Of a DNA stretch of 64,000 nucleotides, positions 1 through 64,000 are shown one piece after another; the stretch's first letter is position 1; each line of letters begins with the position of its first letter. The notes under the pieces are model-generated. The model was given only the letters and a program-made list of their open reading frames with translations. It searched no databases and was not told the origin of the DNA. The translations under genes were made by a program, and so were the position numbers. The stretch covers positions 1,860,001-1,924,000 of the forward strand of contig NZ_OY762229.1 of assembly GCF_963665355.1 (NCBI RefSeq), given 5' to 3'. Source of the DNA: an uncultured Desulfobacter sp. GTDB lineage: Bacteria > Desulfobacterota > Desulfobacteria > Desulfobacterales > Desulfobacteraceae.

Positions 1-1117
1 GATCCCCTGATGAGTGAACCGCCGCCAATGGTTTTGCCTGATCCTGATTCTGTTCAGGCCGGTGAAGCTGGGCGTCTCCCCTTGGGATCAGGGCCATAAA
101 CGCATCCTCAAAGGCCGGCACTGCTGTTGTGATTGTGCCGGCAGGACGCTGGAGCAGCGTTGCAATTTTTTGTTTTCCGGTTTCCCGGGCATTACCGGCT
201 TCCAAGGGTCGTGAACTGTCGGCAGGCGCGGGAGAAGAGTCTTCCCCTGGGATATCAAGCACCACCCGCACCCGCCCGGTCCGGATGGTGGCATCGCTGA
301 TGCCTGCCTGTCCGGCCAGCCGGGTATAGATCTGCCTGGCCCGCATCTGTTCATCCGGGGCGGCCAGGAATACGCGATCCCTGATGCCGGCCGTAAAACT
401 GGCCGGACTGCCCTGGGCCAGAAGCCGGCCCTGGTGCAGGACACTGACCTGGTCGCAGCGCTGGGCCTCATCCAGATAGGCTGTGGAGACCAGAACCCCG
501 ATTTTGTCTTTTTCCACCAGGTCATAGACGATTTTCCAAAGCTCGCGCCGGGACACCGGATCCACACCCACGGTGGGTTCGTCCAGAAGCAGTAATTCAG
601 GGGATTTCACCAGGGCACAGGCCAGGCCCAGTTTCTGTTTCATGCCGCCGGAAAGTGCCCCGGCCCGTCTTTTGGTATAGGCGGCCAGGTCGGTCATGGC
701 CAGAAGTGTGGCAAAGCGGTCATGGCGCTCTTTAAGGGGAACGGCCTGGAGATCCGCATAGAGTCTTAAATTTTCAATGACGGTCAGGTCCTGGTACAGA
801 CCGAATTTCTGGGGCATATACCCCACGCGGCTCTGGATCTCTAAACTGCGCGCCACGCTGTCCAGCCCCAGCAGGGCCATCTGCCCGGATGTGGGAACCA
901 GCAGACCTGCGGCAATGCGGATGAGAGTGGTTTTTCCTGCCCCGTCTGCGCCCACAAGGCCGGTGACCCGGCCCTGGGAAATCTTGAGACTGACCCGGTC
1001 CAGGGCTTGGGTTTTTTTGCCCTTTCCGGTGTCAAAGGTTTTGGACACACTGTCTGCAGACATCAGCAGCTCGTTTGCCTCCCGGGGGGGCTTTGTGGAT
1101 AATGCCAGGTTGTTCAT
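1..1117 (-). CDS. ybhF: ABC transporter ATP-binding protein, YbhF-like (3' part beyond window)
   Basis: ATPase of a YbhFSR-type drug or cation exporter. The frame is open from an ATG at 1117 to base 1, about 372 codons, so the gene continues outside the window. Visible in order are a Walker A (GADGAGKTT, with Asp where Asn is usual, as I recall for YbhF), a Q-loop stretch MPQKFGLYQDLTV, signature LSGGMKQKLGLA, and Walker B LLLDEPTVGVD near residue 165. After the first nucleotide-binding domain comes a linker of more than 100 residues with no second ATPase yet; YbhF carries two, so the second is probably off the edge. It lies 26 bp after the HlyD-type gene, in the order known for cecR-ybhG-ybhF. 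Substrate cannot be read from sequence. Confidence 0.85.
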   Translation of the reverse strand, partial: MNNLALSTKPPREANELLMSADSVSKTFDTGKGKKTQALDRVSLKISQGRVTGLVGADGAGKTTLIRIAAGLLVPTSGQMALLGLDSVARSLEIQSRVGYMPQKFGLYQDLTVIENLRLYADLQAVPLKERHDRFATLLAMTDLAAYTKRRAGALSGGMKQKLGLACALVKSPELLLLDEPTVGVDPVSRRELWKIVYDLVEKDKIGVLVSTAYLDEAQRCDQVSVLHQGRLLAQGSPASFTAGIRDRVFLAAPDEQMRARQIYTRLAGQAGISDATIRTGRVRVVLDIPGEDSSPAPADSSRPLEAGNARETGKQKIATLLQRPAGTITTAVPAFEDAFMALIPRGDAQLHRPEQNQDQAKPLAAVHSSGD

Positions 1118-1143
1118 ACTGTCTCTCGCCGATTTTTCCCGAA

Positions 1144-2175
1144 TCAGTTCCCGGACGTTTCTGGAGCAGTCGTCCGGGATTCGGTTTTATTTTCATTAAT
1201 GGCCACGGTTACGGGTGTGCCCAGGCGCAGAATGTCTTTGGGATCTTTCACAAAAATTCTGGTTTCGTATACCAGCTGGGTGCGCAGGTCTTCGGTGGCC
1301 ACGGCCCTGGGGGTAAATTCCGCCACAGGGGAAATAAACCCCACCCATCCGTCCAGGGGCTGGCCGGGCAGGGTGTCTGTGGCAATTTGTGCTGTCATGC
1401 CCAGATTGATTCTCCCCAGCATGGGCTCGGGGATGTATGCCCGTACCCATTTGGGATCACAAAGCGCCAGGATAAAGGCAGGTTTGGATGGCCCTGCAAG
1501 CTCTCCTTGTTCCAGAATTCTGGACTGGATGATGCCGTCGGCAGGGGCGATCAGGGTCATGTCGTCCAGGCGGATTTTTAACTGGTCAAGGCTCGCCCCA
1601 AGGGCTTCGAGCTGATGACGGGCTGCGGCGATATCCTCTTTGCGCGGCCCTTCAATCAGCAGATCCAGGGCTTTCTGGCTTGCCGACAACTGGGCCTGTT
1701 CAACCTTTAACTGGGCGTTGGCATCATCATAGTTCTGGATACTGGTGGCCCCGGACCGGGAGGTGGCCTTGAGGCGCGTTACGGTGCGGGAGGCATTGTC
1801 CACCCGGGTTTTGCCAGCCAGCACTTCTGCCCTGGCCTGGTCAATCTCCTGGGGGCGGCTGCCTGTTTCCAGTTTGGCCACGGTCGCCTGCTGGGCCGCA
1901 ATCTGGGCCTGCAGTTCCCGGATGGCAGCCTCAAGCTTTGTGGTGCGAAGTTTTGCCAGAACCTGGCCTTTTGTGACGCGCATGCCCTCCTCAACCAGGA
2001 CCGCTTCAATTCGTTCCTGTTCATTAAATGCAAGGGATGCATCGCGAATATCAACGGTGCCGTAAATTTTAAAGATGCCGGTATTCTCATCCTGGGTTTT
2101 ATTGTGCTTCTGCCAATAGGTGTAAGCACCGGTTGCCGCAAGGATCAGTATGATGACGGGGAAAACTTTTTTCAT
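1144..2175 (-). CDS. ybhG: HlyD-family membrane fusion protein, YbhG-like
   Basis: Periplasmic adaptor that should link the YbhF-type ATPase and its permeases to the outer membrane. The 343-aa product starts with a short N-terminal membrane anchor (KKVFPVIILILAATGAY), then a lipoyl/barrel-sandwich half, a long Ala/Gln/Leu-rich coiled-coil hairpin at roughly residues 65-200, the second lipoyl half (LIAPADGIIQSR) and a beta-barrel domain. Length and layout match E. coli YbhG (about 332 aa). The gene sits 17 bp after the TetR-family gene and just before the ATPase, all on the minus strand, so the three are very likely co-transcribed. Confidence 0.85.
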   Translation of the reverse strand: MKKVFPVIILILAATGAYTYWQKHNKTQDENTGIFKIYGTVDIRDASLAFNEQERIEAVLVEEGMRVTKGQVLAKLRTTKLEAAIRELQAQIAAQQATVAKLETGSRPQEIDQARAEVLAGKTRVDNASRTVTRLKATSRSGATSIQNYDDANAQLKVEQAQLSASQKALDLLIEGPRKEDIAAARHQLEALGASLDQLKIRLDDMTLIAPADGIIQSRILEQGELAGPSKPAFILALCDPKWVRAYIPEPMLGRINLGMTAQIATDTLPGQPLDGWVGFISPVAEFTPRAVATEDLRTQLVYETRIFVKDPKDILRLGTPVTVAINENKTESRTTAPETSGN

Positions 2176-2192
2176 GACAATTTCCTTAAAAT

Positions 2193-2867
2193 CTATTTGC
2201 CTGGTATTGCAGTGATGGCCAGGGCATTGGCCACAACCACCCTGCGGATCTCTTCCAGTTCTTTGGGGGAATATCCTTCAAGGTCAAGCCCCCGGACAAT
2301 GGTCTCCCGGGCCACCCGGAAAATCAGTACCTGGCCCATGAGCGTCATGGCCTTCAATGTTGCCTGTCTGGTATCAGATTCGCCGGATGCCGCCATGATC
2401 AGGGTGGTCAATGCGTTGAGCACGGGTTTCAGGAATCCTTCAAAAATGGTGTCATAGGCAGGGCTTGGAAACATCTGTTCCCGCAGGATGATTCTGGAAA
2501 ACCGCGGTCCCTGTTCCGAGCCGGCAATGAAATTGATAAACCGTTCCAGAAAAGCCTGTATCAGTTCCCGGGCATGCTGCCCGCCGATGTCTCCCGTGAA
2601 GTTTGCCCCTGCAATCTGTTCAAACAGCTCTCCAGCCTCCTGTTTGATCTGTTCAACAATAAAGTCAATAACAGCCTGGTAAAGCCCGCCTTTGCCCCCG
2701 AAATAATAGGGGATGGCGGCAATATTCACCCCGGCTGCTTTGGCAATCATCCGGGTGGTGGCCTGGTCAAAGCCATGTCTGCCGAATACATCTATGGCGG
2801 TTTCAAGCAGGCGATTCCGGGTGCCGGGCCCGGGAGTGTTATTCTTTTTCTGCACAGTGTTTCCCAT
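2193..2867 (-). CDS. cecR: TetR-family regulator, CecR-like
   Basis: DNA-binding repressor of 224 aa. The N-terminal HTH covers about residues 18-65 (ATTRMIAKAAGVNIAAIPYYF followed by GGKGGLYQAV), and the C-terminal ligand domain has the SREQ-like motif ILREQMFPSPAYD seen in the CecR/YbiH family. In E. coli CecR controls ybhGFSR from a divergent or leading position. Here the regulator is the first gene of the same-strand operon with the YbhG- and YbhF-like genes. The upstream region has a good promoter with a short dyad overlapping the -35 box, consistent with autoregulation (inference). Confidence 0.82.
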   Translation of the reverse strand: MGNTVQKKNNTPGPGTRNRLLETAIDVFGRHGFDQATTRMIAKAAGVNIAAIPYYFGGKGGLYQAVIDFIVEQIKQEAGELFEQIAGANFTGDIGGQHARELIQAFLERFINFIAGSEQGPRFSRIILREQMFPSPAYDTIFEGFLKPVLNALTTLIMAASGESDTRQATLKAMTLMGQVLIFRVARETIVRGLDLEGYSPKELEEIRRVVVANALAITAIPGK

Positions 2868-2894
2868 TTTTGTTGTTGACGTGTTTTGATAAAT

Positions 2895-2929
2895 AAATTA
2901 AATCAATCGAATGAATAAGTCAAGCGACT
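2895..2929 (-). promoter_or_regulatory. Promoter and small dyad upstream of the CecR-like gene
   Basis: Read on the minus strand: -35 TTGACT (2918-2923) and -10 TAATTT (2895-2900) with a 17-bp spacer, 28 bp upstream of the ATG. The dyad AGTC-AAGC-GACT (2918-2929) covers the -35 box, a natural place for a repressor. Seen in sequence; function inferred. Confidence 0.5.
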
Positions 2930-3044
2930 AAGCCGCTGGCTGTCAGGCCAGGGGCAGCGGGGAGCGGATTCTTTGATATCCTGCTTATTTTACATGGGAT
3001 TGTTCCGGGATTCCGGTAGCAATTCCCAGGCATTAAAAACACCC

Positions 3045-3073
3045 TTGACAGAAAGGAGAGTCATCTTTATTAT
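3045..3073 (+). promoter_or_regulatory. Sigma-70 promoter of the efflux operon
   Basis: A perfect -35 TTGACA (3045-3050), a 17-bp spacer and -10 TATTAT (3068-3073). An overlapping alternative -10, TATACT, lies at 3071-3076. It stands about 110 bp before the TetR-family ATG and would drive the regulator and pump genes together. Confidence 0.65.
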
Positions 3074-3078
3074 ACTTG

Positions 3079-3137
3079 AAAGTCAATTTTTGACCGCTTA
3101 GTCATTTTTTTAAACATCATGGTCAGAAATTGACTTT
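3079..3137. promoter_or_regulatory. 17-bp inverted repeat, candidate TetR operator
   Basis: Left arm 3079-3095 (AAAGTCAATTTTTGACC) and right arm 3121-3137 (GGTCAGAAATTGACTTT) are complementary except at one position, with a 25-bp spacer. The left arm begins at the expected transcription start of the 3045 promoter, so a bound repressor would block initiation. Each arm is itself close to a small palindrome (GTCAATTTTTGAC), so the region may be two operator sites rather than one long dyad. Confidence 0.6.
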
Positions 3138-3184
3138 GCTTTTCCCGCAGGAAGTATGTCGGGATCACGATTAAGGAAATAAAA

Positions 3185-3769
3185 ATGAATTCCCCAACAA
3201 CAAGAAAAGAGATTATGAACCGTCTGCTCAAGGGACAGGTGGTCAAAACAGTGCTGGCAATGATCCAGGAGGGATCGCCCATCACCATGGATAAGGTGGC
3301 TGCCAGGTGCGGTGTGTGCAAGGGAACCTTGTACAACTATTTTAAAAACAAAACAGATTTGCTCAATGATGTCCATGAGGCTGTGATCATCCCCATTAAA
3401 GAGGGGATACGCACAATATTTGAAAAAAATATTCCGCCCATGGAAAAGATATGCTGTTTTGTGGATAATGTATTTAATTTCCAGAAGGAATACCCGCTTT
3501 ATTTTAAATTTATTGAAACCCAGCGCTCGGCGGCCGATGAAGTTACAGAACGCATGGACATCGTCATCCTTCCCCTGGTCGATATCTGCCGGGAGGGTAT
3601 GCGGTCAGGGCAGTTTACGGATGTGGACCCCTATGTGATGGCCGCCATGATTTACGGTACCGTGGTGGGGCCCCTGGAGTCCCTGGCCTACCGAAAGGAA
3701 CCGCTGGAGGATCTGGAACCGCTGAAACAGGAAATTGTCCGTTTTTTGGACAAAAGCATATTAAAGTAA
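3185..3769 (+). CDS. TetR-family transcriptional regulator of the RND pump
   Basis: 194-aa one-component regulator. The HTH is at about residues 32-60 (ITMDKVAARCGVCKGTLYNYF, typical TetR recognition helix with YxYF-like end), followed by an all-helical ligand domain. The ATG at 3185 is preceded by AGGAAA at a suitable distance. It is the first gene of a plus-strand operon with membrane fusion, RND and outer-membrane genes, separated from the next by only 14 bp. By position it should repress that pump and itself; the inducing compound is unknown. Confidence 0.82.
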   Translation: MNSPTTRKEIMNRLLKGQVVKTVLAMIQEGSPITMDKVAARCGVCKGTLYNYFKNKTDLLNDVHEAVIIPIKEGIRTIFEKNIPPMEKICCFVDNVFNFQKEYPLYFKFIETQRSAADEVTERMDIVILPLVDICREGMRSGQFTDVDPYVMAAMIYGTVVGPLESLAYRKEPLEDLEPLKQEIVRFLDKSILK

Positions 3770-3783
3770 CAGGAGAGATCGTT

Positions 3784-4962
3784 ATGAAGCAATTTTTGCT
3801 TGGTTTTGTCACAGCCGTAATTGTCGGCGGTGCATACTTGTTTTTTTCAGGACAGCTTTCTCTGCCCTGGGCAGGGGGAGAAAAAGCCCAGGCCCAGGCC
3901 CCGCAGGCCCATGGCCAGGCCGGTCCGCCGGTGGAGGTGGCCGTTTATACGGTCAAGCCCCAGGAGGTGGTGTTCACCAAAGACCTGGCCGGCAGAACAT
4001 CTGCATACCAGGTGGCTGAAATTCGTCCCCAAGTGACGGGCATCATTCTTAAGAGAATGTTTACCCAGGGTAGTCTCGTGAAAAAAGGACAGCAGCTTTA
4101 TCAGATTGATCCTTCCACCTACGAGGCCGCCTATGAATCCGCAGCCGCCAGTCTGGTCCGTGCCCAGGCCGATGTAAAGGCAGAGGAGCCCAAACTTGAA
4201 CGGTACAGCCGCCTGGTGAAAGTGGGCGGTGTAAGCCATCAGGTGTATGACGATACCGTGGCCGCTCTGGCCCAGGCCAAGGCAGATGTGGCTGTTGCCA
4301 AAGCAAATCTGGCCACTGCAAAAATCAACCTGGACTATACCAAGGTCTTTTCACCCATTTCCGGACGAATAGGCAAGTCATCTGTGACCGAAGGCGCTCT
4401 TGTTACGGCCAACCAGACCACAGCCCTTGCCGTGGTCCAGAATTTGGATCAGATCTATGTGGATGTGAATCAGTCCAGTGAAGAACTCATGGCTCTTAAA
4501 AAGGGCATGAATAACCCTGAAGACAACTCCATGGTCAGCCTGTTTATCGGCAAGGAGGGAACCCCCTATGACATGCCGGGTAAACTGCTGTTCTCCGATG
4601 CAACGGTGGACCAAAGTACCGGAATGGTCCAGTTGAGAATATTGTTTCCCAACCCTGCAAAGGAATTGCTGCCGGGTCTTTTTGTCCGGGCCAGAGTGGC
4701 TCAGTCCCGCCAGGAAAAAGCCATTATGGTTCCCCAGCAGGCTGTGATCCGCAATGCGGACGGTTCTGTTTCCGTGTGGGTTGTGGACAAGGAGAATATA
4801 GTGAAATACCAGTCAGTCCAGGTCATTCAGGCGGTGAAGGATCAGTGGGTGGTCTCTTCTGGTCTTGTCCTGGGAGACCGGGTGGTGGTTCAGGGGTTGC
4901 AGAAAATCAGGCCCCAGGCCAAGGTCAGTACCGTGGAATACAAAGCATCCGCCAACTCATGA
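3784..4962 (+). CDS. RND efflux periplasmic adaptor, AcrA/MexA type
   Basis: 392-aa membrane fusion protein. A hydrophobic N-terminus (residues 1-22) acts as anchor or signal without a lipobox Cys, followed by a Pro/Ala/Gln-rich stretch. Then come the AcrA features: IRPQVTGII, KKGQQLYQID in the lipoyl domain, the alpha-hairpin at about residues 105-170, FSPISGRIGKSSVTEGALV, and a beta-barrel/membrane-proximal end with LLPGLFVRARV. SD AGGAGAG lies 7 bases before the ATG. It is followed after 17 bp by the RND permease gene, as in hydrophobe/amphiphile efflux operons. Confidence 0.93.
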   Translation: MKQFLLGFVTAVIVGGAYLFFSGQLSLPWAGGEKAQAQAPQAHGQAGPPVEVAVYTVKPQEVVFTKDLAGRTSAYQVAEIRPQVTGIILKRMFTQGSLVKKGQQLYQIDPSTYEAAYESAAASLVRAQADVKAEEPKLERYSRLVKVGGVSHQVYDDTVAALAQAKADVAVAKANLATAKINLDYTKVFSPISGRIGKSSVTEGALVTANQTTALAVVQNLDQIYVDVNQSSEELMALKKGMNNPEDNSMVSLFIGKEGTPYDMPGKLLFSDATVDQSTGMVQLRILFPNPAKELLPGLFVRARVAQSRQEKAIMVPQQAVIRNADGSVSVWVVDKENIVKYQSVQVIQAVKDQWVVSSGLVLGDRVVVQGLQKIRPQAKVSTVEYKASANS

Positions 4963-4979
4963 TAGCAGGATAAAAAAAC

Positions 4980-7900
4980 ATGTCTCGTTTCTTTATAGAT
5001 CGCCCCATATTTGCATGGGTTATCGCAATTGTCATCATGCTGTCCGGGCTGTTTGCCGTGTTCACCTTGCCGGTGGAACAATATCCTAAAATTGCCCCGC
5101 CCTGCATCACCATTTCAGCCAGGTATCCGGGTGCCTCGGCCCAGGTCGTGGAGGACAGTGTCACCCAGGTTATAGAACAGTCCCTGACCGGCATTGACCA
5201 TCTAAGATATTTTTCTGCCTCCAGTGAATCAAGTGGTCAGCTCACCATCAATCTGACCTTTGAGCCTGAAGCAGATCCGGATATTGCCCAGGTCCAGGTG
5301 CAGAACAAAATATCCAAGGTGGAAAGTCTGCTGCCCCAGGAAGTCCAGCAGCAGGGTTTAACCGTCCAGAAAGCATCTGACAGCTTCCTGTTGTTAGTCG
5401 GATTGTATTCCGAGGATGGCGTTTTGGAGTATGGTGATCTTTCAGATTACCTTAAATCCAACATGGCGGACCCGGTTTCCCGTGTCCAGGGGGTGGGCGA
5501 TTTAACCGTGTTCGGCTCCCAGTACGCCATGCGGATATGGGTCAACCCGGAAAAACTCAATGCCTTTAACCTGATGCCCTCGGATGTTGTTGCCGCCATC
5601 CAGGCGCGAAACACCGACGTCTCCTCGGGCCAACTGGGCGGCGCTCCTGCCATCGAAGGCCAGCAGCTCAATGCCGTTGTTACGGCCCAGTCCAAACTGC
5701 AGACCATAGAAGATTTTGAAAAAATTCTGGTCAAGGTCAACCCGGACGGTTCCCAGGTCAGGGTAAAAGATGTGGCCAGGGTGGAAAAAGGATCGGAGAC
5801 CTATGGGTTCAACACCCGGTATAACCGGATGCCCGCGGCTGCCATGGCCATCAGCCTTGCCACCGGTGCCAATGCCCTTGACACGGCCAAACGGGTCAAA
5901 GATAAAGTTAAGGAGTTGAGTCAATTTCTGCCGCCCGGACTGAAAGTGATTTTTCCCTACGACACCACGCCCTTTGTCCGGCTCTCCATAGAAGAGGTGC
6001 TCAAGACCCTGGTGGAAGCCATTGTGTTGGTTTTTATCGTCATGTACCTGTTTCTGCAAAGCTTCAGGGCGACTCTGATTCCCACCATTGCGGTGCCGGT
6101 GGTCTTGCTTGGTACATTTGGCATACTGTCGGCATTCGGATTCAGCATCAATACGTTGTCCATGTTTGCCATGGTACTTGCCATCGGGCTTCTGGTGGAT
6201 GATGCCATTGTTGTGGTGGAGAACGTGGAAAGGGTGATGTCCGAAACCGGTAAGCTGCCCAAAGATGCCACCCGGGAGTCCATGGGCCAGATCACCGGAG
6301 CCCTTGTGGGTATCGCCATGGTGCTGTCTGCTGTATTTATTCCTATGGCGTTTTTCTCCGGTTCCACTGGCGCCATCTACCGGCAGTTTTCACTGACCCT
6401 GGTATCGGCCATGGCGCTTTCCGTGCTCGTGGCCCTGGTCTTGACCCCGGCTCTTTGCTCCACACTGCTTAAGCCCGTGGAAAAAGGGCATCATGAGAGT
6501 AAACGCGGTTTTTTCGGCTGGTTCAACAAGAGCTTTGACTTGAGCAAGGCCATGTATAAATCCAGTGTCAGATATGCAGCCACCCGGGTGGTGAGGTTCC
6601 TGGTGGTCTATGTATTGATCATTTTCGGCCTGATTTATATTTTCAAAGGCATCCCCACAGGATTTCTGCCCGACGAAGACCAGGGCATGATGATGACCAT
6701 GGTCTCCGCTCCGCCGGGTGCCACCATGGAACGGACCCAGCAGGCTGTATATAAAGTGGAAGACTACTTTCTGGACCAGGAGAAGGAGAATGTCAAAAGT
6801 CTGTTTACGGTTGTGGGGTACAGCCATTCCGGACGCGGCCAGAACGTGGCCATGGGCTTTCTTAATCTGACGGACTGGTCCGTGCGCCATCGGCCGGACC
6901 AGAAAGCTGCCGCTGTTGCAGGCCGGGCCATGGGCCGCATGTTCGGCATCAAGGATGCATCCGTGTATGCCTTTATTCCGCCGGCCATTCTGGCCCTGGG
7001 TGATGCCACCGGTTTTGACTTTGAGCTGGTGGACCGGGGTGGACTGGGCCATACTGCATTGATGAACGCCAGAAACCAGATGCTGGGAATGGCTTCCCAG
7101 AACCCCAAACTGGTGGGTGTCCGTCCCAACGGATTATCCGATGTGCCGGAGTACAAGCTGCACATCGACTATGAAAAGGCCGAAGCTTTGGGTGTGACCA
7201 CAACCAATATCACCAATGTGCTGCAGACCGCTTGGGGCTCATCCTATGTCAATGACTTCATGGACGGGAACCGGCTTAAAAAGGTATACATCCAGGGGGA
7301 TGCATCGTCCCGCATGCTGCCCGAAGATATCAACAGATGGCATGTTCGCAACAGCAAGGGCAACATGGTGCCGTTTTCCTCATTCACCTATGGCGAGTGG
7401 ACCTACGGATCACCCCGATTGGAACGGTATAACGGCTCCTCCTCGGTGGAGATCCTGGGGGCGCCGGCTCCGGGGGTATCCTCGGGTGAAGCCATGGCCA
7501 TTATCGAGGACCTGGCCAAAAAATTGCCCAAGGGGATTGCCCTGGAATGGACAGGTCTTTCCTATGAAGAGCGGATGGCAGGCTCCCAGAGCGGCATGCT
7601 TTATGCTATCTCCCTTTTGTTTGTGTTTTTGTGTCTGGCCGCCCTTTACGAATCCTGGTCCATCCCGTTTTCGGTCATGCTGGTTGTGCCGTTGGGGATT
7701 GTTGGATCCGTGGCCGCCACAAGCTGGGCAGGGTTAAGCAATGACGTATACTTCCAGATTGCGCTGCTCACCACGGTGGGGCTTGCGTCCAAAAACGCCA
7801 TTCTCATTGTTGAATTTGCGAAAAGTCTATATGAAGGAGGGGTTGAACTGGTTCAGGCGGCAGTCATGGCGGCAGAAATTAGACTTCGCCCCATCCTGAT

Positions 7901-8108
7901 GACCTCCTTTGCGTTTATCCTGGGTGTGACGCCACTGGCCATTTCCGACGGTGCGGGTTCTGCCAGCCAGAATGCCATCGGTATCGGCGTTATCGGCGGC
8001 ATGGTGGCCGCCACATCCCTGGCGATTATCTTTGTCCCTCTCTTTTTCATCCTCATTGAACGGGGCAGTGAAAAGAAAAAACAGGCCGAAAACGGCCAAG
8101 GAGAATGA
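4980..8108 (+). CDS. RND multidrug efflux permease, AcrB/HAE1 family
   Basis: 1042-aa inner-membrane proton/drug antiporter, the usual length for AcrB homologues. The start [20 protein letters not shown] is the classic first transmembrane segment. Twelve TM segments and two large periplasmic loops can be followed. The paired Asp needed for proton relay ([16 protein letters not shown], near residues 405-408) and the TM10 Lys ([13 protein letters not shown]) are present, so it should be functional. It sits between the adaptor and the outer-membrane factor, forming a complete tripartite pump. Substrates cannot be assigned; HAE1 pumps export dyes, detergents, bile salts and antibiotics. Confidence 0.95.
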
Positions 8109-8111
8109 TGT

Positions 8112-9668
8112 ATGACCAATAACAGCCATGGGCCGGCCCGGTCTGTCATGAACACCCCGGCGCGGCCCACAACAAATCATGAAGGTCATGTAACAATCTG
8201 TCGGGGCTTTCATAGAACATGGATTACGGCGGCCGTTGCGGGCTTGCTGCTTTTTACCGCCGGCTGTTCGTTTATTCCAGAATACAAACAGCCCGAAATG
8301 CCGGTGACCGATGCCTGGCCTGACGAAAATGTGCAACCGGCTGCCGGGGCAGGCCAACCGACAGCCGCACAGACTGCAGCCGACATTGCCTACCAGGATT
8401 ATTTTACGTCCCGGACCTTGCAGCAGATCATTGCCATGGCCCTGGAAAACAACCGGGATATGAGAGTGGCACTGCTGAATATTGAACAGGCAAAGGCCGC
8501 CTACCGTATCAAAAAGTCTGATGAACTGCCCGTGGCGGCAGGTTCTGCCGGGATGAGCCGGAGCGGAATTGCAGAAGACAACAGCCAGACGGGCAAGGCC
8601 ATGACAGGCGACTGGATGATGACCGCAGGGGTGGGGGTTACCGCCTACGAACTTGATCTCTTTGGCCGGGTAAGAAGCCTGAGTCAAAATGCCCTTGAAA
8701 CCTTTCTTGCCACCCGGGAAGCCGCCTCAAGCACCCGCATTGCCCTGGTGGCCCAGACCGCTGACGCCTATGTCAACCTTCTGGCCCAAAGAAAGCTGCA
8801 ACATCTTGCCCAGGAGACATACACGGCCCAAAAAGTCACATATGACGTGATCAAAAGTCAATATGATGCCGGCTCCACAGACCAGCTCGCCCTGGCCCAG
8901 GCCGCCACATCCACCGAAAGTGCCAAGGCCTCCATTTACCGGTACAAACGGCTGGCTGCCCAGGCCGAGAATGCCCTGGTATACCTTGCCGGTTCCGGGG
9001 TGTATGATCTGATCAAGCCTTGTGAAACGTCTCTTGAAACAATTGACAACATAGGCGTTTTGACACAGCTGCCTGCAGGACTGCCCTCCCGGATTCTTCT
9101 GTCCAGACCCGATATCCAGGCGGCAGAGCATCAGTTGAAGGCGGCCAACGCAAGCATTGGTGCGGCCCGGGCAGCCCTTTATCCCACCATCAGTCTGACC
9201 GGCTCCCTGGGGTTTGCCAGCCAGGGGCTTTCCTATCTGTTTGATCCATCCAGAAGCCTTTCCTGGACCTTTTCTCCCAATATATCCATCCCTATCTTCA
9301 GTCGGGGGGCACTGAATGCCAGTCTTGATTCCGCAACCGTTGGGGAAAAAATTGCGGCGGCCCAGTACGAAGGAGCCATTCAGACAGCGTTCAGGGAAGT
9401 GGCGGACCAGCTGGTGGCACGCAGGCACTACAAAGATGAACTGGATGCCCAGAATGCACTGGTGTCAGCCACCCGGCAGGCCTATGATCTGTCCAAGGCC
9501 AGATACGACAACGGCATAGATGATTTTCTTGCGGTTCTGGATTCCCAACGTTCGCTTTTCAGCGCCGAACAGGATGCTATTTCCCTGAAACAGGCTTATT
9601 TAAGCAACCTGATTAACCTTTACAAGGTCATGGGCGGAGGTAAAATGGAGACCTCGAATGCCAATTAA
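8112..9668 (+). CDS. Outer-membrane efflux lipoprotein, OprM/NodT family
   Basis: 518-aa TolC-type channel. A lipobox LFTAGC places the acylated Cys at residue 52 from the first ATG, which leaves an unusually long 35-residue leader before the hydrophobic segment. An internal ATG at 8148 still leaves 23 residues, so the true start is uncertain. Two repeated outer_membrane_factor halves follow, with typical motifs ELDLFGRVRSLSQNAL, SRPDIQAAEHQLKAANASIGAARAALYP and the SARYDNG-like KARYDNGIDDFLAVLDSQR. The gene follows the RND stop by 3 bp and is the last gene before a strong terminator. Confidence 0.92.
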   Translation: MTNNSHGPARSVMNTPARPTTNHEGHVTICRGFHRTWITAAVAGLLLFTAGCSFIPEYKQPEMPVTDAWPDENVQPAAGAGQPTAAQTAADIAYQDYFTSRTLQQIIAMALENNRDMRVALLNIEQAKAAYRIKKSDELPVAAGSAGMSRSGIAEDNSQTGKAMTGDWMMTAGVGVTAYELDLFGRVRSLSQNALETFLATREAASSTRIALVAQTADAYVNLLAQRKLQHLAQETYTAQKVTYDVIKSQYDAGSTDQLALAQAATSTESAKASIYRYKRLAAQAENALVYLAGSGVYDLIKPCETSLETIDNIGVLTQLPAGLPSRILLSRPDIQAAEHQLKAANASIGAARAALYPTISLTGSLGFASQGLSYLFDPSRSLSWTFSPNISIPIFSRGALNASLDSATVGEKIAAAQYEGAIQTAFREVADQLVARRHYKDELDAQNALVSATRQAYDLSKARYDNGIDDFLAVLDSQRSLFSAEQDAISLKQAYLSNLINLYKVMGGGKMETSNAN

Positions 9669-9710
9669 GGTCATCTCATACATTTCCCAGCTCTAACCTG
9701 GAAGAAAACA

Positions 9711-9750
9711 AAAGGCCGGTCCAAGTACTCTTTTTGACCGGCTTTTTTTT
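9711..9750 (+). terminator. Rho-independent terminator of the RND operon
   Basis: Stem GCCGGTC (9715-9721) pairs with GACCGGC (9736-9742), with a 14-nt loop, followed by eight T (9743-9750). It lies 43 bp after the outer-membrane factor stop. Confidence 0.88.
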
Positions 9751-9823
9751 GTTTGGCCGGTATAAAGAAAGGTTTTTTCCTGAAAACGGGTTTGTGGAAT
9801 AACAAGTTGATAAAGGAATCAAT

Positions 9824-11089
9824 ATGAAGCTGTTTGGCAAATATAATGGGATCTCAATTTCTCAAACAATACTGTGTTTATGGGTATGTGCGGTGTGTGT
9901 GTGGATTCCGGGGAAGACCGATGCGTTATGGGCTGCTGATTTGTCCTGCACCATGGGAACTGCTTGTTCCTTTGTTCTGGTTGCTCCGGATTCAACCCGG
10001 GAAAACCCTTTACCATCGGGCAGAGAAACCCGGATTCGTTTTTTGTTTACCAATGATGAACAAAATGATCTGACACTGCCTGATCAGGTCTCCCTGACCT
10101 TTAGTGCAAGGGGTGTGAAGCCTATTGCCGCACAAGCTTCATTGGAAACGGCAAGCCCGTCCGTCATCAAAGCGCATGGATTTGGTTGGGCCAATTACAT
10201 AGTGAAGGTTCCCGGTGGTCTTTCAGGGCTTGTTACGCTCCAGGACAGTGAGAAAAAGGGTAATGCCGTCAACATATATACTGACTTTCCCCGGGAATGT
10301 GTCATTGACGGCGATGCCCCTGATCCCAGGCCATTCAGCATGTATGAATCTCTTTTTCAACCGTTTTTTGTGAATTTTTCAAGTTACAAGCCAGTGTATT
10401 TTCTTTTCGGTGTGGAGCCTAATTTACAGGCGACAACCTTTCAGCTCTCTTTTAAATATCGGCTGTTCAATTTTGAAGAAGAAAACTGGTTTAAAAATTG
10501 TGTGGAAAAGATCCGTATGGCATATACTCAGCAGTCTTTTTGGGATTTGGGATCTGATTCTGCCCCTTTTGAAGATTCACGGTATATGCCGGAACTTTTT
10601 TATTATGAGGATGATCTGGGAATCAAGCTGCCTTATCTTCTTGGCTCAGGTTTTCTTTTCGGGTACCAGCATGAGTCCAATGGGCGGGCCGGCGATGATT
10701 CAAGGAGCACCAATTATATCTATTTTCAGCCGGTTTTTGTGTTCCATTTCTGCGGAAATCTGATGGCTGCGGTAAAGCCAAAAGTGTGGGCATATGTCAA
10801 TAACAACGAGACTACCAACGGCGATCTGCCCGATTACCGTGGCTATTTTGACCTGGAAACCACCATTGGTCATTCCTACGGTCTGGCCCTGACCAGTCAT
10901 TACCGGCACGGAGCAAAGGGTCCAACCATTCAACTGGACCTCTCCTATCCCATGAACCGGATACCCTATTTAAAGCGGCTGTTAAATGTTTATGTCTATG
11001 CACGGTACTCTTCGGGGTATTCGGAGCAGATGCTGAAGTATGATCGCAGAGCCGATATTTTCTGTCTGGGACTGGCATTGACCCGTTAG
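9824..11089 (+). CDS. pldA: Outer-membrane phospholipase A (OMPLA/PldA family)
   Basis: Calcium-dependent phospholipase A1/A2 in the outer membrane. The family signature is clear: YTQQSFWDL, then YQHESNGRAGDDSRSTNYIY, in which His283, Ser285 and Asn297 match the catalytic His142, Ser144 and Asn156 of E. coli OMPLA with the same spacing. The C-terminal half is a 12-strand barrel rich in aromatic alternation, and a signal-like hydrophobic segment lies near residues 12-26. At 421 aa it is about 130 residues longer than the E. coli precursor. The extra part lies before the barrel (residues 40-165) and looks like an all-beta periplasmic domain. It has its own transcription unit after the pump terminator. 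Confidence 0.88.
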   Translation: MKLFGKYNGISISQTILCLWVCAVCVWIPGKTDALWAADLSCTMGTACSFVLVAPDSTRENPLPSGRETRIRFLFTNDEQNDLTLPDQVSLTFSARGVKPIAAQASLETASPSVIKAHGFGWANYIVKVPGGLSGLVTLQDSEKKGNAVNIYTDFPRECVIDGDAPDPRPFSMYESLFQPFFVNFSSYKPVYFLFGVEPNLQATTFQLSFKYRLFNFEEENWFKNCVEKIRMAYTQQSFWDLGSDSAPFEDSRYMPELFYYEDDLGIKLPYLLGSGFLFGYQHESNGRAGDDSRSTNYIYFQPVFVFHFCGNLMAAVKPKVWAYVNNNETTNGDLPDYRGYFDLETTIGHSYGLALTSHYRHGAKGPTIQLDLSYPMNRIPYLKRLLNVYVYARYSSGYSEQMLKYDRRADIFCLGLALTR

Positions 11090-11806
11090 ATTGTCAGCAG
11101 GTGATGACAGTCACCATGATCATCTGCTTACCTCTGTCCTTCCCCCTCCCATTCGTTTTCACAAAACAAGGCCCGTCAAACAGGCGAACGAGCTGTCTTC
11201 CATTTCGGCCGGCAGTGTGAGGTTTCGCCTGATCTGCAATCCGGTCAATCCGGGGATGAAGCAGGCGATTTTCGTAAATTTCCAATGTAGGTAAGAAACA
11301 ACTGCGCTGTTCTCTTTTGGGCCAACTTTAGACAAAAGCCATCCGATTCAGGATATCTATTTTTTGTCATTCTACCATCAAGAAGTTGCCATTGAATACT
11401 ATGCATTTTTTCTGCGTTTTATTTTTTATCCTAAATATCAATATATTTTGATTTCGATGTAATAATTGCTCTGTTGTTTTGGTGAATCATGTCGGCATAT
11501 TGACTTAATTATATAATAAAACAGTTTGTTGTATATGCAGCATGCAAGCGTAATCGAGATGTCACTGCGGTATAGATGTGTATGAATAAAGAACATTAAT
11601 GATTCTAACAATAAAAAAATATATCGAATACTATATATTTATTCTTGACCTTATCTGGTATAGGTTGTAGATAAAGCTCTGTTACGAAAAGATATTTAAA
11701 AATTAAAGTTACAGTCGTGGTGATTTTTTAGGGAATTATGGGGTTTCCCTATTCGACATAACGGCGGGGGAAGTCGGCCCGCTAACCAAAAAATAAGGAG
11801 AATGGT
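11090..11806. other. Long AT-rich intergenic region with candidate promoter and structured leader
   Basis: 717 bp without a convincing gene; the short frames at its left end lack codon bias and homology. An AT-rich stretch (11380-11640) precedes a promoter-like pair TTGACC (11645-11650) and TAGATA (11668-11673), 17-bp spacing, on the plus strand. The 5' leader that would follow has nested complementary pieces: GGGAA/TTTCCC around 11731-11749, CGAC (11754-11757) with GTCG (11773-11776), and GCGGG (11764-11768) with CCCGC (11778-11782), just before the AAGGAG SD of the methyltransferase. Confidence 0.45.
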
Positions 11807-12454
11807 TTGGTATTACAAAAAGAGACATTGGGCAATGACAAATGGTTTGCACAGGGAAGCCAGGAAAGTAACGAAGTTGAAGAATATTACAACACCTGGG
11901 GCAAAGATTACGAAGATTCAGTAAAAAACTGGGATTATGACGCACCGGAAAAAGCCGCTGCACTGCTGAATAAATTTAAACATGTTGACGGCACCGTATG
12001 CGATGCCGGATGCGGCAGCGGACTGACGGGCGAAGCACTGAATGCCGCCGGGTTTAAAAGCGTTGTCGGTTTTGACTTAAGCCCCGATTTTGCCGCTGTT
12101 GCCAAGGAAAAGGGCGTGTATGAAGATGTACACATTGTCAACATGCATGAAAAACCCTTCTGTTATGAAGACAACCAGTTCGCCAATCTGATCTGCATCG
12201 GCACACTCACCTACATTGAAGATGTGCCTGAAGTTGTTCGCGAGTTTGCCCGGATCACCACCCCCGGCGGCATGGTTATTTTTTCCCATCGTACGGATAT
12301 GATTGATGACGAATTTACCGGAAAACTTGAAGCCATCAAGGCCGACAAGGTTCTGGAAGAAGTTCACATCTCCGATCCAAAACCGTATTTGCCTGGTAAC
12401 AAAGACTTTTCTGATAAAATAAAGATCGTTTACTACGCATACCGCGCGTTGTAA
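11807..12454 (+). CDS. Class I SAM-dependent methyltransferase (METTL27/WBSCR27-like)
   Basis: 215-aa soluble methyltransferase. Motif I VCDAGCGSGLTG (residues 62-73) binds SAM, GFDLSPDF is the acidic strand-2 motif, and LICIGTLTYIED is the motif IV region. The N-terminus EEYYNTWGKDYEDSVKNWDY matches small methyltransferases of the WBSCR27/METTL27 type; substrate unknown. The start is TTG at 11807, chosen because AAGGAG (11795-11800) stands 6 nt before it, while the nearby ATG at 11802 is out of frame. It precedes the liv operon on the same strand, separated by a strong hairpin, so co-transcription is uncertain. Confidence 0.8.
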   Translation: MVLQKETLGNDKWFAQGSQESNEVEEYYNTWGKDYEDSVKNWDYDAPEKAAALLNKFKHVDGTVCDAGCGSGLTGEALNAAGFKSVVGFDLSPDFAAVAKEKGVYEDVHIVNMHEKPFCYEDNQFANLICIGTLTYIEDVPEVVREFARITTPGGMVIFSHRTDMIDDEFTGKLEAIKADKVLEEVHISDPKPYLPGNKDFSDKIKIVYYAYRAL

Positions 12455-12494
12455 ACCTCCCGCCTGGACAAGACGTTTTCATAACGTATTAAAT

Positions 12495-12527
12495 CCTGGG
12501 ACCGGCGGTTGTAAGGCCGGTCCCAGG
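12495..12527 (+). terminator. Perfect 12-bp stem-loop without T-run, between methyltransferase and livK
   Basis: CCTGGGACCGGC (12495-12506) pairs perfectly with GCCGGTCCCAGG (12516-12527) around a 9-nt loop. No U-tract follows, so it may be a Rho-assisted or attenuating hairpin or an mRNA-stabilising structure rather than a classic terminator. Confidence 0.5.
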
Positions 12528-12610
12528 GGCGTTCGCGCAACCGGCACAGCCTTTGATGCCGCTGCCGGACAAACAACTTTTGCCAAATTGTTTTACCAGG
12601 AGGGTTTCAG

Positions 12611-13798
12611 ATGAAAAAATTTATCACTATTTCATTAAGTATGTTGATCGCCGCACTGTTCCTTGCACCCCATCCGGTGTGTGCCCAAAAGCCTGTTAAA
12701 ATCGGAGTGCTGGTCCCCCTTACCGGAATTGCCGCCCAGGGCGGGTTGGAAATGAAGTACGGCATTGAAATGGCTGCCAAGGAAAAAGGAACTGTTCTTG
12801 GACGTCCCATTAAGCTGCTGGTTGAAGATACCCAGGTGAAACCGCCCATTGCAGTTTCAAAAGCGGAAAAATTGGTTTACAAAGACGACTGCAAGGCATT
12901 GATCGGGGTTTTATCCAGCGGCGTGGGCCTTGCCCTTGCCAAAAACATTAACAAGCTGAATGTGCCCTTTTTAAGCACCCATGTCATGACCACTAAATTT
13001 TATGGTCTGCACCCTATGGTTTTCAGATCCGGACAGTTGGCCAATGACCAGACAGCCGTCGGCAATGTCAAGGGAATCCTGGCACGGCCTGACTTGAAAA
13101 ACCGAACCTATTACGTTCTTGTCCACGATTATTCCTGGGGACATGATGCCGGGGAAAGATTTATCGCACTGGCCAAAAAGAACGGTATCAAAATCTATAA
13201 CGAAAAATATGACAAAGCCCCCATCAAGACAAAGGACTGGTCATCTTATATCAGTAAGATCAAGGCGTCCGGCGCAGATGGCGTATACATGGCATTTATC
13301 ACCAACGTGATTCCGGTTTTTGCCAAACAGGCCTCTGATTTCGGTCTCCAGGGCAAAGTGAAGCTGGTTTCCGCGGCAGCCCCCGGCCCCGTGGAACTGG
13401 CTGCCGGTGGAACGGCCTGCCACGGTATTTTCGGTGTATCGGACTGGTCCTGGGATGTCAACAACCCGACCTCTGACGACTGGGAGATGCGGTTTTGGAA
13501 CATATATAAAACAATTCCTTCCGATGCGGCCGTTCACAGCTATGTGGGGGCCATGAACCTGTTTAACGCCATTGACAAAGCCGGAAGTACGGATGCCAAG
13601 GCCATTGCAACAGCCCTCAAGGGGATCAGTTACGACGGCCCCTACGGTACGGTCCGGATTTCTGCAAAAGATAACTGCATGCGCAATGACGCCGTTCTGA
13701 CGGAAACCATGGCTGCACCGGACAATCCTTTTGGTGCCAAGGTATATATGAAAGTGCTGGATACATTTCCGGCAGCCGAGCTTGGCCCTCCTGAGTAG
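12611..13798 (+). CDS. livK: Branched-chain amino-acid-type ABC transporter substrate-binding protein
   Basis: Periplasmic Peripla_BP_6 protein of 395 aa. Signal peptide MKKFITISLSMLIAALFLA with cleavage after AHPVCA-like residues near 25, then VKIGVLVPLTGIAAQGGLEMKYGIEMAA, the standard first strand and helix of Leu/Ile/Val-type binders. SD AGGAGG lies shortly before the ATG. It heads a complete livKHMGF operon. The ligand may be a branched-chain amino acid, urea or short amide; the sequence alone does not decide. The C-terminal part has an unusual run of Cys residues (TACHG, DNCMRND) that could form disulfides. Confidence 0.9.
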   Translation: MKKFITISLSMLIAALFLAPHPVCAQKPVKIGVLVPLTGIAAQGGLEMKYGIEMAAKEKGTVLGRPIKLLVEDTQVKPPIAVSKAEKLVYKDDCKALIGVLSSGVGLALAKNINKLNVPFLSTHVMTTKFYGLHPMVFRSGQLANDQTAVGNVKGILARPDLKNRTYYVLVHDYSWGHDAGERFIALAKKNGIKIYNEKYDKAPIKTKDWSSYISKIKASGADGVYMAFITNVIPVFAKQASDFGLQGKVKLVSAAAPGPVELAAGGTACHGIFGVSDWSWDVNNPTSDDWEMRFWNIYKTIPSDAAVHSYVGAMNLFNAIDKAGSTDAKAIATALKGISYDGPYGTVRISAKDNCMRNDAVLTETMAAPDNPFGAKVYMKVLDTFPAAELGPPE

Positions 13799-13854
13799 TA
13801 GGCGGTCCACTCTCATATCTTCATGACGATAAAAAAGACTGGTGACCATAAATT

Positions 13855-14733
13855 ATGAGCGGAACACTGGGTATTATAGTCGATCTTACATTGAACAGCC
13901 TTGTTCTCGGCGGCGTGTTTCTCATAGTAGCCATCGGTTTGAACATTATTTACGGGCTGAGCCGGATAATGAATATGGCCCACGGTGCCTTGTACGCTGT
14001 GGGCGCCTACGCAGGTTTTTCCCTTGTGGCATCGGGGGTGAACTTTTTTGCCGCACTAATAATTGCCCCCCTCATCGTGGGGGGGATCGGACTGATCATT
14101 GAACGGACCATTATTGCCCCCATGCGAAAAAGATCCATGGTATACACCTTGATCCTGACCTATGGGCTGATGGTTTTTCTTGACGGTTCGATCAAGTACA
14201 TCTGGGGGAACGAGCCCCGTTTCATCAAGCTGCCGGAATTCATGCAGGGCACTTTGCCCATACTCGGTACGGACTACCCTGTTTTCAGGTTGATGACCCT
14301 GCTGCTGATTATAGTCATCATGGGCGCTTTAATGCTGTTTTTAAACAGGACAAAAATCGGAATTATTCTCAGGGCATCGAGCACAATCCCCGAAATGGTC
14401 TCTTGTCTTGGCGTGGACATGCGTTATGTGCATATGGGGGCATTTGTTCTTGGATGCGTCATGGCGGGCCTTGCAGGGATTATTGCAGGCCCGTTGACCA
14501 CCATTGATCCGCTGATGGGCGGGGAAATGCTGATCAGTTCTTTTGTGGTCATTGTTATCGGCGGCCTTGGAAGCCTTCGCGGCGCAGTCATTGCCGCGCT
14601 GCTGATCGGCGCCGTCCAGACGCTGGCTGAATTTTTTATCACAGATCTGGCCATGGTCATCGTTTACATCCTCATGGCGGTTATCCTTGCCTTCATGCCC
14701 CTGGGTCTCCTTGGCGAGGGAAAGTTTGAATGA
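13855..14733 (+). CDS. livH: Branched-chain amino-acid ABC transporter permease LivH
   Basis: 292-aa inner-membrane permease with about eight hydrophobic helices. The N-terminal LNSLVLGGVFLIVAIGLNIIYGLSRIMNMAHGALYAVGAY is the LivH hallmark, and GLGSLRGAVIAALLIGAVQTL is the conserved cytoplasmic loop contacting the ATPase. It lies 56 bp after the binding-protein gene and overlaps livM by 4 bp (ATGA), so the two permease subunits are translationally coupled. Confidence 0.92.
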   Translation: MSGTLGIIVDLTLNSLVLGGVFLIVAIGLNIIYGLSRIMNMAHGALYAVGAYAGFSLVASGVNFFAALIIAPLIVGGIGLIIERTIIAPMRKRSMVYTLILTYGLMVFLDGSIKYIWGNEPRFIKLPEFMQGTLPILGTDYPVFRLMTLLLIIVIMGALMLFLNRTKIGIILRASSTIPEMVSCLGVDMRYVHMGAFVLGCVMAGLAGIIAGPLTTIDPLMGGEMLISSFVVIVIGGLGSLRGAVIAALLIGAVQTLAEFFITDLAMVIVYILMAVILAFMPLGLLGEGKFE

Positions 14734-15728
14734 TGCATCGTACAACAGCCATACCCGGCATCAGATCAGGGTTTCATCCCTTAAAAATCGTTTTTATTAT
14801 CCTTCTGCTTTCCGGGTTGGCCGTGTTTCCTTATGTCTGCGGCAACCGGTTTTACATCAGCCTGATCACTGAAATGATGATATACGGGCTGCTGGCCATG
14901 AGCCTGGACGTGCTTTTAGGCTATACCGGCCTGTTGTCGTTCATGCACAACGCCTATCTTGGCATCAGTGCCTATGCGGTGGGACTGTTTTTAATCCATG
15001 TATCCCCGACATCCTTCTGGCTGGCCTGTCTGGCCGGCATTGCCTTTACCTGTGTTGTGGCCCTGCCCGTGGGGTGGGTCCAGGTCAGGACCGGGGGGCT
15101 GACCTTTGCTTTGCTGACCCTGGCATTCGGCATGATGTTTCATACCATTGTGTGGAAGTGGTATGATGTGACCGGCGGGGATGACGGATTAATGGGCATG
15201 CCCAATCCCGATATCAGCCTGTTCGGCATCACCATGGGAAATTCCGGGGACCCGCTGGTGATTTACATGTTCACACTGGTGATTGTATCCTTGTGTTTTT
15301 TCATTACCCGGAGAATCATTAATTCACCCTTTGGCGCAGTTCTTGAGGCCATTCGCGAAAATGAAAACCGGGCCGCCTTTATCGGTATCAATGTCAGAAA
15401 ATACAAACTGCTGGGCTGGTTGCTGGCCTGTCTGCTCGCCGGTATCGCAGGGGCCTTGTTTATCCTGCATAAAGGCTATATCGGCCCGTCCACCATGAGT
15501 GCCTTTGCCGGGGCCGGTGTTCTTATGATGGTTCTATTGGGCGGTATGGGGTCCCTTTGGGGGCCTTTGGCCGGAGCGGCCATCTTTATCTATATCCAGG
15601 ACTATATCAGCACGATGACGGAGCATTGGGAAGTTTTTCTCGGGCTTGTGGTCATCTTTCTTGTCCTGTTCCTGCCGACCGGATTTGCCGGCCTGGCCGG
15701 TCACATCAGACGATTGAGAAAGGAGTAA
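14730..15728 (+). CDS. livM: Branched-chain amino-acid ABC transporter permease LivM
   Basis: 332-aa partner permease of LivH. Typical LivM motifs are YGLLAMSLDVLLGYTGLLSF, GLTFALLTLAFGMMFH, the cytoplasmic ENENRAAFIGINVRKYKLLGW loop that contacts the ATP-binding subunits, and GGMGSLWGPLAGAAIF. The start overlaps livH by 4 bp and the stop lies 2 bp before livG. Confidence 0.92.
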   Translation: MMHRTTAIPGIRSGFHPLKIVFIILLLSGLAVFPYVCGNRFYISLITEMMIYGLLAMSLDVLLGYTGLLSFMHNAYLGISAYAVGLFLIHVSPTSFWLACLAGIAFTCVVALPVGWVQVRTGGLTFALLTLAFGMMFHTIVWKWYDVTGGDDGLMGMPNPDISLFGITMGNSGDPLVIYMFTLVIVSLCFFITRRIINSPFGAVLEAIRENENRAAFIGINVRKYKLLGWLLACLLAGIAGALFILHKGYIGPSTMSAFAGAGVLMMVLLGGMGSLWGPLAGAAIFIYIQDYISTMTEHWEVFLGLVVIFLVLFLPTGFAGLAGHIRRLRKE

Positions 15729-15730
15729 CC

Positions 15731-16477
15731 ATGAGAGGATTACTTTGCACACAGAATTTATGCTGTCAATTCGGCGGCGTAATGGCAACCAACGATGTTT
15801 GTTTCAGTGTTGACCACAATGGATTAACCTCGATTATCGGTCCCAACGGTGCCGGAAAAACCACTTTTATCAATCTTGTCACCGGCAAAATCGGGGCCAG
15901 TTCCGGAAAGATCTTGTTCAAGGAAAAGGACATTACCAACACGCCCACCCATGAGCTGGTAAAGCTGGGGATCTGCAGGACCTTTCAGATCAACAGCCTG
16001 TTTGAGAATTTAAGTGTATTTGAAAACTTGAGAATTGCCAGGCAGGCCAAAGTCGGGGGCTCTTTTCGCATATTTTCCTTAAAACAAAAATTAAAACCGG
16101 TTATTAAAGATACATGGGCCATGCTGGAACGACTGGGATTGGAGAAAATGGCCGACCTGCCTGCCAAAAATCTGGCCTATGGTGATCAGAGGGTGCTCGA
16201 GGTCGCCATTGCCATGGCAGGAGATCCCAAAATTCTGTTTCTGGATGAACCCACGGCCGGCATGTCACCCTTGGAAACCCATCATATTGCCGACTTGATC
16301 AAAGATTTGTCCAATGATATCTGCGTTGTTCTGGTGGAGCACGATATGGATATGGTCATGCGGATTTCAGACCGGATCACGGTCCTCCAGGACGGCTGCA
16401 TCATTTCAGAAGGAACGCCCCGGGAAATTCGCAACAATCAGCAGGTCAGAGAGGCATACCTTGGAAAAGCGGCATAA
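15731..16477 (+). CDS. livG: Branched-chain amino-acid ABC transporter ATP-binding protein LivG
   Basis: 248-aa ATPase. Walker A GPNGAGKTTFINLVTG, signature region LAYGDQRVLEVAIA (the LivG variant of LSGGQ), Walker B ILFLDEPTAGMSP, and H-loop LVEHDMDMVMRISD are all present. I start it at the ATG at 15731, directly after the livM stop with AAGGAG upstream; a longer open frame reaching back to 15557 lies inside livM. The family insertion after Walker A (TNTPTHELVKLGICRTFQ) fits LivG rather than LivF. Confidence 0.92.
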   Translation: MRGLLCTQNLCCQFGGVMATNDVCFSVDHNGLTSIIGPNGAGKTTFINLVTGKIGASSGKILFKEKDITNTPTHELVKLGICRTFQINSLFENLSVFENLRIARQAKVGGSFRIFSLKQKLKPVIKDTWAMLERLGLEKMADLPAKNLAYGDQRVLEVAIAMAGDPKILFLDEPTAGMSPLETHHIADLIKDLSNDICVVLVEHDMDMVMRISDRITVLQDGCIISEGTPREIRNNQQVREAYLGKAA

Positions 16478-17183
16478 GATCCTTGAAATCGAAAACCTGC
16501 AGACCTATTACGGCGACAGCCACGTTATCCAGGGGCTTTCCATGCACGTGTACGCCCAGGAAGCCGTTTCAATTATCGGGCGTAACGGGGCTGGGAAAAC
16601 CACAACCTTAAGATCCATTATGGGGCTGACCCCGCCCCGGTCCGGCAAAATCTTGATTGACGGCCGGCAAACCACCCGGTGGCAGCCCCACAAAGTTTCC
16701 CGGCTGGGTGTGGCCTATGTGCCTGCGGAACGCCACATTTTTCCGGGCTTGAGTGTTGAGGAAAATCTGCGCCTGGCAGCCAGGCCTGGCAGCGGTGAAA
16801 ATGCCTGGACATTTGAAAAAGTATACGAACATTTTCCGGTGCTGGCCGACAGATCCCATCAGGACGGCGCCACCATGAGCGGTGGTCAGCAGCAGATGCT
16901 GGCCATTGGCAGGGCCCTGATCAGTAATCCCCGGATCATTATCATGGACGAACCCTCACAGGGTCTGTCACCGATCCTGGTCCAGACCATTACGGATGTG
17001 GTTTTAAAATTTTGCGTCCAATCGGGCATCACCCTTTTGATTGTCGAACAAAACTACCAAATGGCACTCAAGGTCGCAAGCCGCCACTATCTCATGGACA
17101 CACGGGGGGAAATTGTCAATAATCTGACCACCCGGGAGCTTGAGGATAATCCTGAAATCGTTCAATCCCATTTATCTGTTTAA
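16461..17183 (+). CDS. livF: Branched-chain amino-acid ABC transporter ATP-binding protein LivF
   Basis: 240-aa ATPase. Walker A GRNGAGKTTTLRSIMG, signature MSGGQQQMLAIGRAL, Walker B IIIMDEPSQGLSP and H-loop LIVEQNYQMAL identify LivF. No ATG is suitably placed. The TTG at 16461 (giving EKRHKILEIENLQTYYGD) has GAGG 6 nt upstream, overlaps livG by 17 bp and yields normal family length. Its final 42 bp and the next 28 bp are repeated at 54542-54611; in the coding part the only change is a synonymous Ser codon. Confidence 0.9.
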   Translation: MEKRHKILEIENLQTYYGDSHVIQGLSMHVYAQEAVSIIGRNGAGKTTTLRSIMGLTPPRSGKILIDGRQTTRWQPHKVSRLGVAYVPAERHIFPGLSVEENLRLAARPGSGENAWTFEKVYEHFPVLADRSHQDGATMSGGQQQMLAIGRALISNPRIIIMDEPSQGLSPILVQTITDVVLKFCVQSGITLLIVEQNYQMALKVASRHYLMDTRGEIVNNLTTRELEDNPEIVQSHLSV

Positions 17184-17210
17184 ACCCGGCTTAGGAAAAA
17201 TTCTGATCAC
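17141..17210 (+). repeat. Direct repeat, left copy (3' end of livF plus 28 bp)
   Basis: 70 bp matching 54542-54611 at 64 positions; the first 36 bases are identical. Similarity starts and stops abruptly (TGAGGATAAT to GATCAC). It includes the last 13 codons and stop of livF. A candidate left attachment-like end of a 37-kb segment. Confidence 0.8.
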
Positions 17211-17633
17211 CTCCACAGGCGGACCGGGTCTTTCACCGGGTTTCCCCACAACAAAATTTAAAAGTCAGTTCCCGGTTTCCGGAAGAGCCTCCCATAAATA
17301 CGACACAAAGACAAATCAACACTAAAACAGATATGGAATAGAAATTAACTTTTTGAATTTTATCTTTTCGCATCTTTAAGAGCGCTAATGATGGATTGAG
17401 AATGGCTATGACTATTAATAATAGTCCGGGCCTTTGGACCGATTATTGGCGGGGTTTCGTTTTTGACATAGTCTGCGGTGTGAAGTTTGAAAGGCTCCCA
17501 CCTCCACAATGCTTCTGTTATTGAGCGCTGCTTTGAAATAGGCCTTGGTGAGCATAAATAGACATAGTCAACATTCAAATAACAATATTTATTTACCGTT
17601 ACCAACTTAAAAAACATAATAAGATTTTTTTCT
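17211..17633. other. Intergenic region after livF
   Basis: 423 bp between the livF repeat and the converging TPR gene. The short frames here on both strands show no recognisable domain. AAACCCGG at 17183-17190 and CCGGGTTT near 17237-17244 could pair across about 45 nt, but there is no T-run. I see no gene. Confidence 0.4.
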
Positions 17634-19580
17634 TCACAATTTAGATTTAAGTTGGGATAGTCGATTTTTTGTAATAGCGATATCTGATTGGAATAAAGGA
17701 TGGTCTGGAAACTGATTAGCAAGATCTTTGGCTAAAGGCAAACTTTTTTCGTATGCCTTGATAGCTAATAAAATGTTTCCATTAGCCTCATGAATATTTC
17801 CTATTTTTTCATAGGACACAGACAGGTCCCTTTGCCATCCAGCGTTCCCCGGGTCTGATTTGGCAAGCCGTTTTCTTATTTCCATATCCGCCTGGTAGCT
17901 TTTCAATGCCCCGGCAAGATCTCCTTGATCTTTTTGTACGTCGCCTATTTTTTCATAAGACACAGACAGGTCCCTTTGCCATCCAGCGTTCCCCGGGTCT
18001 GATTTGGCAAGCCGTTCGGCAATTTCCATAGCCGCCTGGTAGCTTTTCAATGCCCCGGCAAGATCTCCTTGATCTTTTTGTACGTCGCCTATTTTATTTA
18101 AAGACACAGACAGATCCCTTTGCCATCCAGCGTTCCCCGGGTCTGATTTGGCAAGCCGTTCTTTTATTTCCATATCCGCCTGGTAGCTTTTCAATGCCCC
18201 GGCAAGATCTCCTTGATCTTTTTGTACGTCGCCTATTTTTTCATAAGACACAGACAGGTCCCTTTGCCATCCAGCGTTCCCCGGGTCTGATTTGGTAAGC
18301 CGTTCTCTTATTTCCATAGCCGCCTGGTAGCTTTTCAATGCCCCGGCAAGATCTCCTTGATCTTTTTGTACGTCGCCTATTTTATTTAAAGACACAGACA
18401 GGTCCCTTTGCCATCCAGCGTTCCCCGGGTCTGATTTGGCAAGCCGTTCGGAAATTTTCATAGCCGCCTGGTAGCTTTTCAATGCCCTGGCAAGATCTCC
18501 TTGATCTTTTTGTACGTCGCCTATTTTTTCATAAGACACAGACAGGTCCCTTTGCCATCCAGCGTTCCCCGGGTCTGATTTGGCAAGCCGTTCTCTTATT
18601 TCCATAGCCGCCTGGTAGCTTTTCAATGCCCCGGCAAGATCTCCTTGATCTTTTTGTACGTCGCCTATTTTTTCATAAGACACAGACAGGTCCCTTTGCC
18701 ATCCAGCGTTCCCCGGGTCTGATTTGGCAAGCCGTTCTCTTATTTCCATAGCCGCCTGGTAGCTTTTCAATGCCCTGGCAAGATCTCCTTGATCTTTTTG
18801 TACGTCGCCTATTTCATTCCATAAAACGGATTTATTCCTCAAATCCACCTCGGGCAAATGAGCCAACGTCCTAAAATATAACCGTTGAGCTTTATAAATT
18901 TGCCCTGATCGTCTATAAAGTCGTCCCAAGTAAATGGCGTCCCAAGGTTCAGAAAAATCGATTTTAATGACTCTTTCGTATGCATTTAATGCTTTTTTAA
19001 CGTCTACTTCATATGCTAACCTGCCAATACGCCTCCATTGCTTGATATTCTCAGCTGCTGTTTTAGATGCCGATTTAATTAACAAGTCTAATCCGCCATT
19101 AATATCATCCTCTGCGATCATGAGTAGAGCTTGTCGTTCGTCAGTATTACCTTCCTTAACAGCTTCGGTAATAGCTTTTTGCGCATCTTTTTCAGCTTGG
19201 AAATCAATAGGTAGTATTTTTTCGTCTATCCCTTTTTTCAATCCTTCAAATGCTTTTCTTATTAGATGATCTTCATATTGCCGTAACTGATTACGTTGAG
19301 TATCATCAAGTTGATTTTCATGCTGCTTAAGGAATGTTAAGTGTTTATATAATTTAACATTCGTTTTTGATTCTATTATAGGCTTGCAGATAGATATTTT
19401 TGTTTCCATACCAATTAAGGAAATCACATCACACAAGAATAGCCTACCCTTATTGCGTAAAACATCATAGTTGTTGAGAATTGCTGCCACCCCTAAAATT
19501 ATTGCTACAAGTATTCCCCAAATCTTTAAAATTTTCTTACTTTTTTCGTTCTCCGAAAGTTCTCGAATCATGGCTATCAT
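17634..19580 (-). CDS. Membrane-anchored TPR protein with near-identical tandem repeats
   Basis: 648-aa protein. One N-terminal transmembrane helix (KKILKIWGILVAIILGVAAIL, residues 14-34), a mixed helical region to about residue 250, then seven 48-residue units of the form IGDVQKDQGDLAGALKSYQA with a following AKSDPGNAGWQRDLSVS, and a more diverged eighth unit before the C-terminus. The repeats are TPR-like (Kinesin-light-chain-style long TPRs), so the protein probably acts as a scaffold for protein contacts on one side of the inner membrane. The gene converges on livF. Its AT-rich N-terminal half differs from the repeats, suggesting recent expansion of the array. Function unknown. Confidence 0.8.
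   Translation of the reverse strand: MIAMIRELSENEKSKKILKIWGILVAIILGVAAILNNYDVLRNKGRLFLCDVISLIGMETKISICKPIIESKTNVKLYKHLTFLKQHENQLDDTQRNQLRQYEDHLIRKAFEGLKKGIDEKILPIDFQAEKDAQKAITEAVKEGNTDERQALLMIAEDDINGGLDLLIKSASKTAAENIKQWRRIGRLAYEVDVKKALNAYERVIKIDFSEPWDAIYLGRLYRRSGQIYKAQRLYFRTLAHLPEVDLRNKSVLWNEIGDVQKDQGDLARALKSYQAAMEIRERLAKSDPGNAGWQRDLSVSYEKIGDVQKDQGDLAGALKSYQAAMEIRERLAKSDPGNAGWQRDLSVSYEKIGDVQKDQGDLARALKSYQAAMKISERLAKSDPGNAGWQRDLSVSLNKIGDVQKDQGDLAGALKSYQAAMEIRERLTKSDPGNAGWQRDLSVSYEKIGDVQKDQGDLAGALKSYQADMEIKERLAKSDPGNAGWQRDLSVSLNKIGDVQKDQGDLAGALKSYQAAMEIAERLAKSDPGNAGWQRDLSVSYEKIGDVQKDQGDLAGALKSYQADMEIRKRLAKSDPGNAGWQRDLSVSYEKIGNIHEANGNILLAIKAYEKSLPLAKDLANQFPDHPLFQSDIAITKNRLSQLKSKL
17814..18821 (-). 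repeat. Seven tandem 144-bp repeats inside the TPR gene
   Basis: Seven in-frame 144-bp units, each encoding 48 residues, differ by only a few bases. Variation clusters at the YEK/LNK start and at the AAMEIRERL / ADMEIKERL positions. An eighth, diverged unit follows at about 17670-17813. Such an array can change copy number by slippage or recombination. Confidence 0.88.
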
Positions 19581-20011
19581 TCCAATTTTAGACCAACATG
19601 AATATTTAAGAATGCTTATCTAAACCAATACGTGCTAAAAAACACAAGCGTAAAGTTTGTTTCTTATTTTATTTGTCTGTTGCGAATCATATTGGAGCAG
19701 GAATATTAGATTAAATAAATTGTAAAATTCAGCTTGTTTTTATACAGCAGAAAACTAAGCACTTATGGTATTTAAGGATACCCAAGCCAATTTTGAAGCG
19801 GCGTTGGCTACTTTTGTTATTGGTGACCTGAATCGAAAATCTGAAAGATCAAACCAAGGGGCCGAGGTGAAGACTACCCTTCGGCCAGTCCCCGTTTTTC
19901 GGTCGAACAACGCCCCCAGACTATCTGTAAATTCAGGTGTGTTGAAAAACATTATAAATCTGATTGTGCCATTGATGACTCTATATTCAGGAAACTGATT
20001 GTTAGAAGCAA
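19581..20011. other. Intergenic region, no supported gene
   Basis: 431 bp. Two overlapping short frames on opposite strands (19755-19952 and 19765-19998) are present, but neither has an SD, a domain or plausible composition. I treat this as non-coding or as decayed DNA. Confidence 0.4.
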
Positions 20012-20284
20012 TTAGGCGTTTGAAGGGTTTTCAGAAATTCCGTTTTTCCATAATTCATATTCACTAATATCAATCATATCATTCCAATATACAGCATATC
20101 CGCCTGGCTCCACTTTAACGTTTCTGAAAAATGCCTGATTTTTAAGAGGTGAAAACATCTCATTAGTTAACAGCCTGCTGATATTGTATTTTTTTACCTC
20201 TCCGTTAACAAATGTAATAACGAGAGTATTTTGATCTGCCACGACTGCCATTTTTATTTTAGGTACAATCATTTTTAAAATCAC
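20012..20284 (-). CDS. DUF2442 domain protein
   Basis: About 86-90 aa. The sequence matches the DUF2442 pattern: strand DQNTLVITFVNGEVKKYNISRLL, then FFRNVKVEPGGYAVYWNDMIDISEYELWKNG. DUF2442 genes often pair with DUF4160 genes and the pair has been discussed as toxin-antitoxin-like (established association; function not certain). Here it overlaps the DUF4160 frame by 4 bp (GTGA) if the GTG at 20284 is used; an ATG at 20272 is the alternative start. Confidence 0.75.
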   Translation of the reverse strand: MILKMIVPKIKMAVVADQNTLVITFVNGEVKKYNISRLLTNEMFSPLKNQAFFRNVKVEPGGYAVYWNDMIDISEYELWKNGISENPSNA

Positions 20285-20516
20285 TCCAAAGGTGGTAATT
20301 TTTTAAATTCTTGAGTTTCCCAGATTGTCTTTAATTCAGCCTGATATTTCTCAGCCCATTCCAAAACTAATTTCCTGGCCCTTGGCGGAAGATCCCCTTC
20401 AATCACGTTTAAAGAGTTGATATCGAAACACCATACACAGCATGAAAGTGTGGTGGTGGATGGTCCCCAAAAAAGAGTTTGATAATGATCCCGTAAAACC
20501 TCGTAATTTCCGGCAT
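20281..20516 (-). pseudogene. DUF4160 gene, frameshifted
   Basis: The canonical DUF4160 start is present from an ATG at 20516 (MPEITRFYGIIIKLFFGDH, then PPPHFHAVYG) with AGGA upstream. This frame then runs into a stop, and the rest of the domain (FDINSLNVIEGDLPPRARKL to the C-terminus) continues in another frame, the switch lying near 20430. About five codons usually found between the HFH and FDI blocks are also missing. A small deletion plus frameshift explains both. A longer open frame on this strand beginning at 20592 misreads the N-terminal part. Confidence 0.7.
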
Positions 20517-20930
20517 TGCAACGTCCTGTCTTTATATTAACCGTTTTCGGTAATGATACCGCAAAAAAAATCTCCTTTTTAATATACCTCATGATTTTAA
20601 TTTTTCACAGGCGTTCTTTTGGTCGTTTTTTTTGCATTATATATATGTTGGTAAGATCAAACTGAGTTTTTGGGAGGCGAGGACTACATTGGCGACGAGG
20701 CGCAATTTTTCGATGGCGGTCTGCTCCGGACTTTCCCTGTACTTCCACACTTTTTAACTCAACCAATCGGCGAGCAATATTATGACAACGCAACCGAACG
20801 ACTAATCTTTGGGGGAAGGATCTGAGTCTTCATCATGCTCTCTTTCATCATTTTCCGGGGTTCAATTTCGAAATATGCGCGTCTGAATAAAAGTCGGTTT
20901 TAGGCTTGAAATGGTTCGTTGTTGCACCGA
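20517..20930. other. Intergenic region, no supported gene
   Basis: 414 bp. It contains a 62-codon frame (20605-20793, minus) of basic, low-complexity composition without an SD or recognisable domain. I cannot support a gene here. Confidence 0.35.
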
Positions 20931-21530
20931 TCAGCCCTTCTCAAGTCGGAGCCAGACTTGCGCATCAAAAGGGACCCGCCCCCGAAACATCTTCTCCTGA
21001 TATAATGGAACGTCGTGAAAGCTGCCGACGAGCACTTTTTCCACACTCACGCCAGTGACGCTGTATCCATTTTTTGCCAAAACATCTATTATCGGCGCCA
21101 GCAGTTCTTTTCTAAAGAGAAGGCTGGATACATATTTATTAATATCCATGGCGACAGGCTTCCCTTTTCTTGAATCCCAGCCGCCATTTGTGCGTGCGGC
21201 ATTCGCCAGATATTGACACATCCATGGGTAGTCAATAAGCCTTCCAAGATACAAAGATGCATAGCTTCTATCAAGCTGCGGCGATCGAATCTTTGAAAAT
21301 GCTTCATCAAGAATCGGCAGCATTGACTCTCTGCCGATATCGCACCCGGTGGATAGGGGATGAAATGCCCGCAATCTCATCGTGTGCCACTGATCGTTCA
21401 CTTCCACCCTAAGCTCGCATTCTCCCACCTTCGTTGCCGCAATCACCGTTTCTTGAGACCATACGATGGTGGGAAAGATCAAAAAAATCGAAATCAATCC
21501 GAAAACGTTTTGCAAAATCCTGATGGTCAT
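20931..21530 (-). CDS. Secreted hypothetical protein
   Basis: 199 aa, not recognised. The N-terminus is a good signal peptide (NVFGLISIFLIFPTIVWSQ, cleavage near residue 25). The mature part holds four Cys (GECELRVEV, STGCDIGRES, PWMCQYL and none near the end) that could pair in the periplasm. It lies 21 bp after the lipocalin-like fragment and probably forms a unit with it and the frameshifted membrane-protein gene upstream. No catalytic motif is visible. Confidence 0.55.
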   Translation of the reverse strand: MTIRILQNVFGLISIFLIFPTIVWSQETVIAATKVGECELRVEVNDQWHTMRLRAFHPLSTGCDIGRESMLPILDEAFSKIRSPQLDRSYASLYLGRLIDYPWMCQYLANAARTNGGWDSRKGKPVAMDINKYVSSLLFRKELLAPIIDVLAKNGYSVTGVSVEKVLVGSFHDVPLYQEKMFRGRVPFDAQVWLRLEKG

Positions 21531-21551
21531 TTGGGCTCACCTACCTATAGT

Positions 21552-21890
21552 TCATTGCCTCATTCTTCTATATTTTTCCATGTCGCCGGGGCGGTCGCTG
21601 ACAACTGTCAGTTCATCCTCGCTTACAGAAACGTATAGAATCACTATCTCCACGGAACCGTCACCGTACATGATATCGAACTTCACGCGCCCATTTTTTA
21701 AACGCGTGTATTTTCCACTCACGGCCATTCCCTCATTGTCCACCGCGCTGAATGATCCATTTTTTTTGAATTCCAATGTTGAGCTTTTACCGACCTCCAG
21801 CCATGTCCCGATTATACTGGGCGAAGCTGCAGCCGTTTCTCCATATCTTTCGGTTGAGGCTTTTCCAGATTCAGCACCCGGAAATCATAA
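21552..21890 (-). CDS. Lipocalin-like small protein, probably a fragment
   Basis: The open frame encodes IIGTWLEVGKSSTLEFKKNG, then SFSAVDNEGMAVSGKYTRL and a beta-rich end. The pattern GTW...TLEFKKDG...GKY is typical of small lipocalin-like extracellular domains. The frame is open from about 21890 but has no ATG; the first usable start is a TTG at 21776, which cuts off the GTW strand. Overlap with the preceding frame suggests a lost start or a frameshift joining the two. Function unknown. Confidence 0.4.
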
Positions 21891-22230
21891 CGCCCTTTGA
21901 CTGGTATGTCATAGACCTTTATTTCCATTCTGACACGGGATAAAGTTGATGACCGGGCGCGGAATAAGGTCGAACGACCCTTCAGGGGTGTACCGGCCGC
22001 TGTGCGCAACTCAAAATTAGTCCTCGCGAAACGTCTTGTGAAGAAAGGCCCATCAATGCAAAGGATAACCCGACCCGCTTCGCCGAACTCAATATATTGT
22101 TGCGCTGCAAGTGGAACGGTCAGGATCTGTTTTTCAACCCGCAACCGGATGACATTCTTAATGAAATATATGAGTAATGCGAGACCAAGGGCAAAAAATG
22201 GCGGTGATATTTAGCCTTGTCCCCCTGCAT
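21812..22230 (-). pseudogene. Small membrane protein gene with probable 1-base frameshift
   Basis: An ATG at 22230 begins MQGDKAK; adding one A near 22211 would continue into ISPPFFALGLALLIYFIKNV, a transmembrane helix, and then a roughly 110-aa soluble beta-rich tail ending LRPV at 21812. Without that base the first frame stops early. As it stands only the part from a TTG at 22144 is open. Either the gene is decayed or there is a base-call error. Not recognised. Confidence 0.35.
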
Positions 22231-22643
22231 GAAGACAAAGCGAATGAAAGCCATCCGATTTTCGGTTATCAATATTCCAGGCAGAGTCATTGAACATTCT
22301 CGCAGTCTGATATTGCGTTTATCTAAACGGCATCCATCTTATGCTCTCCTTGTTGAAGCACGCAGGCGAATCGCATTGCTAAATGGAACCTGGGCTCCCT
22401 CAGGATAATCATATGAGATTTTTTTTATCAAAAAATGGAACTTTTCTACCGATTATGGGATAATTGCGCCTAAATTGTACTTAAATTAGACGAATTGTTC
22501 CGCAAGAGAGGTTAACGTTACCCAACACCTCGTTTCTCTGACATAACTAGCCGCACTCCGAGAAAAAATTTCCCGAAATTGTCCTTGGACAGGTGTTCAG
22601 AAAAATAGGCGGTGGATTTGGGGTTTTCTTAAGGGTTTGACAG
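22231..22643. other. Intergenic region before the Sia/RiPP cluster
   Basis: 413 bp, AT-rich on the right. The plus-strand frame at 22217-22408 lacks an SD and domain. This region should hold the promoter of the 22.6-37.3 kb cluster, but no pair of boxes is good enough to name. Confidence 0.4.
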
Positions 22644-22802
22644 ATGACAAAGAAAAAAATAGAGTATGAATTTAGTATTACCAACACAGATAAGGAGGTG
22701 CCCCTTAAATATGCAGAGAGCTGTATTTCTTCCAACTTGAACTCGAAGGAGGAATCCATAGTTGAGAATTCCGGAGATGAAAAAAATGATGTCTTATCAT
22801 AA
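22644..22802 (+). CDS. Possible 52-aa peptide gene at the head of the cluster
   Basis: ATG at 22644 with AAGGG 8 nt upstream opens a 52-codon frame (MTKKKIEYEFSITNT at the start, charged Ser/Asn/Glu-rich C-terminus ending DVLS). It overlaps the SiaB-like gene by 41 bp. Two AAGGAGG sequences lie inside it (22690s and 22746-22752), the second serving the SiaB start, so it may be only a leader region. It might be a small regulatory or precursor peptide; no family recognised. Confidence 0.35.
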   Translation: MTKKKIEYEFSITNTDKEVPLKYAESCISSNLNSKEESIVENSGDEKNDVLS

Positions 22803-23346
22803 ATCCGCATATGAGTTTCATGAAGAGTTGAAGGCCCAGGGAGTTTTTTTCTTTTTCAACGGCACCCTCTCCCAGAATCTGCTCAAGGATATCATCCGAA
22901 ATATCCACTGCCGCAAGGAGCTGGAGATTGCCACAAGAACCCAGCTCAATCGGATCATATCCATTGTCATCGAGCTTCTGCAGAATGTGACCTTCTACTC
23001 CTCGGAGCCTGCGAAATATTGCGACAACAAGAACTTCAGAGATATCGGTGACGGAATACTGATGATCGGCCGCAGGGATGATGCTTTTTTCATCTCCTGC
23101 GGAAACCCGGTGGAGAGGAGCAAGGTCGACATCATCCGCTCCAAGGTGGAGCGGCTCAGCAGTATGAATCGAAGTGAAATCGTTCAGTTTTATCGTGGCC
23201 AGCTCAATGAAGTCAGGGACGAGGAGGGCATGGGTGCCGGCCTGGGATTTATCGAAATCGCAAAAAAATCGAGCCGCCCCCTTAATATTACATTTGATAG
23301 AGTGGATGAAGACCGTGCCTATTTTTCCATCACAAGCTATGTATGA
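22762..23346 (+). CDS. siaB: SiaB-family protein kinase (HATPase-like)
   Basis: About 194 aa. In Pseudomonas, SiaB phosphorylates SiaC and SiaA dephosphorylates it, which controls the diguanylate cyclase SiaD (established). Here the HATPase-like features are visible: IVIELLQNVTFYSSEP as the N-box, GDGILMIGRRDDAFFISCGN, and the Gly-rich GMGAGLGFIEIAKKS. I choose the TTG at 22762 because AAGGAGG (22746-22752) is 9 nt before it; ATGs at 22777, 22786 and 22789 are alternatives. The siaC-like gene follows after 13 bp. Confidence 0.78.
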   Translation: MRIPEMKKMMSYHKSAYEFHEELKAQGVFFFFNGTLSQNLLKDIIRNIHCRKELEIATRTQLNRIISIVIELLQNVTFYSSEPAKYCDNKNFRDIGDGILMIGRRDDAFFISCGNPVERSKVDIIRSKVERLSSMNRSEIVQFYRGQLNEVRDEEGMGAGLGFIEIAKKSSRPLNITFDRVDEDRAYFSITSYV

Positions 23347-23359
23347 CGGGGAATGATAC

Positions 23360-23749
23360 ATGGATGCACCAAATATAGCAGCAACGGAAGATACGCCTCT
23401 GGTGAAATTCGATTCCGAAGATCGAAGCCTAACCATCAGAGGTAACAGCTTCCCTGAAAACACATTTGTATTCTACAAGCCGATCATCTCATGGCTGGAG
23501 GGTTATCTCGTAAGTGACCTGCCCGGGGTATTTGTCCTGAATATGGACATCGGCTATTACAACAGCAGTTCCTCGAAGGTATATATGAATATTTTCAACC
23601 TCTTGAGCAACAAGGGCACCGAGGGTTGCGCCATCGTTGTAAACTGGTACTACGATAGTGAAGACGAGGATGCCCACGAAGACGGCGAAGAGTTCCGGAT
23701 GGGAATGGAATCGATTACCTTTAATATAGTCTCAAAGGATCTCTCCTAA
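23360..23749 (+). CDS. siaC: SiaC-family regulatory phosphoprotein (DUF1987)
   Basis: 129 aa. The family core is clear: SFPENTFVFYKPIISWLEGY, VLNMDIGYYNSSSSKVYMNI and VNWYYDSEDEDAHEDGEEF. The SSSS run at residues 69-72 sits where P. aeruginosa SiaC carries the Thr that SiaB phosphorylates. Unphosphorylated SiaC is the activator of the SiaD cyclase in that system. The stop TAA is followed immediately by the ATG of the histidine kinase gene, so translation should be tightly coupled. Confidence 0.85.
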   Translation: MDAPNIAATEDTPLVKFDSEDRSLTIRGNSFPENTFVFYKPIISWLEGYLVSDLPGVFVLNMDIGYYNSSSSKVYMNIFNLLSNKGTEGCAIVVNWYYDSEDEDAHEDGEEFRMGMESITFNIVSKDLS

Positions 23750-25897
23750 ATGACGACAGCATCCCTATTCAGCTTTGAAGAGAACGTCGTCAGCCATTCC
23801 GAAATCGTTTTAGCCGATACCGGTCTCTCCTTCGAACGCCTCAGAGAGGAGTACAGCCGGCTGGCCGCTAATTTCAAACAGCTTCTCAACGAGCATAAGC
23901 GCTTGATCCGCTTGAACGACAGGCAGCAGAATCAGATGAACCGTCTCAATCACGATCTCAAGCACGCCAAGGAGGCGGCGGAGGCGGCCACAAATGCCAA
24001 GAGCGACTTTCTGGCCAACATGAGCCATGAAATCAGGACGCCCATGAACGCCGTCATAGGCCTTTGCCTCCTGATCTTAAAAACCGATCTTTCCCCCAAA
24101 CAGCATGACTATATCAACAAGATCAGCGCATCGGCCCACACCCTTCTGGGCACCATCAATGAGATCCTGGACTTCTCCAAGATCGAAGCCGGCAAACTCG
24201 ACTTCGAAGATACGGAGTTTTCCCTTGTCGACCTTTTGAAAAACCTGCCGGATCTTTTTTATTCGAAATGTTCCGAAAAAAAGATCCGGCTGAGCATCGA
24301 TATAGACAAGCAGATCCCCTGTTGTCTTGTGGGCGACCCCCTGCGGCTGCACCAGGTTCTCGTAAACCTGACTACCAATGCCGTGAAGTTCACCCTTCAG
24401 GGACATATCCATGTCCAGGCCCTGTGTGTGAAAAAGGGAAAGGATCGAATTCGTCTCAGGTTTGAGGTAAAAGACACCGGCATCGGCATGACGAAGGCGC
24501 AGCAAGAGCTGGTATTCTCACCCTTTACCCAGGCCGATTCATCCACGTCCCGCAAGTTCGGCGGTACCGGCCTGGGCCTTACGATCTGCAAACGTATCGT
24601 GGAGATGATGAAGGGCCGGATTGGGGTGTTCAGCTCCCCTGGAGAGGGCAGCACCTTCTGGTTCGAAGCCGAGTTCAGCACAGCCTGCCAAGCCCCTGCG
24701 GATCCATACGCGCTGTCGGAAAAGGCAAATTCCCTTAAGGCCGGAGGGCCGGATATCATTCCGGATTCCCCCGCCCTTGAAGGCGCCGAGGTTCTCCTGG
24801 TGGACGACAACGAAATCAATCTTCAGGTGAACAAAGAGATCATGGAATGGGGCGGAATACGGGTGACCACGGCTTCCACGGGAATGCAGGCCCTCCTCAA
24901 ATTCACCGAAACCCTGAAGGGCCCAAGGCCTTTTGAGGCCGTTTTCCTGGATATTCAGATGCCGGACATGAACGGCTATGAGTTGACCCGGAAGATCAGA
25001 AAACTTGAAATGCATGCCGGGAATAACATCGCGAAAGCCGATAACGTGCCTGTTCCCATCATCGCCCTCACATCCCATGCAACAAAAGGGTGCCGTGAAA
25101 AATGCATCCAGGCAGGGATGAACGATTATGTGACCAAGCCCGTCGAGGTATCCCTTCTGTTCAATACCCTTTTAAGATGGATTGATCCCGACACTCTGTC
25201 CCTGCCACCCGGGACCAAAGGCGCCCCCTCCCGCCCCCGGGAAGCAGCCCCTCTCCTGAAAGACAATGATTTTCCGGTTCACCTGCCCGGCCTGGATATA
25301 TCGGAAAGCCTGCCCCGTCTCAGGGGATCCACGGATCTGTACTTGAAACTTAGCACCTTGTTTCTTGAAAATTTCGGTGATTTCAAACAGGAGCTGCAGC
25401 AGGGATTTGAAAAGGAAGATATAGGAAAAATCGAGTATCGACTCCATGCCCTCAAGGGGGCTGCCGGAAACATCGGAGCCGTACACCTGTTTGCGGGAGC
25501 AGATGAGCTGGAAACGATCATCAAAGAGAAACGCAACAAGGAACTGGCGCCTGCCCTGAAATATTTCAACCTGTGTATAGACGAGGTGACGGCATCCTTA
25601 AGATTCCTCGTGGACGCCATAGGGAAAAGCGCTCCGGCCGATCACCAACCTGCTGAAGAAGAATGGAAAAAGGTGGACATCGGCGTCGTGGGCTCACTGA
25701 TCAAGGAGATCATCGAACTTCTGGAGGAAGATTTCGATGAGGTGGAAAAGCGGATCAGCAAACTCAAAACAGCCCTTGGACCCTGTGGCGAAAGCCGGGA
25801 GTATATCGTTATTCTTAAGAGCATCGACAATTTCGAGATGGATGCAGCCCTGGTCGGTCTTACAAAACTTTCTGAAAAACTGAACATCAGGCTATAG
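23750..25897 (+). CDS. Soluble hybrid histidine kinase (HisKA-HATPase-REC-Hpt)
   Basis: 715 aa with no transmembrane segment and no PAS domain. A coiled-coil N-terminus (residues 25-80) leads to the H-box [16 protein letters not shown] (His near 94), N and G boxes ([22 protein letters not shown]), a receiver [10 protein letters not shown] (about 347) with phospho-Asp in [13 protein letters not shown] (about 400), and an Hpt domain [15 protein letters not shown] (about 565). With no sensor of its own it may take input through SiaB/SiaC or the 1757-aa protein (inference). Output is likely the response-regulator cyclase 24 bp downstream. Confidence 0.88.
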
Positions 25898-25921
25898 ATA
25901 TCATGGAGCTCGAACGCCCTT

Positions 25922-27151
25922 ATGAAAACTGAAAAAATACTGATCGTGGATGATTTCAAGGAGAACCTCTTTGTCTTAAAAGAGGCCCTCAAAAGCCGGT
26001 ACAAGGTCGTTACCGCGCTCAGCGGTGAGAAAGCCCTGGCCATTGCCGGGGGCGAAAATCCGCCGTCCCTGATACTGCTGGATATCATGATGCCGGAAAT
26101 GGATGGGTATGAAGTCTGCAAAAGACTCAAGGCCTCGCCAAAGACCTGGAACATTCCGATCATATTTGTAACGGCGGTCAAGGAATCCGTTGATGAAGCC
26201 AGGGCTTTCAGCCTCGGCGCCGTCGACTATATCACCAAGCCCTTCAATCCGATCATCGTGCAGGTGAGGGTGGAAAATCACCTGAGGCTAAGAAGAAAGA
26301 GTGAACTTCTCGAACAGCTGGCAATGGTCGACGGGCTCACGGAGCTTCACAACCGCAGATTTTTCGATGATGCCCTGACCAATGAGTGGTTTCGTGCAAA
26401 AAGGGGCGGCCGCGCCCTTTCCCTCCTGTTGCTGGATATCGACCTGTTCAAACTCGTAAACGACCATTACGGACATGCCGTGGGTGACGATTGCCTTAGA
26501 AAGGTTGCCCGAACCCTCGCAGACTCCCTGTGCAGGGCCAGCGACCAACTATGCCGGTTCGGCGGCGAGGAGTTCGCGGCGATCCTGCCCGAAACGGAAA
26601 CGGAACGTGCTTTGGAAACGGCGGAAAGACTTCGAACCAGGGTCATGGCCCTTAACTATCCCCATGCATACTCTCATGTGGCGGACTGTGTTACCGTGAG
26701 TATCGGCGTGGCCACTCTGTTCCCGGAAGGAAGTAATTCAAAAGAAGACCTTATTGCCATTGCCGACGCAAGCCTGTATAAAGCAAAGGCTGCGGGGCGC
26801 AACCGAGTGATCGCTTCCCTGCCCGGCAAAGGTCAGGCCGGTACATACTTACGGACACCTGAGCGGATGCATTCGGATTGCCGCCGAATTCGTTTTAAAA
26901 ATTTTACCCCAAGGAGAGTTCAAATGCCATTTATAAACATCAAGTTACTCGAAGGCGCCCTGACGGATGAGGAAAAGGAAGAGGTCATCAGGCGCGTTTC
27001 CGAAGTCGTTGCGGAGGTCAGAGCTCGGCCCCTTCCCATGGAAAAGGTCTTGCCCCATACGACCTGCATTATCGAAGAAGTTCCCCTGGGCCAGTGGGGA
27101 ATCGGCGGCAAGGTGGTTCCCAAATCGGCCTTGTCGAAAAAAACCGAATAA
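25922..27151 (+). CDS. Response regulator diguanylate cyclase, in-frame with a C-terminal tautomerase
   Basis: 409-aa frame. Receiver at residues 1-125 (ILIVDD; phospho-Asp54 in LLDIMMPEMDGY; Lys in YITKPF). The GGDEF domain at about 140-300 has intact GGEEF (214-218) and an RASD inhibitory site five residues before it, so it should make c-di-GMP and be product-inhibited. It fills the SiaD place in the Sia circuit. Past the cyclase the frame runs without a stop through a 27-residue stretch that looks like translated intergenic sequence into a complete 4-oxalocrotonate-tautomerase-type domain. That domain also has its own SD and ATG (see nested feature). Confidence 0.85.
   Translation: MKTEKILIVDDFKENLFVLKEALKSRYKVVTALSGEKALAIAGGENPPSLILLDIMMPEMDGYEVCKRLKASPKTWNIPIIFVTAVKESVDEARAFSLGAVDYITKPFNPIIVQVRVENHLRLRRKSELLEQLAMVDGLTELHNRRFFDDALTNEWFRAKRGGRALSLLLLDIDLFKLVNDHYGHAVGDDCLRKVARTLADSLCRASDQLCRFGGEEFAAILPETETERALETAERLRTRVMALNYPHAYSHVADCVTVSIGVATLFPEGSNSKEDLIAIADASLYKAKAAGRNRVIASLPGKGQAGTYLRTPERMHSDCRRIRFKNFTPRRVQMPFINIKLLEGALTDEEKEEVIRRVSEVVAEVRARPLPMEKVLPHTTCIIEEVPLGQWGIGGKVVPKSALSKKTE
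26924..27151 (+). CDS. 4-oxalocrotonate tautomerase-family protein nested in the cyclase frame
   Basis: 75 aa starting MPFINIKLLEG, so that removal of Met would free the catalytic Pro1 of the family. WGIGGKVV near the end is the other hallmark. AAGGAGAG lies 8 nt before the ATG at 26924, which supports independent initiation. The frame is the same as the upstream cyclase (codon 335), and no stop separates them. Compared with xylH-type 4-OT, Arg11 is Ala and the Arg39 position is not Arg, so activity on classical substrates is doubtful. It precedes a candidate RiPP precursor gene. Confidence 0.7.
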   Translation: MPFINIKLLEGALTDEEKEEVIRRVSEVVAEVRARPLPMEKVLPHTTCIIEEVPLGQWGIGGKVVPKSALSKKTE

Positions 27152-27242
27152 AACATGAGTATTGATCCGAACCATAGCTCATAACTGATGGGAAAGAGTT
27201 GATTACCGATGAACATGTACTAACAACTGAGAGGAGATTATT

Positions 27243-27728
27243 ATGAGCGCAGAAGAGATCACGGTAAAAAAATCACATAAGATTGATCAGAAAATAAGAG
27301 ATATCTGCATCAACTATATGGAGCTTATGTTGACCTGCGGCAGGGATGAAAAAAACCGCGACAGCTTTTTCGAGAATCCACGTCCCTATTTGAACGGTAT
27401 CGGTATGGTGATACCGGAAAAGGTTTCCATCCATCTTAAGGTCGGGCAGAGTTTTCCTGCGCTCTTCCTCAAGACGGCGGAGGGAAAGATTGCGATCTAT
27501 GAGGGCAAACTATGCCTTAAGGTTGTCGAGGAGATGAGGGACCATACGAAACATATGGAAAAGGTCGTATTGAAAGAGCAGGGCGAAATTGATGTCAACG
27601 TCCACGCATCATTGAATGACCCCGACGTACAGGGCGTTGTCGTGATGCCGTTTTTTGATCTCTATACCGATATCCTCGGAGAGGTTAAATTCCAGGATGG
27701 TGCGGAGATTATCCTGACAAGCTGTTAG
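27243..27728 (+). CDS. Hypothetical protein with nitrile-hydratase-leader-like segment; candidate RiPP precursor
   Basis: 161 aa, AGGAG 8 nt before the ATG. Residues about 38-66 (DSFFENPRPYLNGIG, then VIPEKVSIHLKV) resemble the NHLP leader pattern FxxxPxxxLxxxGxxIPxxVxVxV that feeds RiPP enzymes. The protein ends in EIILTSC, three residues (Thr, Ser, Cys) that a cyclodehydratase could in principle act on. It lacks a GG or GA cleavage site and is longer than most NHLP precursors, so it could instead be a partner protein. Its position between the tautomerase and the kinase/phosphatase, in a cluster with rSAM and YcaO genes, supports a link to the RiPP pathway. Confidence 0.5.
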   Translation: MSAEEITVKKSHKIDQKIRDICINYMELMLTCGRDEKNRDSFFENPRPYLNGIGMVIPEKVSIHLKVGQSFPALFLKTAEGKIAIYEGKLCLKVVEEMRDHTKHMEKVVLKEQGEIDVNVHASLNDPDVQGVVVMPFFDLYTDILGEVKFQDGAEIILTSC

Positions 27729-27873
27729 TTCAGGTTATCACGACAAGGTCGTTAAAGTGAGTCATAAAGTCTCTAACCGGGGATCATTGAACTATCAAAA
27801 CTCTCCTTTTAGGGGCTTTTTCTTTTAGTTATTTTTAGGTGTAAATCCTCTTGCGGGAAGATAAGGGCCACAT

Positions 27874-30800
27874 ATGAATATTGCCGATTATAAGATAATG
27901 CATACGCTGTATCACGATCAGAAGTATATCGTCTACCGCGCCCGACATAAAGAAACCGCTTCGTCCCGCATCTTGAAAGTACTGAAGAAAAAATCAGCAT
28001 TTCACTTTAAATACCTGCACGGCCTTCAGAACGAATATGAGCTGCTTTGCCGGATTACCTCCGACTATGTGGTCAAACCAATTGATTTTATTACAACCGG
28101 CGATTTCAGTATCCTTGTACTGGAAGATATCGACGGGCACACCCTGAAGGAGGAGATTCAAAGCGCCCCCCTCTCCCTTGCCAGGTTCCAGGTAATTTCA
28201 GGGCAACTCATGGAGGCCATTTCAGCCGTTCACCAGCAGGATATCATTCACCGGGATATCAATCCCGATAATATCATATGGAATCCAGTCAGTGCCAAAA
28301 TTAACCTTATCGATTTTGATATTGCCACAAAGTTCAACCAAAAAATTTTATACAACGGTAATCCCGATTCCCTGGAAGGCACATTGTCCTATATTTCACC
28401 GGAGCAGACCGGAAGGGTAAACCGCCGTGTGGACCATCGGTCGGACCTCTATTCCCTTGGAATCACCTTTTATGAAATGATCACCGGCGTTCCTGTTTTC
28501 GAATATGAAAATCCCCTTGAAATCGTTTATGCCCACCTGGCCCGCGCCCCCTTGCCGCCCCATGAATTAAACACAACGCTACCGAACACCCTTTCTTGCA
28601 TCATACTTAAATTGATAGAAAAAAATCCAAGGAAACGCTATCAATCCGTTCAGGGCCTGCAATATGATCTTTTCAGGGCGTTCGAAAACGTCGAGGCAGC
28701 GTTCACCCTCGGAGAAAAGGATTACACGGGGAAACTGCAGGTTACGGAGACGTTGTACGGCCGGATTGATGAGCGGTCATCCCTCTTGGCAGCATACCAC
28801 AGGCTTGGGCAAAAAAAGAGGGAGGTGGTTCTGGTTGCCGGTCTTCCCGGAACCGGGAAAACCTCCCTTGTAAGCGAACTGCATAAACCCATAACCCGGG
28901 ATCAGGGATATTTCCTCAGCGGGAAATTCGATCAGCTGCAGCGATCGGTTCCCTACGCGGCTTTGGGCCTGGCGCTCGGCCAGTTCTGCGATCTGCTCTT
29001 GAGCGAGCCCCAGGACGTGCTGGATCAATGGAAGGCGCGTATTCTAAATGCCGTGAATCCGCTGGGAAAGTTGTTGACGGATATTGTTCCCAACCTCATG
29101 GAGATCATCGGCAAACAACCCGACATCCCTGAAATCGGCGGCGACCAGGCGATGGGGCGTTTTAACCATGTGTTTTCCTCTTTTTTAAAAGCCGTTGCAA
29201 CCGAAGAGAAACCTGTCGTCCTGTTTATAGACGACCTGCAATGGGCCGACCTCGAATCCCTCTCCGTGTTGAGTCTGATCAGTGAAGACATTGAAAATTC
29301 ATATCTCCTCGTTGTCGGCGCATACAGGGATAACGAAATCACCACCGACCACCCCTTCCTGCCCTTCATCCAAAGGCTTGCTGAGAACGATGTTCAAGTC
29401 ACCACCATTAATGTCGGCAATCTCACGCCAGCCGATGTTAAAGAATGGCTTGCCCATACATTGCGGTCCGATACGGATCCTGCGGTCACCGAAGATCTGG
29501 CTGACCTCATCTTTCAAAAAACCGGGGGCAATGCGTTCTTTTTCAATCAGTTTTTGAAAAATCTCCACGCAAGGGGGCTCCTGGATTTTGATTTTAAACA
29601 TCGAAGGTGGTCATGGGATACAGCCGAAATAAGGGCTTTGAACATAACAGACAATGTTGTGAACCTACTGGTGCAGAAAATAGAACAGCTGTCAGATGAA
29701 ATACAGGGCATTTTAAGGCTGGCCGCATGTATCGGCCAGGCCTTCGAACTTTCTACCCTGTCCGTTATTTCAGGTCAATCAACAGAAGCACTGACCCTGC
29801 TGCTTGAAGCCGCCTTAATTCAAGAACTGATCCAGGCGGAGGGAGAAAACCGGTACAAATTTATTCATGATCGGGTTCAACAAGCCGTTTACAGCATGAT
29901 AGATCTTTCGACCCGACAGAAACTGCATCTTTCCATCGGCCGCCTGCTGTTAAATTCCATGGCGCTGCCGGATCGATTCCATGAGATAAAAGAGGTCGGA
30001 AATGTTCTTTTCAATGTCGTCAACCACCTCAATATGGGCATGGACCGGATCTGCGATAATGATGAGAAACTGATCCTTGTAAGATTGAACCTCTCTGCAA
30101 GTAAAAAGGCCAGGCTCTCTGCAGCCTTCAATATCAGTACGGATTATATCAGGACGGCCCTTGCGCTTCTACCTGAAAACCACTGGCAAAATCATTATGA
30201 TCTGACCCGGGAAATATATGATCAAGCCATTCAATGTTATTTCCTGTCCCGGGATACCGGGCAGCTTGAAGTCCATATCGACACCGTTTTATCATCGGCA
30301 CTTTCAGTATCCCACCGCTGCGTTGCCCATGAATACCGCATTATGAACCTTATCGCGCAAAATCAGCATCTTTTAGCTGCGGAAAAGATCCTGGAGATAT
30401 TCACATCCCTGGGGGTTTCCATTCCAACCGAACCGGAACCTTCCCATATCGGCAGGGAAATCAACAGTACGCAAACCCTGATAGAACGTTATGGTATGGA
30501 TAATATCATCAATCTGCCGCCGATGGACGACCCGGAAACAAGGCTGATCCTGCGCCTTTATTATACGGGCGCAACGGCCTTCATGTTTTCCAAGTACCAG
30601 AACATACTGCCGCTTTTGACCTCAAGGATGACGGCGTTGATCCTTGAGAACGGACTGTGTCCGGAAACGCCTTATGTTCTTTGCCTCTACGGCACCGTAC
30701 GAATCGTTGCGGGTGATATTTCCGGAGCGTATAAGATTGGAAAGATTGCCCGTGAGCTGATCGAAAACCGGTTATGCGACGATGCCATGCGCGTGAGATC

Positions 30801-33147
30801 CATCACCCCCTTTTACCTTTATATAGCAGGAAACCGGCAGCATTACAGGGAGGTATCGCAAAGCCTGATCGACCTTCACCCCTTTGCGCTCAATGCCGGC
30901 GACTATGTTTACGGCGGCTATATCATCGCCCACTACATGGCGTTTCTGGCGCGCAGCAGCACCCCGCTCTCCGTCTGGTATGAAAAACTCATCTTCATAC
31001 GCCCGCATCTCTCCCTTCAAAAGGAGAGAATTATGCTTGCGCTCTTTGCCTCCGATATACACCTGAATGCCGAACTGACCGGCCAGGTGCTCCCTTCGGA
31101 GATCATTGAACTGGATTTTGAAAAGATATCCAGCGGTCTGCCCCCCGATGCCCTGAGGCTATGCAGGATGTGCGAGTATCTGATGAGGGTAAAATCCGCA
31201 GTCATCTTTGAACGCAACGACCGACTGTCTTCCGATGTCGCGATTTTCGAAGAAAACTGGAGCCGGATCCGGGCACGCCTGACATACATCACCAGCGATT
31301 ACTACCTCTATTTCACCCTGGCCTATCTGCATCTTCACACCGTAACAGAGGATGAAAAAGAGAAAGCAGCGTTCCTTACAAAGGCTGCGGCAGGCTTGAA
31401 AGTGATGAAAAGCTGGGCAATAATCGGCTCTACCAATTTCTCCCATAAATACCATCTGCTGCAAGCTGAAATGCACCGCATACAGGGAAATTTTTGCCAG
31501 GCGGGGGCGCATTACGACAGGGCAATCGAAAAAGCAATTGAAAACGCGTATATAAACGAAGCGGCCATTGCAAACGAACTTGCGGCCAGATTCTACATGC
31601 ACAACGGGCGAGACAGGATCGCCTCCCTGTATTTCAGCGAGGCCAGGGCATGTTATCAGCAATGGGGAGCCGCTGCAAAGGTGTCCCACCTCGATACCAA
31701 TTATCCCAAGTATACGGGCCATTCATCATACCCGGGTAAGGCGAACATGAACTTCACGACGGGAACCATGGCCAAAACGAGCGCAGGCCACCTGGATATC
31801 GCCACCATTTTAAAGGCATCCCAGACCCTTTCCAGAGAGGTACAGTTGCAGCAGCTTTTGGACAGGATGCTCAGAATCCTGATGGAAAACGCAGGGGCCC
31901 GGACAGTTGTCCTGATTCGAAATCAGGACGGTCGTCTGCTCATCCAGGGAGAAGGGCGCCTGGAGACCGGAACTCAGGTGCTCCAGGCACTGCCCGTTGA
32001 CGATTCCCGGAACATCCCCCTTGCCGTGATCCATTTCGTGGCCCGTACCCGGGAGACCCTGGTATTTGAAAACCTCTCCCGGAGTCCCGAATACGGTTCA
32101 GATGAGTATATCACCCGACATCAGCCGAAATCCGCCGTCTGTTTTCCCATCATCAAGCAAACGGAACTTACCGGTATGGTTTACCTTGAAAACAACCTGA
32201 TCGAAGGGGCCTTCACGCCGTCACGCCTGGAGGTGCTCAGCATGCTTTCCACCCAGATTGCCATCTCCATGGAGAATGCAGAACTTTATGAAGACCTGGA
32301 GGAAAAGGTCCGGCAGCGAACCCACGACCTTCAGAGGGTGCACGAAGAACTCGAGGAGAGCCACAGGGAACTTGCTAAAAACCACAAGAAGATCACCGAC
32401 AGCGTCACACAGGCCGTGCGCATCCAGGACGCGGCTCTGCCCGACGATGGGACCATTGCGGCGCTTCTGCCGAACCATTTTATTTTTTTCCGCCCCTGTG
32501 CAACGGTCAGCGGAGATTTCTACTGGATTCGGAAAATCGAAGACAAGATCATCACGGCGGTTGCAGACTGTACGGGACACGGCGTCCCCGGTGCCCTGGT
32601 CAGCATGCTGGGCATCGCTTTTCTCAATGATATCGTGCCGAGGATGGCTGAACAGAAAAGGCTCTTTCCCGACCAGATCCTGGGAGAGCTCAGGACAAAG
32701 GTAAAAACCGCTTTCAAGCAGCACGGTGATCCCGCCGAGCAGCAGGAGGGAATGGATATGGGGCTTTGCACCATTGATCTCAAAGCCCGCAGGATCCGGT
32801 TCTCAGGAGCCCATCATCCCCTGTTGATGATCAGGGACGAAAAGCTCCTCGAGTTCAAGGGCGACAGGATGCCCATTGCCGTTCACCACAGGGAGAAGCC
32901 TTTCACGGCCCATGATATTTCATTGGAAGAAGGCGATATGCTCTATCTGTTTTCAGACGGTTTCATCGATCAGATCGGCGAGAAATCCGGAAAAAAGTTC
33001 ATGAAGGGACATTTTAAAAAATTGCTCCTGGATATCTCCGGGACCCCCCTGCATCAACAGAAAGAAACATTATACAACCGGTTTAAAGAGTGGAAGGGCA
33101 ACTTTCCGCAGGTCGATGACATCCTGATTCTTGGATTCCGGCTTTGA
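27874..33147 (+). CDS. Giant Ser/Thr kinase - AAA ATPase - TPR - GAF - SpoIIE phosphatase
   Basis: 1757 aa. Kinase domain at about residues 10-270 with IIHRDINPDN (catalytic loop) and LIDFDIAT, a DFD in place of DFG, then GTLSYISPEQTGR. A predicted ATPase of the AAA_16 type follows, with Walker A GLPGTGKTS near 323 and LFIDDLQWAD near 450; then a long helical TPR-like region to about 1290. GAF spans 1314-1469, a coiled coil follows, and a PP2C-like SpoIIE domain occupies 1535-1757 with its metal-binding acids (SGDFYW, ADCTGHGVPGA, LFSDGFID, VDDILIL). The C-terminal domain is the kind found in SiaA, so it is the natural phosphatase for the SiaC-like protein, opposing SiaB (inference). No TM segment seen. 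Confidence 0.85.
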   Translation: MNIADYKIMHTLYHDQKYIVYRARHKETASSRILKVLKKKSAFHFKYLHGLQNEYELLCRITSDYVVKPIDFITTGDFSILVLEDIDGHTLKEEIQSAPLSLARFQVISGQLMEAISAVHQQDIIHRDINPDNIIWNPVSAKINLIDFDIATKFNQKILYNGNPDSLEGTLSYISPEQTGRVNRRVDHRSDLYSLGITFYEMITGVPVFEYENPLEIVYAHLARAPLPPHELNTTLPNTLSCIILKLIEKNPRKRYQSVQGLQYDLFRAFENVEAAFTLGEKDYTGKLQVTETLYGRIDERSSLLAAYHRLGQKKREVVLVAGLPGTGKTSLVSELHKPITRDQGYFLSGKFDQLQRSVPYAALGLALGQFCDLLLSEPQDVLDQWKARILNAVNPLGKLLTDIVPNLMEIIGKQPDIPEIGGDQAMGRFNHVFSSFLKAVATEEKPVVLFIDDLQWADLESLSVLSLISEDIENSYLLVVGAYRDNEITTDHPFLPFIQRLAENDVQVTTINVGNLTPADVKEWLAHTLRSDTDPAVTEDLADLIFQKTGGNAFFFNQFLKNLHARGLLDFDFKHRRWSWDTAEIRALNITDNVVNLLVQKIEQLSDEIQGILRLAACIGQAFELSTLSVISGQSTEALTLLLEAALIQELIQAEGENRYKFIHDRVQQAVYSMIDLSTRQKLHLSIGRLLLNSMALPDRFHEIKEVGNVLFNVVNHLNMGMDRICDNDEKLILVRLNLSASKKARLSAAFNISTDYIRTALALLPENHWQNHYDLTREIYDQAIQCYFLSRDTGQLEVHIDTVLSSALSVSHRCVAHEYRIMNLIAQNQHLLAAEKILEIFTSLGVSIPTEPEPSHIGREINSTQTLIERYGMDNIINLPPMDDPETRLILRLYYTGATAFMFSKYQNILPLLTSRMTALILENGLCPETPYVLCLYGTVRIVAGDISGAYKIGKIARELIENRLCDDAMRVRSITPFYLYIAGNRQHYREVSQSLIDLHPFALNAGDYVYGGYIIAHYMAFLARSSTPLSVWYEKLIFIRPHLSLQKERIMLALFASDIHLNAELTGQVLPSEIIELDFEKISSGLPPDALRLCRMCEYLMRVKSAVIFERNDRLSSDVAIFEENWSRIRARLTYITSDYYLYFTLAYLHLHTVTEDEKEKAAFLTKAAAGLKVMKSWAIIGSTNFSHKYHLLQAEMHRIQGNFCQAGAHYDRAIEKAIENAYINEAAIANELAARFYMHNGRDRIASLYFSEARACYQQWGAAAKVSHLDTNYPKYTGHSSYPGKANMNFTTGTMAKTSAGHLDIATILKASQTLSREVQLQQLLDRMLRILMENAGARTVVLIRNQDGRLLIQGEGRLETGTQVLQALPVDDSRNIPLAVIHFVARTRETLVFENLSRSPEYGSDEYITRHQPKSAVCFPIIKQTELTGMVYLENNLIEGAFTPSRLEVLSMLSTQIAISMENAELYEDLEEKVRQRTHDLQRVHEELEESHRELAKNHKKITDSVTQAVRIQDAALPDDGTIAALLPNHFIFFRPCATVSGDFYWIRKIEDKIITAVADCTGHGVPGALVSMLGIAFLNDIVPRMAEQKRLFPDQILGELRTKVKTAFKQHGDPAEQQEGMDMGLCTIDLKARRIRFSGAHHPLLMIRDEKLLEFKGDRMPIAVHHREKPFTAHDISLEEGDMLYLFSDGFIDQIGEKSGKKFMKGHFKKLLLDISGTPLHQQKETLYNRFKEWKGNFPQVDDILILGFRL

Positions 33148-33214
33148 ACGGATTGGCCGGCATCCCATGCCCAGCCATATTTAACCATCATGAGTGAATG
33201 GCGAGTTTTATGCC

Positions 33215-35050
33215 ATGACCCAAAACGAAGATAAAAATATAGCCAGCAGAATCAATTCGGCCCTGTCCGGCGGTGACGTCCTTTTTATCGTTCCGCCGTT
33301 TTCCAGATCCTGTCTCGGCGCCATGCTGGACCCCCATCTCCTTCAATCCATCTCCATCGACAGCGGGCTTGGGGCCGAAGTCCTCTATTTGAACGTTCTG
33401 CTCGCCTCCATGATCGGCATTGATCGATTTGAAAAAACCGGCAACGCACCCAGATCCTGGATGGTAGGGGAACGGCTGTTTGCCCGGGCCGCTCATGCTC
33501 TACCGCAGCTGGGCGTTCCCCAGGAGGAGCTCTTTGCCCTGGGGGAAAACAAAAAGAAAAGACCTTCTCCGGCTCCCCACCCGGTAGATCCTCAATTCGA
33601 TCCACTGCCCTGGCTTGACCTGGAAGAGACCTGCTTCTCATTCTCGGACCAGGTGGCACCTGTTGTAGCGGCAAGGGGATACAAGATCATCTGGCTCAAT
33701 ATCGGCTGGGAACAGATCAACTGCGCCCTTGCCCTTATCGACAGGATAAAGTCAGCCGCACCCGACACCCTCTTCATGATAGGGGGGCTGAACTGCGAAG
33801 CTGCCATGGCAAGGGGCATTGCGGCGATGAACAGTAATGTGGATTATATATTCCAAGGAGAAATCGAGGCGGCATATGCACAGTTCCTAAAAGGATATAC
33901 CCAAGGAAAGCGCCCTGACCATCGCATCCTCAGGGGAGGCCCCGTAAAGGACATGGACCTGTTACCCCTGCCCGACTATGCCGCCTATTTTCACCAGGCA
34001 GACCTTTTTTTCGAAGACAAGCGCCCGGAAAAACTGGCCCTGGCCTATGAAACCAGCAGGGGATGCTGGAAAGGGCAGAAGCAGAGATGTGCGTTCTGCG
34101 GCCTGAGTTGCGATGAACGGATCCAATACCGCTTCAAGAGCCCTGCAAAGGTTCGTTCCGAACTCGCTGTGATCAGCAAAAAATATAAAAATATCATCGT
34201 GTTCATGACGGATCACACCCCGCCCTCCTCCTATTACCGGGAATTGTTCCCCACGCTTAGGCTTCCGGACGGTTTTTCCATGCGCTATCAGCTGGTGGCC
34301 GCACTGACCCTCAAGGATCTGATTAACCTTAAAAAAGCGTCTGTCAACCGCATACAGCCCGGTATAGAGGCATTGACCACCCCGCTCTTGAACGCCATCC
34401 ACAAGGGGGTAAAGGCCCACCAGAATCTGGCTCTGCTTCGAAATGCCATGTCCACGAATATCTTTGTCTACTGGTATCTGCTCTGGGGACTGCCGGGAGA
34501 CCGGCCCGAGGATTATGAGAAGACCATTGAGCTCATTCCCCTGCTGCGGCATCTGCAACCCCCGGAACTCCTGGCCCACGTACGTTTTGAAAAATTCGGG
34601 CTCTATGTGGAGCGCCCGGAGGATTACGGAATCACGAACCTGCAACCGGAAAAGGCCTATGCAGTGATCTTTCCTGAAAATGCCGACCGGGAGAAACTGG
34701 CATTCCGTTATACCGGTGATTACCCCTGCGGCTCCCATGATCGGCCCGACATAATCCAAAGGCTTGAACAGGAGGTTCGTACCTGGAAGGATTCCTGGAG
34801 AGCGGTCAGTCTGGTCATGGTCCTGTTCTGGGATCAATATGTGATCCATGACACCCGGTTCGCCAGCCAATCCCATAAAACATATTCCATGGACCGAGAC
34901 CAGGCCAAAGAGGTGATGCGCCATTGCCGGTATACGGGTTCCCGCCAGCAGGAGTGGGCCCTGGAACATAAACTGGCCATTATTGCCGACGCCCATTACG
35001 TGCCCCTGGTAACCGCCTCTCCCCAACTGCTGCTGGAACTGGAAGCTTAG
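33215..35050 (+). CDS. B12-binding radical SAM RiPP maturase (RiPP maturation radical SAM protein 1 type)
   Basis: About 611 aa. The N-terminal 230 residues form a cobalamin-binding-like domain (VLFIVPPFS-type start, then IIWLNIGWEQINCALALI and LFMIGGLNCEAAMARGIA). The radical SAM core has RGCWKGQKQRCAFCGL: the Cx7CxxC spacing typical of this RiPP maturase group, near residues 283-294. Such enzymes act on NHLP/Nif11-leader peptides. I prefer the ATG at 33215; a GTG at 33194 gives seven more residues. It lies 30 bp before the TOMM cyclodehydratase gene. Confidence 0.82.
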   Translation: MTQNEDKNIASRINSALSGGDVLFIVPPFSRSCLGAMLDPHLLQSISIDSGLGAEVLYLNVLLASMIGIDRFEKTGNAPRSWMVGERLFARAAHALPQLGVPQEELFALGENKKKRPSPAPHPVDPQFDPLPWLDLEETCFSFSDQVAPVVAARGYKIIWLNIGWEQINCALALIDRIKSAAPDTLFMIGGLNCEAAMARGIAAMNSNVDYIFQGEIEAAYAQFLKGYTQGKRPDHRILRGGPVKDMDLLPLPDYAAYFHQADLFFEDKRPEKLALAYETSRGCWKGQKQRCAFCGLSCDERIQYRFKSPAKVRSELAVISKKYKNIIVFMTDHTPPSSYYRELFPTLRLPDGFSMRYQLVAALTLKDLINLKKASVNRIQPGIEALTTPLLNAIHKGVKAHQNLALLRNAMSTNIFVYWYLLWGLPGDRPEDYEKTIELIPLLRHLQPPELLAHVRFEKFGLYVERPEDYGITNLQPEKAYAVIFPENADREKLAFRYTGDYPCGSHDRPDIIQRLEQEVRTWKDSWRAVSLVMVLFWDQYVIHDTRFASQSHKTYSMDRDQAKEVMRHCRYTGSRQQEWALEHKLAIIADAHYVPLVTASPQLLLELEA

Positions 35051-35079
35051 AATCAAAAAAAGGCTGGGAAAACGAAATT

Positions 35080-37341
35080 ATGATAAAAAATCCGAGACTC
35101 ACATACTGTTACCATGCGGAATTTATAGGCGACGACAATGTACTCCTGTCCAGTGAAAAGGACAATGTACTGCTGACCGAAAGGTCCTGCTGCCTTGTGC
35201 TCTCCGCCATAACCGAAAACGATCTCTCCCTCGATGACCTGCTTGCCCGTCTCGACGAGGAGATGCCCTACACGGAAACGCTGTATACGGTGGTCAAACT
35301 TTCCCAGGCAGGTTACATCACCGAGGCGGAATCCACCCTTTCTCCCGAGGAACTGGCGTTCTGGAGTGGCCTTGGCATGGACCTAGGAAGGCTGGCTGCG
35401 TTACTTACGGACAAAACCGTATCCATCGTTTCCACGGATACGGACAGCCCTGCCGAGCTGATCCATGCCCTTTCACAGGCCGGACTCAAGGTTCAGGAGA
35501 ACGCAGATCTTACGATCGTCATTACCGGCGACTACGAAGATCCCATGATCCGGCAGATCAATCTCGATGCCCTGAGGAGCGAGAAACCGTGGATGCTGCT
35601 CAAGATAAACGGCATCGAGCCGTGGCTGGGCCCGTTCTTTATCCCGGGCAAAACCGCCTGCTGGGAATGCCTGGCCAACCGGCTGAGCTATAACCGCCAG
35701 ATCAACACCTTCTTCAAGGCCCACACCGGGATGGGCCAAAACCTGCGCATCCCTTCCGCCGGAACTCCTCTGTCCCGGCAAACGGCTGCGGGTCTTGCGG
35801 TTCAGGAGATCGTAAAATGGCTCTATTTCGGTACAAACGACCGGCTGGAAGGAACGATCATCACCCTTTCGAACATGCCCCTTGATATGCAGTCCCACCT
35901 CCTGGTCCGGCGCCCCCAGTGTCCGGCCTGCGGAAAAAAGGACTACAGGATCGCCCCAAGACCGGTTACATTAAAAAAGAACCGGGCCTGTTCCGCCAGC
36001 CTTGCAGGCGGTTACCGGGAGGCCTCCCCGGAGGCAACATTCAAAAAATACCGTCATCATATCAGCACCATCACCGGCGTCGTGCAGAAGCTCGCTCCCT
36101 ACCACGCCATAGCAAACGCCCCCATGCACAACTTTTCCTCGGGCCACAACATGGCATTCAGGAGCAAATCCATGCACTGGCTCAACAACCATGTGAGAAG
36201 CGGTTGCGGCGGCAAGGGAGCCAGCAGATCCCAGGCAAAGGCAGGGGCCCTGTGTGAAGCCATCGAACGTTACAGCCTGACCTGGCACGGAGACGAACCC
36301 CGCATAAAGAGCAGCCTTACAGACCTGGGGGAACAGGGAATACACCCCAATGACTGCATGAACTTCAGCCAAAAGCAGTTTCAGGACCGGGAGGCCCTCA
36401 ACCGTGAATGCTCCAGGTTTTACGCATTGATTCCCGTTCCCTTCGCCGAAACAGAGCAGATGCACTGGACACCGGTCTGGTCCATGGGCCTCGGGAAATT
36501 CCGCTACCTGCCCTCCTGTTTCTGTTATGCCCAGTATCCGGTGGAAGATGAACAAAAGGCATACGCATACCCGGACAGCAACGGATGCGCCGCCGGAAAC
36601 TCTGTTGCGGAGGCGGCCCTGCAGGGGTTTCTGGAGCTGGTGGAAAGGGACAGCGTGGCCCTGTGGTGGTACAATCGCCTGGAAAAACCTTCGGTGGACC
36701 TTACAAGTTTCAATCAACCCTATTTCCAAACACTTTCAGCATATTACAGATCCATCCAGCGCAGTCTTACGGTCCTTGACCTCACAAGCGACCTGGGCAT
36801 ACCAGCCTTTGGGGCGATCTCACACCGGCTGAATAACGAGCGGGAGGATATTGTCTTCGGGTTCGGCGCCCATGTGGATGCGACCATCGCCGTTGAGCGC
36901 GCCCTGGTGGAACTTAACCAAATCCTTCCCATCGTGCATCCGCCAAAGGAAAAGGGGGGTTCCCCCCAATATCTTACCGGGGACAAAAACTTTCTCTCCT
37001 GGCTCGATTCCGCCACCATGGAAAACCAGCCCTACCTCTCCCCGGGAAGGTCGTTGCCCCCTAAAACACTTTCGGACTACAAGAAGCTCTGTGAACCCGG
37101 CATTGAGGAGAGCCTGAACTTCTGCATCCTTCGGGCGGCTGAAAAGGGCATGGACACCCTGATTCTCGATATGACAAGGCCGGACGTCGGCCTCAACGTG
37201 GTCAAGGTCATGGTTCCGGGGCTCCGCCATTTCTGGAGACGCCTGGCGCCAGGAAGACTCTACGATGCTCCGGTGGGCCCCGGCCTTCTATATCGCCCCC
37301 TTGAAGAGCACGAACTGAACCCGGTGGGACTGTTTATCTGA
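35080..37341 (+). CDS. TOMM cyclodehydratase: RRE / E1-like / YcaO fusion
   Basis: 753 aa enzyme expected to form azoline rings from Cys/Ser/Thr in a precursor peptide. Residues 1-85 form a PqqD-like winged-helix RRE (NVLLTERSCCLVLSAI...GYIT) that would hold a leader peptide. Residues about 95-300 form an E1/ThiF-like domain with a four-Cys zinc site, C194/C197 (CWEC) and C281/C284 (CPAC). The YcaO domain follows, with ATP-binding motifs GKGASRSQAKAGALCEAIER and NGCAAGNSVAEAALQGFLEL-VERD. The extreme C-terminus is LNPVGLFI, not the common PxPxP. No separate dehydrogenase gene is seen, so products may stay as azolines. Confidence 0.85.
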   Translation: MIKNPRLTYCYHAEFIGDDNVLLSSEKDNVLLTERSCCLVLSAITENDLSLDDLLARLDEEMPYTETLYTVVKLSQAGYITEAESTLSPEELAFWSGLGMDLGRLAALLTDKTVSIVSTDTDSPAELIHALSQAGLKVQENADLTIVITGDYEDPMIRQINLDALRSEKPWMLLKINGIEPWLGPFFIPGKTACWECLANRLSYNRQINTFFKAHTGMGQNLRIPSAGTPLSRQTAAGLAVQEIVKWLYFGTNDRLEGTIITLSNMPLDMQSHLLVRRPQCPACGKKDYRIAPRPVTLKKNRACSASLAGGYREASPEATFKKYRHHISTITGVVQKLAPYHAIANAPMHNFSSGHNMAFRSKSMHWLNNHVRSGCGGKGASRSQAKAGALCEAIERYSLTWHGDEPRIKSSLTDLGEQGIHPNDCMNFSQKQFQDREALNRECSRFYALIPVPFAETEQMHWTPVWSMGLGKFRYLPSCFCYAQYPVEDEQKAYAYPDSNGCAAGNSVAEAALQGFLELVERDSVALWWYNRLEKPSVDLTSFNQPYFQTLSAYYRSIQRSLTVLDLTSDLGIPAFGAISHRLNNEREDIVFGFGAHVDATIAVERALVELNQILPIVHPPKEKGGSPQYLTGDKNFLSWLDSATMENQPYLSPGRSLPPKTLSDYKKLCEPGIEESLNFCILRAAEKGMDTLILDMTRPDVGLNVVKVMVPGLRHFWRRLAPGRLYDAPVGPGLLYRPLEEHELNPVGLFI

Positions 37342-37412
37342 TCACCACAAAAATCATTTGAGTGTAACCTTTTTCAATAAAGCGGTAATCAGTCATTTGC
37401 TTGTCCTCTAAT

Positions 37413-40400
37413 TCATATTCCAACCCTTGTACAGCCTGGGCCGGACATTGAGCTGCGGCCGCCGGATAGAGGTGTGATGTTTATCTGGGTGCTGATTCTT
37501 TCTTTCAGTGCAGATACATGGGAGATGATACCGATTAACTTGGCGTCCTGCTGAAGTCCGGATAATGTTTCCAGTGCGGTCTCCAGAGCCTCTTCATCCA
37601 AGGTGCCGAAGCCTTCATCCAGAAACAGGGAATCCACCCGGACTTTTCGGCTGGCCATTTTGGATAGCCCCAGCGCCAGTGTCAGGCTCACAATAAAGCT
37701 TTCACCGCCGGACAAGTTCTTGGTCGAGCGGATTTCACCGGCCTGATAGTTGTCGACGACGTTCAGCTCCAGCGGCTGCTGTTCATCACGGATCAGCAGA
37801 TAGCGATCGGTCATTTTTTCCAGCTGCCGGTTGGCATGGGATACCATCAGTTCGAAGGTCAGCCCCTGGGCAAAGTTCCGGTACTTTTTCCCGTCGGCTG
37901 AGCCGATGAGTCCATGCAGCTTCTCCCAGCGTGCGCACTCTTTCTTCTGGGCGTCGATGGCGGACTGCTTTTGCTTTATCCGCTCTTTGGCTGCTGCATT
38001 TTCACTTAAGCGGTGTTTGAGGCCGGCAATGGCATCGCGGAGTGTTTTCAGGGATTCTTCATACGCCTTGAACTGCGGCGCAAGCTCATCAAGCGTCTTG
38101 TCAGTGAGCTTTTTGGCTGTCTCCGCGGCCAGACGGGTTTCCCGGTCTTTCTGTTTTGCGTTGAGCTCTGTTTCCGCATTATCCAGCTCCTTGGCCCGGG
38201 AGGCTAAGGATTTCTGTTTTTCATGGGGCAGTCTGGCTTGGAGGAAGGATTTCTCATCTGCAAAGCCTGCCGGAATCAGAGCTGCTGAAAAGTCGGTTTC
38301 CGCTTTTTTCAGTTCAGGTGCTCTCTGCTCAATGCGCCTCTTCAGGGTGTCAACATGGGTCTTCGCCGTTGTCAGCTTCTGCTGGCGCTCGGTATTCAGG
38401 TCTCTGGCTTTCTTCTCGGTATTTTCAGCGTCGGTAATGGCTTTGTTCAGACGATTTTCTTCCTCATCAGGCTTTTTGTCGCCATACAATTGCGTTCGTT
38501 CTTCCGTTCCGTCGGCCAGTTCTGTTTTCAGCCGTTTCAGGTTTTCCTGTTTTTCAGTCAGCGCCTTGGCCTGCGTATCAATCACGGCATCAAGCCGCTT
38601 CAGCTCGCTGTCGATGCCGGCAATCTGTTTTTCGATGCCGGTCTTTTGTTTTGCCTGTTTCTGCCATGCCTTCAGTCTTGATTTGAGGGGGGTGAGCAGA
38701 GACTCGACCTCCGACTCCGGTACTTCAGTAATACCAAGTGGCTGGAGTTTCCCGGCCACTGCCAGTTTGAGTTGCTTAAAGCCGGCCTGAAGCTTGGTAA
38801 GGACATCTTTCAATTCAACGAACGTTCTTTCAGCGGCCGTCTTGTCATTGGCGGCTTGGGTTTCCAGCTTCTCACTCTTATTCAAATTGTTACGGGCAGC
38901 GGTTTCTGCCTGTTCCAGTTTTTTGATGGCGGCTTCCTGTTCGTCTGCCGTGTCGATCAGCTTGGTCAGCGATTCTATCTTTTGCTCGATTTCATCGGGA
39001 ACCGGAACATTTCCCTTTGCAAACGGATGTTCGGTTGAGCCGCAGAGAGGGCACGGAGAGCCGTCTTGAAGTTTGACCCGGAGATCTTCAAGTTCCTCGA
39101 TTTTCCTGATAAACGCCATCTCACGAAGGAGAGTCTCCTTCTCGGTGCGATATTCCCGGAGCAGTTTGCCACCCAGCAATTCGATCAGGGCATCCTTGCC
39201 TTGCTGCAGATGTTTACCTGCGATCTCCAACTCCTGTTTTTTCAGGGTACACTGCCTGGCGGCTTTCTCCAGTCTCTTTACGGCATCTGCCACGGCCGTA
39301 TCGGCTTTTTTCAGGTCAGTTTCTTTCTGTGTGATCTCCTGTTGTCTGGTGAGCAGATTGCCGAACTGTTCTTCAATACCGGCCAGTCCACTGATCAACC
39401 ATTCATCCCGGGCATTTTCTTTGAGGTACAGCTCTGCAGCTTCAAGTGTTTTCTCTGCGGCAGTCCGTTTTTCCTGCTCCTTGACCCGGATCTGCTTGTC
39501 TGTCTCAATCTTTTCAGCTTCCTTGGCACAGGCATCAAAACCTTCTGATACACTCTTTGTCTGCTCCGCAATCTTTTGATCAAGGGACCTGATTTTTCGG
39601 ATCAACGGGGCAGCCGTTTTGAGATCCTCTTTGGATTTGAGGGTGAGCTTCTCAGCGGCTTTGTGAACTTCAGCTTGTGTTTTTGCTGCAGCTTCCAGCC
39701 CAGGAATTGCGGCTTCATCTGTTTTCAGGGCGGTCTGATCGTCAGATTGCTGTTTACGCAGGGATGCAAGCGTTGCGTAGGTTCCGTCCAGTGATGCGGC
39801 CTTGGTCGCCTGTTCAAGTTTAGCCCGCTCCGGCTTGAACGCTTCGGTATCGGCCTTTAGTTTGGCGGCTTCATCCGTAAGGCTGAGGATCTCCTTTTTC
39901 AGCTCTTCAATGGTGGCCAGCCATGTGATGGCTTTGCCGGTTTCGGTCGCTTTTCCGGCAAGCTCAGTCTCCTGTTTCTGCTTGGCCCCAAGGTCATCCT
40001 GAATTTCCTTTTCCTGTTCCGGCTCCAGAATCACGATGCCTGATGTTTCTGCGTTCAGGAGGTTCAGCTTTTCCCGCTCGTCACGTTGACGCTCATGGAC
40101 CCGGCGTGAAATTTCCGAATAGATTTCGGTACCGGTGATCTGCTCGAGTATCTTGGACTTCTGCTCAACGTCAGCTTTCAGGAAGGTATCAAATCCGCCT
40201 TGTGCCAGCAGAATGGAGCGGGTGAAACGGTCAAAGTCCATCCCGGTTTTTTCTTCAATGATCCCACCCACAAGGCTTTTCTTGGTCTCGATGAGCTTGC
40301 CCGTAACATCGTCCGCAATCTGGTGTTCCTGATCCTGCAGGTTGCCTTCAGCCTTTTTCCGTGCCCGGCGCTGTTCCCAGTGACAGCGGAACCGGCCGGC

Positions 40401-40664
40401 CTGGGATTCAAACAGTACCTCGGCATAGCATTCACCGGTCTGGCGGGACATAATCTCATTCCCGCTCTTGGTAATTTTTCCAAGGCGGGGTGTGGCGCCA
40501 TACAGGGCCAGACAGACGGCATCAAGAATGGTCGACTTGCCCGCACCGGTTGGACCGGTCAGGGCAAAAATTCCGTTGGATGTATATTCGGGGTCGGTAA
40601 AATCTATAATCCATTCGCCATAGAGGGAGTTGAGGTTCTTAAATCTGAGTTCAAGGATTTTCAT
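37413..40664 (-). CDS. sbcC: Exonuclease subunit SbcC
   Basis: 1083-aa SMC-like ATPase of the SbcCD (Mre11-Rad50-type) nuclease that opens DNA hairpins and cleans DNA ends. Walker A GPTGAGKSTILDAVCLALYG is at residue 35, two long coiled coils flank the zinc hook SPCPLCGSTEHPF (near 538), and the C-terminal lobe has LSGGESFIVSLTLALGLS and Walker B SLFLDEGFGTLDEEAL. Length is typical. A GxxExxY gene separates it from sbcD by only a few bases on each side, which breaks the usual direct sbcD-sbcC junction while keeping the operon intact. Confidence 0.93.
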   Translation of the reverse strand: MKILELRFKNLNSLYGEWIIDFTDPEYTSNGIFALTGPTGAGKSTILDAVCLALYGATPRLGKITKSGNEIMSRQTGECYAEVLFESQAGRFRCHWEQRRARKKAEGNLQDQEHQIADDVTGKLIETKKSLVGGIIEEKTGMDFDRFTRSILLAQGGFDTFLKADVEQKSKILEQITGTEIYSEISRRVHERQRDEREKLNLLNAETSGIVILEPEQEKEIQDDLGAKQKQETELAGKATETGKAITWLATIEELKKEILSLTDEAAKLKADTEAFKPERAKLEQATKAASLDGTYATLASLRKQQSDDQTALKTDEAAIPGLEAAAKTQAEVHKAAEKLTLKSKEDLKTAAPLIRKIRSLDQKIAEQTKSVSEGFDACAKEAEKIETDKQIRVKEQEKRTAAEKTLEAAELYLKENARDEWLISGLAGIEEQFGNLLTRQQEITQKETDLKKADTAVADAVKRLEKAARQCTLKKQELEIAGKHLQQGKDALIELLGGKLLREYRTEKETLLREMAFIRKIEELEDLRVKLQDGSPCPLCGSTEHPFAKGNVPVPDEIEQKIESLTKLIDTADEQEAAIKKLEQAETAARNNLNKSEKLETQAANDKTAAERTFVELKDVLTKLQAGFKQLKLAVAGKLQPLGITEVPESEVESLLTPLKSRLKAWQKQAKQKTGIEKQIAGIDSELKRLDAVIDTQAKALTEKQENLKRLKTELADGTEERTQLYGDKKPDEEENRLNKAITDAENTEKKARDLNTERQQKLTTAKTHVDTLKRRIEQRAPELKKAETDFSAALIPAGFADEKSFLQARLPHEKQKSLASRAKELDNAETELNAKQKDRETRLAAETAKKLTDKTLDELAPQFKAYEESLKTLRDAIAGLKHRLSENAAAKERIKQKQSAIDAQKKECARWEKLHGLIGSADGKKYRNFAQGLTFELMVSHANRQLEKMTDRYLLIRDEQQPLELNVVDNYQAGEIRSTKNLSGGESFIVSLTLALGLSKMASRKVRVDSLFLDEGFGTLDEEALETALETLSGLQQDAKLIGIISHVSALKERISTQINITPLSGGRSSMSGPGCTRVGI

Positions 40665-40669
40665 GATTT

Positions 40670-41104
40670 TTAATCCGCAGATTGCGCGGATTCCCGCAGA
40701 TTAAAAACCAGTCGTTTATTTTGCAAACTCTTAGAACCAAAATTTATAAGTAAGGCTCGGTTCAGATTTGAGGCTTTTAGGTAGTTGATCACCTGCGCTT
40801 CTTCAATTCCTGATAATCTCTGTAATGCCTTAAGCTCAACAATAACCGAATCAAAACAGATAAAATCAGCCTGGTAATAACTGTTGAGTTGTTCGCTACG
40901 ATAGAAGACAGGGAGCTTAACCTCTCTTGCATAAGGAATACTCAGATATTGAAATTCTTTTTCCAAAGCATCCTGATAAACCGCTTCCAGAAAACCACAA
41001 CCCAGCTCACGATGAACGGTCATGGCGGCGCCAATGATGGCGTAAGTTTCCTTATCCCTTATCCCATCTGCGTCTTTCTGCGTAATCTGCGGATTATTCA
41101 GCAT
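40670..41104 (-). CDS. GxxExxY family protein inserted between sbcD and sbcC
   Basis: 144 aa. Family motif GCGFLEAVYQDAL (GxxExxY), then an IPYxREVxLPVxYR block, ADFICFDSVIVELKAL with the Asp and Glu-x-Lys of a PD-(D/E)XK nuclease-like fold, and INYLKASNLNRALLINFGS. Its start overlaps the sbcD stop by 11 bp and its stop lies 5 bp before the sbcC start. Both ends of the coding sequence are made of 10-bp-period repeats: residues 4-14 (NPQITQKDADG) come from the element at 41066-41095 and the last residues (NLRESAQSAD) from that at 40672-40702. Function of the family is unknown; a nuclease role is inferred from fold. Confidence 0.85.
   Translation of the reverse strand: MLNNPQITQKDADGIRDKETYAIIGAAMTVHRELGCGFLEAVYQDALEKEFQYLSIPYAREVKLPVFYRSEQLNSYYQADFICFDSVIVELKALQRLSGIEEAQVINYLKASNLNRALLINFGSKSLQNKRLVFNLRESAQSAD
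40672..40702 (+). repeat. 10-bp-period element, left end of the GxxExxY unit
   Basis: Three consecutive units related to CCGCAGATT. Its first 12 bases (AATCCGCAGATT, 40672-40683) are an exact inverted copy of 41084-41095. It contains the end of the GxxExxY coding sequence. Confidence 0.75.
41066..41095 (-). repeat. 10-bp-period element, right end of the GxxExxY unit
   Basis: On the minus strand: AATCCGCAGATTACGCAGAA then AGACGCAGAT, three 10-bp units. It faces the left element, and covers both the sbcD stop codon and the first codons of the GxxExxY gene. Confidence 0.75.
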
Positions 41105-42386
41105 GACGATCCTCCTCCATCAAATCCTTGAGTATTTCGTTGTAGGAGACCGTCAGTTCTTCCCGGCTTTCATCCGGCACCCCAAAGGCATCCAGGCAGC
41201 GGGTGAAAACATCCCCGGCATCCAGATCATCGAGGGTTTCATCTTCTGCAACCGTACTGATCACCCGGTCCATGACGCGACGGTTTTTGATCCGCCGGAT
41301 TTCCATGGCAGAGTCGGCCATTGCCTCGTCGAGCATCTTGCGCAGGTTGCCGATGATGTCGCTGCCGGTGTATTCAATCTCAAGCCATGCAGCGCTTTCT
41401 TCCTTTTTGAGCTTCTCCAGCTTGGCATGGATATCATCCAGCGATCCGACAATGCGGACCAGCTCCTGAAAACACGGCACAGGAAGTTCCTGGATATTTG
41501 GCGTGGTACTGTTGAACTCTATGAGCACGACCTTTTTTTCCTGGGTCGCTTCGCCGTAGCCCATCGGGATGGGCGAACCACAGTAGCGGATGTGCTCCGC
41601 GCTGCCGACCGCCTGGGGAACATGCAGATGCCCGAGGGCGAGGTAATCGATTGCCGAGGGGAAAACTTCCGCACCGACATGGGCCAGCGACCCCACATAC
41701 AGCTCTCGGACACCATCACCGTCAACGGTCTTACCACCTGCCGTGAACAGGTGCCCCATGGCAACGATGGGAATCTGGGATTGCGGATTTTTGATTGCGG
41801 ATTGCCGAATTATTTCCTCGCGTCTGCGCTCGGCGATTTTAACCACTTCGGCATAGTGTGCCTTGATCCCTTCGACCAGTTTCCGATTCTTATCATCAAT
41901 CGTCTCACCGGGTTCAACAGTACGCACATCCTTATCTCTCAGGTACGGAATCGCACAAATGATTGCAGATTTCTCAAGGTTGATTGCATCGCCTTCACAA
42001 TCCGCATTCCGCAATCCAAAATCTAAAATCGGAATGACCTCATCCTCCAATACATCGGTCATGGAGCCGACCACATACACATTCAGCGCTCGGAGCAGTT
42101 CCTTTGGTGCATTCAGAAATGACGGCGAATCGTGATTCCCGGCAATGACCACAACATGACGGCAGCAGGATGCCGCAACCCGGCAGAGAAAGCGATAGTA
42201 GAGCTCCTGCGCCCGGTTGCTGGGCGTACTGGTATCAAACACATCTCCGGCAACCAGCAGCGCATCGACCTTTTCATCTTCAATGGTCTGAGCCAACCAA
42301 TCCAGAAACGCAGAGAACTCCTCATAACGTTTCCGGCCGTAAAGGGACCGGCCTAAATGCCAGTCTGATGTGTGAAGGATTTTCAT
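41094..42386 (-). CDS. sbcD: Exonuclease subunit SbcD
   Basis: 430-aa calcineurin-like metallophosphoesterase, nuclease partner of SbcC. Phosphodiesterase motifs occur in order: MKILHTSDWHLGRSLYG (motif I), ALLVAGDVFDTSTPSN (II), VVVIAGNHDSPSF (III), VAMGHLFTAGG (IV) and LALGHLHVPQ (V), so all metal ligands are visible. Its last codons overlap the GxxExxY start. A stretch near residue 190 (RQSAIKNPQSQIP) and one near 125 (DFGLRNADCEGD) look like short repeat-derived insertions of the NPQSAI type often seen in such genomes (inference). Confidence 0.93.
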   Translation of the reverse strand: MKILHTSDWHLGRSLYGRKRYEEFSAFLDWLAQTIEDEKVDALLVAGDVFDTSTPSNRAQELYYRFLCRVAASCCRHVVVIAGNHDSPSFLNAPKELLRALNVYVVGSMTDVLEDEVIPILDFGLRNADCEGDAINLEKSAIICAIPYLRDKDVRTVEPGETIDDKNRKLVEGIKAHYAEVVKIAERRREEIIRQSAIKNPQSQIPIVAMGHLFTAGGKTVDGDGVRELYVGSLAHVGAEVFPSAIDYLALGHLHVPQAVGSAEHIRYCGSPIPMGYGEATQEKKVVLIEFNSTTPNIQELPVPCFQELVRIVGSLDDIHAKLEKLKKEESAAWLEIEYTGSDIIGNLRKMLDEAMADSAMEIRRIKNRRVMDRVISTVAEDETLDDLDAGDVFTRCLDAFGVPDESREELTVSYNEILKDLMEEDRHAE

Positions 42387-42429
42387 TGAGCCCCTGGTTT
42401 ATAAGTGGTGGATTGTGTTTTTAAGATGA

Positions 42430-42882
42430 TCATGACGATGTTCCCGCAACGATTTTATCGCATTCGGCAACAACATATTCTGGAATGGTGTCGAATTTAG
42501 CGGGATCAAGTTGGCAGATGAATTCGTTTTCAATGTGATAGGTCTGTTTAATGAACTTTTCAATGACAGCGTCATTTTCTTCATGATCAATAAGCCGACA
42601 TATTTGGAGTTTTTCGTACCCATTTGTGCATGCTGTATAGACACTTTTCATCTCAGTAACATTGCAAACGCGGCCTAAAAGGTCACTATAAGAAAACCCA
42701 GTAAGATGACTGGATATTTCAGTACACCCATTATCAAACTTCGCCTGATCCATTTCAGGGTAATTGCCTTCAGCATCTCTCGGCTCTCGGGTATTAACCC
42801 CACGAGCCTTGTCAAACACCCCGGCGACGGATTCTATGGCCTGTTTCTGAAAGTCCAGATTTGCGTCAAATTTAATTTTCAT
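42430..42882 (-). pseudogene. Remnant with type III restriction (Res) N-terminus and unrelated C-terminus
   Basis: The 150-aa frame from the ATG at 42882 (AAGG 6 nt upstream) begins MKIKFDANLDFQKQAIESVA, the characteristic first helix of type III Res subunits. After about 35 residues the match ends; no Walker A, DEAD box or other helicase motif follows. The rest (GYEKLQICRLIDHEENDAVI and HIENEFICQLDPAKF) is not Res and reads like the tail of another, perhaps AAA-ATPase-related, protein that I cannot name. Deletion fusion of two genes is the simplest explanation. It sits where res would be expected, behind mod and DUF1016. Confidence 0.55.
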
Positions 42883-42900
42883 ACTATACCTTCGATTTTG

Positions 42901-42930
42901 ACCACAGAATACACGGAAGACACAGGAAAG
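42901..42930 (+). repeat. Type-2 10-bp-period element
   Basis: ACCACAGAAT, ACACGGAAGA, CACAGGAAAG: three 10-bp units. A similar element on the opposite strand lies at 44251-44280. The two face each other around the DUF1016 gene. Confidence 0.6.
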
Positions 42931-42938
42931 AGGTTTGG

Positions 42939-42968
42939 AACCACGGATAGACACAGATGAACACTGAT
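42939..42968 (+). repeat. Type-1 10-bp-period element, copy 1
   Basis: AACCACGGAT, AGACACAGAT, GAACACTGAT. It fits the common form AACCACRRAT NRACACNRAT NNACACNRAT shared by five copies between 42.9 and 46.5 kb. Confidence 0.7.
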
Positions 42969-43099
42969 ATTTTTTAACCGCGAAATGCGCAAAATATCCG
43001 AAAGCGGATAATTTAAAATATTCAGCGGCTCTGTTTTTAGCCTGTGCAAACTATTTTGAGTGGTATGTTCCAAAATGGAAACAACCACTTTCTTAGTGT

Positions 43100-43129
43100 A
43101 TTCGTGTTTATTCGTGTTCATTCGTGGTT
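43100..43129 (-). repeat. Type-1 10-bp-period element, copy 2, encodes the C-terminus of the DUF1016 protein
   Basis: On the minus strand: AACCACGAAT, GAACACGAAT, AAACACGAAT. It differs from copy 3 at 2 of 30 positions and encodes the final TNEHE and stop of the DUF1016 protein. Confidence 0.75.
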
Positions 43130-44331
43130 CCTCCTTTGCTTTTAACTGCCGAGAAATCCTCGTGAGTTGCTTCCCACTCTGCTTGAGCCTCTTCGAGTTG
43201 TTTTTTGAAAGTCTCTTTATCGGGAAGATAAGTTTGATATTTGGTTGCATGAATATTGGCACCTTCGGGAAGGGTTATTTCTACCAATGAGTCTTTCTTC
43301 TTTTTGCAGAGCACAATCCCAATGGTGGGCTGCTCATCATCGAGTTTTACATAGCGGTCAAAGTAATTTACATACATCTGCATCTGTCCGAGATCCTGAT
43401 GTTTTAGCTCGCCAATTTTCAGGTCGATGATGACATAGCAACGAAGTAATCGGTTGTAGAACACCAAATCGACAAAGAAATGTTCTTCATCAAAAGTGAA
43501 GCGCTTTTGACGAGCCTCAAACAGAAAGCCTTTTCCCAGTTCAAGTAAAAAGTGTTCCAGCTTATCGATAATGGCGGTCTCCAGCTCGGTTTCGGAATAT
43601 CGGTGATGTTCTTCAAAACCGAGAAATTCCAACACAAGTGGATCTTTGATTACATCAGCATGCTTTTCGACAAGTTGCCCTTGTTCTGATAGCTTTTTTA
43701 CGCCTTCTTTATCTTTACTCAAAGCAAGCCGTTCATACAGACTGGAGTTGAACTGCCGTTTAAGTTCACGTAGTGACCAGCCCTCATTGGCAGATTCGAT
43801 CTCATAGAAACGGCGTTCACCTGCATTTGAGATACCCATCAAAAAAAGATAGTGCGACCAGCTTAACGGCAATTGGGCAGACAGTGTTTGACCAATTCGT
43901 GCGACGATCAATTCCTCAGACACTGTCTGAGGTTTTTGTCCCTTGGATATCTCAGGCGATGTCTGAGGAATCATTTTAATGCACGGATTATATGTTCGAT
44001 AGAACTTGCGCATATATTCAAGATTTGTTGCAGAATAGCCCTTGCCGAATTCCTGGGTAAGCTCAGCAGACAACTGTTTTAGTGTCTCCTTTCCATATTC
44101 GGCACGCTCTTTTCCCTTCGGCTCACTATCAACAAGCCTTTTCCCGATCAAATAATTGGAAATGACCTGCAAGGAGTTCACGCTTCTCCGTGTAAGCGAT
44201 CGAGCCTGCGAGATAATCTCTCGAATATCACCGACCAATCCACCAAAACCCACTTCCGTGTTTTCAGTGTATTCTGTGGTTCCACCTAATTCGTGTTGAT
44301 TCGTGTCCATTCGTGGTTTCTTTCCCATCAC
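43108..44331 (-). CDS. DUF1016 / PDDEXK nuclease domain protein (YhcG-like)
   Basis: 407 aa. N-terminal DUF1016_N (LVGDIREIISQARSLTRRSV, YLIGKRLVDSEPKGKERAEY, YSATNLEYMRKFYRTY) is followed by a PD-(D/E)XK domain (EEHFFVDLVFYNRLLRCYVIIDLKIGELK). Such genes commonly ride with restriction loci and are thought to act in defence or stress; the exact role is not settled. It overlaps mod (start GTG at 44331 or ATG at 44328; SD AAGGAG). The first residues (RMDTNQHELGGTTEYTENTE) and the last (TNEHE) are encoded by 30-bp repeat elements, not by the family core. Confidence 0.85.
   Translation of the reverse strand: MMGKKPRMDTNQHELGGTTEYTENTEVGFGGLVGDIREIISQARSLTRRSVNSLQVISNYLIGKRLVDSEPKGKERAEYGKETLKQLSAELTQEFGKGYSATNLEYMRKFYRTYNPCIKMIPQTSPEISKGQKPQTVSEELIVARIGQTLSAQLPLSWSHYLFLMGISNAGERRFYEIESANEGWSLRELKRQFNSSLYERLALSKDKEGVKKLSEQGQLVEKHADVIKDPLVLEFLGFEEHHRYSETELETAIIDKLEHFLLELGKGFLFEARQKRFTFDEEHFFVDLVFYNRLLRCYVIIDLKIGELKHQDLGQMQMYVNYFDRYVKLDDEQPTIGIVLCKKKKDSLVEITLPEGANIHATKYQTYLPDKETFKKQLEEAQAEWEATHEDFSAVKSKGGTTNEHE
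44251..44280 (-). repeat. Type-2 10-bp-period element inside the DUF1016 5' end
   Basis: On the minus strand: ACCACAGAAT, ACACTGAAAA, CACGGAAGTG. It encodes TTEYTENTEV of the DUF1016 N-terminus and faces the related copy at 42901-42930. Confidence 0.6.
44289..44318 (-). repeat. Type-1 10-bp-period element, copy 3
   Basis: On the minus strand: AACCACGAAT, GGACACGAAT, CAACACGAAT. Direct orientation with copy 2, which lies at the other end of the DUF1016 gene; 28 of 30 positions agree. Confidence 0.75.
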
Positions 44332-46007
44332 AGGCTCCTTACATCGACAATGCCGGCCTGTTTGAGAATCTGAACCGCATTGGTTTTAACCACGTCATCT
44401 TTTAACCCGGAGTCCTTGAATACCACGCGCATGATTTCCGGGTTGAGCTCATCCTTCAGCTTGGCAATGCCTTGGACCACCTCAAGGGAGATGGCATCCG
44501 ACAGGCAGATGATCAGTGCCCCCATACCGATATCGAATACCTTTTGACCGGCGATGGTATGTTCGGTGATCGGCAGAGTCAGGTCGAGGCCATACTTGAG
44601 CAGGACCTCGTAAAGAACATCTTCCTCACGGCGGTCGGTTTTGATGTTGGAAATAAAGTCTTCGAGGGTGCGCTCCGTCATATCAAAGTCGACTTCCCAT
44701 GGTTTGATATTGGTGGAGTCGAGCTTAAATACTTTGAAGCCAAGGTCACCGTCGTATTCAGGGTTTTCTTCTTTGATCTTAGCGGATGCACGGCGGATGC
44801 GTTCTTTGCTGATCTCGGCAATAGTTTTGTAGCCGGATTTGAAGGCTTCCGTGCCTTTATCACAGGTTTCTGGAAGTTGCACCATGATGAATTTTTGATT
44901 CTTGGAATTTTCCTTATTGGATTCCATCACGGCTTGAGCGGTGGTTGCAGAGCCACAAAAAAAGTCCAAAATAATATCATCTTCTGTTGTATTAGCGATG
45001 TGAATAATTTTTGAAAGAAGGCGCACAGGCTTGGGACCATCAAAATACCCACGATCATAAAATAATGCCTTTACTTCTTGCCGGCCTTCTTGGTTGTGGC
45101 CAACTTCTGAATATTTCCAAATTGTTAATGGAACCAACCCGTCCATGTTTGACAAAAACGATTTAAAACGAGGCACATTATTTCCGTCTTTGCCAAACCA
45201 AACTTGATTGTCTGCAACAAGTTCATCAAACTTGTCTTTAGATATGGCCCAGCACCGTCCTTGGGTTGGATTAACGGTCTTTCCGCTTGGTGTTACTACT
45301 GGATAATCGCAATTCGCATTATATGTCTTTACTGTCATATCAGAAGATGCCCAAGGGCCACGCGGATCATTGTCTGGGTTTGAGAATCTTGAATTGACTT
45401 CATCTGTTCTTGGAAGTTTGCAAGGCCGCCATATCTCTTTTGTTCTGGAATAAATAACTATATGGTCGTGATTATCGCTGAGCCATTTTGCATCATTTTG
45501 GGGTGAAAATTTCTTTTCCCAAATCACATTTGCAACAAGATTTTGTTCGCCAAATACCTCGTCACACATTTTGCGGAGATTGGAAACTTCATTATCATCA
45601 ATACTGATAAAAATAACCCCATCATCCTTCAACAAATTTCGAGCAAGCTTCAAACGCGGATACATCATATTCAACCAGTCGGTATGATAGCGCCCACTGG
45701 TTTCCGGATTGTTTGAGAGGTTGCGACCTTCGCCATCCACCTGACCGGTGATTTCCTTGTAGTTTTTGATGTTGTCCTTGAAGTTGTCTTTATACACAAA
45801 ATCCTTGCCGGTGCTTGGTGTCTGGGCGATCATCCGGGCTTTGCTTTTACCGTTCCATGTAAAACTGTAGCGTTCATCGCGGTCGTCCACAAATGTGCCG
45901 AGCACTTCCTTCAGGGCGTCGAAGTCCACCTTGCCTTCGGTGAAGGCTTCCGGGAACAGCTCCTTCAGCTTGCCCACGTTTTCGGCTACGATGTCCATTT
46001 TTTCCAT
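44328..46007 (-). pseudogene. Type III DNA methyltransferase (Mod) lacking its DPPY motif
   Basis: 559-aa frame, full family ends: N-terminal ERYSFTWNGKSKARMIAQTP, then KDFVYKDNFKDNIKNYKEIT, SGRYHTDWLNMMYPRLKLAR, GVIFISIDDNEVSNLRKM, and SAM-binding DFFCGSATTAQAVM. In intact homologues, STGT...DNLEVLKLLQ...MIYIDPPYNTG lies between IAQTPSTG and KDFVYKDNF. Here STG (residues 66-67) joins KDF directly, an in-frame loss of about 50 codons near 45810 that removes the catalytic DPPY. The protein can probably be made but should not methylate. It follows an HTH gene and a broken GxxExxY gene, and precedes DUF1016. Confidence 0.78.
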
Positions 46008-46027
46008 GATTAAATATCTCTATTTGT

Positions 46028-46057
46028 AACCACAGATGGACACAGATTCACACAGAT
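46028..46057 (+). repeat. Type-1 10-bp-period element, copy 4 (left end of second GxxExxY unit)
   Basis: AACCACAGAT, GGACACAGAT, TCACACAGAT. Five bases after the GxxExxY stop. Its first 11 bases are an exact inverted copy of those at 46451-46461. Confidence 0.75.
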
Positions 46058-46062
46058 GATTT

Positions 46063-46465
46063 TCATAGCATGATTCTCTCCCATTCTAATTTGGCATGTT
46101 TAAAGTTTAGTAGCAGGCCCACTCGACGACCTGTAATTTTTAAATAGTTTATTATCTGGGCTTTTTCGTTGTTTCCGATCTTCTCGATGACCTTGGTGTC
46201 CACGATGATCTTATCGAACACAATTAAATCGGGAATGTATTCACCCACATTGACCGATTTGTAGATCACTGGAAATTGAGGCTGTTGGACATAGGGAATC
46301 CCTTGTTGTTGGAATTCGACGACCAGTGCATTTTCATACGGTTTTTCCAGGAGCCCATGACCGGTGACCAAGCGTATTTAAAACCTCAAACGCACATCCA
46401 ATTATTCGATGCGTTTCTTCTTTATATAAAAATCCGTGTCTATCGGTGTTCATCTGTGGTTTCAT
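46063..46465 (-). pseudogene. GxxExxY family gene broken by a 7-bp tandem duplication
   Basis: From an ATG at 46465 the frame reads MKPQMNTDRHGFLYKEETHR, then IIGCAFEVLNTLGH, the normal GxxExxY N-terminus, and then shifts. The family core continues in another frame as GHGLLEKPYENAL (GxxExxY), PQFPVIYKSVNVGEYIPDLI and INYLKITGRRVGLLLNFKHA. At the junction (about 46360-46373) the minus strand has GGTCACC directly followed by GGTCA; removing one 7-bp copy restores a continuous reading frame. The downstream part alone is open from a TTG at 46371 (102 aa). The first codons come from the repeat element at 46432-46461. Confidence 0.75.
46432..46461 (-). repeat. Type-1 10-bp-period element, copy 5 (right end of second GxxExxY unit)
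   Basis: On the minus strand: AACCACAGAT, GAACACCGAT, AGACACGGAT. It faces copy 4; the unit between outer ends is 434 bp, nearly the size of the 424-bp unit between sbcD and sbcC. Confidence 0.75.
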
Positions 46466-46485
46466 AATTTCACCACCAGACTGTG

Positions 46486-46683
46486 TCACTGATCTTCACC
46501 ATCTTTAGAATCACGTGCTTTCCCGTCCCGGACCCAAATATCGACTTCATCTTTCTTAAATTTCCAAAGACGGCCGATTTTGTGGGCAGGCATTTTCTTT
46601 TTGTTTATCCACGTATAAACCGTATCTTTGCTGACACCCAGATATTGAGCAATCTCCTCGACTGACAACCAACGATCTTCCAT
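46486..46683 (-). CDS. Helix-turn-helix (excisionase/MerR-like) DNA-binding protein
   Basis: 65 aa. WLSVEEIAQYLGVSKDTVYTWI with KKKMPAHKIGRLWKFKKDEVDIWV is the HTH_17 winged-helix pattern found in excisionases and in small regulators leading type III restriction operons. It is the first gene of the minus-strand block reaching to sbcC and is preceded by a TATAAT box, so it may regulate that block or act as a recombination directionality factor; the sequence does not decide. Confidence 0.8.
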   Translation of the reverse strand: MEDRWLSVEEIAQYLGVSKDTVYTWINKKKMPAHKIGRLWKFKKDEVDIWVRDGKARDSKDGEDQ

Positions 46684-47161
46684 TTTTTACACCTTTGAAG
46701 ATTATAGGGTCAAATGTTTTAGTTTGTCTTTTTACACAGTGTCTGTTTTTTGTCAATCAGGTTTAGTTGGGTTTAATAAGGTTCTGCATGAAATATTGGC
46801 ATGGATAGTGAAACCGAACTTTGGCGTTTTCCAAAATTAATCCACTTTTTGTTATTTGATGCCTGAAATATAAAATTGGGCAAATCATGCTGAGGTGTTT
46901 GAAGTGAGGACTATGTCCAGGGTAAGGAACGTTTTTAGGCAAATAAAAACCCCGGACTATATTCTGTCACTCCAGTTTTTTCACAGCACGCCAAGACATT
47001 TTTTTATACAAATTGAAGGAATCGGTCCTGGGCTGATCACTGCACTATGGTTTGTCATTTGAAAAACACCATATTTTGTGCCAGGACTTTATGGTAAAGA
47101 GATGGAGACAAAGAAAGCATACAACAAGACCATTTAATCCATTATGCCAATAGGAGATGCT
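46684..47161. other. Intergenic region with promoter of the minus-strand HTH operon
   Basis: 478 bp without a gene. On the minus strand a perfect -10 TATAAT (46701-46706) lies 18 bp before the HTH gene; a weak -35 (AAGACA) is 18-19 bp upstream. A TTGACA box further up (about 46752-46757) has no good partner. Nothing else is supported. Confidence 0.5.
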
Positions 47162-47305
47162 ATGTCAAAGTCCTACCCTCAATGTGCCGTGTGTCCTTAC
47201 GACTGGTCCGAACGCTATTGCCGCAAACCTGGGGGGAAAGCCCCGAAAAATTGTCCGTCCATCCGGATGAAAAACGCATTGCAACGCGCGAATACGCTTA
47301 CCTAA
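47162..47305 (+). CDS. Small Cys-rich protein, resembling the N-terminus of DUF1847
   Basis: 47 aa (MSKSYPQCAVCPYDWSERYC and KAPKNCPSIRMKNAL). CxxC, a third Cys 12 residues on and NCP resemble the start of DUF1847 metal-binding proteins, which are much longer; this one stops after about 47 residues and is likely a truncated copy. Its TAA is followed directly by the ATG of the hydrolase fragment, so the two would be coupled if expressed. Confidence 0.45.
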   Translation: MSKSYPQCAVCPYDWSERYCRKPGGKAPKNCPSIRMKNALQRANTLT

Positions 47306-47773
47306 ATGATGACTCGAATAAACTTTAATGGAAAGAATCGTTATAAAGTAAAAACGGTTGAGGTGACATACCGGAAGGATTCAAACAGCGTATGCTTCGG
47401 CCGAATATATCTGCCTGACAAAGAAGGCGGCCCCTTTCCAGCCCTGATAGATGTCCACGGCGGAGCCTGGAGCAAGAGCGGATATACGGACAACGAAAAG
47501 ATCGATCGGTTTTTGGCAGAAAAGGGAATAGCTGTATTTGCCATTGAATTCCGGAAAGCACCGGATTATACCTACCCGGCCCAGGTTATGGACCTAAATC
47601 TTGCCACCCGATGGCTTAAGTTCCATGCACGGGATTATGATATCCTGCCCGATTGTATAGGCGGCCTGGGGACCTCAAAAATCAGTTATCTTAAAAAAAC
47701 AGAATTACAATTAAGCCTAAGAATATGGATACTTCCTCGAAGATCTTGGATATGGAGTCAATCTACCTTTTAA
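47306..47773 (+). pseudogene. Alpha/beta-hydrolase (acetyl-esterase/lipase type), truncated at the nucleophile
   Basis: The first 128 codons follow the esterase/lipase family: GRIYLPDKEGGPFPALIDVHGGAW (oxyanion-hole HGGAW), FAIEFRKAPDYTYPAQVMDL and WLKFHARDYDILPDCIGGLG. The match stops at GLGTS, exactly where the nucleophile GxSxG should appear. The remaining 30 residues are basic, unrelated sequence. The acid and His of the triad are missing, so the product cannot be active. A deletion joined the gene to the region before the AEC transporter gene. Confidence 0.7.
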
Positions 47774-47782
47774 GGAGAACGT

Positions 47783-48688
47783 ATGTCCAACATAATACTG
47801 TTGATCGTTTGTTTGCTGGCCGGAATCATGCTTCGCAAAATTTCTCAATGCCCGTCGAATACACCAGAGGCCCTTAACGGGTTTATTATTTATATTTCTT
47901 TACCATCTCTTGCATTATATCACATTCATACCTTGGCCATAACTCGTGAATTGATTTACACAGGGCTTATGGCCTGGATATTGTTTGGTTTGGGTGCGGT
48001 TTTTTTCTATTTTACAGGTAAAAAATTGAAATTCTCCCGGTCCACCATTGGTGCCCTTGTCCTGGTCGGGGGGCTTGGGAACACTTCTTTTGTGGGCCTT
48101 CCGATGATCCAGGCATACTATGGCAGCGAATGGCTGGGGGTGGGTGTTGTGGCAGACTTGGCAGGTTCTTTTTTTGTGTTGTCTACCTTGGGTATTTTTG
48201 CAGCGAGCCTGAGTTCTTCCGGTGCTGTGGACAGTCGTAACATCTTTAAAAAAATACTGACTTTCCCACCATTCCTGGCCTTGGTTGCGGCATTGCTCCT
48301 AAAACAGGTTCACTTTCCTGAGTGGTTTAATTTCACTCTGGTTCAGTTAGGTGGAACCCTCACACCACTGGCCCTGGTTTCCGTCGGGTTTCAATTACAG
48401 CTGGGCCTATTGAAAGGAGAGGCCGCTCCCCTGGCTCTTGGGCTCTTCTATAAGTTGATTATGGGTCCAGCCATAGTGTCATTGATCTATGTGGGGATTT
48501 TAAAAAGTAGCGGTACGGTTATACAGGTAACCATTTTTGAAGCTGCTATGGCGCCCATGATTTCAGCCGGAATCGTGGCTTCTAATTACAAATTGAATCC
48601 TCCTTTGATTAGCCTGATGCTTGGAATCGGGATTCCTCTTTCTTTTTTGACGCTACCTGTTTGGTATTGGCTGTTGAAAGGAATTTAG
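47783..48688 (+). CDS. AEC-family transporter (auxin efflux carrier type)
   Basis: 301 aa, about ten transmembrane helices in two five-helix halves. IILLIVCLLAGIMLRK, LNGFIIYISLPSLALYHIH, ALVLVGGLGNTSFVGLPMIQAYYG, and the second half AMAPMISAGIVASNYKLNPP fit the AEC (Mem_trans) family; bacterial members move malonate, malate or unknown carboxylates. AAGGAG stands 7 nt before the ATG. No regulator or enzyme neighbour helps to set the substrate. Confidence 0.85.
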   Translation: MSNIILLIVCLLAGIMLRKISQCPSNTPEALNGFIIYISLPSLALYHIHTLAITRELIYTGLMAWILFGLGAVFFYFTGKKLKFSRSTIGALVLVGGLGNTSFVGLPMIQAYYGSEWLGVGVVADLAGSFFVLSTLGIFAASLSSSGAVDSRNIFKKILTFPPFLALVAALLLKQVHFPEWFNFTLVQLGGTLTPLALVSVGFQLQLGLLKGEAAPLALGLFYKLIMGPAIVSLIYVGILKSSGTVIQVTIFEAAMAPMISAGIVASNYKLNPPLISLMLGIGIPLSFLTLPVWYWLLKGI

Positions 48689-48993
48689 AAAGAAAACCCT
48701 ATACTGCTTGCTCAAAAATATAAACTCTACAATAATAATGTTTAACCGAACCGGCAAGATTTTGAATACAGCGAACAATTCCCAAAAATGATCAGGCTTT
48801 GGGCGACACATGATTGCTCGGTCTCGTTTTTCTCAATGATTTAAGCTTTCGATTTACATTCGGTCGCCTGGTTGCTATTGAAAAATTGTCCTGTTTTCTT
48901 TTTTATTTAACGGGAACGGGATAACATTACAAACCCATGCTTTAACAGAAAGAACGACAGAAGCATTTGGTATATGCTAAAATGACGAGAATT

Positions 48994-49431
48994 ATGAAAA
49001 TTTCAAGAATCACAATTTTGACGCTTGGTGTAGCCGATTTAGGTAACGCTACAGAATTTTATAAAGCCGTACTTGGTACACCTCCAAATATATCGGATGG
49101 TATTACTTTTATTGAACTGCCTGGAACTTGGCTTGCTCTCTATCCTTTTGAGAAACTCGCAGAAGACATTTCTCCCGATGTTCCTATAACACGCAGCGGG
49201 TTTAATGGACTTACAATTGCTCACAATGCTCGCAGCAAAAACGAAGTTGTTGAGATCTTAAAACGTGCGGAACTGGTGGGCGGTAGGATTATAAAAGAAG
49301 CGCAAGATACTTTCTGGGGAGGCTTTAGTGGATATTTCTCTGACCTTGATGGTTATTATTGGGAGGTGGCTTGGGGGCCAATGTTTGAGTTTGCTGAGAA
49401 TGGTGAAATGAAATTCAAAGGAGGCGTATAA
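48994..49431 (+). CDS. VOC-superfamily (glyoxalase/bleomycin-resistance fold) protein 1
   Basis: 145 aa from ATG 48994 (MKISRITILTLGVADLGNAT); an earlier ATG at 48967 would add nine residues. The tandem beta-alpha-beta-beta-beta fold is visible: VADLGNATEFYKAVLG, then SGYFSDLDGYYWEVAWGPMF with the C-terminal Glu metal ligand. Close relatives are uncharacterised VOC enzymes. First of four small stand-alone genes. Confidence 0.8.
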   Translation: MKISRITILTLGVADLGNATEFYKAVLGTPPNISDGITFIELPGTWLALYPFEKLAEDISPDVPITRSGFNGLTIAHNARSKNEVVEILKRAELVGGRIIKEAQDTFWGGFSGYFSDLDGYYWEVAWGPMFEFAENGEMKFKGGV

Positions 49432-49511
49432 CTTGTCCCTCAGACCGAGACTGACCGCGTGAACGTAAGGTGTTATTGTAAAGGCTGTTGGTGAGGCGGT
49501 TTCGTTAGATT
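49427..49511 (+). other. attC-like imperfect dyad after VOC gene 1
   Basis: TATAAC...CCCTCA at the left and TGAGG...CGTTAGAT at the right are inverted partners (TAAC/GTTA outer boxes, CCTCA/TGAGG inner boxes), about 85 bp across. This is the layout of an integron attC site, but box sequences are not canonical and no integrase is present. Tentative. Confidence 0.25.
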
Positions 49512-49536
49512 CCGGGGGCACGATACATAATTCAAC
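49508..49536 (+). repeat. Intergenic element GAATTCCGGG...AATTCAAC, copy 1
   Basis: Begins GATTCCGGG and ends AATTCAAC. Related copies follow the next two small genes at 50041-50070 and 50501-50530. Confidence 0.5.
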
Positions 49537-49645
49537 TTATTCCACCTGACCGGTATACCCCTGCCGTTGCACGCCAGCTGATGAGAAATAAAACTTCATC
49601 ATAGAAAACAGCGTAATATGAAAAACATTAAATTAAAATCCGTTA

Positions 49646-50041
49646 ATGAAAATTACAAATATTGACCACTTAGTATTGACGGTAAGAGACATTGACCGAA
49701 CAGTGCAATTTTATGAATCAGTTTTATGTATGACAAAAGAAACCTTTGGAGAAGGACGGGTTGCTTTAAAATTCGGCGATCAGAAAATTAATCTTCATAA
49801 ACATGGTTTTGAGTTTGAGCCGAAAGCCAACAGCCCGTTGCCCGGTTCTGAGGATTTGTGTTTTATCACGACAACAGACCTTGCAGAAGCAATGGAGCAT
49901 GTACGCAGTAAAGGCATAGAAATAATTGATGGGCCAGTTGAAAGGACAGGTGCAAATGGTCCTATTCTTTCATTTTATTTCCGTGATCCTGATCAGAATT
50001 TAATTGAAGTTGCCAACAGTAAAATTTCACAATCGGGATAG
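49646..50041 (+). CDS. VOC-superfamily protein 2
   Basis: 131 aa. MKITNIDHLVLTVRDIDRTV, YESVLCMTKETF, RVALKFGDQKINLHKHG and SFYFRDPDQNLIEVAN are close to the glyoxalase-like VirC/FosX-related VOC group; His8, His in INLHKHG and the C-terminal Glu could be metal ligands. Not similar enough to the first VOC gene to be a recent duplicate. No SD of note. Substrate unknown. Confidence 0.83.
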   Translation: MKITNIDHLVLTVRDIDRTVQFYESVLCMTKETFGEGRVALKFGDQKINLHKHGFEFEPKANSPLPGSEDLCFITTTDLAEAMEHVRSKGIEIIDGPVERTGANGPILSFYFRDPDQNLIEVANSKISQSG

Positions 50042-50070
50042 AATTCCGGGACCACAACACCAAATTCAAC
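50041..50070 (+). repeat. Intergenic element GAATTCCGGG...AATTCAAC, copy 2
   Basis: Begins GAATTCCGGG (its first base is the last base of the VOC 2 stop codon) and ends AATTCAAC. Confidence 0.5.
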
Positions 50071-50106
50071 AAAATTAAACGAATAACAGAGCAAGAGAAG
50101 ACGCAA

Positions 50107-50496
50107 ATGGATAAACACCCCATAGAAAGACAAATAGAAAACGCTGATAAAGCAATTATAGCTGAGGATTTTGATACTCTTCTTGATATTTACACAGAAG
50201 AGGCAATTTTAGTCGTCGAGCCTGGCAGAAATGCAAAAGGCAAAGAATTAATACGTAAAGCTTTTGAAGCGATAGCTGTTTATTTTAAAAATGGGCTTCA
50301 GGTAAAACAGAACGGTATGGAAATTCTTGAATCGGGTGACACCGCCCTGGTTCTTGCCAATACGGTAATTTCAGCGCCTAATATGCCTGTAACGGAACGA
50401 AAGGCAACTTATGTTTTTAATAAGTCGGCTAATGGAACTTGGCTATGCTCAATTGATAATTCATATGGTCATGAAATAATAAGGAAAAATGATTAA
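50107..50496 (+). CDS. SnoaL/DUF4440-like (NTF2 fold) protein
   Basis: 129 aa. Pattern of the NTF2-like cone fold: IENADKAIIAEDFDTLLDIY, TEEAILVVEPGRNAKGKELI, FEAIAVYF, then beta strands with ALVLANTVIS and KATYVFNKSANGTWLCSIDN. Members include small isomerases and many unknown proteins. It stands alone between two intergenic elements of the same kind. Confidence 0.78.
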   Translation: MDKHPIERQIENADKAIIAEDFDTLLDIYTEEAILVVEPGRNAKGKELIRKAFEAIAVYFKNGLQVKQNGMEILESGDTALVLANTVISAPNMPVTERKATYVFNKSANGTWLCSIDNSYGHEIIRKND

Positions 50497-50500
50497 CAAC

Positions 50501-50530
50501 GAATTCCGGGCGATAATACACAATTGAAAA
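50501..50530 (+). repeat. Intergenic element GAATTCCGGG...AATT, copy 3
   Basis: Begins GAATTCCGGG, ends AATTGAAAA, following the SnoaL-like gene by 5 bp; matches copies 1 and 2 in the first 10 bases and in the AATT block. Confidence 0.5.
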
Positions 50531-50569
50531 AAGCGTCCCAGGCGACCTGAATTGAATAAAGGAGTATTT

Positions 50570-50887
50570 ATGAGTCGAATCGCCAAAACACCAAAGCCCC
50601 CCTACTATGCAGTTATCTTTACATCCCTCCGAACAGAAGGTGACAACGGTTATGGAGAGATGGCGGCGGAAATGGTTGAATTGGCATCAAAACAACCAGG
50701 ATTCCTTGGCGTTGAATCTGCAAGAGAGGATATTGGGATCACTATTTCTTACTGGACTGATTTAGAATCTATAAAAAGCTGGAAAGAAAATATAAAACAT
50801 AAAGAAGCGCAAAAATTAGGCGGTCAACAATGGTATTTGTCATTTAAGACGAGGATATCAAAGGTCGAGAAAGACTATGGCATCTAA
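50570..50887 (+). CDS. Antibiotic biosynthesis monooxygenase (ABM) domain protein
   Basis: 105 aa from the ATG at 50570 (MSRIAKTPKPPYYAVIFTSL, AAGGAG upstream region); an ATG at 50552 adds six residues. The ABM dimeric alpha-beta barrel pattern is seen: YYAVIFTSLRTEGDNGYGEM, KQPGFLGVESAREDIGITIS, YWTDLESIKSWKENIKHKEA. Members are cofactorless monooxygenases or heme-related; role unknown. Last of the four cassette-like genes. Confidence 0.82.
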   Translation: MSRIAKTPKPPYYAVIFTSLRTEGDNGYGEMAAEMVELASKQPGFLGVESAREDIGITISYWTDLESIKSWKENIKHKEAQKLGGQQWYLSFKTRISKVEKDYGI

Positions 50888-51168
50888 TTACTGAAGAGTC
50901 CTCCCACGATATATGGCATTTAGACTTTTTGGGGAAAAACGATGGCCAATACCATTATGTTGTGGGGTTTTGATTAACTTCATTTCCTCAGATTTATTGT
51001 TTTTTTGTATTTCTTTGTGTAACGTGAAAAAGATCCAAAGGAAAAAACGGTTCAGGTTGTATCTTACGAAATACCTCTGATGAGAACACCTTCTTTCAAG
51101 GATGCCATTCGAACGTTTGATATTTTATGAATACTGCAGGTATTGTGGAATCAAAATAAGGATAGATT

Positions 51169-54100
51169 GTGACAATTTCGACTTTCATTGGTCTTATCAA
51201 TAATGCAGCATTGCTCGTTTCGTTAGTCTTAATCTACGATGTAGTGGTTTTTAGGCAATCCGAAGAGAGTGCTTCATCAAAGCAAATTCCCATTGGTCTT
51301 ATTCTTGGTCTCATTGGATTAGCAATAATGAAAAATCCATGGGAGTTTCTTCCTGGTATAATATTTGATACAAGATCTATTCTTCTGAGCCTCTGTGGAT
51401 TGTTTTTCGGGCCGGTACCGACAGTGGCCGCTACAATTTTAACCGGAGGATTCCGACTGTACCTTGGTGGGGCTGGGGCATGGACTGGGTTTGCCGTTAT
51501 TGTAACATCCGGTGCAGTAGGCTTAGGTTGGCGACATTTTATAACAAAGGATTTGGATTCTATCTCGATTAAAAGTTTGTATTTGATGGGATGCGTGACC
51601 CATGGCTTGATGTTACTTTTGATGCTGACTTTGCCACGACCGGTGGCTTTTGGAGTGCTTTCAAAAATTAGCCTGCCTGTGATGTTGATATTCCCTGCAG
51701 GAACGGTTCTTTTGGGTAGCCTGCTCATAAACCGCCGAAAACGAATTAAGTCAGAACAATTGCTAAAAGAAAGTGAACAACGGTTCCAACGCGCCATGAA
51801 TGCGAGCCAGGATGGTGTATATGATTGGGATTTGGAGACCAAAGAAATTTACTATTCTCCAGGTTGGAAGCGTATGCTCGGTTATGAATCCGATGAACTT
51901 CCAAATGATTTTTCCATTTGGGAGAAACTAACACATCCAGATGATGTAAAAGCATCTTGGACTATAATGAACGAGGTGGTTGAGGGTAAACGGGATCGGT
52001 TCGAAATTGAGTTCAAAATGAGGCATAAGAACGGTCATTGGGTTGATATTCTATCCAGGTCGAACTTGTATAAAGATGATCTGAGTGGCAGAATCCGTGT
52101 CGTTGGAACTCATGTAGATATATCAGAGATCAGAAAGATTCAAAGAGAATTAAAAGCAAGAGAAGAAGAATATGGGGCCATCCTTGAAACAGCCATGGAA
52201 GGTTTCTGGATTGTTGATACTACAGGCCGCTTTCTCGAAGTAAATGAAACCTATTGTGAAATGATCGGCTATGCAAAAGAAGAGCTTCTTCAGATGGATA
52301 TTAGTGCCGTGGAAGATGGTGAGACGCCCGTCGACACCGCCTCACACATGCGAAAGATCATAGCCGAGGGGCAAAATCGTTTTGAAACTCGTCATCGTAG
52401 GAAGGACGGGAGCGTCTTGGATGTGGAGGTCAGCGTTCAATATCGACCTTTGGATGAACCGCAATGCGTGGTCTTCATTCGTGACATCACTGCGCGCAAG
52501 TGGGCCGAGGAGTCGCTGCGGGGGAGTGAGAAAACGTACCGGGCGCTGGTTGAGGGCATACCCGACACCGTGATGCGCTTCGACCGGAAGGGGCGGCATC
52601 TGTTCGTTTCCGATAATGTCCGCGAAACAGTGGACATCGAACCGGAGCGCTTCATCGGCAAAACCAGCACCGAACTGGGTTTTCCCGAGGAGCAGTGCCG
52701 GTTCTGGGAAGAATCCATTCAGCGGGTGTTCGACAGCGGCGAACCCTTCGAGACCGAGTTCATGTTCGAGGGCAAGGCAGGCCCCGTCATCTTCGACTGG
52801 CGGTTCATTCCTGAACGGGGCGTCCAGGGCGAGGTGTCTTCCGTACTCTCAATCAGCCGAGACATCACCTCCCACCGCAAGGCCGAACAGGATTACCAGA
52901 CCCTCTTCCGCGAGATGCTGGACGGCTTTGCCCTACACGAAATTATCCTCGATGCGGACGGAATACCGGTGGATTATCGTTTCATAGCCATCAATCCTGC
53001 ATTCGAACGTATGGTCAACCTACAGGCTGCGAACATCGTAGGCCGCACCGTCCTGGAGGTTCTGCCCGGCACCGAGCAGCACTGGATCGAAACATACGGC
53101 AAAGTGGCGCTCACCGGCGAACCTGTCCACTTCGAGAATTACAGCGCAGAACTTAGAAAGCATTTCGATGTGACCGCCTTTTGTCCTGTTGAGGGGCAGT
53201 TTGCCTGCATTTTTCAGGATATCACCGAGCATAAAAAGGCTGAAGCGGAAAAAGAAAAACTACAGGCCCAGCTTACCCAGGCGCAGAAAATGGAATCCGT
53301 AGGTCGCCTTGCCGGAGGTGTGGCACATGATTTTAATAATATGCTCAGTATCATTCTGGGCAATGCAGAAATAATGATGGAAGAGATTGGACCTGACCAT
53401 CCATGTTCCTCAAATCTGAAAGAAATTCAAAATGCAGGACAGCGATCAGCAGATCTTACCCGCCAGTTGCTATCGTTTGCCCGGAAACAGACAATTTTTC
53501 CCAAAATCATTAATCCCAACCATGTGATTGAGGGCATGCTTAAAATGTTGAAACGTTTGATAGGAGAAGACATTGACCTACTGTGGCAGCCCCAAAAGGA
53601 TTTGTGGTCCATTAAAATAGACCCTTCCCAAATTGATCAGATGTTGGCCAATCTTTGCGTCAATGCAAGAGATGCCATAAAAGACGTGGGTAAAGTCACC
53701 ATTGAAACCGGCAATGTTAGCTTTGATGAAACCTATTGCAAGAATCACGCAGGCTTCATACCTGGAAATTATATTGTAATCGGTGTCAGTGATAACGGCT
53801 GCGGAATGGATAGGGAAACGAAAATGCATCTTTTCGAGCCCTTTTTTACAACAAAAAAGAAAGGAGAGGGAACTGGACTTGGTCTGGCGACCGTATACGG
53901 CGTTATCAAACAGAATAACGGATTTATAAACGTTTACAGTGAACTCGACCAGGGAACCACTTTCAAAATATATCTGCCTATATATTCTGAAAAATTTGAA
54001 CAACAAGTTGAAAAAGAGCACAAGGCATCCCCCAAAGGCCATGAAACCATTCTCCTGGTGGAGGACGAAGATGCCATTTTGAAGATAACCAGACAGATGA

Positions 54101-54402
54101 TGGAGAAATTGGGTTATACCGTGTTAGCGGCAAATACTCCGGATGAAGCTATCCGAATCAGCAATGTTCCGGGTATCGAAATCGACTTGCTGATGACCGA
54201 CGTGGTTATGCCATCAATGAATGGACGTGAGCTTGCCGATAAAATATTGTTATCCTTTCCTAAAATAAAATGCCTGTATATGTCCGGGTATACCGCTAAC
54301 GTTATTGCTCACAGGGGGATCTTGGAGGAAGGCCTGAATTTCATAAACAAACCGTTCTCAAAACAAGAACTTTCCATAAAATTAAGAAAAATATTGGATT
54401 GA
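51169..54402 (+). CDS. Membrane hybrid histidine kinase (5TM - 4 PAS - HisKA - HATPase - REC)
   Basis: 1077 aa, GTG start with AAGG 7-8 nt upstream. Residues 1-185 hold about five or six TM helices resembling the 5TMR_LYT sensor (LLSLCGLFFGPVPTVAATILTGGFRLYLGG). Four PAS/PAC units follow at about 205-320, 330-440, 445-560 and 565-680, then H-box LAGGVAHDFNNMLS (His near 720), ATP lid motifs (NLCVNARDAI, GCGMD, GEGTGLGL) and a C-terminal receiver (LLVEDEDA; phospho-Asp near 1010 in LMTDVVMPS). The middle (about 52320-53230) is clearly GC-richer than both ends, suggesting that the inner PAS units were acquired by recombination. Confidence 0.88.
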   Translation: MTISTFIGLINNAALLVSLVLIYDVVVFRQSEESASSKQIPIGLILGLIGLAIMKNPWEFLPGIIFDTRSILLSLCGLFFGPVPTVAATILTGGFRLYLGGAGAWTGFAVIVTSGAVGLGWRHFITKDLDSISIKSLYLMGCVTHGLMLLLMLTLPRPVAFGVLSKISLPVMLIFPAGTVLLGSLLINRRKRIKSEQLLKESEQRFQRAMNASQDGVYDWDLETKEIYYSPGWKRMLGYESDELPNDFSIWEKLTHPDDVKASWTIMNEVVEGKRDRFEIEFKMRHKNGHWVDILSRSNLYKDDLSGRIRVVGTHVDISEIRKIQRELKAREEEYGAILETAMEGFWIVDTTGRFLEVNETYCEMIGYAKEELLQMDISAVEDGETPVDTASHMRKIIAEGQNRFETRHRRKDGSVLDVEVSVQYRPLDEPQCVVFIRDITARKWAEESLRGSEKTYRALVEGIPDTVMRFDRKGRHLFVSDNVRETVDIEPERFIGKTSTELGFPEEQCRFWEESIQRVFDSGEPFETEFMFEGKAGPVIFDWRFIPERGVQGEVSSVLSISRDITSHRKAEQDYQTLFREMLDGFALHEIILDADGIPVDYRFIAINPAFERMVNLQAANIVGRTVLEVLPGTEQHWIETYGKVALTGEPVHFENYSAELRKHFDVTAFCPVEGQFACIFQDITEHKKAEAEKEKLQAQLTQAQKMESVGRLAGGVAHDFNNMLSIILGNAEIMMEEIGPDHPCSSNLKEIQNAGQRSADLTRQLLSFARKQTIFPKIINPNHVIEGMLKMLKRLIGEDIDLLWQPQKDLWSIKIDPSQIDQMLANLCVNARDAIKDVGKVTIETGNVSFDETYCKNHAGFIPGNYIVIGVSDNGCGMDRETKMHLFEPFFTTKKKGEGTGLGLATVYGVIKQNNGFINVYSELDQGTTFKIYLPIYSEKFEQQVEKEHKASPKGHETILLVEDEDAILKITRQMMEKLGYTVLAANTPDEAIRISNVPGIEIDLLMTDVVMPSMNGRELADKILLSFPKIKCLYMSGYTANVIAHRGILEEGLNFINKPFSKQELSIKLRKILD

Positions 54403-54541
54403 AAATGAAATCTGTAACACCATCAAATTTTAGTAAAATTTTAAGAACATGTTAATCTATTGTCAGAATTTTTGTGTGTGGGCGCGAATTTAAATCTTAG
54501 GTTGCCGGTGAACAACGGCAATGTGGAAATATCCTTTCATC

Positions 54542-54611
54542 TGAGGATAATCCTGAAATCGTTCAATCCCATTTATCGGTTTAAAACCGGCCTAAGAAGA
54601 ATTATGATCAC
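54542..54611 (+). repeat. Direct repeat, right copy (livF 3'-end remnant)
   Basis: 70 bp matching 17141-17210 at 64 positions. It keeps 13 livF codons and the stop (EDNPEIVQSHLSV), the only coding change being TCT to TCG (Ser). It ends at the last base of the following GGDEF gene's stop codon. No other livF sequence is present here. Confidence 0.8.
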
Positions 54612-55534
54612 TAAGCACCTAAGAACGTGACAAGTTTGTTTCTTCCACCCTCTTTGGCTTGATAGAGGGCGGCGTCCGCTCTCTTAAGTGCCGGCTCCAG
54701 GTTTTTTTCAACTTGTACATCGACCTCGGTTGCCCCGATACTTATTGTAACGTGAAGTTGTCCGCCGGATTTGATTTTAACAGCAGATTCCTGGAAATGC
54801 TGCCTGATTTTTTCACCAAGTATGCAGGCCCCAGCAATCTGCGTATTGGGGAGCAGCAAAACAAATTCCTCTCCGCCATAGCGACATACGATATCTCCTT
54901 TTCTCGACATATTCCGCAAATTATCAGCCATGCTGATAATGACTGCGTCCCCTACATCATGGCCATGGGCGTCATTAATGCCTTTAAATTTGTCAATGTC
55001 GATCATCAGAACTGACATGTTTTGGGACTCCCGTTTGCTCTGACCTAGAAGATTAGCAGAGATATCGGCAAAAGATCTTCGATTGTAGAGTTTTGTCATG
55101 GGGTCTGTAGTCGCCAGAATCCGTAATTCTTCTTTTGAGGCTTCCAGGTCCTTTATTAACCGCTGCAGCGTCAATTCTCGTCTTATCCGCGCCAATAATT
55201 CCCTGGGTCTGAACGGTTTGGTTACATAATCGATTCCACCGGCGTCATAAGCCTTTTCAATGGCATCTTCCTCTGTTTGGGCGGTGATGAAAATCACAGG
55301 GATATCCCTTGTGAGTTCATTTTCTTTCAACAGGGTGCACACCTCATAACCGTCTATTTCCGGCATTATGATATCCAGAAGGATCAGATCAATTTGTTTT
55401 TTTTGGGCAATGGCCAAAGCTCTTTTGCCGTTGAGGGCTGGAATGACGTTGTATTGTTGACCCAAATGTGTCAGCAGCATCGCTATATTGCTTTTCGTGT
55501 CATCTACCGCTAGAATGGTGTATTGATTTTCCAT
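54611..55534 (-). CDS. Response regulator diguanylate cyclase
   Basis: 307 aa. Receiver at residues 1-120 (ILAVDD; phospho-Asp54 in LLDIIMPEIDGYE; YVTKPFR), then a GGDEF domain with GGEEF intact and RKGD five residues before it, the product-inhibition site. It should produce c-di-GMP when phosphorylated. It starts 3 bp after the stop of the 2024-aa kinase, so the pair forms a two-component operon. It shares its layout with the cyclase at 25.9 kb but lacks the tautomerase tail. Confidence 0.9.
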   Translation of the reverse strand: MENQYTILAVDDTKSNIAMLLTHLGQQYNVIPALNGKRALAIAQKKQIDLILLDIIMPEIDGYEVCTLLKENELTRDIPVIFITAQTEEDAIEKAYDAGGIDYVTKPFRPRELLARIRRELTLQRLIKDLEASKEELRILATTDPMTKLYNRRSFADISANLLGQSKRESQNMSVLMIDIDKFKGINDAHGHDVGDAVIISMADNLRNMSRKGDIVCRYGGEEFVLLLPNTQIAGACILGEKIRQHFQESAVKIKSGGQLHVTISIGATEVDVQVEKNLEPALKRADAALYQAKEGGRNKLVTFLGA

Positions 55535-55537
55535 TTT

Positions 55538-58500
55538 TTATATCTTTGCTATTATTTCTAAAGCCCGGTCAAAGTCGTACTCGTCAAGAGCCGCCCTGAC
55601 ACCGGAGACCACGTCATTGGTTTCACTTGGGAACCGGTATCGGGCCAGTTCTTCTAACAGCGGTTCATATCGGACAGGCTGCATTGACTTGATCGCCTCC
55701 TTGAGCCGGGCCAACAGATCCTGGCCTTTCTCGAAAGACATGTGAGCTGTCCGGTCCGGAGCCGGTTCGGTTTCCGGCAATTTCTCTTCAATCTCCGCAA
55801 TCAGCCGGGCAAGCGCTTCATAAAATTCGGGTACCAGGGTTCTGTCACCGGTTTCATCCATTTTTTTTGCAACCTCATACAAAGCCGTTGCACCGATATT
55901 GGCGGATAAACCTTTGATTGTATGCACCGTCTTTCTAAATAGGTCATCATCCAGATTTTCGAGGATTAAGCCGGTATAATCATTTTTGAAGTCCCAGATA
56001 ATCTTTTTATAAAGTTTTTCATTTCCGGCCATATTTTTCAGCCCCTTGGCCACATCTATCAACTCAAACCCGGGCAATGTTATCTCCTCATTCCGGCCCA
56101 TTGTCTTTGCCGGCACAACCTGTGACGGGGTGCTTTCTTTGGCGGAGATATACTGCAGCAAGGTTTTATAAAATTTTTCAAAATCAATGGGTTTATTCAG
56201 ATGGTCATTCATCCCCATTTTTTTCGTTCTAATAATATCGTCTTTCATAGCATTGGCGGTTAGGGCGATGATGGGGATATCTTTGTCTCGTTTCCGAATC
56301 AGTCGGGTTGCTTCGTATCCGTCCATCACAGGCATCTGTATATCCATCAGTATCAGCTCATATTTTCCCGGGTTCTGATCATGAGCCATCACCGCCTCCT
56401 TGCCGTTGTTTGCCACATCAATGAGGATGCCGCTGTGCTGCAGAAGCCCTTGGACAATTTCCTGATTCGTAACGGTATCTTCAACCAAGAGGATTTGCGA
56501 TCCCGTCAACTTTCTGATCTCTCCGGCAAGACTTTCATGCTGTAATTGCTCCCGGTAACTTGCCCGGATTTCACCCATAAATACACAGGACAGGACATCA
56601 TACAGGTCCGATGGGTTTATGGGTTTTTGCAGAAAAAAATTAATACCTTCCGCCTTGGCCTCCTGGACAACCGTATCCTGCCGGAAACTGCTGAGCATGA
56701 TGACGGTTGGCGGCTGCTCTTTTGTGCAGTCCTTATCCTGTCGGCACGCCTTACACATTTCCTTTATTTTCCTGGCAGTTTGAATCCCGTCTATTTTCGG
56801 CATCTGCCAATCCATAAGGATCAGGTCATATGGCGTGACACAGGTTTGGAGCATTGTCACGGCCTCAAGACCGCTATAGGCCGAATCCGCCTGGAGCCCA
56901 AACAGCCCCAGGGTGTTTTTCAGGGTTTCATGCCATGTCGTGCTGTCATCAACAACAAGAACCTTTTTACCGTCAAAGGTTTGATGCGCTTCCTTTTTCG
57001 CAGGATCCCTGGTTAGCTCGATTTCAAAAATAAAGCTGCTTCCCTTGCCAAGTTCACTTTCCACCCAGATCGTGCCGTTCATCAGGCTGACCAGCTGTTT
57101 GCTGATGGAAAGCCCCAGGCCGGTTCCGCCGTATTTTCTGGTGGTGGTGTCGTCAGCCTGGGAGAATGAGTGGAAAAGTTTGTCCCGTTGTTCAGCCGAC
57201 AGGCCGATCCCGGTATCTTTGATTTCAAATCGAATGCGGTTTTTTTCGGTTTCACGGATATAGAGCCCGACCTCTCCTTGTTCCGTGAATTTTACGGCAT
57301 TCCCCATCAGGTTTACGAGAATTTGAGAGATACGAAGTTTATCCCCAACATAGTACCTGGCAATGGATGGGGCATATTGAACAATAAGTTCCAACCCCTT
57401 TTCATGGGCGCGCTGCTCAATGAGATTGACCACCCTGTCCACGGCCCGGAACAGGTCAAAACCGGTTGTCTCAATCGTCAGTTTTCCGGCCTCGATCTTG
57501 CTGAAGTCGAGTATGTCGTTGATGATGCCCAGCAGGGCCTTTGCACTGCTGTCGATTCTCAGAACATAATTGCGTTGTTCATCGTTCAAATCCGTCTGAA
57601 GAGCCAGGTAAGCCATGCCTATAATGCCGTTCATCGGCGTTCGAATCTCATGTGACATATTGGCCAGAAAATCGGATTTGGCCCGGGTTGCTTTTTCCGC
57701 CTGTTCTTTTGCCAAGGTGATTTGCCTGTTCATGATGGATAGCCGCCGCATCCAGTACAGTATTACTGCAAATAACGGCAAAACAACAGCGAGTGCTTTC
57801 CAAAGCAGGCTGTAGTCAAATTCATGCTCATAACGGACCGATTTCCATTGCGAAAGGATATTGTTAATGTCCTGCTCCGTCAGGGACGTGACAGCTTTAT
57901 TTAGGATATGATACAGCAGTGGCAGGTCTTTTTGCACACCGATGTACAGATTTTTTTTATAGGGTGCATTGCCTATAATTTTAAGATTGTATACCCCCAT
58001 ACTCTGGATGCGGTCACCGGCACTCAGCAGGTAGTCCGCAGTCAGGTCCGCCCGCCCATCGGACACCATTCTATAGGCTTGGGTATAATTTTTTGCCTCG
58101 ATACTGTTAAGACCCGGAAAATCTTTTTTCAAAAGTTCCGTAATGCTGTAGCCGGGAACCAGCACTATTTTTTTATCTAAAATCTCAAGGGGTTCAGCGA
58201 GATAAGGATGCGTGGCCGTGCCGATAAATACCGTGTGGCTGGTCAGGTAGGGTGTGGTGTAGTTCATATAGTCGTTGTGTGACGCAGCCTGACTGATCAT
58301 GGGAATGATATCGCACTGCCTATCCTTGAATCGTTGCAATGATTCTTCCCAGGTCTTACTTTCTACCAGGTGTAATCTCAATCCCGCGCGTTCACCGATC
58401 AGACGCATGATATCCCCGGCAATACCTGTGTGCTTGCCGTCCTTGATTCCTTCGTAAGGCATCCAGTCGGGGGCAACGCACATGCGGATCTTTCCATGAT

Positions 58501-61500
58501 TTTTCATCCAGGAGCTCTCTTCAGCGGTAAGATCAATGTGCTTGGTTTCGTGTGATGCCGGTGTTCCTGCACCGAACCATATGGACTGCATTGTTGTTAA
58601 TTCGTCAACCGTAATGCTGTCCATGGCTTTTTGGATAGCGGAGCGAAGCAGGGGCCAATCCTTGCGTATTGCAAAGCTCGCCGGGCTTGTCGTAAGAGAC
58701 GGGCTATTCCGGATCTGAAATGAAACCAGGTCTGGAATGGAAAGAGAGATAATGTGATACTTCATTACCTCGTAGGTTGAGATGGCAGCATCCAACTCGC
58801 CGGAGTGGACTGCGTTCAGCAGATCGTTATGAGTCCTGTAAGTGCGCAATTTAATCTGGGGGTAATACGTGTTGAGCAGATTTTCGATCAGGTAGCCTTT
58901 GATGACGCCTGCCGTTTTACCAGAAAGCGTTTCGAGTCTGTACCAGTCCGCATTCTTGCTTTGGGTGGTAATCCCCCAGGAATGGGACATATAGGTGTCA
59001 GTAAAAAGGGCGAATTTACGCCGTTCTTCTGTATTGATGATCTGACCAATGATATCGATCTGTTTGGTTTTCAGATTCTGGATCGCTTCGTCCCAGGTCT
59101 CATTGTGGGAGAATTGAAACTCAATACCCAGACGTTCGGTGACAAGTTTTGCGTAAGCGATGGAGTAGCCGCTAAATTCGCCGTCTGCCTTGCGGTAGGA
59201 AAATGGCGAATAGTTTTCCTCCATATGGATTTTTTGGACAGGATGTGCACGGAGAAATTCCTGCTCTGTGTGGGTCAGGTTAAGCTTTGATTGTTCTTCA
59301 GTTGTAAGGTTGATTTCAACATTGTTTTTATTGTTGCTGCCCAGCCATTTCTGCCGCAGGGCCTGTTCTTCTTTGTAGCTGATGCTGTCCATGGCCTTGT
59401 CGAGGGCACTGACCAGCAGCGGCCAGTCCTTGCGCACACCGATACGTTCACGGTATTTGATAATATCGGGGAAAAGGGCATCGCCAACAGGGACCACATC
59501 ATACATGGACATTTTGTTCATTACCTGGAGAAGCACCGAATGGTTGTCAATGGTGGCATCAGCACGTCCCAGGGCTACCGCCCGCAAGGCCTCCCTGGAA
59601 TTGTTAACCCTGAGCTGTTTTATATTCGGGTAGCGTTTCGCTAATAGTTCCTGGTGCCAGGAGCCTTCAATCACGCCTACAATTTTTCCTTCCAAAGACT
59701 TTAGATCAGGGAAATAGTACCCTTTCCGTGCAAAAATCTCCTGCTTTTCGTTGACCATGGGGTGCGTGGTGAACAGCGCAAACTTCTCCCTGTTTGCTGT
59801 TTTCATCATATTGCCGATCACATCAATCTGCTTGTTTTTCAACATTTCGACAAATTCTACCCAACTTGGGCCGCTGACATATTTAATTGTGATCGCCAGT
59901 TTCTCTGCCAGCATGTTCATTTTGTCAATGCTGTAGCCCAGGGGGCGGTGGTTATGGTTGAAGTTATAGGGTTCCCAGTCCTGGTCGTTGTGTACCCGGA
60001 TGACCGGGTGATCTTCCAGGAATTTTTTTTCTTCAAGGGTTAATTGAATGGCTGGGTCTCCCTGCGTTTTGAAATTTAACGGAATAATCCAGCGGGCCTG
60101 GAGATACGTCATCTCCTGTCGGGAAATACTCTGTAGTGCCTTATTGATAATGCTGTGCAGTTCCGGCCACTCTTTTCGCGTGGCAATGCTTGAATATAAA
60201 GGGCTTCCGATGGGAAACGCCAGGTCAATATAATTAAGTACCCCCATCTGCTGGGCAATGGAAAGAAGGTTGCGTCCAAAGACAGCACTGTCCGCCTCTC
60301 CTGAAATGACTGCGTTAATTATTTCACGCACTGTATCTTTATGGATGATTTGGGGATCGGTTACGGATTTAATGATTTCTTTCATCTTTGGCGCATTGCT
60401 TAGTATTGCCATTCGCCTATGATCCAAATCCTTAACAGAGCTGAGGTTCAAAGGATTTCCCGCTTTGACGATAACGATAAATTGTTCGGCCATGATGGGG
60501 TCCGAAAAAAGGAGATATGTTCCCCGTTCTTTTCCCCGGGGCAAAGGTATTTGTCCGGACAATGTGCCTTGTTTCACTTTTTGGGTTATCCGAAGCCAGG
60601 TGTCATTGACCAGTTCTATATTTAAACCGGTTTTCTGGTTGATCTGCTGAATCAAATCCGGTGCCAGGCCTGTGAGTTTTCCGTTTTTGTCGAGGAGTGC
60701 GTATGGCTCAAGATCTGTGGATGTCCCCAGGTGTATGGTGGGGTGTTTGCTGATAAAAGCCTTTTCTTTCTGTGTCAGCTGAATGATTCCCGCAGCATCT
60801 CTTCTGTCAAACTTAACTCCGATCCAGCGATTGGCCAGCTGGTCCCATTCTGCGTCACTTACGGCATCCAGTCCTTTCTGCAAAATGGTGTGGAGCAGTG
60901 GCTGGTCCGGTATGATACCCAACCGAAGATCTTCCCGGCCCACATCCCCTAATTTGAACTCATCTACAATTTTGAGATTGGTGAGACCGTTTTTGCGGAT
61001 AAAATAGTTAGATGCGGGGAGGTTTTGTATGATGGCATCCACTTTTCCATAGGCAAGAGCCTTGATCTGTTCTGCCATGCCGGCAAATCTCACAAGGTTT
61101 ATACCGCCCAGTTCCATCAGCTCTTTTTCGTAAAAAATAGCTTTCTGAATACCGATTGATTTTCCCTGCAGACTCTGCAATCCATGGTAAGGCCCAAAAT
61201 CGTCCCGGACAAAGATAACCGTGGGAATTTCATAATATTGGGTGGTATACAAGGTGAACGATTCACGCTCTTTTTTGTAAGAGATATCAGTAATGACATC
61301 TACTTGTCGGTCCTGAAAGTTTTTCAGATTGTCAGGCCAAAAACCGATTTTTTTGTCGAACTGCAAACCGGTTTTGTTCTCCAGAAGCGATAGCAGATCA
61401 TTGACATAACCCTTGTGCTTTTCATTTTCCACATATGAAATAGGGCCATTATCCGGTAAAATGGCAATGCTGACCTTTGGATGTTCCTTGAGAAATGCCT

Positions 61501-61612
61501 GTTCTTTTTCTGTGAAGGATTGTCGGATTTCAGCATCGCTGGTGCTGAAAAAAAGACTCAGTATGATCAGAAGAGTGAAAGCAAATAATCGGCAGTACAG
61601 TGATTTTTTCAT
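55538..61612 (-). CDS. Giant BvgS/EvgS-like hybrid kinase with five periplasmic binding domains
   Basis: 2024 aa. Signal sequence at residues 1-26, then five SBP_bac_3 (Venus flytrap) domains, each opening with an EKxFLxxHP-type linker: about 35-270 ([20 protein letters not shown]), 280-525 ([20 protein letters not shown]), 530-775 ([20 protein letters not shown]), 790-1030 ([20 protein letters not shown]) and 1035-1270 ([17 protein letters not shown]). One TM helix ([20 protein letters not shown]) leads straight to HisKA ([12 protein letters not shown], His near 1320), HATPase, receivers at about 1552 and 1704, and Hpt ([11 protein letters not shown], near 1895). BvgS and EvgS have two such sensors. 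Output partner: the cyclase 3 bp downstream. Confidence 0.9.
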
Positions 61613-61753
61613 TCAGCCTCCACAGGTAGCCTTTTGACACTAAACTGAGGCATCCTAAATCTCTATTCATATTTGAAAGACGTATTACATTAAAGTATAT
61701 CAATACACTCTTAATGGCAACCGTCAACCACGATTCCAAATCCTTCGTCTATT

Positions 61754-62020
61754 TTGATGAACACCGGCCCATGGCCGTTCTTGGAATATAATGACAGCAT
61801 CCCATTCAAGAAAAGCATAACACGTTTGAAACAGAAAGTGAGGGCGATCTTAAGACTATACGAAAAGGGCGAGTGGGAAAAAGTTCGAGATCGGCTAAAC
61901 GCTTTATTGCAGGGGTGGCGTGCTTACTTCTGTTACGGCACGACCCCGATCGCCTGCCCAGACCTTCTTAAAGAATATGGATGTGAACAGGCTCTTGCCA
62001 TGGACCAAACCGGTGCCTAA
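61754..62020 (+). mobile_element. Group II intron reverse transcriptase/maturase C-terminal remnant
   Basis: The 88-codon frame holds KKSITRLKQKVRAILRLYEK, EKVRDRLNALLQGWRAYFCYGT and a short tail, which is the maturase X-domain end of group II intron-encoded RTs (LNxLLRGWxxYFxYG). No RT catalytic domain, intron RNA domain V or endonuclease domain is present in the flanks. The first 12 codons probably belong to other sequence. It overlaps the SWIM gene stop by 4 bp and marks an old intron insertion that has almost vanished. Confidence 0.65.
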
Positions 62021-63120
62021 AGCCCTTCCGGCCGGACCCATTTATAAACGCCCCTTGATACCCGTTCCAGTTTACCTTGATTCAGAAGCCTGAACAAAAT
62101 ATTTCTGACCTTTTGCGGATCCATGTCCGATTTCTCGATAACTTCGGCAGCCGTTGTATGGTGTTTTGTGCGTCGTTTAAACAGGGTTTCAATGTCGGCG
62201 GCATTTTTAATTTTTGCGGAATCGGTTCCCCTTGCGGTGCCAGTGGGCCGGGAAGACTTGTTCTTGGCCCTTGCAGCCTTTGGCCGACCTGGTTTTGCTT
62301 TATCAGTCCCTGATTTGACAGGTTTGACAGGTTTGACGGGTGCGTTACCCGCAGGTTTGGTCTTTGCCGGCGGCAGGCGTGGCGCGTCGTCCATATCAAT
62401 GTCGATTCCGAACATATCCGACAGATTCTGGGTTTCTTCATCAATAACTCTTGAGGATTTTTTTACAGATCGGTTGAGAAGATCTTTTTTGCTCTCTTGG
62501 ACGGTTTCGGCAACCAGATCGCTGACCTTGGCTTTTCTCAAAACGAAGAACAGGGCCGGATCCTGATCCAGGCGGGCTCCGATCCCGTATAGTACGGCGG
62601 CCACATGTTTGCACATGACTGCCCGGTCCGGGCAGGAACAATCCAGTTCAATGTCTTTGGGGGAAGGGAAAATACCTTTGCCTTTTTGGGTAAACAGGTC
62701 TTCAAGCGCCTTGGGGAATTTGCCGGCCATCAGTTGCTTGATGCCCTCCATTTTTCCCTTGCATTCATTTTTGATGTGCTGCCATTGTTCTATGGGAATG
62801 GGTTTAATGGTGATGGTGACCCGATAGGGGGTGCTTGCACTCCCCGTGACCAGGCCCGTGATCTTGCCGGGCGTGATTTGAAGGTCCAAGACCGCCCCGT
62901 GCCGGACATAGCTGCGGCCACGGTCGATTCGATTGGCATAATCTGCGTACCGTTCCAGGTTTTTGTTCCAGGCTTTGCCCCACCAGGTTTTTGCCAGGGC
63001 CTGGCCTTCAATGACCACGGGTTGAATGCCGGGATTCTTCTTTTTTAAAGTTGCAAGCTTTTTTTCAGCTTTTGCCCGTTTTTCGGCCACGCTTACATAT
63101 TTGGGATACTCGTAATGCAT
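62017..63120 (-). CDS. SWIM zinc-finger protein
   Basis: 367 aa. N-terminal region with AKTWWGKAWNKNLERYADYA, NRIDRGRSYVRHGAVLDL is the usual partner region of bacterial SWIM proteins. The SWIM motif CxCxnCxH is at about residues 180-195 (LDCSCPDRAVMCKHVAAVLY). A basic Lys/Pro/Ala-rich linker (about 265-310, low complexity) is followed by a winged-helix-like end (TTAAEVIEKSDMDPQKVRNI to YKWVRP). It lies 39 bp after the SNF2 helicase gene, the standard pairing, suggesting a joint role in DNA transactions. Confidence 0.87.
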   Translation of the reverse strand: MHYEYPKYVSVAEKRAKAEKKLATLKKKNPGIQPVVIEGQALAKTWWGKAWNKNLERYADYANRIDRGRSYVRHGAVLDLQITPGKITGLVTGSASTPYRVTITIKPIPIEQWQHIKNECKGKMEGIKQLMAGKFPKALEDLFTQKGKGIFPSPKDIELDCSCPDRAVMCKHVAAVLYGIGARLDQDPALFFVLRKAKVSDLVAETVQESKKDLLNRSVKKSSRVIDEETQNLSDMFGIDIDMDDAPRLPPAKTKPAGNAPVKPVKPVKSGTDKAKPGRPKAARAKNKSSRPTGTARGTDSAKIKNAADIETLFKRRTKHHTTAAEVIEKSDMDPQKVRNILFRLLNQGKLERVSRGVYKWVRPEGL

Positions 63121-63159
63121 TATTGGATTCCTTCAGCTTTTAAAGCTTTATCAGTTGCT

Positions 63160-64000
63160 TTATTCCGGCAAGGAGAGCTGGAACAGGTCGAGCAGGTCTT
63201 GATCATCCATTTCTGTGATCAGTCCTTCGGCGGACGATGTGACCACCTGGTCGGCAAGAGCCTGTTTTTCACTGATCATCAAATCAATTTTTTCCTCAAT
63301 GGTGCCCCGGGTGACAAACTTATGCACCAAAACATTTTTGGTCTGCCCGATGCGAAACGCCCTGTCCGTGGCCTGGTTTTCCACGGCCGGGTTCCACCAT
63401 CTGTCAAAATGGACCACATGGTTGGCCCGGGTCAGGTTCAGGCCCACGCCCCCTGCCTTTAGCGAAAGCACCATAAATGGGCAATAGGCATTGTCCTGGA
63501 ACGTTTGTATCAGTTTTTTTCGTTTTGCAACAGGCACGGATCCGTGGAGCACGAGTCCCGGATGATGGAATATGGTTTCAAGAAAAACCCGCAACGGCTC
63601 TGTCATCTCTTTGAACTGGGTGAATACGAGTACCCGTTCCCGTTTTTCATAAACGGTTTCGCAGATACTGCCCAGGCGCATGAATTTCCCGCTGTGGGCA
63701 GCCTTGAAATCCCCGGAGCCTGTGAGCTGGTCCGGGTGGTTGCACAATTGTTTGAATCGGAGAAGAAAGGAGAGCACCAGACCTTTGCGCTGGATGCCTT
63801 CTGATGTTTCAATGGCTTGTTTTAAATCCTTGACCGCTTTTTTATACAGCACCACCTGTTTGGGGCTTAAATCGGCAAAGACCTTCATCTCCACTTTGTC
63901 CGGCAGATCTTTGATGACGGTCTTATCGGTTTTCAGGCGGCGCAGAATATAGGGAAAGATCATCTGGCGCAGTCTGGCATATCCGTTGGGATTGTCTTTC
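63160..64000 (-). CDS. SNF2-family DEAD/DEAH helicase, C-terminal part (5' part beyond window)
   Basis: The frame is open from the right edge. Visible: LRQMIFPYILRRLKTDKTVI, the boundary into helicase domain 2; VLVFTQFKEMTEPL (motif IV), VLSLKAGGVGLNLTRANHVV with FDRWWNPAVENQATDRAFRIGQ (motifs V and VI). These are the hallmarks of SNF2/RapA-like ATPases. The ATP-binding half lies outside the window. It precedes the SWIM gene on the same strand, as in many bacterial SNF2-SWIM pairs. Product ends QDLLDLFQLSLPE. Confidence 0.92.
   Translation of the reverse strand, partial: KDNPNGYARLRQMIFPYILRRLKTDKTVIKDLPDKVEMKVFADLSPKQVVLYKKAVKDLKQAIETSEGIQRKGLVLSFLLRFKQLCNHPDQLTGSGDFKAAHSGKFMRLGSICETVYEKRERVLVFTQFKEMTEPLRVFLETIFHHPGLVLHGSVPVAKRKKLIQTFQDNAYCPFMVLSLKAGGVGLNLTRANHVVHFDRWWNPAVENQATDRAFRIGQTKNVLVHKFVTRGTIEEKIDLMISEKQALADQVVTSSAEGLITEMDDQDLLDLFQLSLPE

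Follow-up and report, generated by a model that had tools for sequence, protein, structure and literature searches.

The window, a stretch of 64,000 nucleotides of Desulfobacter DNA, contains a plus-strand block of about 15 kb with eight or nine genes, which reaches from 22.4/22.6 to 37.38 kb. Its features, together with the profile scores on which they were assigned, are the following:

22400 to 22761, plus strand: left border region, common with the copy in genome G004 from 22400 and with that in genome G003 from 22622
22762 to 23346, plus strand: SiaB-family protein kinase, 194 aa (NF038262 148.6 bits, cut-off 85; Pfam DUF6272 120.8)
23360 to 23749, plus strand: SiaC-type phosphoprotein, 129 aa (Pfam SiaC 126.2 bits, cut-off 24.5)
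23750 to 25897, plus strand: hybrid histidine kinase HisKA-HATPase-REC-Hpt, 715 aa (profile scans)
25922 to 27151, plus strand: REC-GGDEF diguanylate cyclase, frame running on into a tautomerase (profile scans)
26924 to 27151, plus strand: tautomerase (MPFINIKL...), probably a gene of its own; AAGGAGAG precedes the ATG by five bases
27243 to 27728, plus strand: NHLP-like protein, 161 aa, candidate substrate, C-terminus ...GAEIILTSC (TIGR03793 19.0 bits, under cut-off)
27874 to 33147, plus strand: Ser/Thr kinase, AAA_16, long Pfam-less region, GAF and SiaA-type SpoIIE/PP2C in one protein of 1757 aa (profile scans)
33194 to 35050, plus strand: B12-type radical SAM C-methyltransferase, RiPP type (TIGR03975 384.1 bits, cut-off 281.85)
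35080 to 37341, plus strand: RRE/E1-like plus YcaO cyclodehydratase, 753 aa (TIGR03882 135.6 and TIGR03604 256.1 bits, both above cut-off)
37381 to 37382, no strand: right junction of the cassette (sequence comparison with other Desulfobacter genomes)

All genes named in a preliminary description of this DNA were recovered by Pfam and NCBIfam-type profile scores, in the order and on the strand given there, and the successive frames from siaB through YcaO are separated by gaps of 13, 0, 24, 91, 145, 46 and 29 bp. The start had been placed at 22644, where a 52-aa ORF begins; since its copy in G003 is truncated by a stop it is probably not a gene, and the siaB start at 22762 replaces it. The absence of an exporter or protease gene was confirmed, as none of the eight cassette frames scored as either, and neither a dehydrogenase nor a transposase or integrase was scored among them in the profile scans. 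A search of the gaps for a hidden precursor yielded just short ORFs, most of them without a ribosome-binding-like site, and direct or inverted 9-bp repeats shared by 22201-22760 and 37201-37500 were absent. In the left border region, positions 22637-22665 resemble a promoter (TTGACA-17-TAGAGT), although the scan as a whole gave no excess of such matches over chance (15 versus 12.0 ± 3.5). On both strands 29 terminator-like sites were found versus 17.0 ± 3.6 expected. A weak site among them, at 27803, separates the NHLP-like gene from the giant kinase gene, so that the transcript may be split.

The SiaB-family protein matches PDB 6kko chain A (E 1.7e-16), and alignment of the SiaC-type protein to 6kko/6k4f sets its Ser69 (NSSSS) opposite Thr68 (LNTSS), the residue phosphorylated in P. 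aeruginosa SiaC, for which a phosphopeptide has been reported (PMC7647112). Kinase and phosphoprotein are recognized at the level of subfamily NF038262 and Pfam SiaC; on the SiaB and SiaC equivalog models they stay below the cut-offs (NF038264 89.6 versus 225 bits, NF038265 88.9 versus 150 bits). The PP2C part of the 1757-aa protein is a phosphatase domain of SiaA type, matching the SiaA structure 6k4e (E 5.2e-45) and retaining the motifs GDF, DCTGHG, DGF and DDI, and the whole protein scores 205 versus 700 on the SiaA equivalog NF038263. The parts of the SiaABCD circuit that had been claimed for this locus are therefore present as far as SiaB, SiaC and the SiaA-type phosphatase domain are concerned, but not for the cyclase, which has a REC-GGDEF layout with PleD as the nearest solved structure. 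Its score on the SiaD model NF038266 is 158 versus 290 bits, covers residues 121-296 only and is preceded by a receiver, and the match to 7e6g_A begins at chain residue 90, past most of the SiaD stalk. Outside the GGDEF domain the cyclase is, judged by its sequence, not SiaD-like, and it is more likely driven by the neighbouring hybrid kinase than by SiaC. At the G011 locus a hybrid histidine kinase homologue adjoins siaC. The tautomerase, previously described together with the cyclase, is encoded there but probably as a gene of its own starting at ATG 26924: AAGGAGAG lies upstream, proline is residue two when counted from this ATG, and in G003 tautomerase and cyclase are in different frames.

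The 1757-aa protein scores 147.7 bits on the TIGR03903 kinase/cyclase model, below the cut-off of 705.75 (L130, taken as a yardstick, reaches 1269). Its kinase domain scores on the PD-T4-6 and Mad6 models, and a LanL score of 85.9 bits is confined to the same domain (residues 6-267); a lanthipeptide lyase or cyclase domain was scored nowhere in the protein. In a kinase tree of 16 of 19 proteins, from which three more distant TOMM-type kinases were omitted, the cassette protein lies on a long branch and clusters with neither the Sia-only nor the cyanobacterial rows. The tree was uninformative as to the origin of the giant kinase. The YcaO protein combines an RRE/E1-like part with a YcaO of the azoline-forming kind, according to TIGR03882, TIGR03604 and a match of LynD 4v1t to residues 10-749 with 586 bits. 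A second YcaO of the same genome (C2:1070910) is just 25% identical across the YcaO part. Sia-type switching joined to heterocycle and radical chemistry, as had been proposed, forms one unit here, as predicted from the gene families.

For the 161-aa protein, the label NHLP-like is retained from the preliminary description with the qualification that the TIGR03793 score of 19.0 bits is below the curated cut-off of 50.9. It is close to the 18.9 that an accepted TIGR03795 precursor obtains on this model; a match of the 161-aa protein to TIGR03795 itself was not listed at a maximum E of 10. Over the last 48 residues a single position differs across three species. NHLP cores have been described as hypervariable (PMC2887384, PMC4603692). 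Four TIGR03795-like proteins (L130, L132, L144, L149) have a C-terminal YLFTCC, and cyanobacterial precursor candidates end in Ser, Thr or Cys. All three last residues are of this kind in 15 of 18 candidates versus 5 of 356 other ORFs, where the 18 include the profile's seven seeds, so that the common C-terminus comes partly from shared descent, and the background consists of mechanical ORFs of at least 100 aa. Because the 161-aa protein and the cyanobacterial candidates fail to align (hhalign probability 0.2), the common C-terminal residues may be chance. The protein has an L(X)4L motif 16 residues before the C-terminal end, but 14% of shuffles have one too, and the AlphaFold model was unusable with a mean pLDDT of 38. 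Relatives beyond the three species were found neither in 395 phylum genomes, where besides the protein itself the single match (2e-5) is interrupted by a stop and overlaps the terminal part of an unrelated ORF, nor in plasmids or viral contigs. Taking together the parity of the TIGR03793 scores, the C-terminal T-S-C, the YLFTCC ends and the cyanobacterial S/T/C ends, we think it fairly probable that the 161-aa protein is the substrate of the modification enzymes.

The whole block is present in 3 of the 19 genomes of the genus, the window's own included, at three unrelated sites. In the two further Desulfobacter species (G003, G004) gene order is identical and nucleotide identity to the window amounts to 95-97%, and the right end of the block agrees to within 1 bp across the three sites. 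DNA from 37382 onward occurs cassette-free at five places in other Desulfobacter genomes. The genes flanking the G004 copy are just 78-85% identical between the window's genome and G004, and at an empty site G015 has 133 bp in place of about 15.9 kb in G004. The sole and weaker comparison for G003 outside the block, SbcC, gave 91% versus 97% in the block. The higher identity of the block relative to the genes flanking the G004 copy and the empty site argue for transfer as a single unit, and on these sequence comparisons the block almost certainly moves and is retained as one. Within the genus the linkage that had been claimed is not accidental, since all three genomes with the cassette YcaO have the full block. 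An accidental neighbourhood of genes is ruled out by the identical block at three unrelated sites; vertical inheritance is unlikely in view of the two identity ranges. Searching plasmids gave no DNA match to the cassette. Where scanned (five genes), ORFs adjoining the G003 and G004 copies belong to metabolism or transport. In the window the cassette's neighbours are SbcCD-like genes, a PDC-S02-type nuclease and a type III methyltransferase.

Joint occurrence of siaB, siaC, YcaO and radical SAM genes, proposed earlier as a check on the linkage, was observed inside Desulfobacter (three genomes) but not in the examined loci outside the genus. Of 30 cyanobacterial YcaO loci, 18 contain a related giant protein with kinase and AAA domains, whereas none of 20 control stretches does (Fisher p = 8e-6, assuming independent loci). 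The 30 consist of 8 loci plus 22 fetched ones, and the latter cover 23 of 24 match rows, the last row being L009's place; some genomes contributed several loci, contig ends cut some loci, and the controls were drawn from four of the cyanobacterial genomes. The kinase is absent from the other 12 of the 30 and, by the same criterion, from five of five other Desulfobacterota YcaO loci, two of which carry the TOMM kinase/cyclase-like kind instead. Neither SiaB or SiaC nor a match to the cassette's radical SAM enzyme was found at any of the 30 cyanobacterial loci. SiaC was also not found in 8 cyanobacterial genomes, by a search whose controls gave no signal either. A cassette-type YcaO was missing from all 21 other Sia loci (20 hand-chosen from 16 genomes, with longer contigs favoured, plus L030), three of which have the giant kinase. 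Sia genes with a related giant kinase and no YcaO occur in G011, G528 and G540. G035 has YcaO and the radical SAM enzyme without Sia genes, and L027, from a same-family genome, carries a Nif11 precursor (TIGR03798 43.1 bits, cut-off 32.3), YcaO and radical SAM in a row. The paralogous Sia-kinase locus L030 contains a terminal patatin phospholipase with a PADLOC effector score of 89 bits. Partners differ at plasmid YcaO loci of Thalassospira, Methylovirgula, Bradyrhizobium and Streptomyces (LanM and P450, SagB dehydrogenase, histidine kinase), in a sample of 8 loci out of 21 records with two of the 8 unannotated. In the loci examined, the union with SiaB/SiaC, hybrid kinase and c-di-GMP cyclase was not seen outside the cassette.

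We propose, as an evenly balanced proposition, that the cassette, moved horizontally, couples a system of the TOMM-kinase type to a Sia phospho-switch. Going by the gene families, the RRE-YcaO protein would bind the folded NHLP-like part of the 161-aa protein and convert Cys161, perhaps Thr159/Ser160 too, to azoline(s), and the B12 radical SAM enzyme would C-methylate a different residue. The modified protein would be neither cut nor shipped and would remain in the cell as a signalling protein; we infer this retention from the block being without exporter, protease and dehydrogenase and from the NHLP-Burk parallel discussed below. It would dock on the giant kinase-AAA-GAF-phosphatase and shift its PP2C output. 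The PP2C domain would strip the phosphate that SiaB adds to SiaC, free SiaC would bind its target, and the hybrid histidine kinase would drive the REC-GGDEF cyclase, setting c-di-GMP in parallel. This arrangement suggests a possible role of the modified protein as a signal within the cell. That the 161-aa protein stays inside and gates the switch is put forward tentatively, with the balance slightly against it. Control of the peptide by the switch is no better supported than control of the switch by the modified protein. Against the main reading, the giant kinase may belong solely to the Sia side, as it occurs in Sia loci without YcaO.

The Sia/kinase half might instead govern an ordinary secreted RiPP, cut and exported by enzymes encoded elsewhere and acting on neighbours or the cell surface; this is the direction of control taken in the preliminary description. 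The row of genes in L027 and the conventional RiPP-like clusters of related plasmid YcaO enzymes are consistent with this, and NHLP precursors elsewhere adjoin peptidase-exporters (PMC2887384); with peptidase-exporter and dehydrogenase absent from the eight frames, and the final 48 residues near-invariant, unlike the hypervariable NHLP cores, we regard it as rather unlikely. Two independent modules, Sia-c-di-GMP and RiPP, could also co-travel on a mobile block without a functional link, since each half occurs without the other (G011, G528 and G540; G035) and both together in no examined locus outside the genus. The halves are interleaved, however, the NHLP-like gene sitting between cyclase and giant kinase, the kinase family itself is YcaO-linked in cyanobacteria and the full set is kept in all three species, which makes this explanation distinctly unlikely.

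Little probability is likewise given to anti-phage defence, in which the giant kinase-AAA would sense infection and the modified protein or the Sia output would be the effector or its guard. The block is discrete and mobile, adjoins in the window the nuclease, methyltransferase and SbcCD-like genes mentioned above and has a paralogous locus ending in a patatin phospholipase, but the PD-T4-6 and Mad6 scores span the generic kinase domain only. Of the six cassette proteins scanned against PADLOC (without hybrid kinase and cyclase) one, the kinase, scores at E 1e-10, and metabolic or transport genes flank the G003 and G004 copies. It is very improbable that maturation of the 161-aa protein includes phosphorylation of its C-terminal Ser/Thr by the giant protein's kinase domain, in the manner of class III/IV lanthipeptide synthetases: the T-S-C end and the LanL score would fit, but the latter is confined to the kinase domain, and the lyase/cyclase domain of such enzymes is missing from the scores.

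Returning to the modified protein as a signal, a doubtful but more general form would be that a retained protein whose C-terminus bears a YcaO azoline, together with a radical C-methyl group, signals inside the cell and is read by the giant kinase-AAA, the output part of which differs from lineage to lineage by exchange. If true, Burkholderiales and some Desulfobacterota would use a kinase/cyclase fusion as output, cyanobacteria GAF-SpoIIE or GAF-AAA_35, and Desulfobacter the SiaC switch together with c-di-GMP; larger proteins that are otherwise unrelated but share a C-terminal Ser/Thr/Cys tip would then make up a cross-phylum class of modified-protein signalling rather than of exported peptides. 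To the kinase-YcaO plan the Desulfobacter cassette adds a c-di-GMP enzyme and an output, SiaB/SiaC phosphorylation, with biochemistry established in Pseudomonas, and the purpose of a modified precursor therefore becomes testable with existing assays. Strains with and without the cassette can also be compared, given the three natural insertions and the empty site.

The preliminary description knew of no described system with this set of genes. The plan of kinase, RRE-YcaO and NHLP is in fact known from NHLP-Burk, whereas the union with SiaB, SiaC, hybrid kinase and cyclase was seen, among the loci examined, in the cassette alone. YcaO cyclodehydratases beside a large kinase were noticed in 2010 (PMC2887384); at the level of titles and abstracts, the literature yielded no function for the YcaO-adjacent large kinase or the product. 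NHLP-Burk (BMA_0021-0022; TIGR03795, TIGR03903; Haft et al. 2010, PMC2887384) is a TOMM system with a fused RRE-YcaO, a large Ser/Thr kinase, an NHLP-type precursor with C-terminal Cys and no recognized exporter; a locus of this plan is present in Paraburkholderia sp. PGU19 (L144). The cassette shares the fused RRE-YcaO, near it a large N-terminal Ser/Thr kinase with AAA, and an NHLP-type protein with C-terminal Cys in an exporter-less block. It differs in that its kinase, which falls outside TIGR03903, also contains GAF and a phosphatase of SiaA type, a single 161-aa protein outside TIGR03795 replaces the precursor pair, and the B12 radical SAM and Sia/c-di-GMP genes are extra.

Cyanobacterial loci (among L004-L011, L109-L128, L133, L134) have YcaO proteins 35-42% identical to that of the cassette, mostly full-length, which NCBI records name 'TOMM precursor leader peptide-binding protein'. 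Two of three kinases scanned (L007, L124) show the kinase-AAA-GAF-SpoIIE order of the cassette. These loci differ by an amidohydrolase next to YcaO, by annotation in L148 and by frame likeness in several others, and by candidate precursors of about 200-400 aa dissimilar to the 161-aa protein. With SiaABCD of Pseudomonas aeruginosa (PMC8457831, PMC7647112) the cassette has in common SiaB, SiaC with its phosphosite and the SiaA-type PP2C with its motifs, but the phosphatase is fused to kinase/AAA/GAF, a receiver replaces the SiaD stalk and the RiPP enzymes are additional. The predicted pair of enzyme and substrate can be likened to MprC/MprE7, an RRE-YcaO acting on a structured NHLP (PMC12455567), with LynD as the nearest solved enzyme. 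MprE peptides consist of an 81-aa leader followed by a core and receive two to six rings (PMC12455567), whereas the candidate core here is the three residues ending the 161-aa protein. Some caution is due because similar YcaO enzymes also occupy other kinds of cluster, as at the plasmid loci; with this in mind we consider it likely that the cassette belongs to the TOMM-kinase kind.

The genome holding the window comprises 5.64 Mb in 3 contigs, and Desulfobacter vibrioformis is its nearest named relative at the cassette locus (YcaO 96% identical). All eight genes named in the preliminary description of the cassette were confirmed with curated models, whereas the open reading frame it had placed first, starting at 22644, ends early in the copy of the second carrier species (G003). 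The tautomerase, assigned there to the cyclase, does read in frame behind it in the window, but probably has a start of its own and in G003 lies in a different frame from the cyclase:

26924-27151, plus strand: probable separate tautomerase gene inside the cyclase frame, own start ATG at 26924, putative ribosome-binding site AAGGAGAG five bases upstream

Translation from this ATG gives the N-terminus MPFINIKL with Pro second, and tautomerases of this family use Pro as residue 1.

YcaO is present in 3 of 19 Desulfobacter genomes (the window's own, G000, and two further species, G003 and G004) and SiaC in 4, namely the same three and G011. The eight-gene order is identical in the G003 and G004 copies, their proteins are 88–96% identical to those of the window, and the DNA is 95–97% identical from 22622 (G003) or 22400 (G004) to 37380/37381, with no DNA match to the window in the flanks fetched. 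The three copies occupy three different genomic places: the window copy adjoins an SbcC-like gene, the G003 copy has a glucokinase gene on one side and a TauE gene on the other, and the G004 copy (loci L025, L026) lies among cobalamin genes, flanked by a corrin methylase gene and cbiG. The G004 insertion is amid cobalamin biosynthesis genes, though a B12-type radical SAM enzyme is among the cassette's own products.

Window DNA from 37382 onward, with the same neighbouring DNA, was found on other genomes or contigs at five places: G005, contig C21 of G003, G006, G015 and G016. In G015 a DUF6880 gene begins there; its first five codons are left at the window junction (37382-37396), after which the gene is cut. 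G015 also matches G004 best at the cobalamin genes (86%), and its empty site measures 133 bp, compared with about 15.9 kb in G004. Genes flanking the G004 copy are 78–85% identical in the window's genome; the contrast is weaker for G003 (SbcC 91%, block 97% identical to the window). Judged from these alignments the cassette is one unit, and it is real, whole and mobile. A single, recently spread unit underlies the association of Sia genes with YcaO, which is therefore counted as one evolutionary event.

The neighbouring stretch at 37413-46007 is variable and defence-like, with SbcC- and SbcD-like genes, a PDDEXK_3 gene, a PDC-S02/YhcG nuclease and a type III methyltransferase. Further on, 55538-61612 encodes a hybrid histidine kinase of 2024 aa in which five stretches match an extracellular solute-binding domain.

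SiaB and SiaC of the window match the SiaB-SiaC structure 6kko (E 1.7e-16 and 1.4e-15), and SiaC Ser69 aligns with Thr68, which SiaB phosphorylates in Pseudomonas according to PMC8457831 and PMC7647112. The C-terminal end of the giant kinase (1757 aa) matches the SiaA phosphatase 6k4e (E 5.2e-45), and its PP2C part keeps the motifs GDF, DCTGHG, DGF and DDI, which are taken to contain the active-site residues given in PMC7647112. The nearest solved structure to the cyclase is PleD; the cyclase carries a receiver in the position that the SiaC-binding stalk occupies in SiaD.

SiaC occurs in 40 of 291 genomes of the order (38 over the cut-off). We sampled 20 SiaC loci from 16 genomes, fetching 10–20 kb each: SiaB is present in 19, and no match to YcaO, the radical SAM enzyme or the NHLP-like protein was obtained in any (E 1e-3). 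A related giant kinase accompanies SiaC without an adjoining YcaO in three genomes (G011, G528, G540), and G011 has no YcaO genome-wide at E 1e-20. Its locus, of the same genus (L030, 629-10252), encodes SiaC, a hybrid kinase and a giant kinase/phosphatase followed by a patatin phospholipase, a PADLOC-like effector in place of the RiPP genes.

In all three species the 161-aa NHLP-like protein has the C-terminus -ILTSC, with one differing position in the last 48 residues. Against its proposed role, no relatives were found beyond these species, its NHLP score is weak and its predicted structure model was unusable. The block contains no exporter, protease or dehydrogenase, and species with the described NHLP-Burk precursors have, according to PMC2887384, no close homologues of NHLP exporters. 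Together with the conserved C-terminus, these points suggest that the modified protein would be retained in the cell. The preliminary description had the switch controlling the peptide product, a direction we consider rather improbable; we infer instead that the modified protein would act on the switch.

Within the order, 5 of 291 genomes encode a YcaO relative (E 1e-40). Two are cassette carriers; the remaining ones (G527, G579, G667) are not among the SiaC genomes of the order. Two of these have the BMA_0021/0022 plan of large kinase, two NHLP-type genes and YcaO, the G579 kinase scoring 1269 bits with TIGR03903:

L130, 4221-11478 (G579): BMA_0021/0022-type TOMM system, Desulfobacterota, same taxonomic order as the window's genome
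L132, 1725-7676 (G667): the same type, likewise of that taxonomic order

Their second NHLP ends YLFTCC, as it also does in Burkholderiales. Elsewhere in the family (G035; L027, 660-5370), a Nif11-type precursor (C-terminus LRSCTPQ), YcaO (36%) and a radical SAM gene (26%) stand in a row without Sia genes, and the 20 kb fetched contain no kinase of the giant type. Four of eight plasmid YcaO loci viewed likewise have other partners, with no giant-type kinase in the annotation. The plasmid loci and G035 speak against YcaO-kinase pairing as a general rule.

Among cyanobacteria, YcaO was found in 17 of 291 genomes (E 1e-60). A giant-kinase relative is encoded at 18 of 30 such loci versus none of 20 control stretches (20 kb each, four of the same genomes). 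Proteins of about 200–400 aa are encoded nearby:

L009, 13475-14524; L010, 13591-14805; L113, 12191-13279; and others: 200–400-aa proteins near YcaO and the giant kinase

These end in [IL]P[LTV] followed by two to three Ser/Thr/Cys. None of the seven scanned had an NCBIfam model above cut-off. A profile built from seven of them matched 18 ORFs, of which 15 have Ser/Thr/Cys at all of the last three positions (two have two, one has one); the same holds for 5 of 356 other ORFs, and three of these are NHLP-like. The 200–400-aa proteins are candidate substrates of YcaO for which no family model exists.

The nearest described plan is that of the NHLP-Burk genes, which Haft et al. 2010 (PMC2887384) place in the vicinity of a fused cyclodehydratase-docking protein and 'a large, Ser/Thr kinase', one precursor of each pair ending in Cys or Cys-Cys. 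The Paraburkholderia plasmid locus L144 has, besides an FHA protein and a TOMM kinase/cyclase, YcaO and two BMA_0021 precursors. PMC12455567 shows binding of folded NHLPs by RRE-YcaO enzymes. In literature searches on Sia with RiPPs and on Desulfobacter with YcaO, mostly outside subscription journals, no title or abstract among the matches listed describes the combination present in the cassette. A kinase tree tied the giant protein to neither the Sia-only nor the cyanobacterial group. Compared with TOMM-kinase systems the cassette is alike in plan, but its proteins fall short of the defining models TIGR03795 and TIGR03903 and it is therefore not filed as a member; as far as the gene content and models go, its kinship to these systems is a likeness of plan, not membership.
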